Both the position numbers and the translations under genes were made by a program. The notes beneath the pieces are model-generated. The model worked only from the letters and a program-made list of their open reading frames with translations. It made no database searches and had not been told where the DNA came from. Positions 1-64,000 of a stretch of DNA of 64,000 nucleotides are shown piece by piece. The stretch comes from Phycisphaerae bacterium (lineage in GTDB: Bacteria > Chloroflexota > Anaerolineae > 4572-78 > J111), in the NCBI GenBank assembly GCA_028285035.1, contig JANQQF010000130.1, positions 1 to 64,000 on the forward strand, read 5' to 3'. Positions within the stretch are counted from its first letter, which is position 1. Every line of letters begins with the position of its first letter.

Positions 1-1315
1 CAACAAGTGTTTTTATCAGCTGGCGTCCCTCATTGAGCTGGAACAGCCAAGACTCATCTCGACCAATGGTGATGTCTGCTCGAGAACTACCGCCGCTGGG
101 GATGCTAAATGAGTACCCAAATGTGCCTGGTTTTGTTAAATCAATGTAAGCATCTTCACCTGGATCCACTTGAACGCCGTTGCCGTCTATATCAAGAAAG
201 AATTCATCAAAGTAGTTGTTTTCAAGATAGATGCGAGCCTGGCCAGGGGACAATGGTTGGATAACGTCAGGAGTCGAGGTCGGGGCCGGGCCAGATTCTT
301 CTTGTGGCGGCGCATAGAGTTGCGTTTTGACGAGCTGCCGCCCCTCATTGAGTTGGAACAGCCAGGCTTCATCTGGGCCAATGATAAATTCATTACGATC
401 AAAGCCACCGCTAGGAATACTAAAGGAGTAGGTATATGTTCCTGGCTCCAAATCTGTTAGTTCTTTTGCCTCATCGGGAAGGACACGAACCCGCATCCCG
501 CTTAAATCGATATAAAATTCGTCCTTAAAGTTATTCTCAAAGAAGAGTAAGGCTTGTCCAGATGGGGGCGTGAAATCCCCCTCAGCCCGTTCCGGCTCAG
601 GCGTAGGTGTCGAAACGGTTGAGACAGGTTGGGTGGCTGGCTCCGGGTAGACCAACTGTGTGACCAATTGCCGCCCTTCATTTAATTGGAATAACCAAGC
701 CTCGTTGGCTCTAATGATAATATCTGCCCGGGAATTGCCACCGCTAGGGACGCTAAAAGAATAGCTATAGGTACCAGGCTCAAGATCAAAGGAGGCTTTC
801 TCATTTGGAACGAGCTTGTAACCATCATTGTCAAAATCAAGAAAGAATTCATCAAAAAAATTGTTCTCAAGATAAACTCTCGCTTTACCTAACTCAGGTG
901 CGAGAGGCGAGTCTGGTAAATCAGGTGTTGGGGAGGGGGTGGCTGTGGGGATGGTACTGGGATCAGGATATAACTGGGTCTTGATCAACTGGCGTCCTTC
1001 ATTCAACTGAAATTGCCATGACTCATCAAATCCGATCGTAATTGAATCCTGAATACTACCACCACTGGGAATCGTTATGAAAAAATCATAGGTGCCCGGC
1101 TTTAGATCGAAAAAGGTTTCATCATTTGGGGAAACCTTGTATCCTGCACCATCAAAATCAAGAAAGAACTCATCAAAATAGTTGTTCTCCAAATAGATGC
1201 GGGCTTGACCCTCTTCTGGAGCAAACTCATCGTTGTTTTGAGCCAAACTGGCTGAGCTTAATAAAGCTAACCCCAAAAGTAATATTAAAATAAATATCGA
1301 CTTACGCAACAGCAT
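1..1315 (-). CDS. Secreted protein with four ~100-residue repeats (C-terminus off left edge)
   Basis: An open frame runs from an ATG at 1315 to the window edge without a stop (438 codons seen). It begins with a classical signal peptide: MLLRKS, a Leu/Ile-rich core, then a probable cut near SLAQ. Four repeats of about 100 residues follow. Each starts near ARIYLENNYFDEFFLD, passes through a PGTYxYSFxIPSGG segment and ends in SWLFQLNEGRQLIKTQLYP. Pro/Thr/Ser-rich linkers separate the repeats, which look like small beta-sandwich modules. I recognise no named family and no catalytic motif. A GGAGG lies directly against the ATG, so the exact start is slightly uncertain. A surface or envelope role is inference from the signal peptide and repeat layout. 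Confidence 0.8.
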   Translation of the reverse strand, partial: MLLRKSIFILILLLGLALLSSASLAQNNDEFAPEEGQARIYLENNYFDEFFLDFDGAGYKVSPNDETFFDLKPGTYDFFITIPSGGSIQDSITIGFDESWQFQLNEGRQLIKTQLYPDPSTIPTATPSPTPDLPDSPLAPELGKARVYLENNFFDEFFLDFDNDGYKLVPNEKASFDLEPGTYSYSFSVPSGGNSRADIIIRANEAWLFQLNEGRQLVTQLVYPEPATQPVSTVSTPTPEPERAEGDFTPPSGQALLFFENNFKDEFYIDLSGMRVRVLPDEAKELTDLEPGTYTYSFSIPSGGFDRNEFIIGPDEAWLFQLNEGRQLVKTQLYAPPQEESGPAPTSTPDVIQPLSPGQARIYLENNYFDEFFLDIDGNGVQVDPGEDAYIDLTKPGTFGYSFSIPSGGSSRADITIGRDESWLFQLNEGRQLIKTLV

Positions 1316-1485
1316 CCTCCAAAAATCTCCCAAATACAATACATCCAATACACCCGAAATAACACCTAATCAGCAAGTGACAATTCTACGAAATTGATAA
1401 ATTTAAAGACAGGTGCCCCTTTATTTTAAAGGAGTAAGCACATAAATTCAAATCCTATTTTGTAGCTTTACACACTCATATGAGT

Positions 1486-2397
1486 TTATATCAAAATCTC
1501 TGTCTCAATCAAAATTTTACGTAATACCTCGCGCTTTTCCTCTGATAATTCTGGCAATGGGCGGCGGACTGGGCCTCCATATAGACCTAGCATCTGCATC
1601 GCATTCTTGAGACCGGAAATGCCAAAGGTTGCGGTGATGGCAACATTGGCGGGGATCAATCGATGCTGTAGCTGGCGAGCGCGGGCCAAGTCCCCGGCGT
1701 GGAAAGCTGCAACTAAATCGATTAACGGTTGCGGGGCTATATTTGCTAGCGCCATAATTCCGCCGACCGCACCGATTGTCAACGCAGGCAGAATAAGATT
1801 GGCTGATCCGGTCAAAAATTGGAAGTCATTGGCTGCCTTTGCGATGATCATTCCAGATTTCCCCAAATTGGCCCCGCTCTCCTTCATCCCAATAATGTTA
1901 GGGTGCTCCGCCGCCTGCAAAATCGTTCCAGCATCCATATCAATGTGAGCGTGGAGGGGCATATTATAAAGGAGAACCGGAATGGGCGACTGATCAGCCA
2001 CTTCGTGAAAATGCTTGACCAACACCGATCCTGTCATCGCTCCCTTGTAATAATTTGGGGTTAAGATCAAGGCTAGGTCGGCCCCTGCTGCCGCCGCTTG
2101 CTCTGTTAGTTTAAGGGTATGATACGTGCTTTGTGCGGCAGTCCCAGCGATTAATAATTTATTGTTGGGGATAACCGCTCGCCCAGCCTTGATAACCTCA
2201 ATCCGCTCGGCAAAGCTCAGATTAGCAAACTCGCCATTTGATCCTAATAAAACATAGCCACGTAGATCAAATTGATTGAGATGTTCAAGATTAGCCTGTA
2301 AATTATCAAGATCAACGGTTTGGTCCACTTTGAAGGGGGTAGGTAAGGGGGGGAATACCCCAGCTACCGAAATCGCGTTAGTTGTCATGATGCTCAT
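1486..2397 (-). CDS. DapA-family aldolase (dihydrodipicolinate synthase / 4-hydroxy-2-oxoglutarate aldolase-like)
   Basis: This 303-residue class I aldolase has the length and TIM-barrel motifs of the DapA/NanA/HOGA superfamily. The Schiff-base lysine is K172 in IGMKES, the catalytic tyrosine Y144 in LLYNMP, and the pyruvate-binding loop GSNGE lies near residue 53. Such enzymes join or split pyruvate and an aldehyde. The GSNGE loop resembles 4-hydroxy-2-oxoglutarate aldolases, but the substrate cannot be fixed from motifs. The start at 2397 is chosen because AGGAG precedes it with normal spacing. A second ATG three codons in is possible. No lysine-pathway gene is adjacent, which weakens a DapA role. 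It has no evident link to the lipid genes. Confidence 0.85.
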   Translation of the reverse strand: MSIMTTNAISVAGVFPPLPTPFKVDQTVDLDNLQANLEHLNQFDLRGYVLLGSNGEFANLSFAERIEVIKAGRAVIPNNKLLIAGTAAQSTYHTLKLTEQAAAAGADLALILTPNYYKGAMTGSVLVKHFHEVADQSPIPVLLYNMPLHAHIDMDAGTILQAAEHPNIIGMKESGANLGKSGMIIAKAANDFQFLTGSANLILPALTIGAVGGIMALANIAPQPLIDLVAAFHAGDLARARQLQHRLIPANVAITATFGISGLKNAMQMLGLYGGPVRRPLPELSEEKREVLRKILIETEILI

Positions 2398-2536
2398 TTC
2401 TCCTAGAAATTTGCCCCATCTTATTCATAGAATCACTGCTGTCAATTTACCCCCTCAAATTATTGACGGCGGGTAAGAGGAGTGGCACAATGCGTCGTCT
2501 CACATAAATAAATCAAATGCTATAAACGAGGCCACG

Positions 2537-3481
2537 ATGTCGTCGACGACCAATTGGAAATATATTCTATTGCTGTTTGTACCAGGTACACTGTGGGGGA
2601 GTTCCTTCCTGCTTAATGTGTTTACTTTGGATACGATCCCTCCATTTACGCTCACTGCTGGTCGAAATCTGCTTTCTATCCTCCCCCTAATTATTTTGCT
2701 CTATTGGATTGGCGGGCGTTTATTTTGGAATTGGGCGAGTTGGAAATCTTATTTGATCGTTGGCTTTTTCAATAACTCATTCCCCTTCTTTCTCGTGGCG
2801 TGGGGACAGCAATATATTGACAGTGGTTTAGCCGCAATTTTGCTGGCCACAATGCCTCTGTTTACGATTTTCCTGGCCCACTTCATCACCACGGATGAGA
2901 AGCTTACCCTTGAAAAACTTAGCGGTATTAGCCTGGGGTTGATTGGCATTGTGGTTTTAATTGGACCCGAGGCCTTACAGGGATTAGGCTTTGAGATTTG
3001 GGGGCAACTGGCGCTGCTTGGGGCGTCAATGAGCTACGCAATTGGGGGGATTTGGGTTCGCAACATCTTTCGTGAAGCACAACGCAAAAATCAATCGAGC
3101 TCTCAATGGACTCCTTTAATCGAAATAACGACAGGGCAATTCATCGCCTCGACGATTTTTGTGATACCGGGTAGCGTTTGGTTTGAACAGCCGTGGACAT
3201 TACAGCCAAGTACCGCTTCGATTTTGGCCTTGGTAGCCCAGGCGTGGCTGGTTTCAATCATAGCCGTCCTCATCTACTACTACATTATCGATACAGCTGG
3301 GGCTACGATTGCTTCAACGGTAATTTATCTCATTCCCATCAACGGTGTCTTCTGGGGCGTCCTTATTTTAGGTGAGCCACTAACTTGGCAGGCCATTGTC
3401 TCATTGGGCCTCATTTTGCTGGGTATTGCGATCATCAATGGGTTATTACGACAACGGCGGGCGGTTGTGGCTGAGGTTTGA
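2537..3481 (+). CDS. EamA/DMT-family transporter, copy 1
   Basis: A 314-residue integral membrane protein with about ten hydrophobic segments arranged as two EamA halves. Family features include the N-terminal FVPGTLWGSSFLL segment, PPFTLTAGRN near residue 35, and the closing IPINGVFWGVLILGE loop followed by a last helix. Members of the drug/metabolite transporter superfamily export small metabolites such as amino acids or nucleosides; the substrate is unknown here. It is a close paralogue of the next gene (shared WGSSF/WGISF, TLQPS, LIPINGV), so the pair arose by tandem duplication. It has its own intergenic region and is not obviously co-transcribed with the divergent aldolase. Confidence 0.85.
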   Translation: MSSTTNWKYILLLFVPGTLWGSSFLLNVFTLDTIPPFTLTAGRNLLSILPLIILLYWIGGRLFWNWASWKSYLIVGFFNNSFPFFLVAWGQQYIDSGLAAILLATMPLFTIFLAHFITTDEKLTLEKLSGISLGLIGIVVLIGPEALQGLGFEIWGQLALLGASMSYAIGGIWVRNIFREAQRKNQSSSQWTPLIEITTGQFIASTIFVIPGSVWFEQPWTLQPSTASILALVAQAWLVSIIAVLIYYYIIDTAGATIASTVIYLIPINGVFWGVLILGEPLTWQAIVSLGLILLGIAIINGLLRQRRAVVAEV

Positions 3482-3507
3482 TATCACATTTTATAGGAAA
3501 TCAAGCC

Positions 3508-3548
3508 AAAAGAAGGCAAGAAACGGGTGGATTTTTGCCCTCTTTCTT
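3508..3548 (+). terminator. Possible weak hairpin terminator between the EamA paralogues
   Basis: AAAGAAGGCAA pairs with TTGCCCTCTTT with one mismatch, around a loop of about 15 nt. There is no clean T-run after the stem, so this is a weak candidate. Confidence 0.3.
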
Positions 3549-3606
3549 GTATGATGACTCAAGTTGTTGTCATTAAACATTGTATGTGTAGAAGAGGCTA
3601 CGTGTT

Positions 3607-4530
3607 ATGAACAATTGGCGTAATATCTTGCTTCTTTTTGTCCCTGGCACCATCTGGGGGATCTCGTTTCTTTTAACAGAAATTGCCCTGGAAACTATCC
3701 CACCTCTAACGATTACCGCTGGCCGAAGCATTCTGGCGGTGTTTCTTTTTGGGGCGGTGTTGTATGGACGAGGTGGGCGGTTACCTCCCCTCGGCCCAGC
3801 GTGGATTCCCTATCTCTGGTTGGGAATTTTGAGCGATGCATTGCCCTATGTGATGTCCACCTGGGGGCAGCTTTACATTGATAGCGGTTTAGCCACAGTC
3901 CTCATTTCGATCAACCCCATTTTTACTATTACCTTGGCCCACTTTTTTACCACAGATGAACGCTTGACTGGCCAGAAGATTGTGGGGGTGGTGTTAGGCT
4001 TGTTGGGAATTTTTGTGCTAATTGGACCAGATGCCTTGCAAGGCTTGGGCTTTAACATCTGGGCACAATTGGCTGTTGTTGCCAGTGCCCTCAGCTACTC
4101 CATCGGCACGATTTACATGCGAAATCTCCTCCGCCGTCAAGATAACCAACACCTCATTGATCGTTTGCCCCAAACCTTGACAGGGCAGTTGACCTGTGCC
4201 ACCGTTTTTATTGTTCCTCTGGCCCTGATTTTTGAGCAACCCTGGACCCTCCAACCTAGTGTTGCTTCTAGTAGTGCCCTCTTTGCGATGGTGATTTTTG
4301 GCTCCGGTGTAGCGCTTGCGGTGTATTACTATTTGCTGGATTTGGCCGGGGCCACCTTTGTCTCCATCGTCGTCTATCTCATTCCGATTAATGGTGTTTT
4401 GTGGGGAGCCTTGCTGCTTGATGAACCGATTACGTGGCAAGTTGTCGTCGCCTTCATCCTGATCTTGGGTGGGGTAGCTGTGGTGAATGGTGGCTTTGGG
4501 CTGCGACGACCCGCCATCGCCCGAAGCTAA
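3607..4530 (+). CDS. EamA/DMT-family transporter, copy 2
   Basis: A 307-residue paralogue of the preceding transporter with the same two-EamA layout and about ten membrane segments. Shared landmarks are FVPGTIWGISFLL at the N-terminus, PPLTITAGRS, the FTTDERLTGQK loop between halves, and LIPINGVLWGALLLDEP before the last helix. The ATG at 3607 gives the same N-terminus as copy 1. It probably exports a small organic metabolite, perhaps with a different preference from copy 1, since the central loop is the most divergent part. Its stop is only about 10 bp from the first tandem-repeat promoter. Confidence 0.85.
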   Translation: MNNWRNILLLFVPGTIWGISFLLTEIALETIPPLTITAGRSILAVFLFGAVLYGRGGRLPPLGPAWIPYLWLGILSDALPYVMSTWGQLYIDSGLATVLISINPIFTITLAHFFTTDERLTGQKIVGVVLGLLGIFVLIGPDALQGLGFNIWAQLAVVASALSYSIGTIYMRNLLRRQDNQHLIDRLPQTLTGQLTCATVFIVPLALIFEQPWTLQPSVASSSALFAMVIFGSGVALAVYYYLLDLAGATFVSIVVYLIPINGVLWGALLLDEPITWQVVVAFILILGGVAVVNGGFGLRRPAIARS

Positions 4531-4540
4531 CCTCTCTCAT

Positions 4541-4617
4541 GACACAACTTTGCCCTAATTTTAGGACAAAGTTGCCCCATTTTTATGACAGACATCCCTC
4601 ATAATTAATGATAAAAT
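4541..4617 (+). promoter_or_regulatory. Tandem-repeat promoter A (22-bp period) upstream of the FG-GAP gene
   Basis: GACA cores sit at 4541, 4565 and 4587 (spacings 24 and 22). The last, GACAGAC, is followed exactly 21 bp after its GACA by TAAAAT at 4612, a plausible -10. The repeats share CAAA-N-TTGCC and an ATTTTA tract. The same geometry recurs at four other places in the window. Caveat: ACTTTGCCCTAA and TTAGGACAAAGT within it can also form a hairpin, so it could double as the terminator of the preceding gene. If it is a promoter, the leader before the FG-GAP gene is about 290 nt. Confidence 0.6.
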
Positions 4618-4720
4618 ACTATTAATTCAAACGACAAACTGCGTGTAAGGTTGCACAAACCAGATTCAAACCTAACTATGTTACAATGGTTACGCTTTTA
4701 AGCTGGATTCTCTGGGCATG

Positions 4721-4755
4721 GACTTTCTACAATATTTTTGGAGAAAGTCTATAAT
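4721..4755 (+). promoter_or_regulatory. Inverted repeat abutting a TATAAT box before the FG-GAP gene
   Basis: GACTTTCT (4721-4728) and AGAAAGTC (4742-4749) form a perfect 8-bp inverted repeat that ends at TATAAT (4750-4755). It could be an operator over a second promoter or a leader hairpin. No good -35 is visible. The rest of 4531-4912 holds no gene that I can support. Confidence 0.35.
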
Positions 4756-4912
4756 ACAAGAAATTCATCACATCAATACTAACTACCACATATAACCACA
4801 TCCTTAATCCAGCCCCACTAACCATTAAAAACAAAACGAGAGGTTTCGTAAGCGTCATTAAGTAAACTTATTTGATGGATCGTTATTATTTATTGTTGAG
4901 GAGTGCCAAACT

Positions 4913-7900
4913 ATGAGTGTCAATAGAACGAGTAATGGGTCAGTGAACAATACAGTGCGACGTAAGCACAAGTTAAACTGGAAGAAAGTAGGATCAGTCA
5001 GGCTGTCACTTTTAGCGGGGACATTGGTGTTGATGATGTCCACCCTATGGTTAATGTTGCCTCAATCTGCCTCAGCCGATTTGGGTGTCAACTTCTTACA
5101 GGTCGGGGCTGAAAATGAGGAGACCCGAGATCTGGAATGGGGTGATGTCGACGGTGATGGTGATCTTGATCTTGTCGTGGCAAATGTGATTGGAAATCTG
5201 CGGGTGTATGAGAATGTGGGGGGTATTTTGCAATTTGCCCCCGACATTGATTTAGGTTGGGTCAACGACGATGGTGATTTAGGGACGGTCTGGGATATCT
5301 CTTTAGGTGACTGGGATGGTGACGGTGATCTCGATTTAGCGGTCGGGATCGTTTTAGAATTGAACCGAATTTATGAAAATGATGGAACGGGTGTCTTTTC
5401 TCTCGCCCAAATAGTACCTGCTGAAGATGGAGTTAACCCAGCCTGGACTATGGCTGTCGAATGGGGTGATTGGGATAATGATGGTGATCTCGATTTAGCG
5501 GTGGCAAATCGGGAATTTAACGCTAACCAGGATAAAAGTGCCGTTTATGAAAATGAGGCAGGTACACTTCAACTTGATCCCACTAATGGGCTAGGTTGGC
5601 GAGATAGTATAGGTAAAGCTTTTGTGGATGATGTATCTTGGGGAGACTGGGATGGTGATGGCGATCTGGACCTAGCGATGGCTGCAGGCTCCACAAATTA
5701 TGTTTTTGAGAATGAAGCTGGCACGCTCCAGCTTAACCCAGGGAGTGGTCTTGGTTGGCAGAATAGTCAAGCTGACAACGCATCAAGCGTCGACTGGGGT
5801 GACTGGGATGGTGACGGTGACCTTGATTTGGCGATTGGTGACTATTATGTCGGTAGTCAGGTGTATGAGAATGAAGGTGGCACCCTACAACTTGACCCTG
5901 ATAATGGTCTAGGTTGGCAGTCGGACGCTGCAGAGTTTACAGTATGGACGTTGGATGTCGAGTGGGGTGACTGGGATGGTGATGGTGACCTTGATTTAGC
6001 CCTTGCTAATGATCTACGTAATGGCGCTTGGGTTTATGAGAACACTGGTGACGACCTTGAGCTTGATCCGAATAATGGTAAGGGCTGGCAAACTGCTGAG
6101 GCACTCCTGTCATATGGTTTGGCTTGGGGTGATGTCGATAATGATGGTGATCTGGACTTGGCCGTTAGTAACGATCAAGGCGGTAATCTCGTTTATCTCA
6201 ATGACGGTGGTGGTTTACGTTTTGAACCGGATGCTGGCTTTGGTCAGATAGTCGATGGTGGTTCTAATATATTTGATGTTGATTTAGGTGACTGGGATGG
6301 TGATGGTGACCTTGATTTAGCCATGGCTCAGCGTGGTGGACCTAATATTGTTCAAGAAAATGTCAATGGAACCTTCATCTACTCATCTACAGGAAACTTA
6401 GGCTGGCAATCATCCGAAATCAGTAATACGGCTAGTATTGCCTGGGGCGATTGGGACAATGATGGCGACCTTGATCTGGCAGCTGGAAATGGTGATGCAG
6501 ATATTGGCAACAATGCTGCCAATATAATTTATGAAAATGAAGGTGGTACGCTTCAACTTGATCCGGCCAATGGTCTAGGCTGGCAATCTACTGAAATGCG
6601 AAATACCTTAAGTGTGGCTTGGGGTGACTGGGATAATGACGGTGACCTCGACTTAGCCGTTGGTAATCGTAATCAAGCCGATCAAATTTATGAAAATACA
6701 GGATCAACACTTGTCTTTGACCCCGATAATGGGTTTGGTTGGGAGGCAACTGAAATTTTAGAGACCCGTCATTTGGCTTGGGGTGATTGGGATGATGATG
6801 GTGATCTCGATTTGGGAATTGGGCACCTAGAAGGAACGGTCGTTTATGAAAATGAGGGGGGGACTCTTCAACTTGATCCTGATAATGGTTTAGGGTGGCA
6901 ACGTGATGATCCAAATGAAACCTCTCGTCTCGCTTGGGGGGACTACGATGCCGATGGTGATCTTGATTTAGCTATCAGTCATGGGGCCATTGATGGGGTC
7001 TCAACTGGCTCAACGCAAGTTTTTGAGAACGTCGGGGATGATCTTGCTCTGGATGTTGGCGCAGGGATTGGTTGGCAAGGGGCTGTAGGCGAAGTTGCTT
7101 TGGGTATCTCTTGGGGTGACTGGGATGGTGATGGTGATCTTGATTTGCTCTCTGGAGTATATGTCCACGAAAATGAAGGCGGAGAATTTGGCACCTCTCA
7201 TCAAAATTTCTCACTAGGCAATCAAGGCTCTGTTTGGGGGGATGTGGATCAGGATGGTGATTTTGATATTGCCTTGGCTGGGAACAGTAATTCATCTAAG
7301 TGGATTGAAAATACGATCCAGGATGAAATCAATCTACGAAACCGGCTACCTGATATTTATATTGAGCATCCCGATGGCACGCCAGCTGGTGGGTTTGGCT
7401 CAGCCGCTAATCCCATTACGGATACGGTCATTTCGGTTACATATACAGTAAGTAATACAACCGGCAATACCTTGGGCCAGGTCCAGGTGTTCTACTCGCT
7501 CAATGGTGGGGGTGAGTGGTTCCCTGCCGTGGGCACAACCCCATTCCCCGACACAACCACAGAGGGAACCTATACCTTCAATTGGGATACGCTAGCCAGT
7601 GGTTTCTTTGGTAGTTCGGATAATGTTGTCCTTCGCTTTGAATTGCCGGTGCAAACGCCAGCCAGTAGCGATGGAACCTATCAATACTTCAATCAAGCAC
7701 CCGGTCTATTTCAGCGTCCTTACGTTTCAGCCCATACTCAGCCATTTTACGTTCAGGCCACGCAGATTCAGGTTTTGGATGGCACTACACCGGTAGCTGG
7801 CGCTTTTGTCTATCGTCTGCCCGCAGGGGATACAGCGGGTGGTTCGTTTATTGGCTCTGATGCAGCCTTCGTGACCAACGCGGCAGGCTTCCTACAAGGA

Positions 7901-10900
7901 CGAGGCCGAATTGAGTTGGGTGATCGCTTACTGGCCTTGGCGCCAGTTGATATACCGGCCGATGCAGAAGAGCTGTACGGCGACACAATGTCCCTCTACT
8001 ACACCAACGGGACTCCCACTGAAGTTGGGCTTGACACATTTACGGTCACTGAAAGTGGGGTGCAACAGTTAATTGTCTCCTCCGACCATCCTCTTATGCT
8101 CTTTGACCTGGATGTCTCGGTCGAGTGGGATGCTAGTCAGGATGATGCCTACTTAGCTCAATTAGAGTTTGATCTCAAGCGTGCTTCTGAATTCCTTTAC
8201 GACTTCACCGATGGTCAGGTCGCCCTGGGAGATGTTTGGGTATACCAGAACGCTGACGTATGGGCAGGTAGTCACATCAATATCCACGCGACCAATCGTC
8301 TTCGCCCTTACGCGACCATCGGTGGGGTGGTAATCACCGATACGGTTCAGCACGTTATTCCTGAATTAAGTGACATCTCTTACAATATTGGGCAAATCCA
8401 TATGGGCTCAACCTGGAACCGTTACGGTAACGCAGGTGAAAGCCTTGGGGTTGATTGGCCCGTCATTTTGGCCCACGAGCTAGCCCACTACCTGCTCTAC
8501 CTGGAAGATAACTATCTTGGATTGGAAGAGTTTGACGGCGCAGAAGTCCTAACCTCAGTCAATGGTTGTGTTGGTAGTGCGATGGGGGATGTTTATAACA
8601 TCAACAATACAGAACTCATCTTTGATGATACAACTTGGGTCAATAATTGTAGTGATACGTTGGCTCAGGAAATATTAGGTCGAGATGAGTGGGAAATAAT
8701 CACTAGCTGGTACCCTTGGTTGCAAACACCAACCAGCGTTAATAGTGGGCCGGGGTTGATGCCCTTTGAGCTGACCACAGTCTCAATATTCAATCCAATT
8801 ACACCGACAAATGCACTTGATGACCCAACCTTCTATCTGGACTACACCGACAATGAGGTCAGTTCATCAGAAGCTCGGGCCTTCTTGCTTCGTAACGAAA
8901 ATAATGAAGTGGGGACACCGGGTACTACAGATAATTATGAATATGTCTTTGATTTAGGGAACCCCACTGGCGGTCAAAATCGATTATCAGCTCGCGGGGC
9001 ACAACCTGGTGATCGTGTATGTGTTTTTGACCAAGCTCGAAGTCAGTATGGTTGTGAGATTATTACCTTAGGGGATGATCGGATAACCCTGGAAAAAGAT
9101 ACAACTTGGACCCCGGTTATTCGTATTAGTCCCACCACCTCAACCACTTTTGTTATTGAGGTGGATGGCTTGGAGTCTGGTTTAAATCTCAAGGCACGTA
9201 TCTACCCAGAATATGGTGAAGCCTTTGCTGAAACTTCTGATTTTGTCTACACCGATGGCATTTATAACGGTACGCTTAACTTAGATTACGCAGCATTGAG
9301 TGGAGCGATCCAATTGTGGGTCGATGAAGGGCCTGATACCACACCATATGCTAATCCTCGTCGAGAAACGATTGTTAGTTACAGTATCGGGGGTAATCCT
9401 GGTAGTGTTCGCGGCGGTGGTGGTAGCGTCCGTGGGGGTGGCGGTAGTGTTCGCGGCGGTGGTGGTAGTGTCCGTGGCGGCGGCGGTAGTGTTCGTGGCG
9501 GCGGCGGTAGTGTCCGTGGCGGCGGCGGTAGTGTTCGCGGTGGTGGTGGTAGTGTTCGCGGCGGCGGCGGTTTTATCCAAGGTGAAGGACGCGCTCCGGC
9601 TGTATCACCCGATGGTCAAATGACCTACTTTGATCAGAACTTCAACTTGGCTGAAGGCGAATTCTACACCGTGCAAGATATGGCAGGTTTGCCCTCTTTG
9701 CCAAATGGTAAAGTTGCCATTGGTAGTGGGTACAACCTGTTTGCCACTGGCTTTTCAGTGACGAATCCCTTAACTGGCTCGATCAGTTTCCAATATCGGG
9801 GTAATGACGTCTTGACTGAGGAACGAAGCGAAGATGAGCTAGGTATTCACTTCTGGGATGGCACCCAATGGATTGCGCTGAATACCCGGGTGGATACATA
9901 CTTCAACCTAGCTTCAGCCCGTAGCCAAGGGCCTGGGATTTATGCATTGCTTGCAGGCACAACATCTCCTGAAATAACGAGTGTTACCCCAGCAGTTGCG
10001 ACGAACGACGTGGAAAACATCTTAACGATTGAGGGAGGATACTTCCTTGAACCTGTTTCCGTTGTGCTGGTTGGCCCAACCACACGCTACACACCATCAC
10101 TACAATCGGTTAGTCCCTTCTCTCTAACCGCTGTTGTACCGGCGGGCTTAGAGGCACGAGAGTACCAAGTTTTGGTCTACAATGAGAATCAACCTGGTGG
10201 TTCAGTCGTGTCATCTACACCAGGCAGCTTTGCCCTCTTCGAGCCAGATTTGGCCTCTTGTTTCTACGACTTCTTTGAGAGTGGTACAGCCAAGTGGGAA
10301 ACCAGCGATGATTGGGGCATTGTCATCCTGCCAAGTGGCGAACGTGCGATGACTGACAGCCCAATCGGCAATTACAATAGCGCCGATCATTATGAGGTCA
10401 ATTTAACCAGCTATACCACCAGCTTAACCTCAGAAGCCTTTAGTATTGCGGCTTGTAGTGATCCGGTCTTGACCTTTAGACACGATTACTTGCTGGCCAA
10501 AATTGGTGATAGCCAAGACATTGCTACGATTGAGTTGAGTATCGATGACGGAGCGACTTGGCAGCCTGTAGCCACATACACTGGTGGTGGTATCTTTGAT
10601 ACGGTTGGTTCATCAATCGGCTTGCTTGATGTGGAGTCACCGGAGTGGAACAATGCTGATTGGAAAGATGTAACGCTTAGCCTTGGTCCTGCCTTGGGTG
10701 GGCATACCGGTCTGGTTAAACTTCGCTTTAGCCTCACTGTAAATGATGATGATGTTGCTTCTAAAGGCTGGATCTTTGATGATCTTAGAGTACAAACGGG
10801 TACACTCCCTGTACTTAGCTTGAGTAAAGCCGTCTCCTCTAGCGAGCCATTGCCTGGGGAGCAGGTCACTTACACCATCGTGGCTCGTAATGATGGGCCG

Positions 10901-12172
10901 CTCAGTGCGACAAATGCACAAGTCCTTGATATATTACCAACCGAGGTAACCTTTGTCGGCCCGGTGACACTAGATGGCTCTGCCGGAACTGTGGCCACAA
11001 CGGCTGGTGACTTCCCCAATCTGGCGAGTGGTTTAACCATTCTACCGAACGGGGCGGTAACGATGACCTTCCCTGTTTCAATCAACGGTGGCTTAACCGC
11101 TGGAACATTGATTACAAATACGGCCAGCATTACCAGTGCGGAGATTTCAGCCGCATCAACCGCGACAGCCGTAACGGCGGTCGGTGATCCTGGTACACCC
11201 ACTGTACCATTTATCTATGTGAGTACCGGTACCCAAGGGACAGTTGACGGCTTTTCGTATGGTGATGAGGATATCCTGATTTACAATCCCACCACCAACA
11301 CCTGGGCTAAATACTTTGATGGTTCGGATGTTGGTTTGAGCCGAGGTGATTTGAGTGCCTTCTACATTTTGGATAATGGTGATATCTTGTTGAGTATGGA
11401 TCGGCCCCTCTCGGTTTCCAGCCTCGGCTCGTTTGATGACTCTGATATCGTCAAATTTACACCAATTTCCTTAGGGACGGAGACCGTTGGAACGTTTGAG
11501 ATGTATTTCGATGGTTCAGATGTTCGCCTACGTAGTGGCTCGGAGGATATTGATAGCATTGGCTTTATGCCAGATGGACGACTTGTAATCAGTACCATTG
11601 GATCCTTTGGGGTGCAAGGGATTGGTGGCCGTGATGAAGATTTGATTATCTTTAATGACACCTCGCTTGGCTCAAATACGAGTGGCACATTTGAACGATA
11701 CTTCGACGGCTCTGATGTTGGTCTACGTAATAACTCTGAGGATGTACAAGGGGCGTGGATTGATGCGGTGAGCGGTGAAATTTATCTAACCACCAGAGGC
11801 AACTTCTCTGTGCCAGGGTTGAGTGGTGACGGGGCTGATATCTTTATCTGTACCCCAATTTCCTTGGGTGTAACGACAGACTGTACCTTTACCCCCTACT
11901 GGGAAGGCACATCCAATGGTTTGGCAGGTGAGGTTGTGGATGCCTTTGATCTGAATACCCTCATCCCACCGCCGACTCTTTTTGATCGAAATGGTAGTGG
12001 TGATATCGGAGTTATCTTGGAATTGGATGACTCCCCAGAGGATGAAGATATTGAGGCCGATGAAGGGACAGATGAATTGGCCACGGAAAGTGATCACATC
12101 GCAGATGATACCAGTTTAGGTGAAATCAATAGTAATTATCAACTCTTCTTGCCATTGATCTCGAAGAATTAA
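4913..12172 (+). CDS. Giant secreted FG-GAP beta-propeller protein with HExxH site and Ser-Val-Arg-Gly4 repeat
   Basis: A 2419-residue exported protein. A long signal peptide (KKVGSVRLSLL to an ASA cut near residue 55) is followed by 14 FG-GAP/VCBS repeats with the WGDWDGDGDLDLA calcium loop at about residues 74-790, enough for two seven-bladed propellers. A region with HELAH at 1188-1192 suggests a zinc metallopeptidase. Eight SVRGGGG units follow at about 1498-1553, then an IPT/TIG-like domain, a MAM-like segment (CFYDFFESG), a DUF11-like domain (LSLSKAVSSSEPLPGEQVTYT) and three or four YFDGSDVGL repeats. The C-terminus is acidic and ends in QLFLPLISKN, a tail type I associate with Chloroflexota secreted proteins. 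Likely surface-bound, for adhesion or proteolysis (inference). Proteolytic activity is unproven. Tandem-repeat promoter A lies upstream. Confidence 0.85.
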   Translation: MSVNRTSNGSVNNTVRRKHKLNWKKVGSVRLSLLAGTLVLMMSTLWLMLPQSASADLGVNFLQVGAENEETRDLEWGDVDGDGDLDLVVANVIGNLRVYENVGGILQFAPDIDLGWVNDDGDLGTVWDISLGDWDGDGDLDLAVGIVLELNRIYENDGTGVFSLAQIVPAEDGVNPAWTMAVEWGDWDNDGDLDLAVANREFNANQDKSAVYENEAGTLQLDPTNGLGWRDSIGKAFVDDVSWGDWDGDGDLDLAMAAGSTNYVFENEAGTLQLNPGSGLGWQNSQADNASSVDWGDWDGDGDLDLAIGDYYVGSQVYENEGGTLQLDPDNGLGWQSDAAEFTVWTLDVEWGDWDGDGDLDLALANDLRNGAWVYENTGDDLELDPNNGKGWQTAEALLSYGLAWGDVDNDGDLDLAVSNDQGGNLVYLNDGGGLRFEPDAGFGQIVDGGSNIFDVDLGDWDGDGDLDLAMAQRGGPNIVQENVNGTFIYSSTGNLGWQSSEISNTASIAWGDWDNDGDLDLAAGNGDADIGNNAANIIYENEGGTLQLDPANGLGWQSTEMRNTLSVAWGDWDNDGDLDLAVGNRNQADQIYENTGSTLVFDPDNGFGWEATEILETRHLAWGDWDDDGDLDLGIGHLEGTVVYENEGGTLQLDPDNGLGWQRDDPNETSRLAWGDYDADGDLDLAISHGAIDGVSTGSTQVFENVGDDLALDVGAGIGWQGAVGEVALGISWGDWDGDGDLDLLSGVYVHENEGGEFGTSHQNFSLGNQGSVWGDVDQDGDFDIALAGNSNSSKWIENTIQDEINLRNRLPDIYIEHPDGTPAGGFGSAANPITDTVISVTYTVSNTTGNTLGQVQVFYSLNGGGEWFPAVGTTPFPDTTTEGTYTFNWDTLASGFFGSSDNVVLRFELPVQTPASSDGTYQYFNQAPGLFQRPYVSAHTQPFYVQATQIQVLDGTTPVAGAFVYRLPAGDTAGGSFIGSDAAFVTNAAGFLQGRGRIELGDRLLALAPVDIPADAEELYGDTMSLYYTNGTPTEVGLDTFTVTESGVQQLIVSSDHPLMLFDLDVSVEWDASQDDAYLAQLEFDLKRASEFLYDFTDGQVALGDVWVYQNADVWAGSHINIHATNRLRPYATIGGVVITDTVQHVIPELSDISYNIGQIHMGSTWNRYGNAGESLGVDWPVILAHELAHYLLYLEDNYLGLEEFDGAEVLTSVNGCVGSAMGDVYNINNTELIFDDTTWVNNCSDTLAQEILGRDEWEIITSWYPWLQTPTSVNSGPGLMPFELTTVSIFNPITPTNALDDPTFYLDYTDNEVSSSEARAFLLRNENNEVGTPGTTDNYEYVFDLGNPTGGQNRLSARGAQPGDRVCVFDQARSQYGCEIITLGDDRITLEKDTTWTPVIRISPTTSTTFVIEVDGLESGLNLKARIYPEYGEAFAETSDFVYTDGIYNGTLNLDYAALSGAIQLWVDEGPDTTPYANPRRETIVSYSIGGNPGSVRGGGGSVRGGGGSVRGGGGSVRGGGGSVRGGGGSVRGGGGSVRGGGGSVRGGGGFIQGEGRAPAVSPDGQMTYFDQNFNLAEGEFYTVQDMAGLPSLPNGKVAIGSGYNLFATGFSVTNPLTGSISFQYRGNDVLTEERSEDELGIHFWDGTQWIALNTRVDTYFNLASARSQGPGIYALLAGTTSPEITSVTPAVATNDVENILTIEGGYFLEPVSVVLVGPTTRYTPSLQSVSPFSLTAVVPAGLEAREYQVLVYNENQPGGSVVSSTPGSFALFEPDLASCFYDFFESGTAKWETSDDWGIVILPSGERAMTDSPIGNYNSADHYEVNLTSYTTSLTSEAFSIAACSDPVLTFRHDYLLAKIGDSQDIATIELSIDDGATWQPVATYTGGGIFDTVGSSIGLLDVESPEWNNADWKDVTLSLGPALGGHTGLVKLRFSLTVNDDDVASKGWIFDDLRVQTGTLPVLSLSKAVSSSEPLPGEQVTYTIVARNDGPLSATNAQVLDILPTEVTFVGPVTLDGSAGTVATTAGDFPNLASGLTILPNGAVTMTFPVSINGGLTAGTLITNTASITSAEISAASTATAVTAVGDPGTPTVPFIYVSTGTQGTVDGFSYGDEDILIYNPTTNTWAKYFDGSDVGLSRGDLSAFYILDNGDILLSMDRPLSVSSLGSFDDSDIVKFTPISLGTETVGTFEMYFDGSDVRLRSGSEDIDSIGFMPDGRLVISTIGSFGVQGIGGRDEDLIIFNDTSLGSNTSGTFERYFDGSDVGLRNNSEDVQGAWIDAVSGEIYLTTRGNFSVPGLSGDGADIFICTPISLGVTTDCTFTPYWEGTSNGLAGEVVDAFDLNTLIPPPTLFDRNGSGDIGVILELDDSPEDEDIEADEGTDELATESDHIADDTSLGEINSNYQLFLPLISKN
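9404..9571 (+). repeat. Eight 21-bp in-frame tandem repeats encoding SVRGGGG
   Basis: Eight exact-length 21-bp units encode Ser-Val-Arg-Gly-Gly-Gly-Gly. Variation is confined to third codon positions (gtt/gtc, cgc/cgt, ggc/ggt/ggg), so the peptide is conserved while the DNA drifts. This suggests a selected basic, flexible linker, and a site prone to changes in copy number. Confidence 0.95.
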
Positions 12173-12191
12173 TCATAAGTTGAATAAAGAT

Positions 12192-12229
12192 AAAAAATCG
12201 GTCAGGGACTTAACCCTGACCGATTTTTT
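12192..12229. terminator. Bidirectional intrinsic terminator between convergent genes
   Basis: A perfect 16-bp stem (AAAAAATCGGTCAGGG with its complement) around a six-base loop, ACTTAA. T-runs on both strands let it serve both the FG-GAP gene and the convergent cyclase gene. Confidence 0.95.
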
Positions 12230-12305
12230 ATTATTTGCGAATTTTTAGAAGGCTTTTTATCGTTTTTACTAGGGATACGGAAGTAAAGTATTTCCTTTCA
12301 AAGCA

Positions 12306-15300
12306 TTATTGATTTGCTTCTTGATACGTAGCGATGATTTCCTGATTTATCGGAATATTGGTCAGAAAAGATTGGCGTAATGTTGGATCAGAGATTTTTT
12401 CAGCCCGAGAAATAATTAAGTTGTAGGCCAATCGCAATGCCTCTTGTGCATGTATTTCTCGATTAGCTGTATTGAAAACCTGATAACAATACAAATAATC
12501 AATCTGTGGAAATTCGGGACCCACACCTTTACAGTTGTCCAGAATAGTGAAGGCTTCAGTTGCATTCTCAATAGATGCTGTAATGTCACTGTCTCTTGAT
12601 TGGGCTAAGGCTACAACTGATAAATTTCCTGTAATATTGACCTCGATGCCTAATTCCCGACGTAAATTTAATGATGCCATAGAATTAGAAATAGCATCAG
12701 CCAAATTTCCCTGATTGAGAAATATTAAGCCAAGGTGATATTGAATATTTGCAATCAAATGTTTTTCGTCATGAGATTGAGCTATTTCTAATCCATCAGA
12801 AAATAATTTTTCCGCTTCTTCAAACGTTTGATTATAAAATTTTACTAAACCTAAGTTATCTAAAAGGTAGGCAACGCCCACTGCATCACCAATTGTGTTT
12901 GCTAAATCAATACCTTGATTTAGGTATCGTTCCGCGAGTTCCCAATCTCCTAATTCTTGTTGTAACACCCCAAGCCCCATTAAAATATTAACTTCCTCCC
13001 AACGATTACCAGTTGCTTGGTGAATTCTTTGTGCTTCTAAAAAGTATTGATGCGCTCGTTCATAGTCTCCTAGATCCGAATTTGCTTGGGCAAGGTTGAA
13101 GAGGCTAATTCCTTCCCCTGCTCTATCACCTATATTTTGCCGAATCCCAAGCGCTTCTTGATGATAAATAATAGCTTCAAGAAAATTACGTTTATACATC
13201 TCATTTACACCCAAGCTATTAAGTGCTTCGGCTTCATTTCGCTGATTTTTCAACCCTCGGCTGAGTGATAATGATTGTGTGTAATAATCTTTTGCCGCGT
13301 CAAACTCCCCTTGCTGTCGATGTACAATCCCCACCCCATTCAGCACTTGGGCAAAAATATGAGCCTCTTCTACAGAATACTCTCGCTGAGCGTCAAAATT
13401 GACCAATGCTTCCTCATACCGACCTCTAGCCCCAGCATAATCCCCTTGGCGTCGAGCAATCAAGCCTAATTGCCCCAATGATCGTATCTCTCCCAAGGTA
13501 TTCCTGTCGCTGCGTGCAGCCGTCAAAGCCCGCTCAATTGCAGCTTGTGCCTGCGGATAATCGGCAATCGCCTCATAATACTGGCCCCAGAGATAGGCAA
13601 CCTCGAAAGGAGGAGCATCGGGAATGGCCTGAAGTCGTTCTAGAGCCGCCAACTCTTCTTCCCGGCGACCCAGTAAGTGTAGTACTTCAATTTGGCCCTT
13701 AAGCCATTCCCATCGTGGTTCCAAGGCCAGCGCCTGCTCATAAAAAGCAAGGGCGGTTTCGTTGGCGTATTCCCGTTGGGCTTTTTGGGCTGCTTGGCCC
13801 AGGTACAACATTGCTTTATCTCGAACCCGACCACGGGTGAAGTGATAGGCCAGTTGTTCAACGGCTTCGGGGAAATGTTCCTCAACCGCTTCGCCGACGG
13901 CGCGGTGTAAGTCCCGCTGCTGTGACTCAAGCAATGTTTCGTAAGCCACGTCACGGGTGATATTATGCTTGAAGAGGTGTGTCAGGGTTGGGAGCGGAAT
14001 TTCCAGGCGAGCAAATTCACGTCGCTCAATAATTTCGACCTGTTGTAACAACTGCTCATCATCATCTTCAAGTGGGTGGGCATCGGCCAAAAGCTGAAAC
14101 TCAAAGACCCGGCCAATCACACTGGCCACCTTCAAGGTTAGTCGTTGATCTTCCAACAGCCGATCTAGGCGTGATAGGACAACTTGCTGAATTGAGTCGG
14201 GCAAGCCTAAATCGGCGGCGGAGAGGGGGATATCTGGGTTTAGAGTCAGTTGGCCTGACTCATCTCGCGTTAGACAGTTTGCGCGTCGTAGAGCCTCGAC
14301 CAACGTATCACTCAAAGTCCAGCGGCCATCATCTTCTTGGGCCAAATGCCCAGCTTCTCGCAAGGTATCAGTCATCTCTTCGACAAAGAAAGGATTACCT
14401 CGGGCTTGCACCACAATCAAATCAATTAACAGTGGGGTTGGTTCACCGCCAATTCGATTGGCGATCACGGCTGTTACACCTTCCGGATTTAGCTCATCCA
14501 AATCCATAAAGTGATAATTGACTTGTTGATCCAACTCCGGCAGAATCGGATGGGCCGTATCCAGCGGTGGACGTTGGATCACGGTGAGAACGAGTGTACT
14601 CTGACTAACCACGCGACTTAAGGCAATGATCAAACCTCGTGAGGCCTCATCCAACCAATGCACATCCTCAATCAGCAAAAGGAGCGGCTGCACTTGGGTC
14701 CAGCTTTGTAGAAGGTCAATCGCAAAGGTAAATAGTGCTTCCTGACGTAGTTGTGGCTCAAAGGCAGCAGTGGTGGCGTTATCAGGAATGGGGAGATCGA
14801 GCAAATCGCCCAGTAAGGGTAGCCGCACCAGCCAATCAGGATTGAGGGCTTCCACATTGAGCCGAACATATTCGATATTCTGCTCGGTATCATCCCCAAC
14901 CAAGGCAAACAAGGCTCGGAATATCTGTTGCCAAGGATGATACGGGATGCTTTGGTTGATGCTGTGACAGGTACCCAAAACCACCCGCCAGCCCAGCATC
15001 GTTGATTGTTGCGCAAACTCTGCCGTAAGGTGACTCTTACCAATACCCGCAACCCCTTCAATTCGTAATATTTGACCGCTCTGGCTGGCCTCGGCTGTAG
15101 CTATAATTTGCTCCATCTGTGCCAACTCTTCATCTCGGCCAACTAGTGGCGTTGGAAATAAGTTCACTGCTCGAGGGCGGGCCTGAGTCAATCGGCCTAA
15201 AACTGAGGCCACAGGAATAGGTTCCTCTTTCCCCTTGACCTTAATGCGTCCCAAATCTTCCAACTCGTATAAATCAACAACTGCATCAGCGACCCGCTGA

Positions 15301-16475
15301 CTGACCATAATTTGGCCAGGCTCGGCTTTACCCATCAAGCGAGCGGACATATTGACCTCGTCGCCAAGTGAGCCATAAGTTCGGCGGGCCTGCCCCCCAT
15401 AGGCCCCAGAGCGCATACGGCCCTGGCTGATCCCAATTTGAACGGGACCGATGTAATCTAATTCATCAGGCGGTGATTGAAGTTCTAAAGCAGCAGCTAC
15501 AGCCCGAGCTGGATCGTCATCGTGGAGTTGTGGGGAACCAAAGGAGCTGTACAAATAACATCCTTTGTCCCCAATCGTGAGCTGGAGCATATAACTTTCA
15601 TATTTGATCAAGACACTTTGTACCCAACGTACATAATCATTCAGCTTGGTGCCAGCCTCTGGGTCGGTATCATAATCGATACCCCCAAATCGTAGGAACA
15701 GGGCAACAGAGGGCCGAATTTCAGCCAAAAACTCGCCAGCCCCACCTGTTAATCGTTCATAGACTGGGGGCAGTAACCAAGGTCGAACTTGGTCTTCAGG
15801 TAGATCTTCTGTTAACTCGGGCCAAGGGGTCGGGGTGACCTCTTCGGTTAAGCCTGTCACCTGAGCATACTGGATACCACTCTCTTCGTCAGTACGATAC
15901 TCAGCAATGGTTAGTTTATCCCCAATGGCCTCAACCACCTCTGGACCGACGATGACGTCTCCTCGCTCGGCTTGCCCTTCGGCCTCGGCCATACGTTCCA
16001 GCGTGGCTCCTGCCATTGAGTCCATTAATTGGATATTTTCATCTCCTACCACAAAGCGGCGAATGGGACCGGTGACGACGGCTACTTTCAACCCGAGTGA
16101 AATAATCGTTCCGGCTGGGGTTGTAATCGCTTCAAATTGACGCATCGCCGCTTGCAAGGCTAACGCACAGGCTGTGGCCTGCGTCCCATCATCCCCATCA
16201 AGCCAACAGGTGATAGCATCCCCAGAGAAGCTAATCACACTTCCTTGAAAGCGATGCACTTCATTGATGAGAGCATCGTAAACAAGATTCAGTTGCCGGG
16301 GTAACTCTTCAGAGCCACGCTTGAGGCCTAATTCTTGGAGTAAAGCAGCAGTAAGAGGGGTGAATCCGGAAATATCAGCAAAGAGAGCTGCCCCTTCAGT
16401 CCGCTCTGTTAACGTTTGACCTTGGGCTAGTGCCTGACGGCGGTTCATTGGAATATAGGCTTCTGTGCGTTCCAT
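12306..16475 (-). CDS. Soluble-adenylyl-cyclase-type protein: two class III cyclase domains, AAA ATPase, TPR
   Basis: A 1389-residue cytoplasmic signalling protein with the layout of mammalian ADCY10. Cyclase domain 1 (about 27-180) keeps metal aspartates D34 (FADISGFT) and D86 (FSGDAIT). Domain 2 (about 255-430) has lost the first aspartate (LFLRFGGI) but keeps TIGDKG and GDEVNMSARL, as expected for a heterodimeric pair. An AAA/NACHT-like ATPase follows, with Walker A GVAGIGKS near 473 and Walker B LLLIEDVHWLD. Many TPR motifs fill about 900-1310. It probably makes cAMP in response to a ligand sensed by the ATPase-TPR part (inference). It is divergent from the first ceramide-type operon, whose ABC ATPase has cyclic-nucleotide-binding domains. 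Confidence 0.85.
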   Translation of the reverse strand: MERTEAYIPMNRRQALAQGQTLTERTEGAALFADISGFTPLTAALLQELGLKRGSEELPRQLNLVYDALINEVHRFQGSVISFSGDAITCWLDGDDGTQATACALALQAAMRQFEAITTPAGTIISLGLKVAVVTGPIRRFVVGDENIQLMDSMAGATLERMAEAEGQAERGDVIVGPEVVEAIGDKLTIAEYRTDEESGIQYAQVTGLTEEVTPTPWPELTEDLPEDQVRPWLLPPVYERLTGGAGEFLAEIRPSVALFLRFGGIDYDTDPEAGTKLNDYVRWVQSVLIKYESYMLQLTIGDKGCYLYSSFGSPQLHDDDPARAVAAALELQSPPDELDYIGPVQIGISQGRMRSGAYGGQARRTYGSLGDEVNMSARLMGKAEPGQIMVSQRVADAVVDLYELEDLGRIKVKGKEEPIPVASVLGRLTQARPRAVNLFPTPLVGRDEELAQMEQIIATAEASQSGQILRIEGVAGIGKSHLTAEFAQQSTMLGWRVVLGTCHSINQSIPYHPWQQIFRALFALVGDDTEQNIEYVRLNVEALNPDWLVRLPLLGDLLDLPIPDNATTAAFEPQLRQEALFTFAIDLLQSWTQVQPLLLLIEDVHWLDEASRGLIIALSRVVSQSTLVLTVIQRPPLDTAHPILPELDQQVNYHFMDLDELNPEGVTAVIANRIGGEPTPLLIDLIVVQARGNPFFVEEMTDTLREAGHLAQEDDGRWTLSDTLVEALRRANCLTRDESGQLTLNPDIPLSAADLGLPDSIQQVVLSRLDRLLEDQRLTLKVASVIGRVFEFQLLADAHPLEDDDEQLLQQVEIIERREFARLEIPLPTLTHLFKHNITRDVAYETLLESQQRDLHRAVGEAVEEHFPEAVEQLAYHFTRGRVRDKAMLYLGQAAQKAQREYANETALAFYEQALALEPRWEWLKGQIEVLHLLGRREEELAALERLQAIPDAPPFEVAYLWGQYYEAIADYPQAQAAIERALTAARSDRNTLGEIRSLGQLGLIARRQGDYAGARGRYEEALVNFDAQREYSVEEAHIFAQVLNGVGIVHRQQGEFDAAKDYYTQSLSLSRGLKNQRNEAEALNSLGVNEMYKRNFLEAIIYHQEALGIRQNIGDRAGEGISLFNLAQANSDLGDYERAHQYFLEAQRIHQATGNRWEEVNILMGLGVLQQELGDWELAERYLNQGIDLANTIGDAVGVAYLLDNLGLVKFYNQTFEEAEKLFSDGLEIAQSHDEKHLIANIQYHLGLIFLNQGNLADAISNSMASLNLRRELGIEVNITGNLSVVALAQSRDSDITASIENATEAFTILDNCKGVGPEFPQIDYLYCYQVFNTANREIHAQEALRLAYNLIISRAEKISDPTLRQSFLTNIPINQEIIATYQEANQ

Positions 16476-16646
16476 AATGATAAGTCGTCCTTTCTTGTAA
16501 ACAACGATAAGGCAAGATGTATGTGTACATTAAGTTGAGGCGCTGATTTCTCTAAATGGTAATTACTGACCTTGACGTAACTTTCTAAACTTTTCAAGAT
16601 GGTCCATAGAACAAGGAATCGTGTTTAGTTTTCTATGTCCGGGTTA

Positions 16647-16700
16647 GTAGTAATTAGTGCTTAAAATAGCTCTTACTATTTGCCATTTACTAATTACTAC
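16647..16700. repeat. 12-bp perfect inverted repeat in the divergent intergenic region
   Basis: GTAGTAATTAGT (16647-16658) and ACTAATTACTAC (16689-16700) are perfect inverted copies around 30 bp. It may be a small palindromic mobile remnant or an operator. Besides promoter B, the rest of 16476-17005 shows nothing I can name. Confidence 0.5.
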
Positions 16701-16815
16701 AAATTCAAATGCGAAAACCATTGAGTTCGCGCTTATCAGGAAGTTCACCTATTAATATCTCCTGATCATTCTTAAACGCATTGTATCACAACTCCCAAGA
16801 ATGAATACCCCTTTT

Positions 16816-16890
16816 GGGCCAACTGCCTAGATTTTATGACAAAATTGCCTTGATCTCATGACAGACTGAATGTGTGTAAAGTGTTAAGAT
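16816..16890 (+). promoter_or_regulatory. Tandem-repeat promoter B for the first ceramide-type operon
   Basis: Three direct repeats with a 22-bp period: a degenerate copy at 16816 (CCAACTGCC), then GACA at 16838 and 16860. GACAGAC overlaps the -35 position. TAAGAT (16885-16890) starts exactly 21 bp after the last GACA. The predicted transcript starts near 16897, ruling out the upstream GTG at 16892 as the operon's first start codon. Confidence 0.7.
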
Positions 16891-17005
16891 AGTGTTTGTA
16901 ACCATCTTGAAAATTCAGGCCCTTTTTCAATTTTTGAAAGCGGGTATAATCCTAGGTTATTGTGCAGCGACGGCACAAGATCTCAATGAGTCAGTTGTAT
17001 ACTTT

Positions 17006-18133
17006 ATGATTACTGTTGAAAAAGTTGAATGTCATTCAAAAAAAGAAGTGAATCGTTTTATAAACCTCCCACTTCGTCTATATACAAATCATCCTTATTG
17101 GGTGCCTCCCCTTTCCATTGATGCGCGTCTATACCTGAATCGTGAAAAATTTCCTTTCTACAATCACTCAACGGCAGACTTTTTCATCGCCACTCGTGAT
17201 GGGTGTGATGTAGGTCGCATCGCTGTTTTAGAACACCGTTTGTTTAATCAACATCATCAAACCCGTCAGGCTCAATTTTATTTTTTTGATTGTGAAAATG
17301 ACCCAGATGTTGCCTTTGCCCTATTTGAAAAGGCCTGTGCTTGGGCGAAAGCGCGAAATTTAGATCGCATCGTTGGGCCAAAGGGCTTCGGGCTGTTAGA
17401 TAGCTTTGGGATTTTGATAGAGGGATTCGACCAACCGCAGACGATGAGCTTTACCGCTTACAATTACGAATATTATCGCGAGTTGATTGAAGCAGCTGGG
17501 TTTGTCAAAGAGGTGGATTTTGTTTCCTGTCGTTTGGATATGGAAAGTTTCCAGTTACCCAATTGGCTTCATAAACTGGCTGAGCGCGTACAAAAAAAAG
17601 AATCGCTTACAGTTAAGGGATTTTCTAATCTTAATCATCTGATAGCCTCGGCCCGAGAGATGTTACAAACTTACAATCAATCCTTTACAAATAATTGGGA
17701 GTACTATCCGTTGCCCGATGAGGAAATCGATCTGATTATAAAGGATCTGAAGCCTGTGGCTGTACCTAAGTTGATGAAAGTTATTAAGCATAACCAGAAC
17801 ATTGTCGGATTATTATTTGGTCTACCAGACTTATCTCACGCTTTGCAGCATTCAAAAGGGCATCTTACCCCGCTTTCGATTTTACGGTTGTTGCGAGAAA
17901 AACAACGACTAAAATCCGTGGTTTTGGGGGCTGTTGCAATTTTAGATGAGTACCGTCTTCTAGGAGGCAATGCCCTCCTAATCACAGAGATAGAAAAGAC
18001 GATTAAAACATTGGGCATTAATCGTTTGGAATTAGTAAATATGGCAGAGACAGCCGTTGAAATACAGCGTGATTTGAACGGCTTGGGCATCAAGCCGCAT
18101 AAGGCGCATCGAGTTTATACAAAAAGCCTATGA
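17006..18133 (+). CDS. bCerS-like GNAT-fold N-acyltransferase, copy 1
   Basis: A 375-residue protein, one of four paralogues here. All share an N-terminal RF-N-LP-RLY-NHP-WVPPL block, ADFFIA-RDG-DVGRIAVL, VGPKGF, and a YNYEYY segment, with a GNAT-like C-terminal half. This is the family annotated as GNAT or YghO-like that includes Caulobacter bCerS, which N-acylates the sphingoid base (established knowledge, from memory). The frame is open from a GTG at 16892, but that lies before the predicted transcription start. The ATG at 17006 matches the N-termini of the paralogues, although its ribosome site is weak. The stop overlaps the next ATG (ATGA), so translation is probably coupled. Substrate not known. 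Confidence 0.7.
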   Translation: MITVEKVECHSKKEVNRFINLPLRLYTNHPYWVPPLSIDARLYLNREKFPFYNHSTADFFIATRDGCDVGRIAVLEHRLFNQHHQTRQAQFYFFDCENDPDVAFALFEKACAWAKARNLDRIVGPKGFGLLDSFGILIEGFDQPQTMSFTAYNYEYYRELIEAAGFVKEVDFVSCRLDMESFQLPNWLHKLAERVQKKESLTVKGFSNLNHLIASAREMLQTYNQSFTNNWEYYPLPDEEIDLIIKDLKPVAVPKLMKVIKHNQNIVGLLFGLPDLSHALQHSKGHLTPLSILRLLREKQRLKSVVLGAVAILDEYRLLGGNALLITEIEKTIKTLGINRLELVNMAETAVEIQRDLNGLGIKPHKAHRVYTKSL

Positions 18134-21100
18134 ATTCAAAAATTTCTTTTACAGCCCAGCCAAACACATTAGTTGACTTGCTGCGAGGCCGGGCTAAATA
18201 TCAACCTAATCAGCGTGCTTACACCTTTTTAGCCAATGGCGAAACGGAGATAGGTCACCTGACGTATGCTGATTTAGATGAGCGGGCTAGACAGCTTGCC
18301 GCAAAATTGCAACAATTGAAGGCAATGGGAGAACGGGTACTATTACTTTTCCCCCCCGGTCAGGAGTTTATTAATGCCTTTTTTGGGTGTATTTATGCCG
18401 GGGCTATCCCTGTGCCGATGACCTATACGCCCCGGCTTCACCGGGCGTATCGTCGATTTCAAACATTGGTTAACAATGCAGAGCCGACGATTGCCCTGAC
18501 CACAGCCAAACTACACGCAAAAATTAGCCAACAGGCCGCTTATCATCAAACCTTAACCGAACTACATTGGTTAGTAACAAATGACATTGACTCAGATACG
18601 ACGTTCAGATGGCACCCCCCTTCGATTGATGCTGATACGCTGGCCTTTCTGCAATATACCTCTGGCTCAACACGTAATCCGAGAGGTGTGATGCTAAGTC
18701 ACGGTAATCTCCTGAATAATTTAGCCATAATTTCTGATCGCTTCGGGGTAACCACTGATGATTGTGGGGTTATATGGTTGCCCCCCTATCATGATATGGG
18801 CTTAATTGGGGGGTATCTCCAACCCATCTATGGTGGATTTCCGGTGATCCTAATGGACTCATTTGATTTTGTCCAACAGCCTATTCGTTGGTTGCGAGCC
18901 ATCACGCACTATCGGGGCACAATTAGCGGAGGGCCAAACTTTGCCTTTGAGCACTGTCTAAGTATAAAGGCGGAGGAGCTTCAGGGGGTAGACCTCAGTA
19001 GTTGGCGTGTTGCCTTTGTTGGGGCAGAGCCTGTTCGCTATCAAACCTTAGAAAGATTCTCTGCCCAGTTCTCACCGTACGGATTTCAACGCCGAGCGTT
19101 ATATCCTTGTTATGGATTAGCCGAATCAACGTTAATGGTTACAGGGGGCGATCATACCACCATTCCATCAACTCAAACCATCAAACGAACAGAGTTGCAA
19201 CATAATCAGTTTGTTTCGACATCTAGCCTAGACCCAGATGGTCAGATAGTGATCGGATGTGGACAACCGGTCGATGATCATACAGTCCTTATCGTCGACC
19301 CAGATACACAAAAACCTTATACTGTTGATCAACAAAACTCTATTGGAGAGATTTGGATCTCAGGACCGAGCGTGGCCCAAGGCTATTGGAGGGAGATGGT
19401 TGAAACTCAACAAACATTCCAGGCTCAACCTATCTCAACCTCGGTTCAACCGAGTCCTCAGTTTAATGATCATCTCTTCCTCAGAACGGGTGATTTGGGG
19501 GCGTTGCATCAAGGTGAGTTATTTATTACGGGGCGTCTCAAGGATATGATTATTATTCGCGGTGAAAACTACTACCCCCAGGATTTTGAGCTGGCTGCCG
19601 AAAATAGCCATCCTGCGCTACAAAGTAATGGTGGGGCTGCTTTTATCGTCGGTGATGATGAATCAGAAATCGTTATTGTTCACGAAATCAAGCGTCACTA
19701 TCGGCAGGCTAATTTAACAGAAGTGATTGAGGCTATTCAGCACGCAATAGCCGAAGATTATGCCATCCGCCTAAATGCCGTTGTTTTAATCAAGCCTGGT
19801 AGCTTACCTCGCACGCCGAGCGGTAAGACACAGCGATACCTATGCCGAGAAAAATATTTGGCTCAAACCCTGCCAGTTTTGGCCTTAAGTGATCAAGGTC
19901 AATGTTCACCTGCTTCTACTAATATCAATACTAATCACTTATTTCGTCATTTTGAGAGAGGAACGAGCAAAGAAGCTCTGCGTAATATTCAAAAACGCGA
20001 CAAAGTTACACTTCATGGAGATCCTTCCGCTCCGCCTCAGGATGATATATCCCAGAGTAATGATCAGTTAAATCTCGACCTGGCTTCAACTTATAGAATT
20101 ATTGAGAATCATTCAAAACATAAGCTGTTCAATGGCCGAGAAGAAAATCTGGAAGGTTTCGTGCGTAATCAAATAGAGCAAATGCTGGGCTTGAAGCCAG
20201 CCAGCCTTGATGTACATTTACCGATTGATGCCTTAGGCCTGGACTCCCTAAAAGTTGCCGAACTGAAAACAAATCTAGAGAAAAACTATCAGGTCAATTT
20301 GACACCTGAGTTATTGAGCCAAAATCTGACGATTGTTCAATTAGTCCAACAGTTAAATTTTGGGGGGCCGTTGGAGAGTTGGACTGCCAATAACACCACA
20401 AATGATACTACTACAAAATCAGTTGGCTCCATTCTCGACAAAGCCCACGCGTTCAATCGACGGGAAGAATTTCAACAACAAGGTATTCAGATTCCCTACT
20501 TTAGAACGCTAACTCAAAATGAAGGTCCTACGGCTATTTTTGAAGGACGACAAGTATTGATGTTTGGCTCAAACAATTATCTAGGCCTGACCACTGACAA
20601 GCGAGTGCGAGAGGCAACAGCTCAGGCAGCCCTGACCGAAGGTCCCAGCCTCACTGGCTCTCGTTTGCTAAATGGTTCAACCGTACGACAACGGGAAGTG
20701 GAAGAAAAATTGGCTGCATTCTTAGAACGGGAGGATGCTCTTATTTTTACCACTGGCTACCAAGCCAATATCGGCCTGTTATCGGCCTTTATGACTTTGG
20801 ATACTACCTTGCTGATCGATGAATTGTGCCACGCCTCCATTTATGATGGGGCTGCGGTGGGGCGCTGTAATATTGTTCAGTTCCAACATAATGATGTGGT
20901 TGATCTTGAGAAAAGGTTACAGCAAGTTGTGTCCAAATCGCAAACGATGGTGATGGTAGACGGCGTTTACTCGATGGAGGGAGATATTGCCTATTTGCCC
21001 GAAATACAGACTCTTTGTCAGCAATTTGAGGTGCCCTTGGCAGTAGATGATGCCCACGCTTTGGGAACATTGGGTACAACAGGACGAGGTACCGAAGAGC

Positions 21101-21612
21101 ATTTCGAAATGATCGGGCAGGCTGATATTTTAAGTGGAACATTCTCGAAAAGTTTGGCCTCTGTTGGAGGCTGGGTGGCGGCTAACAAAGAGATCGTTGA
21201 GTGGATTCGCTTTTACGGTCGGTCAATGCTATTCTCCGCCTCAATTCCACCACCAGCCCTGGCTGCCGCCTCAATGGCCCTTGATATCTTGGGTGAGGAG
21301 CCGTGGCGTGTTCACTGTCTCAATGAAAACGCCATCTACTGGCGAACGCAATTAAACCAACTTGGCTTTAATACGGGTCATTCAACTACGGCCATTGTTC
21401 CCATTATTGTTGGAGATGACTTACAATGTCTAAAATTTAGCCAAGCCTTATTAGAGGCCGGAGTTTATGTGAATACAGCTTTGTATCCAGCTGTGCCAAA
21501 AGACTCAGCTTTATTACGAACCAGTGTTATGGCTACCCACGAACGATCACACCTTGATCAAGCTCTGGAAATTTTTGCAACAGTTAGTAAACAACTCGGG
21601 ATTATTGAATAG
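18130..21612 (+). CDS. FAAL - acyl carrier protein - alpha-oxoamine synthase fusion
   Basis: A 1160-residue three-domain enzyme. The fatty acyl-AMP ligase (1-590) has YTSGSTRNPRGV at 176-187 (Arg replaces the usual Lys of PKG), the FAAL-type [17 protein letters not shown], and the A10 lysine K566. The ACP (about 672-745) carries its phosphopantetheine serine S706 in GLDSLK. The PLP-dependent AONS domain (about 765-1160) has GTFSKS with K1007 and DDAHALG. The predicted reaction activates a free fatty acid as acyl-AMP, loads it on the ACP, and condenses it decarboxylatively with an amino acid to give a 3-keto amine, as serine palmitoyltransferase does. The fusion would channel the chain without CoA. 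Which amino acid is used is unknown. A decayed ketosphinganine reductase follows. Confidence 0.85.
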   Translation: MNSKISFTAQPNTLVDLLRGRAKYQPNQRAYTFLANGETEIGHLTYADLDERARQLAAKLQQLKAMGERVLLLFPPGQEFINAFFGCIYAGAIPVPMTYTPRLHRAYRRFQTLVNNAEPTIALTTAKLHAKISQQAAYHQTLTELHWLVTNDIDSDTTFRWHPPSIDADTLAFLQYTSGSTRNPRGVMLSHGNLLNNLAIISDRFGVTTDDCGVIWLPPYHDMGLIGGYLQPIYGGFPVILMDSFDFVQQPIRWLRAITHYRGTISGGPNFAFEHCLSIKAEELQGVDLSSWRVAFVGAEPVRYQTLERFSAQFSPYGFQRRALYPCYGLAESTLMVTGGDHTTIPSTQTIKRTELQHNQFVSTSSLDPDGQIVIGCGQPVDDHTVLIVDPDTQKPYTVDQQNSIGEIWISGPSVAQGYWREMVETQQTFQAQPISTSVQPSPQFNDHLFLRTGDLGALHQGELFITGRLKDMIIIRGENYYPQDFELAAENSHPALQSNGGAAFIVGDDESEIVIVHEIKRHYRQANLTEVIEAIQHAIAEDYAIRLNAVVLIKPGSLPRTPSGKTQRYLCREKYLAQTLPVLALSDQGQCSPASTNINTNHLFRHFERGTSKEALRNIQKRDKVTLHGDPSAPPQDDISQSNDQLNLDLASTYRIIENHSKHKLFNGREENLEGFVRNQIEQMLGLKPASLDVHLPIDALGLDSLKVAELKTNLEKNYQVNLTPELLSQNLTIVQLVQQLNFGGPLESWTANNTTNDTTTKSVGSILDKAHAFNRREEFQQQGIQIPYFRTLTQNEGPTAIFEGRQVLMFGSNNYLGLTTDKRVREATAQAALTEGPSLTGSRLLNGSTVRQREVEEKLAAFLEREDALIFTTGYQANIGLLSAFMTLDTTLLIDELCHASIYDGAAVGRCNIVQFQHNDVVDLEKRLQQVVSKSQTMVMVDGVYSMEGDIAYLPEIQTLCQQFEVPLAVDDAHALGTLGTTGRGTEEHFEMIGQADILSGTFSKSLASVGGWVAANKEIVEWIRFYGRSMLFSASIPPPALAAASMALDILGEEPWRVHCLNENAIYWRTQLNQLGFNTGHSTTAIVPIIVGDDLQCLKFSQALLEAGVYVNTALYPAVPKDSALLRTSVMATHERSHLDQALEIFATVSKQLGIIE

Positions 21613-21614
21613 AG

Positions 21615-22163
21615 ATGGATTTTCGACACCAACACGCGATTATCACTGGCGGATCAAGTGGAATTAGTAAAGCAACGGCTAAGATGGTGAACTACTTTGG
21701 TACATTGTACAGTATCAAGGCGGCTTTACCTGCAATGGAGACTCAAAAACAAGGACATATTGTGCTCATTTTCTCAGGTGCCGGATTAATTGGGCTATTG
21801 GGTTACTCCTCATATAGGCCAACCAAATTTGCTGTACGAGGACTAGCCGAGTCCCTACGAGCAGAGTTGAAGCCAAAAAACATTAATATTTCCATCGTTT
21901 ATCCGCCTGATACCGACACCCCCATACCACAAAGAGAACAAGACAAAGCCTACTGAGACGAAGTTGATAACGGGGGCAGCTAAGGTGCTTTCGGCAGAAC
22001 AAGTTGCCGTAGCGATTGTCGCTGGTGTAAAGAAAAAAAGTGGTTAATTACCCCTGGTTTGGAGGTGCGTTTGTTGGCCCGCTTGCATAGCGTGCTGCTG
22101 CCGGGGCTAAATTGATACTTTGATCGACTTGTTGCTCAGGCTGCCCACAAATCAAAACCCTGA
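21615..22163 (+). pseudogene. Decayed 3-ketosphinganine reductase (KDSR-like SDR)
   Basis: The N-terminal Rossmann start ITGGSSGISKATA jumps directly to MVNYFGTLYSIKAALP, so roughly 65-70 residues of an SDR core are missing. Sequence typical of KDSR then follows: SSYRPTKFAVRGLAESLR and VYPPDTDTP. The frame stops at 21954. Homology resumes one base over (TKLITGAAKVLSAEQVA), shifts again at the A-run near 22035 (KKKWLITPGLEVRLLARLH) and meets a Trp-to-stop change before YFDRLVAQ. So it has one deletion, two frameshifts and one nonsense codon. It once supplied the reduction step after the AONS. Today a reductase elsewhere, such as the one at 61162, would have to do this. Confidence 0.85.
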
Positions 22164-22175
22164 GGTACGAGACCT

Positions 22176-24269
22176 GTGTCTTACCCAAAAAATAAACAGT
22201 GGCCCAATCTAGTTGAATTACTTCGCTGGCGTGTAGAGTATCAACCTGACCAGCAAGCCTATACTTTTTTAGCTGATGGAGAAATTGAAGCTGGATATTT
22301 AACCTATGCTCAATTGGATCAGCAGGCGCGATGGATTGGAGCTAAATTACAACAACTCAAGGCTACCGGAGAACCAATTCTCCTTCTCTATCCGGCTGGC
22401 CTAGAATTTTTGACAGCCTTTTTAGGGTGTTTATATGCCGGAGCTGTGCCTGTCCCAACAACACATGCATTTCGGCGTAATCTTTCAAATGCACGGCTAG
22501 AGGCCATTACCCGAAATGCACAGGCCAAAGTCGGCTTAACTGATCAGGCGATTTTAGGGAAAATTCAACAACATTCTTCACCCTTGTCTCATCTTCAGTG
22601 GGTGGCAACTGACCAACTTGAAGAGAATTTGGCTGATAAGTGGACCCAGCCAAATCTCGATCTCGACTCGCTAGCACTTTTGCAATATACATCTGGCTCA
22701 ACGGCTCGCCCTAAAGGTGTGATGATTACCCATCGCAACCTGATGAATAATCTAGCATTTATCCATCAACGGTTTGAGGTGAGTGAGGCTGATTGTGGCG
22801 TCATTTGGCTGCCGCCTTATCATGACATGGGCTTGATTGGTGGTTATTTGCAGCCCCTTTTTGGGGGATTTCCAGTTGTCTTGATGCCCCCTCTAGCCTT
22901 TGGCGAACAACCACTGCGTTGGCTTAAAGCGATGAGCCGCTATCGAGGCACGATTAGCGGTGGGCCTAACTTTGCTTATGAACAATGTCTACGCCGGATT
23001 GGTCCGGAACAACGAGATACGCTTGATTTGAGCCATTGGCGGGTGGCCTTTGTCGGGGCTGAACCTATTCATTATCAAACCTTGGCTCAATTTGCCACAA
23101 TTTTTACTACCACTGGGTTTAAACGGGAAGCACTCTATCCTTGCTATGGCTTGGCTGAATCGACATTGATGGTGACAGGTGGGCTGGCTGAGGCTTTGCC
23201 TGTGACTCAAATTGTGCAAACATCAGCCTTACAGTCACATCAATTTACTCCTTCATCTTCAAACAATGATGCTCAAATTTTGGTTGGATGTGGTCAAATC
23301 GCTGATGATCACACCCTGCTGATTGTAGATCCAGTCAATCGAACACCTTGCCCTGATGGACAAATTGGCGAGATTTGGCTATCGGGGCCAAGTGTGACTC
23401 AAGGCTATTGGCAAAACACTTATGAAACCGAGCAGGTATTTGGCTCGTTGCCTTTTAGGGACAATGGGGTGAATGCTTCCTCTCAATTTCTACGGACTGG
23501 TGATTTAGGCTTTGTTCATGAGGGCGAATTATTTATTACCGGACGTTTGAAAGAGATCATCATCATTAGAGGGCTGAATTATTATCCGCAGGATATTGAG
23601 CAAGTTGTGGAGCAGAGCCACCCTGCCTTGGTATCGAATAGTGGGGCTGCCTTTTCCGTTGAAATTGATGGCCAGGAACGCTTGATCTTTGTTGCTGAGG
23701 TGGATCGACACCATCGTAATGTTGAGATTGAGGCCGTGGCCACAGCCATTCGTCAAGCTGTCACTGACAGCTTTGGGCTTGAAACTTACACAGTCGTATT
23801 GATCAAACCGGGACAGCTGCCTCGAACGACGAGCGGTAAAATCCAGCGGTTGCTCTGTCGGGAGCGATTTTTGGCGGACTCGTTGCTAATAATTGGACAG
23901 AGTGTGCAGAGTCCCTCACCCCAGCCCTCTCCCCAAGGGATAGGGAGCAAAACTTCTTCATCTAGGACGATAGCTATTCACAAACAACAATACCACAAAA
24001 TCGCATCAACTGTTCGCCTCCAATTAGCCGAACTCTTAGAAACTCAATTTGATCAAATTGACTTACAACAATCAATCCAAACCCTTGGAATTGGCTCTCT
24101 CCAAGCAGCCGCATTAAAATTTCAACTCGAAGATGAGTTTGGGGTTGATGTTGCCCCAGAAATGTTTTTTAAGGAGCAAACACTTGACCAGTTTATAGGT
24201 CAGCTTGTTATCTTGGTTCAAGGGCAAGATCGTGAGGAAGAGAATGAGTTTACTACAACGCACAGCTAA
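22176..24269 (+). CDS. FAAL-ACP didomain protein, copy 2
   Basis: A 697-residue fatty acyl-AMP ligase with a C-terminal ACP. The adenylation core has [13 protein letters not shown] at 171-183, [30 protein letters not shown] and lysine K555 (TTSGK). The ACP at about 605-680 has serine S641 in GIGSLQ, with Gly instead of the usual Asp before it. A low-complexity linker ([10 protein letters not shown], about 578-588) is encoded by an inserted intergenic-type palindrome. It should load a fatty acid onto its own ACP for an acyltransferase or AONS. GTG start at 22176, 12 bp after the pseudogene's last stop. Its 3' end overlaps the ABC ATPase gene by 26 bp. Confidence 0.85.
23911..23948 (+). repeat. 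CCCTCACCCC-type palindromic repeat inside a coding sequence
   Basis: The stretch starting gtccctcaccccagccctc, ending gggatagggagc, folds as CCCTCTCCC / GGGATAGGG around CAA. Such C-rich palindromes are common between genes in many bacterial genomes (from memory). Here it reads through in frame in the linker between the adenylation domain and the ACP. Confidence 0.6.
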
Positions 24270-26241
24270 TTTATTTAGACGTAAAGGAACGGCGAGTCAC
24301 GCTGTATTACCAAGCCAATCCCCCACAAACGGGGTATTGGTAGACCTTCGTGACGTGGTTAAGAATTACCAAACCCCGGCTGGAGAATTTCCAGCGTTGC
24401 GAGGGATCAATCTACAAGTAAAAGCGGGTGAATTTACGGCTGTGATTGGTAAATCAGGGAGTGGAAAGTCAACCCTGATTAATATGATTACGGGTATTGA
24501 CCGCCCGACGCTAGGTGAGGTCATCGTCAATGGTACCCCGATTCATACCCTCAATGAAGATCAAATGGCGGTCTGGCGTTCACGTAATCTTGGTGTTGTC
24601 TTTCAATTCTTCCAGATGTTACCCACCCTAACCTTAATTGAGAATGTGCAGCTTCCAATGCTCATCAGTAAACTGTACCCTCGCTCTGAACATCCCGAAC
24701 GGGCGATGCATTTATTGGATATGGTGGGCTTGGCTTCTCAAGCCAGTAAATTCCCCTCAGAAGTCTCTGGGGGGCAACAGCAACGAGCTGCGATTGCTCG
24801 CTCTTTGGCCAACGATCCAAAAATTCTGGTGGCTGATGAGCCGACGGGAAGCTTAGACTCGAAAACGGGTGATGCCATCTTCCGCATTTTTGAGGATTTT
24901 GTCAGCCAAGGCCGAACCATTTTGATGGTAACCCACGACCGTAGTTTGGCTAGCCGAGTATCGCGAGTGGTGTTTATTGCTGATGGTGAAGTGGTTGATG
25001 AGTTGGTCTCGGATGCCTTACCCAGCCTTAGCCCCCGGCATCAGGTCCAGGTCTTATCACAATTGGAAACGGAGCGATATGAACCGGGTGCAGAAATTAT
25101 CCGACAGGGTGATCTGGCTGATACCTTTTACATTATCACTCGAGGTGAAGCAGAAGTGGTGATGAAGCATCCTAGTGGTGAAGAGTTAATTCTGGATCAT
25201 CTTAAGACAGGTCAATATTTTGGGGAGATTGGGATTTTGGAAAAACGCCCCCGCACAGCTACAGTTCGGGCCACAGCCGACTCAGATGTAACAGTGATGC
25301 AATTGAGCCGTGAGGTCTTCGCTCGGGTGATGGAGGAATGCAACTTAACTCGTGATGAAATGGCCCATGTCATTCGACAGCGCGCAATTGAAGCGGACCT
25401 ACATCGGGCCCTGCCTGATTTAACCAAAGATTTGGTGGCAGATTTATTAGATGGGGTCGAGATCAAGCGTTATGGCCCAGGTGAAGTAATTATTCGACAG
25501 GGTGACACGGCTGATGCGTTCTATATTCTCACAGAAGGTTACCTTGATGTTACAATGAAATCCAGCCAGGGGGCAGAGCAAGTCATTGACCGACTAGGTC
25601 CAGGGCAGTTTTTTGGAGAGATGGCTATCCTTGAAAATAGCGTCCGAACGGCGACGGTGCGGGCTGATCCGCATATGGATGTTGCTATTTTAGAGCTTAA
25701 TGCCGACACATTTGTAAAAATGCAAGATGGGTCCCATTTAACCGCGCAACAAATCGCTGAATTGATGCGGCAACGGTTGGTTCGGGAATATGTGTCTCAT
25801 GCCTTGCCTCCACTTTCAACCGAATTGCTTATGAACTTACCTCTTGAGTTAGATGTTGTTCATTATCCAGCCGAGGCTTTCATAATTAAACAAGGAGATC
25901 AGCCTGATATTTTTTATATTATTGGTCAAGGTGAAGTTGATGTTTTGGAGGACCGTCCCCACGGTCCTGGTGTTTTAGTCGAGCGCTTACACGCTGGACA
26001 ATTCTTTGGGGAAGTGGGACTGCTCAATAATACACGCCATCCTATTGCCTATCGGGTGTCGCCCGACAGGGATGCTGAATTAGTGCCAATGAGTAAAGTA
26101 ATCTTTGAAACATTGATGGACCAATCTAAAGATACCCTTGATATGGTCACCCAACTTATGCAGCAACGGCTGGAGCACCATCGTCCTGGTGGAATTTATG
26201 AACTTATTGATCGACATTCGGCTTCAAAAAATAATACGTGA
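24244..26241 (+). CDS. ABC transporter ATPase fused to three cyclic-nucleotide-binding domains
   Basis: A 665-residue protein. The first 250 residues are a LolD/MacB-type ATPase: Walker [10 protein letters not shown] (69-77), signature VSGGQQQR (174-181), Walker B ILVADEP. Three cNMP-binding domains follow at about 267-362, 392-492 and 522-627. Domains 1 and 2 keep the phosphate-binding cassette (FGEIGIL with PRTATV, FGEMAIL with VRTATV). Domain 3 is degenerate ([16 protein letters not shown]). It pairs with the FtsX-type permease that starts inside its end. ATP hydrolysis may be gated by cAMP or cGMP (inference). The ATG at 24244 is chosen for its GAGG site and good spacing. Most ABC ATPases of this class lack such domains. 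Confidence 0.85.
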
Positions 26242-28609
26242 TATGTGGGGCAACAAGCCCCGCCTATTGTTAGTTGTTCTCTCTATTGCGGTGGGGGTGT
26301 TTACTGTGGGCACCCTGACCCGTACTCAGGCGATTATTTCTCGCGAATTTAGAAATGCCTATATCATTAGTAATCCAGCCCAGGTTATTATTAACATGGG
26401 GCGAGGGTTTGATGATGACATGGTAGATTCGATTGCTGGTATGCCGGAAGTTATTATAGCGGAGGGACGATACTGGCAGGGGGCTCGGGTTCAACTGAGT
26501 GAGAGCAACTGGGGCGAAATCGATATTCATTTGCGAACTGATTATGACGATTTGCGAGTGCATAAAGTCTGGCCTCTTCAAGGGACCTGGCCACCGCCTG
26601 AACGAACCATCTTGATTGAAAGATCATCGCTTGATCTATTAAATATTGACATCGGGGATACTATTACGGTCGATATGCGGAATGGTATTCGAAGGAATTT
26701 GACTGTCTCTGGTGTGGTTCATGACATTGATCAAGTGCCAACGAGTTTTGTAAATTTGACCTATGGCTATGTTACCTCTGAAACCTTTGACTGGCTTCTA
26801 GGCCAAACCGTGCCTTATGACTCTCTACAACTCACGGTGTCACCGGATCAACCAGATGAAGATGAGGTTCGGCAGGTGCTCCCTAGAATTGAGCGTAAGC
26901 TAAAAAATAGTGGATTTACAAACTATAACATTGAAATTGCGTCCGGCACTCATGAACTTGATGAGGTTGTTCAGGCAATATTGTTTGTTTTGGTTACAGT
27001 CGGCTTACTATCGATGGTCTTTAGTGCCTTTTTAGTAGTCAATATTATTTCGGCGGTATTGGCCCGGCAGATTGCCCAGGTCGGGGTCATGAAAACATTG
27101 GGAATGCAAAGCCGTCAAGTCATGGTCTTATATTTTGGCCAGATATTTGTTTCTGGTCTGCTTGCCCTGATCATTGCCCTCCCTTTTAGTATCTTTGCGG
27201 CGCAACGTCTCTGTTTCTTTTTAGGAGATTTGCTCAACTTTGACATCGTTGATTTGAGTGTGCCTTGGTATGTTTACAGTGCAGAAATATTTGCTGGGCT
27301 TGTGATGCCGCTGTTGGCGGGTGCAATTCCGGTCTTAACGGGCACTCGGATTACGGTTCGGGAAGCAGTAGCTCACGCGGGTGGGGGGGGCGGACAATTT
27401 GGGGCGAGTAAGATTGATCAACTGTTCAAAAGAGTAACTCGGTTGCCTGAACCTCTGCTTTATGCCTTCCGTAACATCCTGCGACAAAAAGCGCGTCTCG
27501 CTTTTACCTTGTTTACCCTTGTGCTGGCGGGGGCCATGTTTATTTCGGTCATTGGCACCCGGGCTTCATTGTTATTGACAGTCGATAATCTTGCGGCATA
27601 TTGGCAACAAGATGTTACCTTGAGAATTGGTGAAACACGGTTGGAAAAAGCACGACGTGAGGCCCTACGTATACCAGGCGTGGTGGCCGTTGAAGGACGC
27701 TTATCGACCAGAGGGCCGCGTATTCGTGCTAATGGTGAAGAGTCCAATCGGCATATTGTCTTTGGTGTTGTGCCTGACTCCCCGTTTCTAAAACCTCAGG
27801 TTAGAGAAGGCCGTTGGTTGCAACCCGATGATACAAATGCGCTTGTCATCAATCTTCCCTTATTACGAGAAGAACCCGATATTTCAATAGGGGATACAGT
27901 GGAATTTGTCATTAATGACCAGTCCCTAAGCGGTTCCGTTGTTGGTATTGTGACGGGACAGGCGGTGGGTGCCTCACGCTTTATGGACCCGATTGTATAT
28001 GTCAATTATGAACATCTGGCTGGGGTGATGGGGATGACGGGGCGTATTGATCGCGTTTTGATCCAAACCGAACAGAGTGATCCAGCCTTTCAAACCCAAA
28101 TTGCGAACGCGGTAGATAGTCATTATTTACAGACTGGAGTCAATGTTGGTCAGAAGGAAACAAATAATAGCCGTCGTATGCTGGTGAGCAATATTTTTGG
28201 CGTACTATTGAGTGTCCTATTTGTGTTGGCTGTCCTTTTTGTCATTGTGGGAGCGATGAGTCTGACAGGGATGATGAGTTTAAGTGTCTTGGAGCGAACT
28301 GTGGAAATTGGGATTATACGCGCTATTGGCGGAGCAGGGCATTTTGTCGCTCAAATTGTGATGGTCGAGGGCCTCTTTATTGGCTTGTTAAGTTGGATAT
28401 TGGGTGTCCTGCTCGCCCTGCCCTTGAGTCGGTTTTTGAGCAATACGATTGGAAACATTATTTTAAGTACTCCGCTTGATTATACTTTTTCCTGGCTTGG
28501 CGTGTTACTGTGGTTGGTCATTGCCTTGACAATTTCAGCCATAGCGGCCTTTATTCCGGCTCGGAATGCCTCACAACTGAGTGTACGGGAAACTTTGTCT
28601 TATGAGTAA
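26198..28609 (+). CDS. FtsX-type ABC transporter permease, copy 1
   Basis: About 803 residues with an N-terminal membrane anchor ([18 protein letters not shown]), a large extracytoplasmic domain, and two FtsX-type blocks of membrane helices separated by a second soluble domain, about eight helices in all. The layout fits large MacB/YbbP-like permeases, which use ATP to work on substrates at the outer membrane face instead of moving them through a channel. It is the natural partner of the ATPase-cNMP protein, overlapping it by 44 bp. The ATG at 26198 follows GGTGGAA. A close paralogue is encoded at 47003-49438. Lipid extraction or release is my inference from the neighbours. Confidence 0.85.
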
Positions 28610-28635
28610 ATAATTGCATTAAGTCACCCCTCTTT

Positions 28636-28710
28636 GTCACAAATGCCCTAATTTTACGACAAAAATGCTCAAATTTTAGGACAGACAAACCTTAATGATT
28701 TTGTTAAGAT
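28636..28710 (+). promoter_or_regulatory. Tandem-repeat promoter C before the ABC exporter
   Basis: GTCA at 28636 and GACA at 28658 and 28680, spaced exactly 22 bp, with CAAA..TGC and ATTTTA between them. GACAGAC overlaps the -35, and TAAGAT (28705-28710) begins 21 bp after the last GACA. The predicted start lies near 28717. Confidence 0.75.
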
Positions 28711-28764
28711 AGGTTGCAAGTACTAATTATCATCACATTCAGTGAAATGTTAAGGGCAACCACG

Positions 28765-30594
28765 ATGAACATCCAACTACCTATCTTACCAATGACTGAT
28801 TTACAGCAGGCCAAACAAAATTTTGTTGCGGCCCTGCGAATGGCTTGGCTGGCTGGCAGCACTGCAACGCTGGTCATTTTGGGGGCAACCCTTATAGAAG
28901 GGGTGATTCAACCCATAGAAGCTTGGCTCTTTAAATTGATTATTGATAAGGCCTTGGCTCTTAGTGGAGTAGAAGCCGAGGTTGGGGGTGGTCTGCAGAG
29001 TTTGTTGATTTTATTGGCGGTGGTTTTTGGTCTGCGGGTGATTGATTTAGTAGGTGGACAGTGTCGAAAGCTGGCTACACGGGTACTGACCGCCAAGCTA
29101 ACGCTGAATATCAACTTACAAATTATTCAACATGCCCTTAAGCTGGACCTGAGCTTTTTTGAAGACACCGTATTTTACGACAAGTTACAAAATGCCCGAC
29201 AACAGGTTAATCAACAAACATCAGAGATTATTACCCGCTTTGCTGTGGTTTTGCGACAAAGCATCATCTTGCTCCTTTACATCGCATTGCTCATTCAATT
29301 TAGCCCCTGGCTTCTGGTATTTATCGTTGTAGCCTTAATTCCTAGCTTGGTGGTGCAAAAGAAATATGCTGATTTGACCTTTGATCTGTTTAATCATCAG
29401 GCTACGGGTCGGCGGCAAATGGCCTACATCGAATATTTGCTAACTGTTGATACCTTTAACAAAGAAATCAAATTATTTCAAGTTGGACAAACCCTCCTAA
29501 AACGATACGTCGGCATGTTTAATCAGATGTTTCGAGATGACCTTATGCTGCGGTTACGGTATTTGATTGCTGGTATCGGCTGGGGTATCGTTGCTCTCAT
29601 TGGATTTTTTAGTATCTTTGCCTGGGTAATCCTCAGCGTTGTAGATGGTTCAATTAGTGTGGGCGAAGCAGTAATGTACCTGATGATTTTTGTGCGGGGT
29701 CTAGATGTGGTAAAAGGATTATTTACGAATTTGGTTGATCTTTACGAAAATACACTTTATTTGAGTAACCTGTTCTCCTTCCTTAATCTCAAACCCAAGG
29801 TAGTCGCACCTGTAAACCCACGGCCCGTACCCGCCACACTGTTATATGGCATTGAATTTCGTAATGTCTCGTTTCGTTACCCAGGCAGTGATCGATGGGT
29901 CTTGCGTAATATCGACCTAACCCTACGTCCCGGCCAGAAAGTGGCCTTTGTTGGAAAAAATGGAGTCGGTAAAACTACCCTGGTTAAATTGTTAACCCGG
30001 CTTTATGATCCAACCGAGGGACAGATTTTGGTTGATGGCGTTGATCTACGAGAGTATGATCCGGTAGATTGGCACCAAAAGATTGGGGTCATCTTTCAGG
30101 ACTTTGTGCAATACCAATTGTCGGCTGCTGAAAACATCGGCTTTGGTCAGATTGAGAACGCAACGGACCGGATGCAAGTCGAAAGAGCCGCTCAGATGAG
30201 TGGGGCAGATGACATCATCAGTCGGTTACCCAAAGGGTATGAGTCAACATTAGGCACTTGGTTCGAAAATGGTTGCGAATTAAGTGGGGGCCAATGGCAA
30301 AAAGTAGCTTTAGGCCGAGCTTTTATGCGAGACTCAGAGGTACTGATCCTTGATGAGCCCACGGCAGCCTTGGATGCTCAACATGAGTATGAAATTTTCC
30401 AACAGTTTCGTGAGCTAACCCAAGATAAGTTGTCGATTTTAATCTCTCACCGATTTAGCACAGTTCGTTTGGCCGATACCATCATCGTCATTGAGAATGG
30501 CCGGGTTAAAGAGATGGGTTGCCATTCAGGCCTAATGGCCCTTGAAGGATCTTATGCCGAATTGTTTAACCTCCAAGCTGAGGGGTATCGTTAA
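28765..30594 (+). CDS. MsbA-like ABC exporter (half transporter), copy 1
   Basis: A 609-residue membrane-ATPase fusion: six membrane helices in the first 320 residues, then an ATPase with Walker A GKNGVGKTT (397-405), signature LSGGQ (506-510) and Walker B LILDEP (527-532). Half transporters of this type work as dimers and often flip lipids or lipid-linked molecules. A TTG at 28714 is open in frame, but promoter C starts transcription about there. The ATG at 28765, with AAGGG upstream, is preferred. Its paralogue is at 49453-51300. Flanking lipid genes suggest a flippase for the locus product (inference). Confidence 0.85.
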   Translation: MNIQLPILPMTDLQQAKQNFVAALRMAWLAGSTATLVILGATLIEGVIQPIEAWLFKLIIDKALALSGVEAEVGGGLQSLLILLAVVFGLRVIDLVGGQCRKLATRVLTAKLTLNINLQIIQHALKLDLSFFEDTVFYDKLQNARQQVNQQTSEIITRFAVVLRQSIILLLYIALLIQFSPWLLVFIVVALIPSLVVQKKYADLTFDLFNHQATGRRQMAYIEYLLTVDTFNKEIKLFQVGQTLLKRYVGMFNQMFRDDLMLRLRYLIAGIGWGIVALIGFFSIFAWVILSVVDGSISVGEAVMYLMIFVRGLDVVKGLFTNLVDLYENTLYLSNLFSFLNLKPKVVAPVNPRPVPATLLYGIEFRNVSFRYPGSDRWVLRNIDLTLRPGQKVAFVGKNGVGKTTLVKLLTRLYDPTEGQILVDGVDLREYDPVDWHQKIGVIFQDFVQYQLSAAENIGFGQIENATDRMQVERAAQMSGADDIISRLPKGYESTLGTWFENGCELSGGQWQKVALGRAFMRDSEVLILDEPTAALDAQHEYEIFQQFRELTQDKLSILISHRFSTVRLADTIIVIENGRVKEMGCHSGLMALEGSYAELFNLQAEGYR

Positions 30595-30656
30595 AGATAT
30601 TCGTCTTAGTCTCTAGAATTTTTAGGAAACAGATATTTTTTGGAGCTTGATGATAT

Positions 30657-31997
30657 ATGCGTATTTTGATCCTATTTTTTGATATGCTTCGGTCAAATAA
30701 ATTGAAAATTTGCAATCCCTTCGTTGATACCGCAGGACCTCTGGAACCAGAGCTTTACAAATTAGGGGGGACTGTCTACAACAATTGCTACTCTCCAGCC
30801 CCTGATAGTGCCCGCAGTTTGGCCAGTTTTTACACAGGTGTTTATCCTGTTAAACACGGCTGCCAAAAGACGCATTTTGCACCGCGCTTCTATCTTAACA
30901 AAGACATCAAGCATCTCTTTGATATCTTTAATGAAGCAGGCTATGAAAATATTATCCACGTCCATCCGGGTGAATTTAATTATGGGATTTTGCCCCAAAC
31001 AGTAAGCAATTATACGAATCTGACCTATACTTTAGAAGACTTTATGGCTGCTCTCGAAAAAGGATTAGCTGCTAAAGACTCAATTTTGGCTTATGGAGCG
31101 TTCTATGATTTTCATACCGCAATGAGTGTGTGGGGGTATACAAATGAGGCTTACTGCTATGGACAATTACGGCTGGCAGGCATCATGAACACCCTGTTTA
31201 CAAGATTTTCCCCCGATGATTTTGATCTGATTCTCCTATTTTCTGATCATGGCTTTCTGCACCCTAGTGACTATGCCAAATTATCGCCGATTATGTATGG
31301 ATTTGATCATCGTAGCAAGACATATTTGCAAATCAGGAAACGGGGGCAGTCATCGATTACGATCAACTCAGACTTACATTCACTGATGCAACTATTTCCC
31401 TTCTTGGCTCAAGAAATTAACGCCCCAATCGATCCGGCGATGTTAGATGCTGTCTCTATAACCCAACAAAGCTCTCAATTCATTATGATTGAAGATCAAA
31501 CCTATGAAAAAAAATTGAGACCTTCTCCCCAAAACCTATGGGCAGTCCGTACGCCTGAGCAGTTTTATTTCAAGACCCCCTATGAAGACAGATTATATCA
31601 GGCCCTTTCGCCGCATCAGTATGAACAGATCGTGGTTACGCCAGATACCCGGGACAAATTTTCTGAACTGCTCGACAACTATAGCTGTGGTCATCGTTAT
31701 AGACATTATAGTGAAGAGCAAGTTCAGACTGTTTATCAAAAATTTACGATCGATGTCGAAGCGATCGAAACATACCGCCAGTCATCAGAATGTTTACAGG
31801 TTGAAGATAATAGCAAAACCTATAGTGACGGAACCATGATCTACTCCTGGAAAATCTTGCCCCAATTGCTGATTAATTTAATCAAACTTACCTATGCCAG
31901 AAGAAAATATAGGTTACGCTGTTGGTTTATGCATCTGCCTAAACCTTTCCAAAGGATGCAATGGACATTACCTATTGATTGGGAAAAAGTTGCTTGA
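30657..31997 (+). CDS. Sulfatase / alkaline-phosphatase-superfamily protein without the formylglycine cysteine
   Basis: A 446-residue protein with two landmarks of the superfamily: PDSARSLASFYTGVYPVKHG at 49-68, which aligns with the nucleophile loop and its TG-YP-HG end, and LLFSDHGFLHP, the metal-binding strand. The usual formylglycine cysteine is absent; Ser51 is the likeliest nucleophile. It may be a phosphodiesterase, phosphatase or headgroup transferase. No signal peptide is obvious, so it may act in the cytoplasm. A basic segment near the C-terminus (LTYARRKYRLRCW) could touch the membrane. It heads a run of about a dozen same-strand genes to 46.9 kb. Substrate unknown; headgroup work is inferred. 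Confidence 0.65.
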   Translation: MRILILFFDMLRSNKLKICNPFVDTAGPLEPELYKLGGTVYNNCYSPAPDSARSLASFYTGVYPVKHGCQKTHFAPRFYLNKDIKHLFDIFNEAGYENIIHVHPGEFNYGILPQTVSNYTNLTYTLEDFMAALEKGLAAKDSILAYGAFYDFHTAMSVWGYTNEAYCYGQLRLAGIMNTLFTRFSPDDFDLILLFSDHGFLHPSDYAKLSPIMYGFDHRSKTYLQIRKRGQSSITINSDLHSLMQLFPFLAQEINAPIDPAMLDAVSITQQSSQFIMIEDQTYEKKLRPSPQNLWAVRTPEQFYFKTPYEDRLYQALSPHQYEQIVVTPDTRDKFSELLDNYSCGHRYRHYSEEQVQTVYQKFTIDVEAIETYRQSSECLQVEDNSKTYSDGTMIYSWKILPQLLINLIKLTYARRKYRLRCWFMHLPKPFQRMQWTLPIDWEKVA

Positions 31998-32053
31998 TGA
32001 GATGTGTTTAGGGTTTAAGCACAAATATTTTGACATAAAATTAGGTTGAATCG

Positions 32054-32989
32054 ATGACATACATTATCGCTTTTTTAGTACTCATAATCTTGGCTGCGAT
32101 CGCCTACCCATTATATTGTGTCTACTTTGTACGTTTGTATCCGCGAATGAAAATATCACCCCATCGGGTTTGCCATAATGATCAGGTCACGTTGGTGACG
32201 GGAGCCTTTGATATTGGCAATTATACAGAGGGGATTGAAGAAAAGTTTGGGCAGCGTAGTTTTGAGAAATATGTCGAATGGCTCGAAGAGACCTGCACCC
32301 TCAACGCAAATATGGTGATCTTTGTGCCACCAAGAATCATTGAGCAAGTTAAAGCCTTTCGGACGGACTATCCGACAAAAACCAAAATTATTCCGATGTC
32401 GGAGGAGGACCTACAAAGAGGTCCGTTCTATAAAAAGATATGCAATATTATCGAAGCAAATATTCCGGTGAGACGACCCCAGCGGGTTGAAGTGCAAAAT
32501 CCGATGTATAACACTATCATGTTTTCAAAAACAGAGATGGTGGCCCAGGCGATTAGCCTCAACCCGTTTCAATCCAAATACTTTTTTTGGATTGATGCGG
32601 GGACCTTCTCCCCATCGGCTTATAGTTATCGGTGTTTGATGCACCAAAAATGGCCGAACCAAGAAAAGGTAGCCAATCTGAATGGCAAGGTAGCTCTCAC
32701 TCAGATCAGACGATTCAAAAAATCAGATCTGGCAGATTTATCCTTTTACTTTGCGGATCATAGACCGCGTACCTCAGGTGCTGTCTGGGGAGGTAGCCTC
32801 GACGCGATGAAAAAATATTGTCAGTTATTTAGAGAAAAAGCCATCGAGTGTTTGGATAAAAATTTGATGGATGATGATCAGATTATTCAATATTTGGTGC
32901 TTAATGAGAATCCCGATTTAGTTAAGGTGATCTCAGGTAAACGAGGATTTTTATTAAATTATCGATACTTACTATGGTATTTTGCCTAA
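32054..32989 (+). CDS. HtrL/YibB (WlaTC)-family glycosyltransferase, membrane-anchored
   Basis: 311 residues with one N-terminal membrane helix (IIAFLVLIILAAIAYPLYCVYF) and a soluble domain of the HtrL_YibB type. Family traits are VTGAFDIGNY near the start, FSKTEMVAQA, FFWIDAGTF (the DxG/A metal-site region), SGAVWGGS and DDQIIQYLV. Proteins of this family are poorly studied; several lie in polysaccharide or glycan loci and are treated as glycosyltransferases. The anchor places it at the inner membrane face, suiting a lipid acceptor (inference). It is followed by a nucleotidyltransferase gene and shares the surrounding strand and tight spacing. Confidence 0.65.
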   Translation: MTYIIAFLVLIILAAIAYPLYCVYFVRLYPRMKISPHRVCHNDQVTLVTGAFDIGNYTEGIEEKFGQRSFEKYVEWLEETCTLNANMVIFVPPRIIEQVKAFRTDYPTKTKIIPMSEEDLQRGPFYKKICNIIEANIPVRRPQRVEVQNPMYNTIMFSKTEMVAQAISLNPFQSKYFFWIDAGTFSPSAYSYRCLMHQKWPNQEKVANLNGKVALTQIRRFKKSDLADLSFYFADHRPRTSGAVWGGSLDAMKKYCQLFREKAIECLDKNLMDDDQIIQYLVLNENPDLVKVISGKRGFLLNYRYLLWYFA

Positions 32990-33041
32990 GGTGATCGTAT
33001 CAATATTTGTAAATACTATTTCACAAAACGAGGATAGATTT

Positions 33042-33842
33042 ATGCATTGTGTTGTTGCAGCGGGTGGTATTCCCGGCCCAGATCATGTACTGTATCCCTT
33101 TACTCAGGGGAAACTGAAGTCTGCTATGGATATGGGAGGAAGACTAATGTTGGAGCGGGTGGTGGATGCTCTACAAGCCTCCGCGCAGGTCGAATGTGTG
33201 ATTGTTTCTGGCATTAATGAGGGGTATCGGGCCGACTTCAATTTCAAACAACCCGTTCAGTGGCTGCCTGATCATGGCAATATGGTCCAAAATTTCAATG
33301 CTGGCTTGGTCAAGATTGCCCAAGATTATCCGGAAACACAAAGTGTGCTCCTGTGTTCATCAGACATCCCACATTTGATCCCACAAGCGGTTGATCACTT
33401 TATTGAAGTGTGCCAACCGTATGATCACCTATTTTACTACTCTTATGTGCAAGCAGAACTTGTAAAGGAGCGATATCCAAACGCTGATCGAGCGTTTGAG
33501 TCCTGGTCAAATGGGGATATTTTTGCCGGGGATATTTTTATCGTCAATAGGCGAATCCTAGAGACAGGGGTTGATTTGTGGGAGGCGTGGGATAATAGCG
33601 AATGGGAGCGATACCCCAAGATAAAAGCAGATATGCTAGAGCGAGTTGGGGCAGATGCTTGGCAAAAATTGTCTGGGCGAGATATTTCTTACGAAGAAGA
33701 GGTTAATATTTTGTCTGCCTTTTTGGGAGATGACAAAGTTATTAAAATTATATTCTCCCCTTATGCTGAGTTGGCTCTAGACGCGGATTATCCCAGTGAT
33801 ATTCCAGTTCTACGGGCTGAATTTGAGACTCCTAATAAATAA
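33042..33842 (+). CDS. MobA-like NTP transferase domain protein
   Basis: 266 residues with a Rossmann-type nucleotidyltransferase core: VVAAGGIPGP at the N-terminus (a variant of the GG-x-GTR-M loop), MLERVVDAL, and LLCSSDIPHLIP, which is the metal-binding strand of MobA-type enzymes. These join a sugar phosphate, polyol phosphate or similar compound to a nucleotide, making an activated headgroup donor. An open frame extends to 32982, but GAGGA with good spacing favours ATG 33042. Next to the HtrL-type transferase and the CDP-alcohol enzymes it could activate a polar head (inference). The exact substrate cannot be told. Confidence 0.65.
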   Translation: MHCVVAAGGIPGPDHVLYPFTQGKLKSAMDMGGRLMLERVVDALQASAQVECVIVSGINEGYRADFNFKQPVQWLPDHGNMVQNFNAGLVKIAQDYPETQSVLLCSSDIPHLIPQAVDHFIEVCQPYDHLFYYSYVQAELVKERYPNADRAFESWSNGDIFAGDIFIVNRRILETGVDLWEAWDNSEWERYPKIKADMLERVGADAWQKLSGRDISYEEEVNILSAFLGDDKVIKIIFSPYAELALDADYPSDIPVLRAEFETPNK

Positions 33843-33860
33843 ACCGCAGGATAATAGATA

Positions 33861-34976
33861 ATGATTCAGATTGAACAAATCGATACCCAAGCTCAAGAAC
33901 AAGTACGGCGGTTTATTGACATCCCACTTCATCTTTATGCAGATTGTCCTCACTGGGTTCCTGCCTTATCTTCGATTCAAGAGATATATCTGGATACGGA
34001 AAATAACCCATTTTATGCCCAAGCCCAGGCCGAGTTCTTTATTGCGGTACGGGATGGGTGTGACGTAGGCCGCATTGCTGTTATTGACCGGCATCTTCGT
34101 AATGAATTGAGTGGTATTCCTCGAATTGAGTTTTTTGCCTTTGATTGTGAAAATAATGCTCAAACCGCAAAAAACCTGTTTGACCAAGTGCTTGAGTGGG
34201 CAAAGCAGCGTCAGGCAAGTGAGGTGGTGGGGCCGAGAGTCCCTTTTGTCTTGGAAGGGGCTGGTATTTTGGTTGATGGATTTGATGCACGACAAGTCAT
34301 GACAATGACCTCCTATAATTACGATTACTATGCCGATTTGATTGAAGCGAATGGGTTTGAGAAGGCAGACGATTATCTAACCTATCAGGTGGAGGTTGCT
34401 GATTTTCAATTACCGGATTGGGTCCAGGAGGTCGCCGCCTGGGTTCAGCAGAAGGAAGGCCTGACCATCCAAAGTTTCACTAATCTTGATGAAGTCGGAC
34501 AGGTCATGCCATATATGCTAGCCCTTTATCGCAGACTCCTGGGCGACCCAGTCACGCCTGCGCGAATGAAGGGTGAAGCTGATGCCCTCATGCAGACAAT
34601 CCATATGTTCGTCAACCCGGCCTTGATCAAAGCGGTGATGCATGGCGAGAATCTCGTTGGGTTTATTCTAGCCTTCCCTGATGTTTCCACTGTCCTCCAG
34701 CAAGCGCAAGGGAGCCCTGATCAGGATGCTTTGGCTCAAGCTTTACAAAGCCCTCAATCGGTCGCCCTCAACGGTATTTGCATTGCCCCTGAATTTCAGT
34801 TGCAGGGGATTAATGCGATGTTTTTTTCCGAATTAGAGCGGATGGCTCACGCTATTGAAGTCCAATCAGCCACCATTATCCAGGTTAATGAGACGACAAT
34901 GCATATGTCGCAAGACTTGAAATCTCTGGGCATTCAACCCACGCAAACCCACAGACTCTATATTCATCAGTTTTAG
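33861..34976 (+). CDS. bCerS-like GNAT-fold N-acyltransferase, copy 2
   Basis: 371 residues, paralogous to the copies at 17006, 44349 and 62150. Family marks: RRFIDIPLHLYADCPHWVPAL at 16-36, AEFFIAVRDGCDVGRIAVID, VVGPRVPF where the others have VGPxGF, and YNYDYYADLIE. It is the most divergent in the VGP loop, so substrate choice may differ. Predicted to transfer an acyl group, probably from the ACP of the FAAL-ACP protein encoded 243 bp downstream, to an amine. ATG 33861 has AGGA upstream and lines up with the paralogues. The N-acylation role rests on its resemblance to Caulobacter bCerS and the neighbours. Confidence 0.7.
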   Translation: MIQIEQIDTQAQEQVRRFIDIPLHLYADCPHWVPALSSIQEIYLDTENNPFYAQAQAEFFIAVRDGCDVGRIAVIDRHLRNELSGIPRIEFFAFDCENNAQTAKNLFDQVLEWAKQRQASEVVGPRVPFVLEGAGILVDGFDARQVMTMTSYNYDYYADLIEANGFEKADDYLTYQVEVADFQLPDWVQEVAAWVQQKEGLTIQSFTNLDEVGQVMPYMLALYRRLLGDPVTPARMKGEADALMQTIHMFVNPALIKAVMHGENLVGFILAFPDVSTVLQQAQGSPDQDALAQALQSPQSVALNGICIAPEFQLQGINAMFFSELERMAHAIEVQSATIIQVNETTMHMSQDLKSLGIQPTQTHRLYIHQF

Positions 34977-35016
34977 GAATAAAAACTGTTCAGGGTTAAA
35001 AAAAGATCGTTATTCG

Positions 35017-35092
35017 GGAGATTGGAGATTAGAGATAAGGAGATTATGCAAGCAGGGCGATGTAATCTTCAATCTCCCAATCTCTGATCTCT
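35017..35092. repeat. Imperfect palindrome of GAGATT/AATCTC units
   Basis: GGGAGATTGGAGATTAGAG and the following bases face AATCTTCAATCTCCCAATCT across about 16 bp, forming a long imperfect hairpin. It resembles a REP-type or non-autonomous mobile intergenic element. It lies between a bCerS-like gene and its FAAL gene and interrupts an otherwise tight operon. Confidence 0.6.
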
Positions 35093-35219
35093 TTGAAACT
35101 AGTATTTCGCGGCATAAATAGAGCAACAGTTATTAAGGGCGAAATATTTAAACAATTGGGCATTGAGATGTTCGTTACTGGATAGCTATCTACGCCCAAC
35201 TGTACTAGATACATTGAGG

Positions 35220-37286
35220 ATGTCTGAACAATTACGGATAAATAATAAAATGCAACACCTACCAATGACCCCAACAAAATCTAAAACGCTCGTCGATATC
35301 TTGTGTGATCAGGCTGAGCGTCAACCTGATGAGCGTGTTTTTACCTTTTTGCGTGATAGGAAAGATGAAACCGAACATTTAACATACGCCGAATTAGATC
35401 AGCAGGCTAGAGCTATTGCTGGACAGCTACAAGCTCGGGTAAAGCTAGGGGATCGGGTGCTTTTGTTGCATCCACCCGGCCTATCTTTTATTGCGGCCTT
35501 CTTTGGCTGTCTTTATGCTGGAATGATTGCTGTTCCGGCTTATCCGCCGCATCCCAACAAACCCCTGCATCCACGTCTCAAGGCGATCATCAAAAATGCT
35601 CAACCGTCTCTGGCCTTGGCCGACTCAACTCAAAATCTGAAGACAAAAGATGAGGTGACAACAACATTAGCAACCATCCCGCACCTGATCACGGATAAAA
35701 TCGACAGTCAAAGCATTGAATGGCACCCTGCTCAGATTACAGAGGCTCAAATTGCTTTTTTGCAATATACGTCTGGTAGTACAGCCACGCCAAAAGGGAC
35801 TATCATCACTCATTCTAATTTGACACACAATCTTGCGGCTATTCAACAAGCCATCGAACTTCAGCCTGATGACAGAACGGGTGTTGTATGGTTACCCCCC
35901 TACCATGATATGGGCTTGATTGCTGGCATTATGTCGCCTGTTTATATGGGACGATCGAATATCTTGATGTCACCCTTTACGTTTCTTCAGAATCCATTTT
36001 GTTGGCTTGAGGCTATGTCTCACTTTAAGGCTACAGTGAGTGCGGCTCCCAATTTTGCTTTTAATCTATGTGTAGAACGCATTTCCCCCGAACAACGAAG
36101 TACCCTTGATTTAAGTTTTTGGAAGGCAGCCTTTGTTGGTGCAGAGCCGATTCGAGCCGCAACCCTGGACCGATTTTATGATGCCTTTGCGTCGACCGGT
36201 TTTCGCCGCGAAGCCTTTTATCCATGTTATGGTTTAGCTGAAGGAACATTGATTGTTACTGGTGGGAAAATATCTACCCCACCCTTAGTTGAGGTGGTGG
36301 ATCGTCAGAGACTCTCTGAAAACAAGGCCGTGATCTCTTCGATAAGCGAGCAATCCCAACGGATGATTGGCTGTGGGCAGAGCATCGCTGATCATCAGGT
36401 TGCCATCGTCAATCCCGAAACCCGCCAGATGTGTTTACCGCAACAAGTTGGCGAAATCTGGATTGCTGGCCCCAGTGTGTCGCCCGGATATTGGAATCAG
36501 ACTGAACAAACCGAGGAGACATTCCAAGCTAGACTCATTGATACGGACAATGGCCCCTTCTTCCGCACGGGCGATTTGGGTTTTCTCAAGGATGATCAAT
36601 TGTTTGTAACAGGGAGGATCAAAGAGCTCATTATCATCCGGGGGCGTAACTATTACCCACAAGACCTTGAATATAGCGCTTTGCAAAGCCATCCTGCCTT
36701 GAATTCACAAATCGGCGCTGCTTTTTCAATAGAGATTACGGATCAAGAGCAGTTGGTGATTGTCTGTGAATTGAAGCGACAATATCGAAAAGCTGATGTA
36801 GAAGAAGTCGCTACCGCCATCCGTCAGGCGATTTCTCAAGATTACGAGCTTGAGGTGTATGCTGTAGTATTGATCCGTTTTGGGAAGATGCCCAAAACGA
36901 CAAGCGGCAAGATCCAGCGACGGGCGTGTCGAACTGCGTTTCTGGAAGGTACGCTGGCCCCGATTGGGGAAAGTATTCGGCCTTTGGTAAATGAGGGTCA
37001 AGCGACTGATACCTCTGAACAAAATATGGGAGCTAAAGATAAGGCTTCAATTGAAGCTGATATTCAAAACAAACTTGGTGAATTGTTACAATTGCCACTG
37101 GAGTCTATTGATTTAGATGCCTCTATCCAAAGCCTGGGGCTAAGCTCATTGACGGCCATCGGCTTGAAACATCATATCGAAACCCGCTACCAAGTGGAGG
37201 TTCCTGCTCCCTTATTTTTTGAGGATATGAGCATTCGTGAATTGATTTCAAAGATTTTGTCTGATCTAAACACGAATCAAACTTAA
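35220..37286 (+). CDS. FAAL-ACP didomain protein, copy 3
   Basis: 688 residues from the chosen ATG. The adenylation part has YTSGSTATPKGTIITH at about 183-198, [30 protein letters not shown] and lysine K564 in TTSGK. A C-terminal ACP (about 610-685) has its attachment serine S643 in GLSSLT, with Ser in place of the common Asp. It should activate a free fatty acid as acyl-AMP and bind it to its ACP. The frame is open from a TTG at 35163; ATG 35220 (TTGAGG just before) is preferred, and ATGs at 35250 and 35265 are possible. Partner of the bCerS-like gene just upstream. Confidence 0.85.
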   Translation: MSEQLRINNKMQHLPMTPTKSKTLVDILCDQAERQPDERVFTFLRDRKDETEHLTYAELDQQARAIAGQLQARVKLGDRVLLLHPPGLSFIAAFFGCLYAGMIAVPAYPPHPNKPLHPRLKAIIKNAQPSLALADSTQNLKTKDEVTTTLATIPHLITDKIDSQSIEWHPAQITEAQIAFLQYTSGSTATPKGTIITHSNLTHNLAAIQQAIELQPDDRTGVVWLPPYHDMGLIAGIMSPVYMGRSNILMSPFTFLQNPFCWLEAMSHFKATVSAAPNFAFNLCVERISPEQRSTLDLSFWKAAFVGAEPIRAATLDRFYDAFASTGFRREAFYPCYGLAEGTLIVTGGKISTPPLVEVVDRQRLSENKAVISSISEQSQRMIGCGQSIADHQVAIVNPETRQMCLPQQVGEIWIAGPSVSPGYWNQTEQTEETFQARLIDTDNGPFFRTGDLGFLKDDQLFVTGRIKELIIIRGRNYYPQDLEYSALQSHPALNSQIGAAFSIEITDQEQLVIVCELKRQYRKADVEEVATAIRQAISQDYELEVYAVVLIRFGKMPKTTSGKIQRRACRTAFLEGTLAPIGESIRPLVNEGQATDTSEQNMGAKDKASIEADIQNKLGELLQLPLESIDLDASIQSLGLSSLTAIGLKHHIETRYQVEVPAPLFFEDMSIRELISKILSDLNTNQT

Positions 37287-37321
37287 ATTTTATTAAGGAA
37301 TGCTCACTATTACAGTAAATA

Positions 37322-38305
37322 ATGGCGAGCAATCGTGGAAAGATGTCCAATATCAAACGAATTGCTATTGTTTATAATCAATTAAAACCAACGAAACATC
37401 TGGATAAGTTTTTGTCGTTAGTTCAGCGTCGTGATCCTTTGCTTGAGATTGATGTCATCCCCACCACTGATTTTACCTCAGGCTTAAGGCAGGCTAAAGC
37501 AATCCAAGCTCAAGGGTACGATCTTATTATTGCGGCTGGGGGGGACGGCACCTTGATGAGTGTGGTCAATGCCGCCGTCGCCAGTGATACAATTATTAGT
37601 ATTTTGCCGTTGGGGACCAGTAATGATTATGCTAAAGCCTTGGGGATCCACTCGGTCGAGGATGCGGTTGAGGCTATCTTTCAAGGGGTGACAAAGGCTG
37701 TGGATACAGGGCAATGCACCTTTGCTGATTTTAATGGCGAAGAAGAGCATCACTTATACTTCTGCTCAACCGCTGGGGTGGGATTTTTCGCTCGGATTTC
37801 TCAGTTGGAACAGCATGTCATTGGTCGTCATCTCAAACATATTTTAGGGGATGCGGTCTGGCTCTTTTTGGCGGTGAGTAGTATCTTTTCCAGCAATAAT
37901 GTAAAAACACAAATCCAACTCGGCACTCATTCAATTCAGACTGACATCTTTTTGTTTGAAATCAGTAAAGTCATCCGAACAGGTGGCTTTCTTCTGACGC
38001 CACAGGCCAGAGTTGACAGTGGATTTTTTGATCTATGGCTGGTCCAAGAGGCCAGCAAAGCCTCCATCTGGTCAATCTTTTTTAGGGCAGTCGCCAATCG
38101 AGCGGCTCACCTCCAACATCCCAATGTCCAGTATTTTACCGGGCAACCCAATTGGAACCGATCTGAGTATACCAAACCACGACATATCACAATTGTACCT
38201 GAGGAGCCGCAACCCCTTTATTTGAATGGTGAAGTTGTGGGGCAAACCCCGGCCACATTTCAGATAAAGCCTAAATCGCTCCAAGTCTTGAGTTTAGCCA
38301 GATGA
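37322..38305 (+). CDS. DAGK/LCB5-family lipid kinase (candidate ceramide or sphingoid kinase)
   Basis: 327 residues with the ATP-binding GGDGT at 73-77 and GTSNDYA at 98-104, the hallmarks of the diacylglycerol/sphingosine kinase family. The C-terminal half has PEEPQPLYLNGEV, as in YegS/DgkB enzymes. It phosphorylates a lipid hydroxyl. The family includes eukaryotic sphingosine kinase and a Caulobacter ceramide kinase (CpgB, recalled), so in this context a ceramide-type lipid is as likely as diacylglycerol (inference). The stop overlaps the CdsA-like start (ATGA), which couples phosphorylation to nucleotide activation. Start at 37322 is the longest ATG; 37343 is possible. Confidence 0.8.
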   Translation: MASNRGKMSNIKRIAIVYNQLKPTKHLDKFLSLVQRRDPLLEIDVIPTTDFTSGLRQAKAIQAQGYDLIIAAGGDGTLMSVVNAAVASDTIISILPLGTSNDYAKALGIHSVEDAVEAIFQGVTKAVDTGQCTFADFNGEEEHHLYFCSTAGVGFFARISQLEQHVIGRHLKHILGDAVWLFLAVSSIFSSNNVKTQIQLGTHSIQTDIFLFEISKVIRTGGFLLTPQARVDSGFFDLWLVQEASKASIWSIFFRAVANRAAHLQHPNVQYFTGQPNWNRSEYTKPRHITIVPEEPQPLYLNGEVVGQTPATFQIKPKSLQVLSLAR

Positions 38306-39192
38306 TTAAAACAATTTTGTTGATCGTTGGTGGCTTCTTCCTACTGGGCTTGGTTCTGCTGACCCTAGTTTCTCTACTGACCTCGGATCGGAAGACGAGT
38401 AATGAGCTATGGCGCTTATATTTAACTGAACTGGTTATTGTTGGCTTAATTATTGGGCCAGCCTTACTTGGTGGCATTGTTTTTACCTTGGTGATGGCCT
38501 TAATGGGTTTGGTCGCCTTGTGGGAATTCTATCAAGTCACAATGCCAAACCAATCAAGGCTACTCCGAATGAGTGCGCTTATCATCGCAGGTGTTGTCTT
38601 TGCCGGGAGCTACACATTTAACTCAACCGAGGTTTTGTATCAACTGACGCTTTTTGGGGTGATGATTCTGCTCATCATCAATATCTTTTTGCCTACCTCA
38701 GGAACGGCATCATACCATACAGCCTTAACCAGTGTGGGATTGATTTATCCCGTTCTTTTTCTAGCCCATTTGCCGCTTATCATTCAGCGGCCCAATGGCT
38801 ATGTAGCAATTGTGTTTCTTTATCTGACTGTTGAACTCTTTGATACTTTTGCTCTGCTAGGCGGCAAGTTGTTTGGCCGACATAAAATTTTTCCGCAGTT
38901 GAGTCCAAATAAAACATATGCTGGGGTTCTCTCTGGAGGTCTGATTACGATGGTGAGTATGTCTGTCTTGAATATGGTTATCTTTAATTATGCCTGGATG
39001 ACATTTCTTGGATTGATGGTTGTTCTCATTATTGCTACGTTGCTAGGTGATTTAGTCGCCTCAAAATTCAAACGGAATGCGGGTGTTAAAGATTACGGCC
39101 AGGTTTTGCCAGGGCAAGGTGGGGTTTTGGATATTTACGACTCGCTCATTTTTGCTTCACCAATATTTTACCTGATTGTAGCAGGAGGATGA
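38302..39192 (+). CDS. CdsA-like phosphatidate cytidylyltransferase with altered signature
   Basis: 296 residues with about eight membrane helices. The C-terminal CDP-diglyceride synthetase signature is present but changed: S254, K257-R258, K263-D264, then PGQGG (272 is Gln where His is usual) and D277-IY-D280 (DIYD, not DRxD). A second family mark, LFGRHKIFPQLSPNKTYAG at 190-208, is intact. CdsA converts phosphatidate and CTP into CDP-diacylglycerol. Because it sits between a lipid kinase and a CDP-alcohol transferase, it may make a CDP-activated form of an unusual lipid such as CDP-ceramide (inference). The altered residues could change substrate or lower activity. Confidence 0.75.
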   Translation: MIKTILLIVGGFFLLGLVLLTLVSLLTSDRKTSNELWRLYLTELVIVGLIIGPALLGGIVFTLVMALMGLVALWEFYQVTMPNQSRLLRMSALIIAGVVFAGSYTFNSTEVLYQLTLFGVMILLIINIFLPTSGTASYHTALTSVGLIYPVLFLAHLPLIIQRPNGYVAIVFLYLTVELFDTFALLGGKLFGRHKIFPQLSPNKTYAGVLSGGLITMVSMSVLNMVIFNYAWMTFLGLMVVLIIATLLGDLVASKFKRNAGVKDYGQVLPGQGGVLDIYDSLIFASPIFYLIVAGG

Positions 39193-39195
39193 TAA

Positions 39196-39792
39196 ATGTT
39201 ATCAAATATAGAACGCCGTTGGCTGCCACTGATAATCAATCCATTGGCCCGTTTGATGGAACAAACGGGCATATCGCCCAACGCCTTAACCTGGGTAGGC
39301 TTTTTTTTAGCGGTTGGGGTGGCTTATGTTTTGGCGCAAGGATATTTACTGTGGGGTGGGGTATGGGTTCTCATCGCCGGGGCTTTTGATGCCTTGGATG
39401 GTACGCTTGCTCGGCAAACGGGTCGCACTACTGCCTTCGGGGCCTTTTTGGACTCAACCCTGGATCGTTTTAGTGAGGCGGTTATCCTGTTGGGGCTTCT
39501 GATATATGCGTTAGGGCTAGAACAAGGTGATCTTGAAATTATCCTGATTTTTGTCGCTGTTGTTGGCTCATTGCTGGTCAGTTACACTCGCAGTCGGGCT
39601 GGTGAGCTAGATGTGAAAATCAGCCAAGGATTTTTTGGGCGGACTGAGCGGGTTGTGCTTTTGGGTGTTGGTTTAATCATCAATCAATTAACCATAACAT
39701 TGTGGATATTGGCTCTTTTTTCTAATTTGACAGCGGGGCAACGCATGTGGTTAGTGTGGCAAAAGATTGGGAAAGCCAATGCTGATATCTAA
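39196..39792 (+). CDS. CDP-alcohol phosphatidyltransferase
   Basis: 198 residues with about six membrane helices and the complete family motif: D65, D68-G69, A72-R73, then G82, D86 and D90, which bind the metal and the CDP group. Such enzymes move a phosphatidyl group from a CDP-lipid to an alcohol (glycerol phosphate, inositol, inositol phosphate or serine) or use CDP-alcohols. GGAGG lies a few bases before ATG 39196, 3 bp after the CdsA-like gene. With the kinase and cytidylyltransferase it forms a three-step headgroup route: phosphorylate, CDP-activate, transfer. Motifs do not reveal the alcohol. Confidence 0.85.
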   Translation: MLSNIERRWLPLIINPLARLMEQTGISPNALTWVGFFLAVGVAYVLAQGYLLWGGVWVLIAGAFDALDGTLARQTGRTTAFGAFLDSTLDRFSEAVILLGLLIYALGLEQGDLEIILIFVAVVGSLLVSYTRSRAGELDVKISQGFFGRTERVVLLGVGLIINQLTITLWILALFSNLTAGQRMWLVWQKIGKANADI

Positions 39793-39825
39793 AATATAGT
39801 GATGACACGGGAGCGAAGAGGCTTG

Positions 39826-41082
39826 GTGAACAATAAAACCCAAAAAATATTGATCTTATACGAAAATAGCGGCGCAGGCCATCAGCGGGTTACTAGAATT
39901 TTAGAGACTATTTTAGGCGAGGTAGAGAACTATCACGTCGTCTCCTATGCCGCTAGCGAGTTATTTGATGATCCGACCATCAAAATGATCAATAAATTGT
40001 GGTCTTATTTGCTGCGGCAAAACTGGATCACTTTGGCCGATACGCTGATCAATTTTTTTCTTAGAATATGGGTGATACCAATTGTTGAAGTGATGCAGAC
40101 CGGCCAATACCTTGATAAGCTCGCCAAAATTTCGCCGGATATTATTATTTGTACGGGTGATGGTGTCAGTAAAGTGTTAGGGACGTATGCCAGAGAAAAG
40201 TCAATCCCTTTCTATCTGGTTATTACCGACACGTCAATCTTCATCGATCTGGTCAACCCAGGTGCTATGCACATCTGTTACTTTCCCGAAACTATCAACG
40301 CTATCCGTAGTTTCTCCTTTGAGTCGCCTTATTTTGCCATCCAACTGGATCGCACCACCTCTACCTGGGATAAAATCAAGTATGTCCTCAAGATGTATAA
40401 AAAGTACATCCTGTTGACTAATCGCAACTCTATTTATCGCAACATTGACCAAAAATATTCGGCTCGCAACGCCGCTGATGGTGTGGCTATTGGGCCGCTT
40501 GTTGAGCCGATCTATTATGAACCTCAAAATAAAGAGGCTGTGCGGCAGAAATTTGGCATCGATCTCCAAAGCCCCTGTTTACTGGTCATTAGTGGAAGCA
40601 TTGGCGGTGCCTATCTTTCTCAGGTTGTCCGAACATTTCAGGAATATAATACGGCTCTGACGATTCTGGTTGTATGCGGCCAGGATCAGGCGGCATATCA
40701 AAAAGTGGGGTCGATAAAAGACCGCCATTCTAACATCAAAGTCATCCCTTTTGGGTTTGTAGATTATTTAAACGAACTATATGCAGCTACCGATGTGGTA
40801 GTTGCTCGTCCGTCAGCGGGGGTGCTGTTAGAGACACTTATGAGCCACATCCCGTTGATAACCTCTGCTAGAGCGACAGCCAACGATATGGGCAGCGTTG
40901 AACTCATCAGCCGGTATCAACTAGGGGAAGTGTATCATGAACTGCGAGATATTCCCCATTTATTTACCCACATTTCAGACCATTACCCGCAATATATTAA
41001 TAATATTAGCAATTTTTTAGCACAATATCCGACCGATTTTGGCAGCTTGAAGAAACAGATTAAGGGTATCATTTTGCCTTAG
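39826..41082 (+). CDS. MGDG-synthase-like (GT28) glycolipid glycosyltransferase
   Basis: About 418 residues with the GT-B layout of monogalactosyl/monoglucosyl diacylglycerol synthases. NSGAGHQRV near residues 14-22 is the N-terminal glycine loop, and VISGSIGG, FGFVDYLNELYAATDVVVARPSAGVLLE and a C-terminal sugar-nucleotide site follow. It probably adds a sugar to a lipid at the inner membrane face. The frame is open from a GTG/ATG at 39799-39802, but GTG 39826 is preferred because AGAGG sits at good spacing and the N-terminus matches the family. Acceptor may be a ceramide-type lipid or diacylglycerol. Confidence 0.75.
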   Translation: MNNKTQKILILYENSGAGHQRVTRILETILGEVENYHVVSYAASELFDDPTIKMINKLWSYLLRQNWITLADTLINFFLRIWVIPIVEVMQTGQYLDKLAKISPDIIICTGDGVSKVLGTYAREKSIPFYLVITDTSIFIDLVNPGAMHICYFPETINAIRSFSFESPYFAIQLDRTTSTWDKIKYVLKMYKKYILLTNRNSIYRNIDQKYSARNAADGVAIGPLVEPIYYEPQNKEAVRQKFGIDLQSPCLLVISGSIGGAYLSQVVRTFQEYNTALTILVVCGQDQAAYQKVGSIKDRHSNIKVIPFGFVDYLNELYAATDVVVARPSAGVLLETLMSHIPLITSARATANDMGSVELISRYQLGEVYHELRDIPHLFTHISDHYPQYINNISNFLAQYPTDFGSLKKQIKGIILP

Positions 41083-41100
41083 CAATTGATGAAAGGATTC

Positions 41101-44100
41101 ATGACAATGAACGATCATTCTACCCTTAAAATCGACACGTCTGATGACCTAGCCTCAAAATGCGACACATTTGTCCAGTTGCTTCACCAACGGGCCAAAC
41201 ACCAGCCTGATCGACTCAGCCATACTTTTTTAATCGATGGAGAACAAGAAGAAATCCAGCTCACCTACGGGGAATTGGATCGACGAGCGCGGGCGATTGC
41301 GGCTCGACTTCAGGATTTTGGGGCAGCAGGCGAGCGTGTGTTGTTAATCTATCCATCCGGCCTAGGGTATATAGCTGCCTTGTTTGGTTGCCTGTATGCC
41401 GGAGCCGTAGCGGTGCCGACCTATCCTCCCCGTTTCAACCGCTCCGACCCCCGGTTCCAAAGTATCCTCAAAGATGCTCAGGCTGCAATCGTGTTGACCG
41501 ATACGCCCACCTTATCAAAGCTGGAACGGCAGGCAGACACTTTTCCCGGCCTGCCCACTCTGCAATGGCTGGCGACTGATAAAATCAACAGCGATGTTGC
41601 CGAGATGTGGCGTGAACCGGTCATAACTGGCGATACCCTGGCCCTGTTGCAATATACCTCCGGCTCTACGGCCGCGCCCAAGGGCGTGATGATCAGCCAC
41701 AGTAACCTCAAACATAATGCCGCGTTCATTTACCGGAAATTTGAAGATAAACCAACTGCTCAGGGGGTATTCTGGCTGCCCGTCTATCACGACATGGGGC
41801 TTATAGGCGGAATTTTTCAGCCGATTTATGTGGGAGCGCCGACGGTCTTAATGCCCCCCATGGCCTTTCTTCAAAAACCGGTGCGGTGGCTGCAAGCCAT
41901 CTCTACCTACCGGGCCACCAATAGCGGCGCGCCAAACTTTGCCTATGAACTGTGCATTGAACAAATCACACCCGAACAACGGGCCAAGCTTGATCTGAGT
42001 CACTGGAGTCTGGCTTTTAACGGGGCCGAACCGATTCGAGCGGATACCCTTGACCGATTTGTGACCATCTTTGAACCCTGCGGTTTTCGTCGAGAGGCCT
42101 TCTATCCCTGCTATGGGTTGGCCGAAGCAACATTGATGATCTCGGGGGGGAGCCGGAGGGAGCCGCCGATAATCCAGGCGGTTAAGCAAACCACTCTAGC
42201 TAACAATCAAGCCGTTGAAGTCCCGCCAGTGTCTGGGGACGGTCAGCATCTGGTTGGGTGCGGTTCTGCAGGAACTGAACATACGATAGTGATTGTCAAG
42301 CCGGAAACCGGAGTTCAATGTGCACCCGGTCAGGTGGGCGAGATTTGGGTGTCAGGCCCTCAAGTAGCTCAGGGATATTGGAATCAACCAGATCAAACCC
42401 GACATACCTTTCAAGCATATTTGACCGATACCGATGTGGGACCGTTTCTTCGTACAGGGGACCTGGGCTTTCTGACTGATAATGAACTATTTGTCTGTGG
42501 TCGGCTGAAAGACGTGATTATTATTCACGGGCGCAATCATTATCCCCAAGACCTGGAACAAACCGCTGAGCAGAGTCATCCGGCCCTGCAACCAAACTGC
42601 GGTGCTGCCTTCTCGGTAGAGGTCGAAGGGCGGGAGCAGGTGGTCATTGTCTTTGAATTAAAACGATCTCAGCGGAAAGCCAAAGGTGATGAGGTCGTTG
42701 CTGCGATTCGATCCGCGATATCTGATGAGCACCAGGTTGAAGTTTATGGCGTTGTATTGCTCAGGCCTGGCCATATTCATAAAACGACCAGCGGCAAAGT
42801 ACAACGTCACGCCTGTCGAACCGCGTTTTTGGCAGGAACCCTCTCGGCTATCAGCAGCAGTGTCCGTCAATATCCGGCCAATTTATTGGTCGACCAAACC
42901 GAAGTTACAACTTCCCGGCTGCCAACCTCAGCTCGTTTGGAAAAGGATTTACGGGTACGTCTAGCCGAATTCTTGAGAGTGTCACCGGCTGAGATTAACC
43001 TGGATCAACCGATCCAAGCTCTTGGACTTGGCTCGTTGGGGGTAGCGGCGGTCAAAGCTTATGCTGAAGACAATTTCGGAGTGAAGTTGCCGATTGAGCT
43101 GTTTTTTGAAGAGATCACGCTCCGGCAGATCATTACCCAAGTTGTAAACGAAGTCGGAACTGAGGCTATATCAAACCCAGTTGTTCCAGAAGTTGTCCTT
43201 TCTCAATCCCAAGAACTGCCAACTATGGCGGACGAGCCTTCGACATTGTCGTCTCAATCCCCTGAAATCGAGTCAGAGCCAGATCAAGGTCAGCCTGTTG
43301 ACAAAACTATGCAATTTAGCCTCCTCTTTTTCTCGGCTAATGAAGCTGAATTTACGACAAACAAATATCAGCTTTTGCTTGAAGCAACCAAATTCGCCGA
43401 CCAACATGGCTTCACCGCCGTCTGGATTCCGGAGCGACATTTTCATGCCTTTGGGGGGGGGTATCCCAACCCCTCGACCTTGGCTGCGGCGTTGGCCATG
43501 ATCACCGAACGGATTCGCCTACGGGCTGGCAGTGTAGTGCTACCTTTACACCACCCTCTTCGCGTTGCCGAGGAATGGGCTGTGGTGGATAATTTGTCGC
43601 ACGGTCGTGTTGACCTTTCTTTTGCCACCGGTTGGAACACTAATGATTTTGTCCTGGCTCCAGGTAATTTTGAGAATCGTCTTCAGGCGACCTTCGATGG
43701 CATTCAACAGGTCCAGAAACTCTGGCGTGGGGAATCAGTGGTTTTGGCTAATGGGTCCGGTCAGGATACCGAGGTACGGATTTATCCGCTGCCTCAGCAA
43801 AACGAACTAACCGTCTGGCTAACGTGTAGCGGTGGACGGCAGCGTTTTATCGATGCTGGGCAGCAGGGCTTAAACATTTTGACCGCTTTGCTATTTCAAA
43901 CACCAGATGAGTTAGCCGAAAAGATCGCCTTATACCGGGAAGCGCGAGCTAAACACGGTCACGATCCTGAGACCGGGCACGTTACGCTGATGCTGCATAC
44001 TTTTGTGGGAGAGGATATGGCTGAAGTTCGTCGTCATGTGCGCCAACCGTTTCTCAAATATCTTGAGACTTCTGTTGATCTCTGGCGAAATAGCGCTAAA

Positions 44101-44334
44101 CAACTTGATGAATTGACCGAAACAGAGCGGCAGAATGTGCTTGATTATGCTTTTGAGCGCTACGCTCAAACCGGGGCTTTAATCGGTGTCCCGGAGACCT
44201 GCTCGGAGTTGGTGCAGCAAGTCCAATCCGCCGGCGTTAATGAAATTGCCTGTCTTATCGACTTTGGCGTTGAGATTGAAGCGACGTTAACCTCTTTGAC
44301 GATGTTACATAAACTATCAGAACTATTACGTTGA
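41101..44334 (+). CDS. FAAL - ACP - luciferase-like monooxygenase (MupA/Atu3671-type) fusion
   Basis: 1077 residues. The FAAL domain (to about 590) has YTSGSTAAPKGVM, TGDLGFLTDNELFVCGR and lysine K566 (TTSGK). The ACP (about 612-690) carries serine S645 in GLGSLG, with Gly before it. An acidic Ser/Pro linker leads to a flavin-dependent luciferase-like oxygenase at about 737-1077 (FSLLFFSANEAE, WIPERHFHAFGGGYPNPS, ATGWNTNDF), typical of secondary-metabolite LLM domains. The likely task is to load a fatty acid and hydroxylate it on the carrier, e.g. to a 2- or 3-hydroxy acyl chain as common in ceramides (inference). ATG 41101 has AAAGG upstream. Partner of the next gene. Confidence 0.8.
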   Translation: MTMNDHSTLKIDTSDDLASKCDTFVQLLHQRAKHQPDRLSHTFLIDGEQEEIQLTYGELDRRARAIAARLQDFGAAGERVLLIYPSGLGYIAALFGCLYAGAVAVPTYPPRFNRSDPRFQSILKDAQAAIVLTDTPTLSKLERQADTFPGLPTLQWLATDKINSDVAEMWREPVITGDTLALLQYTSGSTAAPKGVMISHSNLKHNAAFIYRKFEDKPTAQGVFWLPVYHDMGLIGGIFQPIYVGAPTVLMPPMAFLQKPVRWLQAISTYRATNSGAPNFAYELCIEQITPEQRAKLDLSHWSLAFNGAEPIRADTLDRFVTIFEPCGFRREAFYPCYGLAEATLMISGGSRREPPIIQAVKQTTLANNQAVEVPPVSGDGQHLVGCGSAGTEHTIVIVKPETGVQCAPGQVGEIWVSGPQVAQGYWNQPDQTRHTFQAYLTDTDVGPFLRTGDLGFLTDNELFVCGRLKDVIIIHGRNHYPQDLEQTAEQSHPALQPNCGAAFSVEVEGREQVVIVFELKRSQRKAKGDEVVAAIRSAISDEHQVEVYGVVLLRPGHIHKTTSGKVQRHACRTAFLAGTLSAISSSVRQYPANLLVDQTEVTTSRLPTSARLEKDLRVRLAEFLRVSPAEINLDQPIQALGLGSLGVAAVKAYAEDNFGVKLPIELFFEEITLRQIITQVVNEVGTEAISNPVVPEVVLSQSQELPTMADEPSTLSSQSPEIESEPDQGQPVDKTMQFSLLFFSANEAEFTTNKYQLLLEATKFADQHGFTAVWIPERHFHAFGGGYPNPSTLAAALAMITERIRLRAGSVVLPLHHPLRVAEEWAVVDNLSHGRVDLSFATGWNTNDFVLAPGNFENRLQATFDGIQQVQKLWRGESVVLANGSGQDTEVRIYPLPQQNELTVWLTCSGGRQRFIDAGQQGLNILTALLFQTPDELAEKIALYREARAKHGHDPETGHVTLMLHTFVGEDMAEVRRHVRQPFLKYLETSVDLWRNSAKQLDELTETERQNVLDYAFERYAQTGALIGVPETCSELVQQVQSAGVNEIACLIDFGVEIEATLTSLTMLHKLSELLR

Positions 44335-44348
44335 TACCAGGGAGAGGT

Positions 44349-45455
44349 ATGTTGCCAAATAAATTGAACATTGAACAAATTGACACTGAATCTAGGGAAC
44401 AGGTCCGCCGATTTATTGAGATCCCTTATCGGCTCTATGCCAATCATCCCCAATGGGTCCCCCCCCTATTGGTCGATGCCGAGCTCTATTTAGACCGGGA
44501 CAATCATCCGCTCTATGAACATTCAGATGCAGATTTTTTTATAGTGGTGCGGGATAAGCGAGATGTAGGGCGGCTTGCGGTCTTTGCTCCACGAGACGAT
44601 GATGCAGATGAGGCCAAGTTCTACCTTTTCGATTGCGAAAATGATCTGGAAGCGGCTCAAGCCCTCTTTACACACGCTTTTGAGTGGGCCAGCGCCCGCC
44701 AATTGAGCCAAGTAATCGGGCCTGTCGGTTTTACCGTTTTAGATGCACAGGGTATTCTGGTTGAGGGGTTTGAATATCCCCAGTGTATGACAATGACGAC
44801 CTATAATTATGACTATTATCCCCCTTTGATAGAGGCAGCAGGGTTTAGCAAGGCTGTAGACTCTATCACTTGTCACATAACCAGAGACGCCTTTCAGTTA
44901 CCGACGTTGGTCCGCGATATTGCCGCTTGGGTACAGCGAAAAGAAGATTTGCATATCCAAAATTTCACCAACCTGGCCGACCTATTACATTGGGGCCCTC
45001 ATTTGTTTGAAACCCAAATAAAATCTTTTGGGTTTCAAGGCATATCTGATCGCGAAAGCGAACTGGTAATCAATACCCTGAAAAGAGTAGCCAACCCATC
45101 TCTGATAAAAGGGATCAAGCATGGGGGTGATATTGTTGGAGCTGTCTTTGTATACCCTAACCTTTCGGCTGCTTTCCGGCGCGCTCAAGGACAGCTTAAC
45201 CTCGAGGCGTTGCAACAAGAGATGCAGCGTACGTCAGGAGTAATCTTTAACGGTTTGGCAGTTTTGCCTGAGTTCCAGCTTCAAGGTCTCAATGCACTCA
45301 TCTTCACCGAGATGGAAAAAACGTTGCGCGAGACAGATTATCAATACGTGGACCTACTTCAAATATTTGAACACAGCTGGTCTATGTGGAACGACCTGAC
45401 AACGCTGGGTATCCAACCTCGCCAGAGGCATAGGGTATATATTCGTATATTATAA
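44349..45455 (+). CDS. bCerS-like GNAT-fold N-acyltransferase, copy 3
   Basis: 368 residues, third of the four paralogues. It has RRFIEIPYRLYANHPQWVPPL, ADFFIVVRDKRDVGRLAVF, VIGPVGFTVLD and YNYDYYPPLIEAAGF. The C-terminal half ends in FNGLAVLPEFQLQGLNALIFTEME, a segment also clear in copies 2 and 4 and likely part of the acyl-donor site. GGGAGAGGT precedes ATG 44349, 14 bp after the FAAL-ACP-oxygenase gene, so the two are surely co-translated. The likely job is to move the hydroxylated acyl chain onto an amine. That assignment is inference from family and position. Confidence 0.7.
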   Translation: MLPNKLNIEQIDTESREQVRRFIEIPYRLYANHPQWVPPLLVDAELYLDRDNHPLYEHSDADFFIVVRDKRDVGRLAVFAPRDDDADEAKFYLFDCENDLEAAQALFTHAFEWASARQLSQVIGPVGFTVLDAQGILVEGFEYPQCMTMTTYNYDYYPPLIEAAGFSKAVDSITCHITRDAFQLPTLVRDIAAWVQRKEDLHIQNFTNLADLLHWGPHLFETQIKSFGFQGISDRESELVINTLKRVANPSLIKGIKHGGDIVGAVFVYPNLSAAFRRAQGQLNLEALQQEMQRTSGVIFNGLAVLPEFQLQGLNALIFTEMEKTLRETDYQYVDLLQIFEHSWSMWNDLTTLGIQPRQRHRVYIRIL

Positions 45456-45474
45456 ACTTGGGGCTAATGATATA

Positions 45475-46932
45475 ATGGAATCCATCTCAGTCATACTAAC
45501 TGGTCTCTATGGTGCCGTTATCGCAAGTCTAGCTATATACACTTTTCACTTACTGTGGCTTTCATTGACGGCTGAAAGGCAGCAGCATCCAAGCACAAAG
45601 CCCGCGATCGCTGAAGCGGATTTGCCGCCTGTAACGGTACAACTACCACTCTATAACGAAATATATGTCGCCACGCGGGTGATTGATGCTGTGTGTGCCC
45701 TAGATTATCCGCCTGCTCGACTTCAAATCCAGGTGCTAGACGACTCGACTGATGAAACAACTGATTTGGTGGCGCAGAGGGTTGCACAATGGCAACAGCA
45801 AGGGGTGAATATTGTCCAGATCCGACGTAAAACGCGGCAAGGTTTTAAGGCTGGCGCATTAGCTGATGGACTGCGTCAAGCTACGGGAGCTTTTGTGGCG
45901 ATCTTTGACGCTGATTTTGTACCTCAACCGCAATGGCTGCGTGAAACGTTAGTACCATTTTTTCAACCAGACGGTGCCGAAATAGGCTTCGTGCAAACTC
46001 GCTGGGCACATCTAAACGCCGAACAGTCCATTCTAACCTACACTCAACACCTTATTTTGGATGATGACGCCGTCCAGCAGGCTAATCGCGCTCAACGAGG
46101 GCTTTTGATTGCCTTTAACGGTTCGGCAGCTATTTGGCGACGCACCTGCATTGAAGTCGTGGGGGGATGGTCTGGGCAAACGTTGTCCGAAGATTTAGAT
46201 ATTGCCTATCGCGCCCAACTGGCTGGTTGGCGAGGCCATTATCTTGAACTCAGTCAGGTTTCTGCCGAAATTCCGACCCAAATCTTAGCCTTCAAGCAGC
46301 AACAATTTCGATGGGCTATAGGGACAATGCAGGTGGCGCGGTTATTATTTTTTCAATTGATTACCAGTTCACTGACACGACAACAGAAAGTTGATGCCTT
46401 GCTGTTCTTAACGGGCAATCTAATACATGGCCTGCTCCTGCTGCTGTTGCTGTTGAAATTACTCTTATTTGGCTGGTCTACCTGGCTTGTTCCCTACCTG
46501 GACATCCTCCTGTTGGTGGGCTTAGCTGGCCTTATACTCCCTAGTCTAGTAGACTGGCTGCGCGGTCAACGTGTCTTTGCCTTTGACCTATTGTTACAAT
46601 GTGGTATGGCGCTGAACAATACCTATGGGCTGTTAGCTGGTCTATTTTTTGGTTCGTTTGGGACGGAATTCCAACGCACCCCCAAGGTTAGTGACCAAGT
46701 TGCGACAGATACCGTTGAAGTGTCAAGCGACTATGCATTGGGTTTTAACTGGATGACGATTGGGGAGCTTATTGTTGCGGCCATTGCGCTGCTCTGCTGT
46801 GTTTTGGCGGTTCAACAAAAACAATACTTTGCCCTGCCCGTCCTGCTTATCTATTTCCTTGGATTCGGCTGGGTCGGCGGTCTTTCTCTGCGAGAAGGGA
46901 TGAAAAACATCCTGAAGAGGCCCCGAGTTTAA
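45475..46932 (+). CDS. Membrane GT2 glycosyltransferase (processive type; glycolipid synthase candidate)
   Basis: 485 residues: an N-terminal helix, a GT2 catalytic domain, and four to five C-terminal helices. Catalytic marks are DDSTDET (89-95), DADF (145-148), SEDLD (238-242) and QQFRW (276-280). The D, DxD, ED and QxxRW set is shared by cellulose/mannan synthases and by ceramide glucosyltransferases of family GT21. Because the adjacent genes are acyltransferases and lipid kinases, a glycosyl-ceramide-like product fits (inference), but a polysaccharide role is not excluded. Last gene of the rightward run that starts at 30657; convergent with the ABC genes that follow. Confidence 0.75.
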   Translation: MESISVILTGLYGAVIASLAIYTFHLLWLSLTAERQQHPSTKPAIAEADLPPVTVQLPLYNEIYVATRVIDAVCALDYPPARLQIQVLDDSTDETTDLVAQRVAQWQQQGVNIVQIRRKTRQGFKAGALADGLRQATGAFVAIFDADFVPQPQWLRETLVPFFQPDGAEIGFVQTRWAHLNAEQSILTYTQHLILDDDAVQQANRAQRGLLIAFNGSAAIWRRTCIEVVGGWSGQTLSEDLDIAYRAQLAGWRGHYLELSQVSAEIPTQILAFKQQQFRWAIGTMQVARLLFFQLITSSLTRQQKVDALLFLTGNLIHGLLLLLLLLKLLLFGWSTWLVPYLDILLLVGLAGLILPSLVDWLRGQRVFAFDLLLQCGMALNNTYGLLAGLFFGSFGTEFQRTPKVSDQVATDTVEVSSDYALGFNWMTIGELIVAAIALLCCVLAVQQKQYFALPVLLIYFLGFGWVGGLSLREGMKNILKRPRV

Positions 46933-47002
46933 AGTTACGTCTTATGTGGAATAAAATTTTATCCTAATAATTTCAGTTGGCTGTTATGACGAAAAGCGGA
47001 CC

Positions 47003-49438
47003 CTACTCGTATGTCAATGTTTCGCGGACACTCAACCGTGAGGCGTTGCGGGCCGGAATAAAGGAGGCTATCGCCGAAATCACTAGGGCAATCACGAGCC
47101 ACAGAAAAACGCCGACCAATGAAAAGGTGTAATCGAGGGGGGTGCTTAAAGTGATGTTTCCAATGGTATCGCTTAGGAATTTACTGAGCGGTAACGCCAA
47201 TAGCGTGCCCAATGCCCAACTTAACAAGCCAATGAATAGGCCCTCGGCCATCACAGTTTGAGCCACAAATCGGCCCGATCCCCCAATGGCTCGCAAAATT
47301 CCAATTTCAACGGTTCGCTCTAAAACACTCAAACTCATCATACCGGTTAGACTCATGGCCCCAACAATCACAAATAACACAGCCAATACAGATAAAACGC
47401 TTAGGAGTACCGCAAAAATGTTACTGACCAGTCCTCGTCGGGTGGTGTTGGTTTCCTTTTGGCTGGCATTGATCCCAATTTGCCGAAAGTGATTATCAAC
47501 TGCACTGGCGACTTGGGCTTGAAAAGCAGCGTCGTTTTGTTGGGTCTTTATTAAGACTCGGTTAGCCATGCCTACCCGTCCGGTCGCTCTGGCTAGATGA
47601 TCATAAGGCGTATATACAATGGGGTCCATAAAACGGGCACCACCGACCGCTTGTCCGGTAACGATACCTACCACCGGACCGTTGATCAATTGGTCGCCAA
47701 TTTCATACTCTACCACATCACCTACCGAAATGTCTGGTTCCTCTTTCAGTAAGGGTAAATTTAGCACAATGGCGTTTGTATCATCGGGCTGTAACCAACG
47801 CCCTTCGACGATCTGAGGCTTGAGAAATTGTGAGTCAGGAAAAATACCAAATATAAGATGTCGGTCTGACTCCCGACCATCTGGTCGTAAGCGAAAACCA
47901 GTGGTTGCTAGACGACCTTCAAATGCCACAACCCCTGGCACGTGAAACGCCTCGCGTTCCGCTTTCTTCAATCGGGTGTCATCAATCGCCAGAGTAACAT
48001 CCTGTTGCCAATAATCGGCTAGGTTATCAATGGTCAGCAATAGCGAGGCCCGTGTACCGATGACAGAAATAAATATAGCGCCGGTTAGGATTAATGTCAT
48101 CAAGGTAAACATTAATCGTACTTTTTGACGCAAAATATTGCGTAACGCATAAAGCAGTGGTTCAGGGATATTGGTGATTTTTTTGAAGATTTGGTCTATT
48201 TTTCCGGCTCCAAATTGACCACCTAGACCTCCAGCCTGGGCTATCGCTTCAATGACGGTGATCCGAGTTCCGCCTAAAATTGGGAATAAGCCGGCCAAAA
48301 GCGGTATAACCAGCCCGGCCAGCAGTTCCGCTGTGTAGGCATACCACGGCACCTGAAAGCTGGTCACCTCAAAGTTCAGCAACCTCGCCAAAAAGGTTGA
48401 TAACTCTTGGGCAGCCAGGATGCTAAAGGGCACAGCCAGCAGCAGGGCGAGTAGTCCGGAGAAAAAAATCTGCCCAAAATACAAGAGCATCACGCTACCG
48501 CTCTGCATGCCCAGTGTTTTCATTATACCCACGTGAGCCACCTGCCGGGCCAAAACTCCGGTAATGATATTGACCACCAAAAATGCGCTAAACACCAGTG
48601 ATATTAAGCCAACCGTAACCAGAACAAATAAAACAGCCTGGACGACCTCATCAAGTTCATGAGCACCGGTAGGAATTACGGCGTCATAATTGGCGATCCC
48701 GTTAATTTTCAGTTTACGTTCTATAGAGGCTAAGACTTGTTGAACCTGCGCTTCATCCGTTTTATGTGGAGGCAAGGTAACCTGCAGCGAGTCATACGGG
48801 ATAGGGCGGCCCATAAGCCATTCGTAGGTATCAGCCGTAACGTACGCATACGTCCAATTAACAAAATCGGTAGGAACCTGCCCAACGTCATGTGCTATGC
48901 CGGAAATAATCAGGTCGCGCTGTCTTCCATTTTGCATGTCAAGGGTGATGGTGTCACCGATATCAACATCAAGCAGATTAAGGGATGATCGTTCAATTAA
49001 GACCGTTCGCTCCGGCGGTGGCCAGGCCCCCCGAAAGGGCCAAACTTTATGCACGTGCAGATCAGCATAGTCGGTTCGTAAATGAAGCTTCATTTGTTCC
49101 CATTCATCTGACCCAGCCTTAACCCGAACCGATTGCCAATACCGCCCCTCGGCCATTTGTACTTCCGGCATAGCAGTGATGGAGGCCACCAAATCATCAT
49201 CAAATTTGGCGGCGATGCCAAAGATGATATTGGCCGGATTGGTGGTGTCATAGGCATTCCTAAATTCACGCGATACAATAGCTTGGGTACGGGTTAGGGC
49301 ACCTACCGTAAAAACACCAACAGCAATGGAAAGAATGACCAAGAGCAAGCGAGGTTTATTGCCCCACATATCGCGTAATATTTTTTGAGCACGTAGATCA
49401 ATAGATAATATCTCTTTTTGCCGAAATTTTTTATCCAT
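47003..49438 (-). CDS. FtsX-type ABC transporter permease, copy 2 (no ATPase of its own nearby)
   Basis: 811 residues, closely similar along its whole length to the permease at 26198-28609 ([70 protein letters not shown]). The same layout holds: an N-terminal anchor, an extracytoplasmic domain and two FtsX blocks. No MacB/LolD-type ATPase gene lies beside it, so it may share the ATPase-cNMP protein encoded at 24244. Together with the exporter and glycosyltransferase it forms a leftward operon under promoter E. Confidence 0.85.
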   Translation of the reverse strand: MDKKFRQKEILSIDLRAQKILRDMWGNKPRLLLVILSIAVGVFTVGALTRTQAIVSREFRNAYDTTNPANIIFGIAAKFDDDLVASITAMPEVQMAEGRYWQSVRVKAGSDEWEQMKLHLRTDYADLHVHKVWPFRGAWPPPERTVLIERSSLNLLDVDIGDTITLDMQNGRQRDLIISGIAHDVGQVPTDFVNWTYAYVTADTYEWLMGRPIPYDSLQVTLPPHKTDEAQVQQVLASIERKLKINGIANYDAVIPTGAHELDEVVQAVLFVLVTVGLISLVFSAFLVVNIITGVLARQVAHVGIMKTLGMQSGSVMLLYFGQIFFSGLLALLLAVPFSILAAQELSTFLARLLNFEVTSFQVPWYAYTAELLAGLVIPLLAGLFPILGGTRITVIEAIAQAGGLGGQFGAGKIDQIFKKITNIPEPLLYALRNILRQKVRLMFTLMTLILTGAIFISVIGTRASLLLTIDNLADYWQQDVTLAIDDTRLKKAEREAFHVPGVVAFEGRLATTGFRLRPDGRESDRHLIFGIFPDSQFLKPQIVEGRWLQPDDTNAIVLNLPLLKEEPDISVGDVVEYEIGDQLINGPVVGIVTGQAVGGARFMDPIVYTPYDHLARATGRVGMANRVLIKTQQNDAAFQAQVASAVDNHFRQIGINASQKETNTTRRGLVSNIFAVLLSVLSVLAVLFVIVGAMSLTGMMSLSVLERTVEIGILRAIGGSGRFVAQTVMAEGLFIGLLSWALGTLLALPLSKFLSDTIGNITLSTPLDYTFSLVGVFLWLVIALVISAIASFIPARNASRLSVRETLTYE

Positions 49439-49452
49439 GAATTGGTTCAGCC

Positions 49453-51300
49453 CTAACGATAGCCTTGAGCTTGAATATTAAATAGGTGAGCATAGGTACT
49501 ATTTTGTGCCATTAGCTCATTATGACTACCAATTTCTGTCACCTGACCAGCCTCGATAACGGCTATGCGATCCGCCATGCGCACGGTGCTGAAGCGGTGA
49601 GAGATGAGAATCGCCATTTTCCCCTCCGTTAGTTGGCGAAACTGTTGAAAGATGCGATATTCTTGTGCGGCATCCAGTGCTGCTGTGGGTTCATCAAGAA
49701 TTAAGATTTCAGCGTCACGCATAAAGGCGCGACTCAGGGCCACTTTTTGCCATTGACCGATACTCAGCTCATGCCCGGCTTCAAACCATTTGCCCAACAT
49801 CGTGCCATAGCCCTTCGGCAGATCGGCTAAAAACTCGTCTGCTCCGCCTTTCTTGGCGGCAGCCACAATGCGCACTTGATCGTCCAGGTTGGCAATTTGT
49901 CCGATGCCCACGTTTTCCGCCGCAGTCAGGTGATAACGGACAAAATCTTGAAAGATTACCCCGATTTTCTGCCGCCACTCGATCAGATCATACCGATCCA
50001 ATGGACACCCATCAAGCAAAATTTGGCCCTCCGTTGGGTCATATAAACGTGTTATTAGCTTTACAAGAGTTGTTTTGCCTGCCCCATTCAAGCCAACAAG
50101 GGCCAATTTCTCACCTGGATGCAATGTAAGATTGATATGACGTAAAGCCCAATTTGTTTGCCCTGGATAGCGAAATGATACATCTCGAAACTCCAGCCCT
50201 TGTTGCATCGTTAATGGCATTGGTATTGGTGACGCCGGGGATGTAATCTGCGGTGTTAGGGCTAAATAATTGCTTATATTGTTAACGAAGAGGCTGTTCT
50301 CGTAAAGACTTAGCAAATTATTCAGAATATTTTGGAGCAGATGGTGCGTTTGCCGAAACACCTCCAAATAGAGTACCGCGTCGCCAAAGGTGATTATACC
50401 AGCAATGGCGCGAAAGACGATCCAACAGGCCGTGCTGTAATAACTTAGCAAGCCCAAACTTCCCCAACCAATGCTAATGAGACTTCTTTTTCGGGCTAAA
50501 GTTATATCTTCCCGAAAGAGCTGTTGAAACAAGTCGATGTAACGCCTCAATACGAGTTGGCTTAACCCAAAAAGTTTGACTTCATTGACATAGCGGTCAA
50601 CTGTTAAAAGTTCCTCGTAGTATTGCATCTGACGACGCTCAGGCGCCTGATCATTTAAAAGCCGAAAGGTCAATCGCCCATATTTGTTTTGGGCTGCGAA
50701 GCTAGGTAAGGTGGCCCCGCCAATAATCAATAGTAGCCAAGGACTAAAACGGATCAAAAGGAAAATGAAGGCCAATAAGGTGATTGCGTTTTGGATCAAC
50801 CCTAAACTTTGCACAATGATGTCTAAGGTGCGTTGATTTGTTTCTTGCCGGACATTTTGCAACAGGTCATAATAGGCGGCATTCTCAAAATAACTTACAT
50901 CCAGCGTCTGGGTCTTGTTTATAATCAACTGGTTAATATGTAAGCTAAGCTTAGCTCCCAGGTACCGCTCAATGAGCGAACGTAGTTGACCACTCCCTAT
51001 ACTAACAATCAGTAAGAAAAATTCCAGGGCTAAAAGAGGCAGCATAAGGCGCACCCCAACCCAAGGATCAACCCCAGATGTGGTGAGAGCCACTACCTGA
51101 TCTATGATGAGTTTGGTCACCCAGGCTAAGAGTGGGGGGAGCAATCCCCCAACCAGAGCTAAGCCCGCCATGATCAAGGTCCCACCGGGGCTGGCCACCC
51201 AGACCAATTGAAAGGCTTTGGGCAAATTGTTATAAGCTTGGCCTACATTTTTGAGCCAGGCGCCTATCCGTTGATACCAGACTTGTGTAAATTCAATCAT
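49453..51300 (-). CDS. MsbA-like ABC exporter (half transporter), copy 2
   Basis: 615 residues with six N-terminal membrane helices and an ATPase containing Walker A GLNGAGKTT, Walker B LILDEPTAALD and the switch His (ISHRFST). The signature motif reads LSIGQ instead of LSGGQ (Ile in place of the first Gly). Copy 1 keeps LSGGQ, so if the two form a heterodimer this could be the degenerate half. Its stop lies 14 bp before the permease start, and the glycosyltransferase gene is just upstream. It probably moves a lipid or glycolipid across the membrane (inference). Confidence 0.85.
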   Translation of the reverse strand: MIEFTQVWYQRIGAWLKNVGQAYNNLPKAFQLVWVASPGGTLIMAGLALVGGLLPPLLAWVTKLIIDQVVALTTSGVDPWVGVRLMLPLLALEFFLLIVSIGSGQLRSLIERYLGAKLSLHINQLIINKTQTLDVSYFENAAYYDLLQNVRQETNQRTLDIIVQSLGLIQNAITLLAFIFLLIRFSPWLLLIIGGATLPSFAAQNKYGRLTFRLLNDQAPERRQMQYYEELLTVDRYVNEVKLFGLSQLVLRRYIDLFQQLFREDITLARKRSLISIGWGSLGLLSYYSTACWIVFRAIAGIITFGDAVLYLEVFRQTHHLLQNILNNLLSLYENSLFVNNISNYLALTPQITSPASPIPMPLTMQQGLEFRDVSFRYPGQTNWALRHINLTLHPGEKLALVGLNGAGKTTLVKLITRLYDPTEGQILLDGCPLDRYDLIEWRQKIGVIFQDFVRYHLTAAENVGIGQIANLDDQVRIVAAAKKGGADEFLADLPKGYGTMLGKWFEAGHELSIGQWQKVALSRAFMRDAEILILDEPTAALDAAQEYRIFQQFRQLTEGKMAILISHRFSTVRMADRIAVIEAGQVTEIGSHNELMAQNSTYAHLFNIQAQGYR

Positions 51301-51424
51301 TACTCACAACCTAATTGATAGAACAAGCGCTAGTCCCAAATTTATTTTGGATCATTGGCTAGCTCTATCAGATGAAACCCACGTATACAATCAATGTTGC
51401 GATAAGGATTCCTTTAGAGGCTGG

Positions 51425-52558
51425 TTAGGATGAAGGTGATAAGATCCATTTTACCCGTTCCTCCAAATATTCCCAGCCCCACTGACCAACCACTCGCCAC
51501 CAAGCGGGGGTATCAATCAACAACCATAAAACAGGGTAGAGCAGAATAATATTCCAATAAGAGCTTTCGACGGGCCAATCTTTGTCTGCTCGAATAAACA
51601 GTCGCCATATTATCAGTATGGCTATCCCGTAAGCCAGACCAAGAACAAGCCCCGTCACTAACCAATTTTGGATAAATAGACCAAGTACAACCAACGGGAA
51701 TAGGAAATGAAAGGCAATTTCGGCAAGATGAGCCAATGCCAATTTTCCGAATGACTTTCGGGCGGTGATTTGAGACCAGAAAAAAGGCCATTCTTTGTAC
51801 ATCACATGCAATCTTCCTTGTTTCCAACAACATTGCTGTCGATGAATGATGTCATAAGATTGTGGTGGCCGTGTTAGGGCTTGTACCTCGGCAGTCAAGC
51901 GAACCTGGTAACCGAGACGTAGACCGATAACAGAATTTTCCAAATCATCGCCACAGTATTGACCGCTATGTTCGGCCAATATCTGTTGTAGAGTCGTACG
52001 GCGATAGAGTGCCCCAGCGCCAGTTAACGTTACTGTTGCCTCTTGATGGGTGACCAGATTGTTTGTATTAGCCAGGCGATGGGTCAGGCGGTAGTAGTCT
52101 AGCCACAGCCCAGGTTTTTCAAACAGGGGGGTAATATAAAAGCCATAGGCCATCGTCAGGGGTGAATGGTCTAATTTTTCCACCAACAAAGGTAATTTTT
52201 CGATGCCGACGAGGTCGGTATCAAAATCTGTTGCCACGATATAGTCATAGGGTAGTCTGGCAACCGCCTCACGTAAAGCGCCAACTTTCTTTTGATTTTG
52301 CGAAAGGCATATAATCTGAAAACCGTCCGGGTGTCGATCCTGAAAGACTTCTAAGCTAGTCTGACTCCCATCAGTAGAGCCATCATCGACCAAAACTACA
52401 TCACAGATTAAGCGATAACGTTGGGCCAAGGTCTGATAATACAATAGCCGTTCTGCAAACTTGAAAGCGGGATTAGCCAGTTCGTTATAAATACATACGA
52501 CGATGGCTAAGGATTTAGAATTGGATTGAAGTTGCCTTTTTTGATCCAATTCAGTCAT
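51425..52558 (-). CDS. GT2 glycosyltransferase with C-terminal membrane helices
   Basis: 377 residues. The GT2 fold is marked by VCIYNE, VLVDDGSTDGS, DFDTD (metal site) and GDDLE. The usual QxxRW is altered to RQQCCWKQGR. Two or more helices follow (IAFHFLFPLVVLGLFI, GLVLGLAYGIAILIIW). It may add a sugar to a lipid. First gene of a leftward operon with the ABC exporter and permease. The ATG at 52558 is about 100 nt after the -10 of promoter E. Confidence 0.75.
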   Translation of the reverse strand: MTELDQKRQLQSNSKSLAIVVCIYNELANPAFKFAERLLYYQTLAQRYRLICDVVLVDDGSTDGSQTSLEVFQDRHPDGFQIICLSQNQKKVGALREAVARLPYDYIVATDFDTDLVGIEKLPLLVEKLDHSPLTMAYGFYITPLFEKPGLWLDYYRLTHRLANTNNLVTHQEATVTLTGAGALYRRTTLQQILAEHSGQYCGDDLENSVIGLRLGYQVRLTAEVQALTRPPQSYDIIHRQQCCWKQGRLHVMYKEWPFFWSQITARKSFGKLALAHLAEIAFHFLFPLVVLGLFIQNWLVTGLVLGLAYGIAILIIWRLFIRADKDWPVESSYWNIILLYPVLWLLIDTPAWWRVVGQWGWEYLEERVKWILSPSS

Positions 52559-52665
52559 GTTTAAACACTATTCCCGGCTGCGATATAGTATTACCCTAAA
52601 CCCTTTGCCCTGTATGCGAGAGGCTTTTGTTCATTGGTCATTTGTGGCTTGCTGCGATATGAATT

Positions 52666-52740
52666 ATTTTAGCAAAATTATTGTCGATTGTCCGTCATGT
52701 ATTTTGGACAATCTTGTCATGTATTTTGGGCAATTTGGCT
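52666..52740 (-). promoter_or_regulatory. Tandem-repeat promoter E (minus strand) for the glycosyltransferase-ABC operon
   Basis: On the minus strand GACA (52718-52715) and GACG (52696-52693) are 22 bp apart, with a CCAAATTGCC half-copy 22 bp further up. GACGGAC overlaps the -35, and TAAAAT (52671-52666) starts exactly 21 bp after GACG. It is a fifth copy of the same architecture and is divergent from promoter D, about 50 bp away. Confidence 0.7.
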
Positions 52741-52789
52741 AACATAACCTTTATTATTGTGATATAGTTACAATTGAAGTAATGAGGCC

Positions 52790-52864
52790 AAACAAACTGC
52801 CCCAATCCCATGACAAAAATGCTCAAATTTTAGGACTGACAGTCCCAGTGAAATCAGTTATGCT
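52790..52864 (+). promoter_or_regulatory. Tandem-repeat promoter D for the PKS-ceramide operon
   Basis: A half copy (AAACAAACTGCCCC, from 52790), GACA at 52812 and GACT at 52834 keep the 22-bp period. TATGCT (52859-52864) lies 21 bp after GACT as the -10. The predicted start near 52871 leaves a leader of about 400 nt before the PKS. Confidence 0.65.
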
Positions 52865-52882
52865 TTACAAACAATGTTAAAT

Positions 52883-53236
52883 AACTCAAGTTTTGTCTTT
52901 TATCCGATAGACTCTAAAGATTTCCGAAATTGTGCTAAATAGCTCAAAATTCGGGAAACGCGACATCCTTTGACGAAATTATAGACCAAAACCTTTAGAG
53001 GGCATTTGAATATTCAACATTTGACAGATTTTGCAGCACAGGACTAGAGAAAAGCGTAGAGGACATGTCATCTCCAGGCGGTTTTTGCCGAGAAATCCTC
53101 CCGAATGACCGATGGCAAACAGACGTTTGGACGGATTTCGACGCTTCGGGCGAAGCTGAAGCCTTTCGCTTACTTTTCGTCAAGTTCGTAATTTCCAAAC
53201 GCTCTCTGAGGGTCTCGTTACCTCAAAACTTGGGTT
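52883..53236 (+). other. Structured leader of the PKS operon
   Basis: No gene is supported in this stretch. AACTCAAGTTTTG (52883-52895) is nearly complementary (one mismatch) to CAAAACTTGGGTT (53224-53236), enclosing it. Inside, CGTTTGGA (53124) pairs with TCCAAACG (53194) and encloses a GCTTCG-GG-CGAAGC hairpin (53143-53156). It could be a folded 5' untranslated region with a control function, or a small palindromic mobile element. Confidence 0.45.
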
Positions 53237-53276
53237 AAATAGGCGTAATATCTTTACCAAAAAAGAGGAGTAGAGA

Positions 53277-56200
53277 ATGCTAAAGGCCGAGTATAGTTCT
53301 ACCACTCACAAGGCTCAAAATGAGCGTATTGCCGTGGTAGGAATGGGGTGTCGCTTTCCTGGGGGAGCAAATAGCCCAGCTGCGTTTTGGGAGTTATTGC
53401 AAAACGGAGTTGATGCCATCGTCGATGTTCCCGAAGATCGTTGGGATATACGTCGTTTCTATGACCCTGACCCTGGCAAACCTGGTAAGATGTATGTGAA
53501 GCAGGCTGGATTTTTGCAGGAGAAAATAGACCGGTTTGATGCTCAATTTTTTGGTATTTCCCCGCGAGAGGCTGCGCCACTTGACCCCCAACAACGCTTA
53601 CTGCTAGAGGTAACCTGGGAGGCGTTGGAAGATGCGGGGTTTATTCCAGACCAACTTCGACATTCAAATACTGGCGTTTACATCGGTGGGTTTACTCTGG
53701 ATAATAAACTTCTTCAGCTCGGCATCCTTAATCGTGAGGCCATTTCAGCCCATTCCCCGGTTAGCTCATCGATGGTTATGCTCTCCAATCGGCTCTCTTA
53801 CTTTTTTGATTTTCAAGGGCCAAGTTTTACCGTAGATACGGCTTGCTCCTCGTCATTGGTTTCATTGCATCTAGCTTGTCAAAGCTTACTGACCAAAGAA
53901 TGCAACTTAGCTGTGAGTGGTGGGGTCAATATGATGCTCCGTCCGGAGTATCCTGTTGCGATGTGCAAAGGTGGTTTTTTAGCATCCGATGGCCGTTGTA
54001 AAACATTTGATGAACGGGCCAATGGCTATGGTCGGGGTGAAGGGGCCGGAATTGTGATCCTTAAACGTCTCTCCGATGCGCTGGCCGATGGGGATCACAT
54101 CCACGCCTTAATCGCTGCGACTGGTACAAATCAAGATGGCCGTACCAACGGCATTACCCTGCCCAATGCCGCTGCCCAGCAACAATTGATGCGAGAGGTC
54201 ATCCAGAAAGCTGGAATTTCTCCGGCTCAAATTCAATATGTTGAAGCACACGGCACCGGTACCCAAGCAGGCGATCCCGTTGAGGCTGAGTCGCTGGGAA
54301 CCGTTTTGGCTGTTGGCCGGTCTGCTAATGCACCCCCGCGCTGGATTGGTTCGGTTAAAACTAATATAGGACATCTTGAAGCGGCGGCTGGAATCGCCGG
54401 GGTGATTAAGACAATTCTAACGTTAAAGCACAAGGCTATTCCGCCGAATTTACATTTTAATCAGCCCAATCCGAACATTGATTTAGAGGCCTTGGGTTTG
54501 TGCGTGCCTCAAAAATTGGAACCCTGGCCCAATCACGATGGTCCGGCCTACGCCAGTATCAACTCTTTTGGATATGGGGGGAGCAATGCGCATGCTGTTA
54601 TTCAAGAAGCGCCCCCGTTACCTGCACTCTCCTCACCCGACAATGACACATTCTCCCAGACAAACACAGAGACAAATGGACATCTACACATCGCCGTTTC
54701 CAATCTAGTATCAACTCAGGATGCCCCCCTAATTCTTCCACTGTCCGCCCAGACTGAGTCATCATTAGCGGTTAGAGCACAACAAATAGCCCAGATGATT
54801 TCAGAGCACTCTGATCTATCATTAGCTGATCTGGCTTATACCTGTGCTATAAAACGCACGCATCATCGACATCGAATTACGGTTGTAGCAAATTCTAGAG
54901 AGTCCCTGCTTGAAAAATTGACGGCTGTAACCCAGGATAAAATTGTATCGGGAGTAACAGCCGGTCAAGTGACAATTGATCCTAAAGTAGCCTTTGTTTA
55001 CACTGGTATGGGTCCGCAGTGGTGGGGGATGGGCACTGAGTTGCTTGAGCGATATCCACTGTTCACAGAATTGCTTCAGGAATGTGATCATCTCTGGCAA
55101 AAATATGCAGACTGGTCGCTGTTGAAGCTGTTTTCGGATAGAAATGGGCAGCCAATGGCCGAACCAAAATATGCCCAACCCGCGAATTTTATACTCCAGG
55201 TGGGGTTAACCGAATTGTGGCGTTCGTATGGAGTAATGCCTGATGGTTTGATTGGACACAGTGTTGGTGAAATCGCTTCAGCTTATGTAGCCGGTGTGTT
55301 AAGCCTTGAGGATGCCCTCCACTTAACCTACCATCGTAGCCATCTGCAGCAGACCGTGGCGGGCCAAGGTACGATGTTGGCCGTTGGCTTATCCGCTCAA
55401 GCCGTGATATCTTACCTAAACGGCTATACAGATCGGATTTCTATTGCTGCAATTAATAGCCCAGCTTCAGTTACGGTAGCCGGAGACCCTACAGCCCTAG
55501 AACAACTTAGCGCCACCCTAACCAGCCAGGGCGTGTTTAATCGTCCCCTCCAAGTGAAGGTTGCCTATCACAGCTACCAGATGGCCCCCTTAAAAGCTGA
55601 ATTTCTACACAACTTAACCGACTTAACAGCTAACTCACCTCAATTGCCACTCTATTCAACCGTGACCGGGGCCTTGGTGTCTTCGAGGGAGCAGGAGCCT
55701 GAGTATTGGGGGCAAAATTTCGAAGCGCCGGTTTTGTTGTCGCAGACAATCGAGACAATGGCAGCAGACGGCTTCAATACCTTTGTTGAAATTGGTCCAC
55801 ATCCTGTGCTTGGCCCCTCGATTCAGGAATGTTTGCAAGCTGAGGGCGTGACTGGTCTGATGGGCTATTCCCTCCGCCGTAAACAACCGGAAGAGGAAAC
55901 AGTCTTAACAAATTTGAGCGAGCTTTATACGAATGGCATACCCGTTGATTGGAGTCGGCGATACCCAACCGGGAGTCTGCTTACATTACCAAACTATCCT
56001 TGGGATCGGGAAGAACTGTGGTATGAAACTGATCAGTCGCGGGAGGATCGCCTAGGCACAACTGGACACCCGTTGGTTCAGCCTCTAACAGACTCAATTG
56101 AGCCTACTTGGGAAGGCGAATTGAATGCTTATCATCTGCCCTATTTGGTCGATCATCGCCTTGAAAATACCGTGATTTTCCCAGGCAGTGGCTACGTGGA

Positions 56201-59200
56201 GTTGGGCCTCATACCGGCAAAATCTAGCGATGGGTCTTGGATAGAAGGTATAGAATTTTACAAAACTCTGGCCATTGATTATACGCCTGTTGTCCGTTTA
56301 ACATTTAATGAAGACTCTGGCGAGTTCTCCATTTACAGTCGGCCCCTATCAAAAACTAATGAAAAACAGTCGGCTTGGACTCGTCATGCGGGTGGCCGGG
56401 TGGTGCCTGGTGCTATTCCCGCGCAAAACGATCAACTCGACCTGCTAGAAATTCAGACTCGCTGTTCCATTGAACTTGACCGGACGCTGCTCTATCAGAA
56501 TTTTGACAACCTTGGCATGCAATACGGTCCCTATTTCCAGGGTGTTCAACAAATTTGGCAGGGGCAGGATGAGGTCTTGGCCCGGATTGCGGTTCATCAA
56601 GCCGCAGAGGAGAGTTGTCAGGATTATCAAATACATCCAACCCTGTTGGATGGTTGTTTTCAATCATTAATTGCCGCCGTAAGTGAAGATATTACCGATG
56701 CAGGCCATATTTATCTGCCAGTACAAATTGAGCAACTACGCTTGTATGGTCAGATAGGTGCACAAGTATGGTGCTGGGGCTGGCTCACCCGACGAACTGA
56801 TAAATTTTTGGAAGGCAACTTGGTGCTTTGCGACGATAGCGGACAGGTCTTGGCCGAACTACTTGGCTTGTGTCTGCAAGCTCTAGCCCATACCCCAGAA
56901 AATACCGGGTTGTCGGCAACCAATCCCTTTTATGCCACTCAATGGGAGACAACGGTTAATAACGATCCCTTGCCGATTCACAGTCAGCCGCCAGACCGGT
57001 GGCTACTTTTTGCTGATCAGATTGGACTGGATGATGACTTGACAAGGTTGCTGACCGACCACAATCAAGCAACCGCTATGGTGTTTGCTGGGGATGGCTT
57101 CGCCCAGCTTGATGAGCAAAATTTTCAGATTAGGCCTGATAGTGGCGATGATATGCAGCAACTACTCAACAGGGTTTTACAGACCGGCCCTTTATCCGGG
57201 GTAATTTATTTATGGGGCACACATCTATCCAGACCAAACCTCGACCTTGATGACCTACAACAGATCGGCCTCCGTGATAGTGTAACCGTGATGCACTTAA
57301 TCCAGGCGCTTAACCTCAACGGTATCGATAGTTTGCACAAGTTATGCTTTGTCACCGAAGGGGTACAGCAAATTGATGCGGATGAAACAATTGCCTCGAT
57401 TGGACAATCGGCGCTGTGGGGATTAAGACGGGTGATTGCCGCTGAACACCCCACATTTAAACCGGTAATCATTGACTTGCCTGCTGACCCGTCACAGGAG
57501 ATGCTCTCGTCTTTGGTTGCTGAACTGCTGACTGAGGGTGATGAGGCGGAAATTGCCTTGCGTGATACAACCCGTTATGTGCATCGTTTAGTGCAAGTTG
57601 AAGATATGCAACCTGAGTTGATCACGGCCCCATCCCAAATCCCATTTATGCTCACTATCCCCAAACCTGGCCTTATTGACAATCTTGAGTTTCATGAAGT
57701 AGACCGACGCGTTCCCGGTCCCGATGAGATTGAGATTGAAGTCCAAGCTAGCTCGCTTAACTTTAAAGATATTATGAAAGTGCTGAACCTGTTACCGGAT
57801 AACTATTTGGACAACACCTTTTTTGGTCAGGAACTTGGCATGGAATGTGCTGGCGTGGTGGTTAATGTTGGTCCAAACGTGAAAATTTTTAAGGTGGGAG
57901 ATCATGTGGTTGTGCCCGTGGCTGAGGGAAGCTTTCGTTCTTATGTCACTGCCCCCATTCAGTACGCCGTCCCTAAACCAAGTCCGCTCAGCTTTGCAGA
58001 GAGCGTCACCTTTATTCCCTGGATTACCCCCTACTACGCCCTTCACGAAATTGCCCGACTGAAACCGGGCGAAAAAGTGCTTATTCATAGCGCTGCTGGA
58101 GGGGTTGGCCTGGCTGCAATTCAGATTGCCCAATGGAAAGGGGCTGAAATATTTGCGACGGCTGGGAGTCCGGAAAAACGTGAATATCTGGGCTCCTTGG
58201 GAATAAAATATGTCAGCGACTCCCGTTCTCTTAAATTTGTATCTGATATTTTAGCCTGGACCGATGGCGTAGGGGTCGATGTGGTGCTCAACTCGCTGTC
58301 CGGCGAGGGGTTACTCAAAAGCTTTACCCTGCTCGCTTCTTTTGGCCGATTTATCGAAATCGGTAAACGAGATATTAATGAAAATCGGAAGTTAGCGATG
58401 GCTGCCTTTGACCGTAACTTAATCTTTGCGGCTATTGATATTGACAAAATGATGGCCGAGCAACCGACACTGTTTCGACGATTGCTAGATGAAACGTGGC
58501 AATTGCTTGATGATAGCACGTTCAAACCGCTCCCGACGACGACGTTTGAGGCCACCGAAGTGACCGAGGCCTTTCGTTTTATGGCCCAGGCCCGGCATAT
58601 CGGCAAGGTTGTGCTTAAAATGCACAATCAGCCCGTCCAGATTAAATCCTTGCCGCAGGTCAGCCCGATCATCAAGGCTGATGGCAGCTATTTGATCACT
58701 GGCGGATTCGGTGGCTTTGGGCTGGAGGTAGCCAAATGGATGGTGGTACAAGGGGCGCGGCATCTGATTTTGCTGAGCCGCAACGGCCCTCAATCCGATC
58801 AGGCTCAAGCGGCTATGCGTGATTTCGAAGCACAAGGGGTGGAACTGCACGTCGCCAAAGTCGATGTTTCTAACCTTGAGCAAGTTGAGACCTTATTTAG
58901 CCAAATCAAGGCGACGATGCCGCCGCTGAAAGGCATTATGCACGCGGCGATGGTATTGGATGATGGTCTATTGCTTCAGCTAGATAAAACTAGATTTGAA
59001 AGGGTGATGGCACCCAAAGCACTGGGAGGCTGGCACTTGCATCAACAAAGTCTGGACACCCCGTTAGATTTCTTTATCACATTTTCTTCCGTGTCTGCCC
59101 TGTTGGGGAACGCCGGACAGTCCAACTATGTGGTCGCCAATGCGGTACTTGATGGGCTAGCCCATTATCGCCGTTCTCGCGAATTGCCAGGCTTGAGCAT

Positions 59201-59828
59201 TAATTGGGGTGTCATCAGCGATGTGGGCGTTGTAGCCCGCGATGCTGGGGTGGCCCAACACCTCGATCGTTTAGGCATCAGAGGGATGACGTCCGGTCAG
59301 GCGCTTGAGGCGTTGCAACAGCTCTGGTCGCAAAATCTCACCCAAATTGGGGTGATGGATATCGATTGGCAGCAGTGGGCTGTCAACCTTGAAGTTGGGC
59401 AGATATCACCCTTCTATTCCCATCTAGTATCATTGAATGGCAACCAGCGAAATGACCCGGATATTAACCCATTTGCGGGCACGCTTCTGGCGGTTCCTTT
59501 GGATGAGCGACAACAGGTTACCGAAACGTTTCTCACCGAGCAGGTTTCAAAAGTGTTGCGTTTATCGGCCTCAAAAATCGATGCCTATAGCAAACTCGAC
59601 CACTTAGGCTTTGACTCGCTGATGTCTATGGAGTTACGCAACGCAATTCGACTTGAAACGGGGGTAGAAATTACCACAATGCTGTTGATGCAGGGGCCAA
59701 CGATTGCCCAGTTGGCCACGCAGCTTCTGGCGGAAATTATCATGCCGGACGATGATTTGTTGGCCAAAATAGATGATATGTCTGAAGAGGAACTAGACTC
59801 TCTACTGCTGGAAATGATGGAGGAGTGA
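53277..59828 (+). CDS. Fully reducing type I polyketide synthase, single module (KS-AT-DH-ER-KR-ACP)
   Basis: 2183 residues. KS: C190 (DTACSSSL), H325 (EAHGTGT), H366 (NIGHLEAAAG). AT: S662 (GHSVGE) with AYHSYQM at 763-769, close to the AYHSHHM of fungal highly reducing PKSs. DH: H960, though the usual HxxxG has Asn for Gly, and D1125 (LLDGCFQ). A structural KR part fills about 1215-1450. ER about 1460-1780 (AAGGVGLAA). KR: TGGFGGFG at 1808-1815, K1914, S1938, Y1951. ACP serine S2114 (GFDSLM). There is no thioesterase. It should build a saturated chain iteratively and pass it to the AONS encoded just downstream, as in fumonisin-type sphinganine analogues. GAGGAG precedes the ATG by 7 bp. Confidence 0.9.
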   Translation: MLKAEYSSTTHKAQNERIAVVGMGCRFPGGANSPAAFWELLQNGVDAIVDVPEDRWDIRRFYDPDPGKPGKMYVKQAGFLQEKIDRFDAQFFGISPREAAPLDPQQRLLLEVTWEALEDAGFIPDQLRHSNTGVYIGGFTLDNKLLQLGILNREAISAHSPVSSSMVMLSNRLSYFFDFQGPSFTVDTACSSSLVSLHLACQSLLTKECNLAVSGGVNMMLRPEYPVAMCKGGFLASDGRCKTFDERANGYGRGEGAGIVILKRLSDALADGDHIHALIAATGTNQDGRTNGITLPNAAAQQQLMREVIQKAGISPAQIQYVEAHGTGTQAGDPVEAESLGTVLAVGRSANAPPRWIGSVKTNIGHLEAAAGIAGVIKTILTLKHKAIPPNLHFNQPNPNIDLEALGLCVPQKLEPWPNHDGPAYASINSFGYGGSNAHAVIQEAPPLPALSSPDNDTFSQTNTETNGHLHIAVSNLVSTQDAPLILPLSAQTESSLAVRAQQIAQMISEHSDLSLADLAYTCAIKRTHHRHRITVVANSRESLLEKLTAVTQDKIVSGVTAGQVTIDPKVAFVYTGMGPQWWGMGTELLERYPLFTELLQECDHLWQKYADWSLLKLFSDRNGQPMAEPKYAQPANFILQVGLTELWRSYGVMPDGLIGHSVGEIASAYVAGVLSLEDALHLTYHRSHLQQTVAGQGTMLAVGLSAQAVISYLNGYTDRISIAAINSPASVTVAGDPTALEQLSATLTSQGVFNRPLQVKVAYHSYQMAPLKAEFLHNLTDLTANSPQLPLYSTVTGALVSSREQEPEYWGQNFEAPVLLSQTIETMAADGFNTFVEIGPHPVLGPSIQECLQAEGVTGLMGYSLRRKQPEEETVLTNLSELYTNGIPVDWSRRYPTGSLLTLPNYPWDREELWYETDQSREDRLGTTGHPLVQPLTDSIEPTWEGELNAYHLPYLVDHRLENTVIFPGSGYVELGLIPAKSSDGSWIEGIEFYKTLAIDYTPVVRLTFNEDSGEFSIYSRPLSKTNEKQSAWTRHAGGRVVPGAIPAQNDQLDLLEIQTRCSIELDRTLLYQNFDNLGMQYGPYFQGVQQIWQGQDEVLARIAVHQAAEESCQDYQIHPTLLDGCFQSLIAAVSEDITDAGHIYLPVQIEQLRLYGQIGAQVWCWGWLTRRTDKFLEGNLVLCDDSGQVLAELLGLCLQALAHTPENTGLSATNPFYATQWETTVNNDPLPIHSQPPDRWLLFADQIGLDDDLTRLLTDHNQATAMVFAGDGFAQLDEQNFQIRPDSGDDMQQLLNRVLQTGPLSGVIYLWGTHLSRPNLDLDDLQQIGLRDSVTVMHLIQALNLNGIDSLHKLCFVTEGVQQIDADETIASIGQSALWGLRRVIAAEHPTFKPVIIDLPADPSQEMLSSLVAELLTEGDEAEIALRDTTRYVHRLVQVEDMQPELITAPSQIPFMLTIPKPGLIDNLEFHEVDRRVPGPDEIEIEVQASSLNFKDIMKVLNLLPDNYLDNTFFGQELGMECAGVVVNVGPNVKIFKVGDHVVVPVAEGSFRSYVTAPIQYAVPKPSPLSFAESVTFIPWITPYYALHEIARLKPGEKVLIHSAAGGVGLAAIQIAQWKGAEIFATAGSPEKREYLGSLGIKYVSDSRSLKFVSDILAWTDGVGVDVVLNSLSGEGLLKSFTLLASFGRFIEIGKRDINENRKLAMAAFDRNLIFAAIDIDKMMAEQPTLFRRLLDETWQLLDDSTFKPLPTTTFEATEVTEAFRFMAQARHIGKVVLKMHNQPVQIKSLPQVSPIIKADGSYLITGGFGGFGLEVAKWMVVQGARHLILLSRNGPQSDQAQAAMRDFEAQGVELHVAKVDVSNLEQVETLFSQIKATMPPLKGIMHAAMVLDDGLLLQLDKTRFERVMAPKALGGWHLHQQSLDTPLDFFITFSSVSALLGNAGQSNYVVANAVLDGLAHYRRSRELPGLSINWGVISDVGVVARDAGVAQHLDRLGIRGMTSGQALEALQQLWSQNLTQIGVMDIDWQQWAVNLEVGQISPFYSHLVSLNGNQRNDPDINPFAGTLLAVPLDERQQVTETFLTEQVSKVLRLSASKIDAYSKLDHLGFDSLMSMELRNAIRLETGVEITTMLLMQGPTIAQLATQLLAEIIMPDDDLLAKIDDMSEEELDSLLLEMMEE

Positions 59829-59830
59829 CG

Positions 59831-61159
59831 ATGAATAGTAATCATAAAAAATTACCAGCGCTTTCTCTGGAGCAAAAAAGAGAACTTTTAAGGCAAAAGT
59901 TACAGGAAAAAGCGCTTAAACAACAGGCGAACGTGCCAACAGACCGTGATAACATCCCCCAGAAAAGTTATCGGGTAGACCTGTTTCCTGAATATCAATC
60001 TTTGCAGCAGCAATTTGCTAACTTAGAACGGCTAGAGGTGTCGAACCCTTACTTTAGAGTTAATGAAACGGCTGTAAATGATACCACTATCATCGGAGGC
60101 CAAGAATATATCAGCTATGCTGGCTACAATTATCTTGGCTTTTCTGGCGATCCCAGGGTGTCGGAGGCCGTTAACGAGGCGGTTGAGCGCTACGGTACCT
60201 CGGCGTCAGCCAGCCGGGTGGCTACGGGCGAACGGCCCATTCATCAGGAATTGGAACAAGAACTGGCGGCTTTGCTAAATACCGAAGACTGTCTAGCGTT
60301 TGTCAGTGGTTATGGCACAAATGTGACTGTCATTAGCCACCTGTTTGGGGCGAATGATCTTATTATTCACGATGCACTCAGCCACAGCAGCATTTTGAAC
60401 GGTTGTTTGCTTTCGAGCGCTAGGCGCATTCCCTTTCCCCATAATGATGTTGAGGCGGCCGAAAAGATTTTGCAGGAGAATCGGCATAATTATGAACGTG
60501 TTTTAATTGTCATCGAAGGCGTTTACAGCATGGATGGCGATATTGCCGACCTACCCGGCTTTATCGAATTGCGCAATAAGTATAAAACCCTACTGATGGT
60601 TGATGAAGCCCACTCAATCGGCGTGCTGGGCCAAACCGGACGGGGCATCGGCGAACATTTTGGCGTCAACAGCGCAGACGTTGATATCTGGATGGGCACC
60701 CTTAGCAAAACCTTTGCCAGTTGTGGCGGATATATTGCCGGGTCTCGGGCTCTGATCAAGTTGCTCAAATATACGGCACCTGGTTTTCTTTACAGTGTGG
60801 GGATTTCGCCGCCTAATGCGGCGGCTGCTTTGGCTGTCGCCCGTTTGCTGCCTCAAGAGGCTGAACGGGTGGCTCAATTGCAGCAAAATTCAAAACTTTT
60901 TCTTAATTTGGCCCGCCAAAAAGGGTTAGATACTGGCCTAAGCCACGACTCACCGGTTATTCCAATTATTATCGGAAACTCTATGCGCTGTCTGCAAGTG
61001 GCGCATCAACTCTTTGAACAGGGCATTAATGTGCAGCCCATCCTCTACCCAGCCGTGGCTGAGGATGCTGCCCGCTTGAGATTTTTTATGACCTGCCAAC
61101 ATACGGCAGACCAGATTCACTATACGGTCGATAAGATTGAGGAGTGTTTAAAGCAATAA
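59831..61159 (+). CDS. Stand-alone alpha-oxoamine synthase (serine-palmitoyltransferase-like)
   Basis: 442 residues of the PLP-dependent AONS family (BioF, KBL, Spt, HemA). PLP lysine K293 (GTLSKTF), D258-EAH (cofactor pyridine contact), and the SGYGTN and HDALSHSSI blocks are all present. A charged 45-residue helical N-terminal extension may dock on the PKS ACP (inference). The predicted reaction condenses the PKS-bound acyl chain with an amino acid, releasing it as a 3-keto amine; it replaces the missing thioesterase. The ATG at 59831 is chosen because AGGAG lies at good spacing; the GTG at 59825 is too close to it. Overlaps nearly with the PKS stop, so translation is coupled. Confidence 0.85.
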   Translation: MNSNHKKLPALSLEQKRELLRQKLQEKALKQQANVPTDRDNIPQKSYRVDLFPEYQSLQQQFANLERLEVSNPYFRVNETAVNDTTIIGGQEYISYAGYNYLGFSGDPRVSEAVNEAVERYGTSASASRVATGERPIHQELEQELAALLNTEDCLAFVSGYGTNVTVISHLFGANDLIIHDALSHSSILNGCLLSSARRIPFPHNDVEAAEKILQENRHNYERVLIVIEGVYSMDGDIADLPGFIELRNKYKTLLMVDEAHSIGVLGQTGRGIGEHFGVNSADVDIWMGTLSKTFASCGGYIAGSRALIKLLKYTAPGFLYSVGISPPNAAAALAVARLLPQEAERVAQLQQNSKLFLNLARQKGLDTGLSHDSPVIPIIIGNSMRCLQVAHQLFEQGINVQPILYPAVAEDAARLRFFMTCQHTADQIHYTVDKIEECLKQ

Positions 61160-61161
61160 CT

Positions 61162-62163
61162 ATGACTAAGGGCAAAATATTTGTGACGGGTGGTAATGGG
61201 TTTATCGGTTCGCGGGTTGTGCGGCAACTGCTTGAGCAGGGGTATGAGGTGCGCTGCTTGCTGCGGACAACTAGTAACACCACGCGCATTGATGGCCTGG
61301 AATTTGAACCAGTCATCGGAGATGTGCGGGATATCACTTCAATTGAGGCAGGTATGACGGAGTGTCATGGGGTGATCCATTTAGCCAGTCTATCAAGTTG
61401 GGATGACATTCACTCACCTTTGATGGATGAGGTCGTGGTGCAAGGCTCCAAAAATGTACTGGCCACAGCTAGCAAATTGGGTAACCTGAGAATGGTTTTT
61501 GTTAGCTCGATCATTGCCGTAAATGGAACCACAACACCCCAAATTCTCACCGAAGAAAGCACCTTTACGCTAAAACAGGGTAAGGATTACGGCTATGCCT
61601 TTGCCAAACGTAAGGTTGAAGCGCTCTGTCGAGAAGCAGCTCAAAATGGTTTGCCAGTGATGATTGTTAACCCTAGCGAGGTGTATGGGCCTGACGATAC
61701 AGATATGGTCACTGCGGGAAATTTGGTTGATTTTGCAACGAGTCCAGTGGTGCTGGTTCCCAGTGGTGGCACCAGTGTGGCCCACGTTGATGATATCGCG
61801 ACAGGGATTATCGCGGCCCTGAAAGTGGGCCATCCGGGTGAACGCTACATCCTGGGCGGTGATAATCTCACTATCAAAGCACTGGCAGACTTGACCCTAA
61901 GCCTACTTAATCAACAGAAAAAAATCATTACAATCCCCAATGTCTTATTGAGCGCTCTGGCTAAAATTGGCAGCACCCTGCACATTCCCTTGCCCTTCAA
62001 TCCGGCTGTTATTCCCTATGCGGTTAAATATTGGTTTGTTGATAATCGTAAAGCCTGTCAGGAATTAGGTGTACAATTTCGCCCTGCTAAGGAAGCGCTG
62101 GCTCCAACTTTACAATGGCTGCAAGAGGCTGGTTATGTAAAAGGAAATCATGATCAGAATTGA
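61162..62163 (+). CDS. CerR-like extended SDR (NAD-dependent epimerase/reductase family)
   Basis: 333 residues. Rossmann GGNGFIG at 10-16 and the catalytic Y145-x3-K149 (YAFAK) define an extended SDR. Proteins of this family next to AONS genes reduce the 3-keto group in bacterial ceramide synthesis (Caulobacter CerR, recalled). Following the AONS by 2 bp and preceding a bCerS-like gene, it should reduce the 3-keto amine or the 3-keto-ceramide to the alcohol. It may also serve the first operon, whose KDSR is broken. ATG 61162 has only a distant GAGGAG; the GTG at 61144 is an alternative. Confidence 0.75.
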   Translation: MTKGKIFVTGGNGFIGSRVVRQLLEQGYEVRCLLRTTSNTTRIDGLEFEPVIGDVRDITSIEAGMTECHGVIHLASLSSWDDIHSPLMDEVVVQGSKNVLATASKLGNLRMVFVSSIIAVNGTTTPQILTEESTFTLKQGKDYGYAFAKRKVEALCREAAQNGLPVMIVNPSEVYGPDDTDMVTAGNLVDFATSPVVLVPSGGTSVAHVDDIATGIIAALKVGHPGERYILGGDNLTIKALADLTLSLLNQQKKIITIPNVLLSALAKIGSTLHIPLPFNPAVIPYAVKYWFVDNRKACQELGVQFRPAKEALAPTLQWLQEAGYVKGNHDQN

Positions 62164-63277
62164 AAAGATTGATCGTACCTCAAAAAAGCGGGTAAATCGC
62201 TTTGTCAATATTCCCTACCGGCTATATGCCAATCATCCACAATGGGCTCCCCCACTCATTATGGACTCCAAATTATACCTGGATGTAAAAAAACACCCTT
62301 TTTATAACCACTCAGAGGCTGATTTTTTTATTGCTGTTCGAAATGGACAAGATGTTGGTCGCATTGCAGTTCTGGAACATCGGCTGTTTAATCAACATCA
62401 CGGCACACAACGTTGCCAGTTTTATTTATTTGAATGTGAGCACGATTTAGAAGCCGCAACCGCGCTCTTTGATCGAGCCTACGAATGGGCCAAAGAGCGC
62501 AATCTAACCGAAATTGTTGGACCAAAAGGGTTTTCTATGCTCGATAGTCTGGGCATGCTGGTAGATGGTTTTGATCATCAACAAACCATGACCATATCTA
62601 GCTACAACTACGACTACTACCCTGAACTCCTGGAGTCGCTTGGCTTTGTCAAAGAGCTTGATTATATCTCGTGCCAAATGAGTGCTGATACCTATCAATT
62701 CCCGGACTGGATTGAGACTATTGCCAATGAGGCCCGTCAAAAAGGAGATTTGACTGTGCGGGGATTTCGCAATATGCGCGAGTTGTTGTCCTGCGCTGCT
62801 GAGATGTTGAAAACATACAACACTGCGATGCTAAATAATTGGGAGAATTATCCATATCCTGACTATGAAATATCTTTTATCATCGATACGCTAAAGGTGA
62901 TTACCAATCCCAAGTTGATGAAAGTTATATATCAAGGCGAACGAATCGTTGGGATTCTGTTTGCTTTTCCTGATTTATCCATCGCATTGCAACGCGCTAA
63001 AGGGCGACTAACACCGCTTAGCCTGATCGACTTGCTCCTTCAAGTTCGCCGCAGTAAACGTATTGTGCTCAATGGATTAGGCATTTTGCCTGAATTTCGA
63101 CTGGGTGGTGGCAATGCTTTACTGTTCTCCGAGTTGGCCAAAACTGTGGAAGATTTTGGCATTCAGCAGGTCGAATTGCCCCAAATGGCCGACACGGCGG
63201 TTGCGGTGAGGCGTGATCTGGCCACTGTAGGAATCAAACCGTATAAGACCCACCGTATCTATGTTAAACAAGTGTGA
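62150..63277 (+). CDS. bCerS-like GNAT-fold N-acyltransferase, copy 4
   Basis: 375 residues, closest to copy 1 (shared VLEHRLFNQHH, VGPKGF, RLGGGNALL-type end). NRFVNIPYRLYANHPQWAPPL, ADFFIAVRNGQDVGRIAVL and YNYDYYPELLESLGFVKE mark the family. It overlaps the CerR-like gene by 14 bp with AAGGAAATC before the ATG, and a FAAL gene follows at 8 bp. In this AONS-CerR-acyltransferase-FAAL order it is the strongest candidate for the step that N-acylates the reduced base (dihydroceramide formation). Acyl donor: probably the acyl chain activated by the FAAL that follows. Confidence 0.75.
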   Translation: MIRIEKIDRTSKKRVNRFVNIPYRLYANHPQWAPPLIMDSKLYLDVKKHPFYNHSEADFFIAVRNGQDVGRIAVLEHRLFNQHHGTQRCQFYLFECEHDLEAATALFDRAYEWAKERNLTEIVGPKGFSMLDSLGMLVDGFDHQQTMTISSYNYDYYPELLESLGFVKELDYISCQMSADTYQFPDWIETIANEARQKGDLTVRGFRNMRELLSCAAEMLKTYNTAMLNNWENYPYPDYEISFIIDTLKVITNPKLMKVIYQGERIVGILFAFPDLSIALQRAKGRLTPLSLIDLLLQVRRSKRIVLNGLGILPEFRLGGGNALLFSELAKTVEDFGIQQVELPQMADTAVAVRRDLATVGIKPYKTHRIYVKQV

Positions 63278-63284
63278 GGCAAAT

Positions 63285-64000
63285 GTGACAACGGAATGGA
63301 AAACATTGGTTGACCTGTTAGAATGGCGGGCAGCACACCAATCAAATCGAACGGTCTTTAACTTTTTGGATAATGGCGAAACCAAATGTAACCAACTGAC
63401 CTTCGTGGACTTAGATCAACAGGCCAAAAGTATTGCAGCCCAGCTAATGGCCAGGAAAGCCAGTGGTGAACGGGTGCTTTTGCTCTATCCACCTGGCCTT
63501 GATTTTATTGCGGCGCTATATGGTTGTTTTTATGCCGGAGCCATTGCCGTTCCCGCTTATCCTCCGCAACTGGGCCGTTATAACAATCATCTCACCGCTA
63601 TTATCAATACCGCCCAGCCTAAACTGTTTCTGACAACCAGTGATTTTCTGAATCAAATCCGCCGTCGTTCTGAACAAGAGGCGTTATTATCTCAGCTAGA
63701 TAGCCTAGTCACCGATCAAAACCTTCCCACTATGAATATGACTCCTTCTCAACCGGAGCCAAATAGTTTAGCGTTTCTGCAATACACCTCTGGCTCGATT
63801 GCCCAGCCCAAAGGTGTTATGGTGACACACAACAATGTGTTAAATAATCTGGACAGTATAGTTTCAGCCTTTAACTTCAATCCTGATGACCCTCATCAGT
63901 CCGGGGTAAGTTGGCTGCCCCCATATCATGATATGGGGCTGATTGGGGGAATTTTTTTAGCAATCTACACCGGACGCCCCCTCACCATGATGTCACCGCT
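63285..64000 (+). CDS. FAAL, copy 5 (3' part off the right edge)
   Basis: The open frame from GTG 63285 (GAGG upstream) runs to the window end, 238 codons. It has FAAL-like YTSGSIAQPKGVMVTH at about 166-181 and [13 protein letters not shown], with CFYAGAIAVPAYPP at the N-terminal substrate tunnel region. Domains beyond the adenylation core cannot be seen. It is expected to supply the activated acyl chain to the bCerS-like enzyme just upstream, as in the other three pairs. Confidence 0.85.
   Translation, partial: MTTEWKTLVDLLEWRAAHQSNRTVFNFLDNGETKCNQLTFVDLDQQAKSIAAQLMARKASGERVLLLYPPGLDFIAALYGCFYAGAIAVPAYPPQLGRYNNHLTAIINTAQPKLFLTTSDFLNQIRRRSEQEALLSQLDSLVTDQNLPTMNMTPSQPEPNSLAFLQYTSGSIAQPKGVMVTHNNVLNNLDSIVSAFNFNPDDPHQSGVSWLPPYHDMGLIGGIFLAIYTGRPLTMMSP

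Follow-up and report, generated by a model that had tools for sequence, protein, structure and literature searches.

A five-gene operon among other lipid genes

The window, a stretch of 64,000 nucleotides, ends in five genes on the + strand in the order PKS, alpha-oxoamine synthase (AONS), SDR, acyltransferase (GNAT4) and FAAL:

53277-59828, + strand: fully reducing type I PKS, 2183 aa (ORF list, Pfam), with the Pfam domains KS 53322-54458, AT 54993-55940, DH 56067-56897, ER 57717-58616, KR 58683-59219 and ACP 59532-59720
59825-61159, + strand: PLP-dependent AONS, candidate release/condensation enzyme (start at 59825 GTG or 59831 ATG)
61144-62163, + strand: extended SDR, HpnA / dihydroflavonol-4-reductase-like, candidate 3-keto reductase (start at 61144 GTG or 61162 ATG)
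62150-63277, + strand: GNAT4, tandem-GNAT acyltransferase of the CerS/bCerS family, candidate N-acyltransferase
63261-64000, + strand: FAAL-type AMP-binding enzyme running off the window end (246 aa, open; start at 63261 or 63285)

The sequence-only reading had described these genes as an operon, and ORFs and Pfam matches recover all of them, including the start of the FAAL. It had also put the overlaps or gaps between them at 8 bp at most. Depending on the start codon chosen, the junctions are a 4-bp overlap or a 2-bp gap (PKS/AONS), a 16-bp overlap or a 2-bp gap (AONS/SDR), and a 17-bp overlap or a 7-bp gap (GNAT4/FAAL); SDR and GNAT4 overlap by 14 bp. With the later start codons the junctions therefore stay within 8 bp, except that between SDR and GNAT4.

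None of the 18 Pfam families listed for the PKS is a thioesterase. Motif searches found TACSS, EAHGTGT and KTNIGHLEAAAG in the KS, GHSVG and VAYHS in the AT, DHRLENTVIFP and HPTLLD in the DH, GGVGLAAIQIA in the ER, TGGFGGFG, LDD and YVVAN in the KR, and GFDSL in the ACP. These motifs presumably carry their usual functional meaning, and the N of DHRLENTVIFP stands where we take the consensus to have a G. The top-scoring PKS in the 80 fetched loci (L018, 1827 bits) has 2188 aa. None of the 80 loci of one genome scan holds a second copy of the five-gene operon and none is titled Chloroflexota, so that within this phylum the linkage of SPT and GNAT is seen in the window only.

The window contains other genes of this kind:

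16892-18133, + strand: GNAT1, second CerS-family acyltransferase, 57% identity to GNAT4 (later start at 17003 used in the analyses)
18130-21612, + strand: FAAL-ACP-AONS fusion, 1160 aa (Pfam, NCBIfam, tree)
22176-24269, + strand: FAAL-ACP-like protein, 697 aa (by eye from the ORF translation)
33861-34976, + strand: GNAT2, diverged CerS-family paralogue
35163-37286, + strand: FAAL-ACP, 186 bp downstream of GNAT2 (ORF list, Pfam)
37322-38305, + strand: DAGK/YegS-type lipid kinase (Pfam)
38302-39192, + strand: CTP_transf_1 cytidylyltransferase (Pfam)
39196-39792, + strand: CDP-alcohol phosphatidyltransferase (Pfam)
41086-44334, + strand: FAAL-ACP-luciferase-like monooxygenase fusion, overlapping GNAT3 (TIGR04020 above cut-off)
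44331-45455, + strand: GNAT3, diverged CerS-family paralogue

Each of the four CerS-family genes of the window is adjoined by a FAAL. The AONS of the fusion (18130-21612) falls inside the SPT clade (support 99/95), on a long branch, and the window holds a second line made of this FAAL-ACP-SPT-like fusion and its own CerS relative, GNAT1. The kinase, cytidylyltransferase and phosphatidyltransferase (37322-39792) form a possible head-group module.

The AONS and the reductase

It is established that bacteria can use an AONS to release a PKS chain in the form of a sphingoid base. In Pseudomonas fluorescens MYb115, SgaAB of the SgaAB(C) cluster, published in 2025, produces C24-C28 sphinganines, the SPT activity of SgaB has been demonstrated, and 6101 putative homologous clusters are reported (PMC12134224, as far as accessible). 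The operon has the same layout, in which a single-module PKS is immediately followed by a free-standing AONS. In trees of hand-picked rows (68 and 45 of the 131 AONSs extracted), its AONS falls in a clade (support 100/100) of AONSs linked to a PKS or a FAAL, outside the canonical SPT clade. A clade of seven AONSs of SgaAB layout (98/93), SgaB itself not among them, excludes the operon AONS, and both lie within the wider 100/100 clade. The operon AONS is apart from the BioF, KBL and ALAS references (three, two and three sequences, each above its own cut-off), and passes the cut-off of none of these families. The tree thereby rules out a plain BioF or KBL identity, a point in favour of the sequence-only reading.

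The same clade contains cyanobacterial and actinobacterial members, and none of the 11 genomes tested among these has a CerS-family gene. This would fit an operon that makes a non-sphingolipid amino-ketone natural product, like other AONS-bearing PKS clusters. However, GNAT4 lies within the operon and its family is tied to SPT in Alphaproteobacteria (see below), and we regard such a product as quite improbable.

The nearest NCBIfam model of the AONS is bioF, at 363 bits (cut-off 426), followed by SPT at 335 bits; bioF, an alanine-using enzyme, likewise ranks first for the AONS of a Pseudomonas putida locus with the SgaAB layout (L069). One could thus envisage that the AONS takes glycine or alanine and gives a 1-deoxy-type base that is then N-acylated, i.e. 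a ceramide-like product that is not serine-based. Bacterial 1-deoxyceramides are mentioned in the accessible part of PMC11334938. Yet SPT is the top match of the AONS in a sequence search of the PDB, and SgaB, whose cluster has the layout of the operon, shows a strong preference for serine (PMC12134224, accessible part), which makes glycine or alanine an improbable substrate.

The reductase had been called CerR-like, an assignment that we rejected on the best matches in 22 genomes and on the tree. Both place it nearer to HpnA-like SDRs and away from the SDRs adjacent to SPT: a 97/99 branch separates it from 10 of the 11 SPT-adjacent rows, the remaining one (the CerR row of L124) being an odd row on a long branch, and the SPT-adjacent SDR is the best match to the operon SDR in only two (G032 and G078) of 14 SPT genomes. 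Hence, from sequence comparison, it does not look orthologous to CerR, and such a grouping is among the outcomes that the sequence-only reading had listed as counting against it. It is an extended SDR and not a KDSR-type classical SDR like those of SgaAB-type clusters.

Its position beside HpnA-like SDRs, together with HpnA as its best NCBIfam model (205 bits vs. a cut-off of 368), raises the alternative that it is a sugar- or hopanoid-related epimerase outside the lipid pathway, in which case the ketone would be reduced by another reductase or not at all. Against this, a 60% identical SDR follows an AONS of the operon AONS clade in a Flavobacteriales genome (L016), a metagenome bin that, like many of the reference genomes, may be contaminated. 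Furthermore, at least five pairs of AONS and SDR homologues have longest contigs of the same size (10078, 10744, 9536, 27590 and 25790), as compared by eye between two lists of 120, which suggests that these homologues are linked in other genomes. An epimerase therefore seems hardly likely.

GNAT4 and the distribution of CerS-family genes

GNAT4 lacks Pfam or NCBIfam matches at E 1e-3 and has a sub-threshold match to Acetyltransf_1 (E 0.02); three relatives at 55-57% identity do pass this threshold. The structure predicted for GNAT4 (mean pLDDT 87) finds its matches among tandem GNATs. A profile comparison with the GNATs of SPT-bearing Alphaproteobacteria and Bacteroidota gave a full-length match (E 1e-78, 369 columns), and the predicted folds on both sides are tandem GNATs. 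GNAT4 retains 39 of the 42 positions conserved across phyla, with a mean identity to the SPT-linked references of only 27%. These references come from genomes recognised by the SPT model and gene order, the Caulobacter protein itself not being among them.

Among 115 alphaproteobacterial genomes, 13 match the SPT model strongly (430 bits or more) and the GNAT occurs in 13 (E at most 1e-30), the two sets sharing 12 genomes. The 430-bit threshold is our own, placed where the scores drop from 432 to 263 bits, since the curated cut-off of 670 is passed by only one of these genomes and the model at E 1e-3 matches 103 of them, through other AONSs. The sets differ in two genomes: in G055 the GNAT lies less than 1 kb from an AONS that scores best, below cut-off, against the SPT model of NCBIfam, and G091 has an SPT match at a contig start, without GNAT. 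Because the GNAT tracks SPT in these genomes, it is unlikely that GNAT4 is a chance neighbour. In Bacteroidota, where two of 61 genomes pass the SPT cut-off and seven of the eight top-scoring genomes were followed, the GNAT is present in all seven; it is elsewhere in G177 and adjoins the SPT in six, loci chosen after this proximity had been seen. These six (L208-L213) resemble the operon in that an SPT-like AONS adjoins a CerS-family GNAT, with an SDR next in two of them, but their AONS is of the SPT clade and the fetched stretches contain no PKS match. Judged by homology, co-occurrence and conserved positions, GNAT4 is a member of the bacterial ceramide synthase (CerS/bCerS) family, as the sequence-only reading had proposed.

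A viral scan with the GNAT returned one locus, which is phage-like and does not bear on the role of GNAT4.

CerS-family genes were then tallied by AONS layout in 52 genomes (scored with one protein as query in 20 and with an alignment in 32), the genomes of the remaining 28 of the 80 loci being outside the tally. All 14 genomes with FAAL-AONS fusions have a CerS-family gene, and PKS-AONS fusions are mixed (4 of 10). Nine loci were classed as other or contig end, two with a GNAT and seven without. The latter include two cyanobacterial loci with FAAL-like genes nearby (L004 and L010) and one ORF cut by the contig end (L075), so the rule that FAAL goes with CerS applies to fusions only.

When a PKS directly precedes a free-standing AONS, 18 of the 19 other genomes show no match to the CerS family and the nineteenth a weak one, which implies that the PKS-AONS unit functions without CerS elsewhere. 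As with SgaABC, PKS, AONS and SDR might then make a free sphinganine analogue, with GNAT4 and FAAL serving another lipid, e.g. the product of the FAAL-ACP-AONS fusion. The 14-bp overlap of GNAT4 with the SDR in one operon speaks against this, and the fusion line already has its own CerS relative, GNAT1. We consider a free base as end product unlikely.

A proposed PKS-fed ceramide pathway and its relation to known systems

We propose, with a probability of around 60% and on the grounds of gene content and homology, that the operon makes an N-acylated, ceramide-type sphingolipid with a PKS-built long-chain base. The PKS would extend a starter with malonyl units, probably iteratively and with full reduction in each round, and the grown chain would stay on its ACP. 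The AONS, whose family assignment is firm, would condense the ACP-bound chain with an amino acid under decarboxylation and so release it as a 3-keto base; the precedent of SgaB makes L-serine the most likely amino acid. The SDR may reduce the ketone, as its place in the operon and linkage suggest. GNAT4 would add a second acyl chain to the amine, possibly last and from an acyl-ACP made with the adjacent FAAL. In the fungal fumonisin and sphingofungin pathways the chain of an HR-PKS is released by an AONS, as proposed here; their products are fungal sphinganine mimics and, unlike the operon, they have no bacterial CerS. Both pathways are named in the accessible part of PMC12134224.

SgaAB(C) shares with the operon a single-module PKS, an AONS and a reductase in one cluster; its reductase is a KDSR homologue, whereas that of the operon is an HpnA-side extended SDR, and the accessible text names neither a CerS-family gene nor a FAAL for this cluster (PMC12134224). 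The CerR/CerS ceramide pathway, from the partial descriptions available, has in common with the operon an AONS, a reductase, an acyl-activating enzyme and a CerS-family N-acyltransferase, but no PKS is among its five components. Its AONS is of the SPT clade and its SDR of another clade than that of the operon, judging from alphaproteobacterial genomes in which the genes are in the same order. In the same partial descriptions CerR is periplasmic and cerS is reportedly always in another operon, whereas GNAT4 overlaps its neighbours. Two myxobacterial loci, L132 (overlapping L036) and L145 (overlapping L076), hold PKS, AONS, FAAL and CerS-family GNAT together as in the operon, but PKS and AONS are fused there and the GNAT(s) are oriented divergently from FAAL and PKS; no ER domain was found in L036 and these loci have no match to the SDR of the window.

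The gene combination had been thought undescribed in bacteria. The PKS and AONS half is already known from Pseudomonas, but the addition of a CerS-family gene and a FAAL to such a cluster was not described in the literature searched, as far as accessible. Hence, joining PKS-AONS base synthesis to a CerS-family acyltransferase in one operon seems to be new. Bacterial ceramide synthesis and PKS-made sphinganines, so far told apart, meet here in one operon. The organism is probably a member of the Chloroflexota, a phylum recently put forward as likely to produce ceramides found in anoxic waters and sediments (PMC11334938 and PMC12619533, accessible parts). The operon supplies specific genes for testing, and the way in which CerS genes go with AONS layouts is a pattern for wider checking. 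A broader view, doubtful when all its parts are taken jointly, is that of a modular ceramide factory in one Chloroflexota lineage. In it, bases would be made along two lines, one from PKS to AONS and the other through the FAAL-ACP-SPT-like fusion, and each line would have a conserved CerS of its own. The two diverged CerS paralogues would be supplied by FAAL-ACPs dedicated to them, one of which bears a flavin monooxygenase that might oxidise the acyl donor, and kinase, CTP-transferase and CDP-alcohol transferase would form a module for head groups. If this were true, PKS-built ceramides could be among those correlating with Anaerolineae in anoxic waters.

The operon and its synthase

The five genes and their domains that the sequence-only reading had proposed as a PKS-fed ceramide-type operon are present as described, as open reading frames and Pfam domains:

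53277..64000, + strand: PKS, AONS, SDR, acyltransferase (GNAT4, 62150..63277) and FAAL genes

The PKS has the Pfam domain order KS-AT-DH-ER-KR-ACP, lacks a thioesterase domain, and carries the usual catalytic motifs, with an N for G in the DH motif as the sole departure. The AT motifs VAYHS and GHSVG suggest malonyl use. Successive genes overlap by 4 to 17 bp or, if later starts are used, are separated by gaps of 2, 2 and 7 bp; the SDR/GNAT4 junction, with an overlap of 14 bp, is the only one where a later start is not possible. The FAAL gene is the last and runs off the window end. The operon is real and looks intact.

In an unrooted tree of 45 rows, the alpha-oxoamine synthase (AONS) of the operon falls in a 100/100 clade, many members of which are fused to or located downstream of PKS or FAAL genes. 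A 97/95 branch of the same tree has BioF, KBL and ALAS on one side and, on the other, the serine palmitoyltransferases (SPT) together with this clade. The sister of the window AONS (94/97) is that of a Flavobacteriales bin (L016), and the AONSs of the SgaAB layout, where a PKS directly precedes a free-standing AONS, form a separate clade (98/93) that leaves it outside. All its NCBIfam scores are under the cut-offs, the highest being bioF (363 of 426 bits), followed by SPT (335 of 640). The bioF model is likewise the top one for an AONS from P. putida that stands in the SgaAB layout, and a PDB sequence search with the window AONS places the SPT entries 3a2b and 8guh on top. Since cyanobacteria make up the majority of the named AONS relatives among the 120 matches listed, the gene may have travelled.

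The acyltransferase belongs to the ceramide synthase family

Neither Pfam nor NCBIfam has a family model for GNAT4. Its relatives pass a GNAT model, and the fold predicted for it (pLDDT 87) resembles PDB structures of tandem GNATs. The four relatives with organism names among the 120 matches listed are all Anaerolineae, Anaerolineales or Chloroflexota, at 53-55% identity.

From a larger group of alphaproteobacterial genomes, 115 were drawn evenly and screened for strong SPT hits (at least 430 bits to an alphaproteobacterial SPT model, a threshold set by this analysis) and for GNAT profile matches (E 1e-30 or better). Each was found in 13 genomes, 12 of them common to both. One further genome has a GNAT less than 1 kb from an AONS with SPT as best NCBIfam model, below cut-off (G055), another lacks the GNAT and has its SPT hit where a contig begins (G091), and a third has a GNAT match of 54 residues at E 7e-4 (G133); the remaining 100 had neither a strong SPT hit nor a GNAT. 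In 8 of the 12 genomes with both, the two genes share a contig and are no more than 10 kb apart. A FAAL-like gene and an SDR lie upstream of SPT in 8 of 12 alphaproteobacterial SPT stretches scanned, the order aasR-cerR-acpR-spt published for Caulobacter, where cerS is reported to be always in a separate operon (both PMC11324152). Of the Bacteroidota genomes scoring high for SPT, seven were followed, and each encodes the GNAT, which adjoins SPT in six (with an SDR next in two) and lies away from it in the seventh (G177).

Profile-profile comparison aligned the Chloroflexota-type and SPT-linked GNATs over 369 columns (E 1e-78, 25% identity). The predicted folds of GNAT4 and an SPT-linked GNAT agree element by element along the chain, except for a short helix (78-84) unique to GNAT4, and structure searches with either fold return tandem GNATs first. 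In the GNAT tree, the window's four GNATs group with the Chloroflexota-type ones (100), every other phylum being in a separate part. Three reference sets share 42 conserved positions, of which 39 are retained in GNAT4 and likewise 39 in GNAT1, 32 in GNAT2 and 30 in GNAT3 (12 lost). Taken with the SPT co-occurrence, these results place GNAT4 in the CerS/bCerS family of bacterial ceramide synthases, bearing out the bCerS-like acyltransferase of the sequence-only reading, and we infer that it N-acylates a sphingoid base.

A full-length CerS-family GNAT, 28% identical to the window's, was also seen on a contig listed as viral (L222:8001-9140), alongside PHROGs-annotated tail proteins, reverse transcriptase, endolysin and anaerobic ribonucleotide reductase. 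Relatives occur in six human-faecal phage records, five at 42-58% identity and one at 24%. Either phage genes or fragments of host DNA could account for these finds.

A reductase from another SDR group

The same reading had expected a CerR-like reductase, which the data do not sustain: best hits in SPT genomes and a 30-row tree rule out a CerR identity. An SPT-adjacent SDR is the best match of the window SDR in only 2 of the 14 SPT genomes searched (G032, G078), another SDR outscoring it elsewhere; SPT-adjacent SDRs score 26-43 bits among the matches listed, and five of the top matches pass the HpnA cut-off. In the tree, the window SDR pairs with that of L016 (100/100), and a 97/99 branch places it on the HpnA side, opposite 10 of the 11 SPT-adjacent SDRs; the eleventh (L124) is a long, odd row. 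By sequence, the reductase belongs to another SDR group than CerR. For comparison, Caulobacter CerR is described as periplasmic and Bacteroides BT_0972 as reducing 3-ketosphinganine (PMC11087976 and PMC9278070).

Six SDR relatives among the 120 matches listed have organism names, with identities of 60-65% for the four from Chloroflexota, Anaerolineae or Anaerolineales and 60% for the two from Flavobacteriales. Chloroflexota is the probable origin of the window. The L016 SDR lies 51 bases after the AONS, and at least five AONS/SDR homologue pairs, compared by eye between two lists of 120, have longest contigs of identical length (10078, 10744, 9536, 27590 and 25790 bases) and probably share them. 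For these reasons, the window-type SDR looks tied to AONS.

Genomic context and known sphingolipid systems

The window holds further lipid genes:

16892-21612: second line, GNAT1 overlapping a FAAL-ACP-AONS fusion
37322-39792: DAGK-type lipid kinase, CTP_transf_1 cytidylyltransferase and CDP-alcohol phosphatidyltransferase (Pfam), a tight run between GNAT2 and GNAT3
41086-45455: FAAL-ACP-luciferase-like monooxygenase fusion (TIGR04020 above cut-off) overlapping GNAT3

The AONS domain of the first fusion lies inside the SPT clade (99/95, long branch), with SPT as best NCBIfam model, below cut-off. GNAT2 adjoins a FAAL-ACP protein and GNAT3 the FAAL-ACP-monooxygenase protein. As all four CerS-family genes thus adjoin FAALs, this suggests that each FAAL(-ACP) feeds acyl-ACP to its GNAT. 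Two large proteins, read by eye, are encoded ahead of the lipid cluster: one of 2419 aa (4913-12172), repetitive and secreted-looking, with GGGGSVRG units in a run, and one of 1389 aa (12306-16475), resembling a cyclase-ATPase-TPR regulator.

A genome scan kept 80 of 589 AONS loci, and the genomes of 52 were tested for the GNAT. It was present with all 14 FAAL-AONS fusions, with 4 of 10 PKS-AONS fusions (three Myxococcota, one Planctomycetota; absent from five actinobacterial genomes and one cyanobacterial), and in 2 of 9 loci classed as other or at a contig end. Where a PKS precedes a free-standing AONS, none of 19 had a clear GNAT (one weak match in Thiomargarita, E 2e-13, and 18 without). 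Among the genomes sampled, no other case of a PKS followed by a free-standing AONS has a clear CerS-family gene; the window has one, inside the operon itself. Parallels exist in two myxobacterial loci (L132, L145), where FAAL, PKS-AONS fusion and GNAT occur together, and in two Desulfobulbaceae/Syntrophobacteraceae bins with a row of SDR, CerS-family GNAT and a KS protein that includes an NMO-type domain:

L135:1398-11724: the row, with an additional AT-ACP-KR-DH
L136:1795-7568: the row, ending at the contig edge

We take this NMO-domain PKS to be PUFA-synthase-like. The two genomes also have AONS genes with FAAL and ACP on separate contigs (L024, L067). In the alphaproteobacterial bin whose locus has the highest-scoring PKS of the 80 loci, an SDR that by eye looks classical directly follows PKS and AONS (L018:8424-9242), as would fit the SgaC-type reductase of known clusters.

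According to PMC12134224, SgaAB of Pseudomonas fluorescens MYb115 makes C24, C26 and C28 sphinganines via PKS and AONS, SgaB condenses acyl-CoAs with L-serine, a KDSR-type SDR is the proposed reductase, and 6101 putative clusters are homologous. Spt-like genes are reported in 218 Chloroflexota MAGs, and ceramides are reported to correlate with Anaerolineae (PMC11334938 and PMC12619533). Among titles and abstract openings, with subscription journals little covered, we found no publication joining a bacterial PKS-AONS with CerS. The operon looks like a new variant uniting two known schemes, with a reductase from another SDR group. Its product is most likely (a probability of about 0.6) a PKS-built, N-acylated sphingolipid, and if the kinase, cytidylyltransferase and phosphatidyltransferase run acts on ceramide, a CDP-ceramide-like route would be implied.
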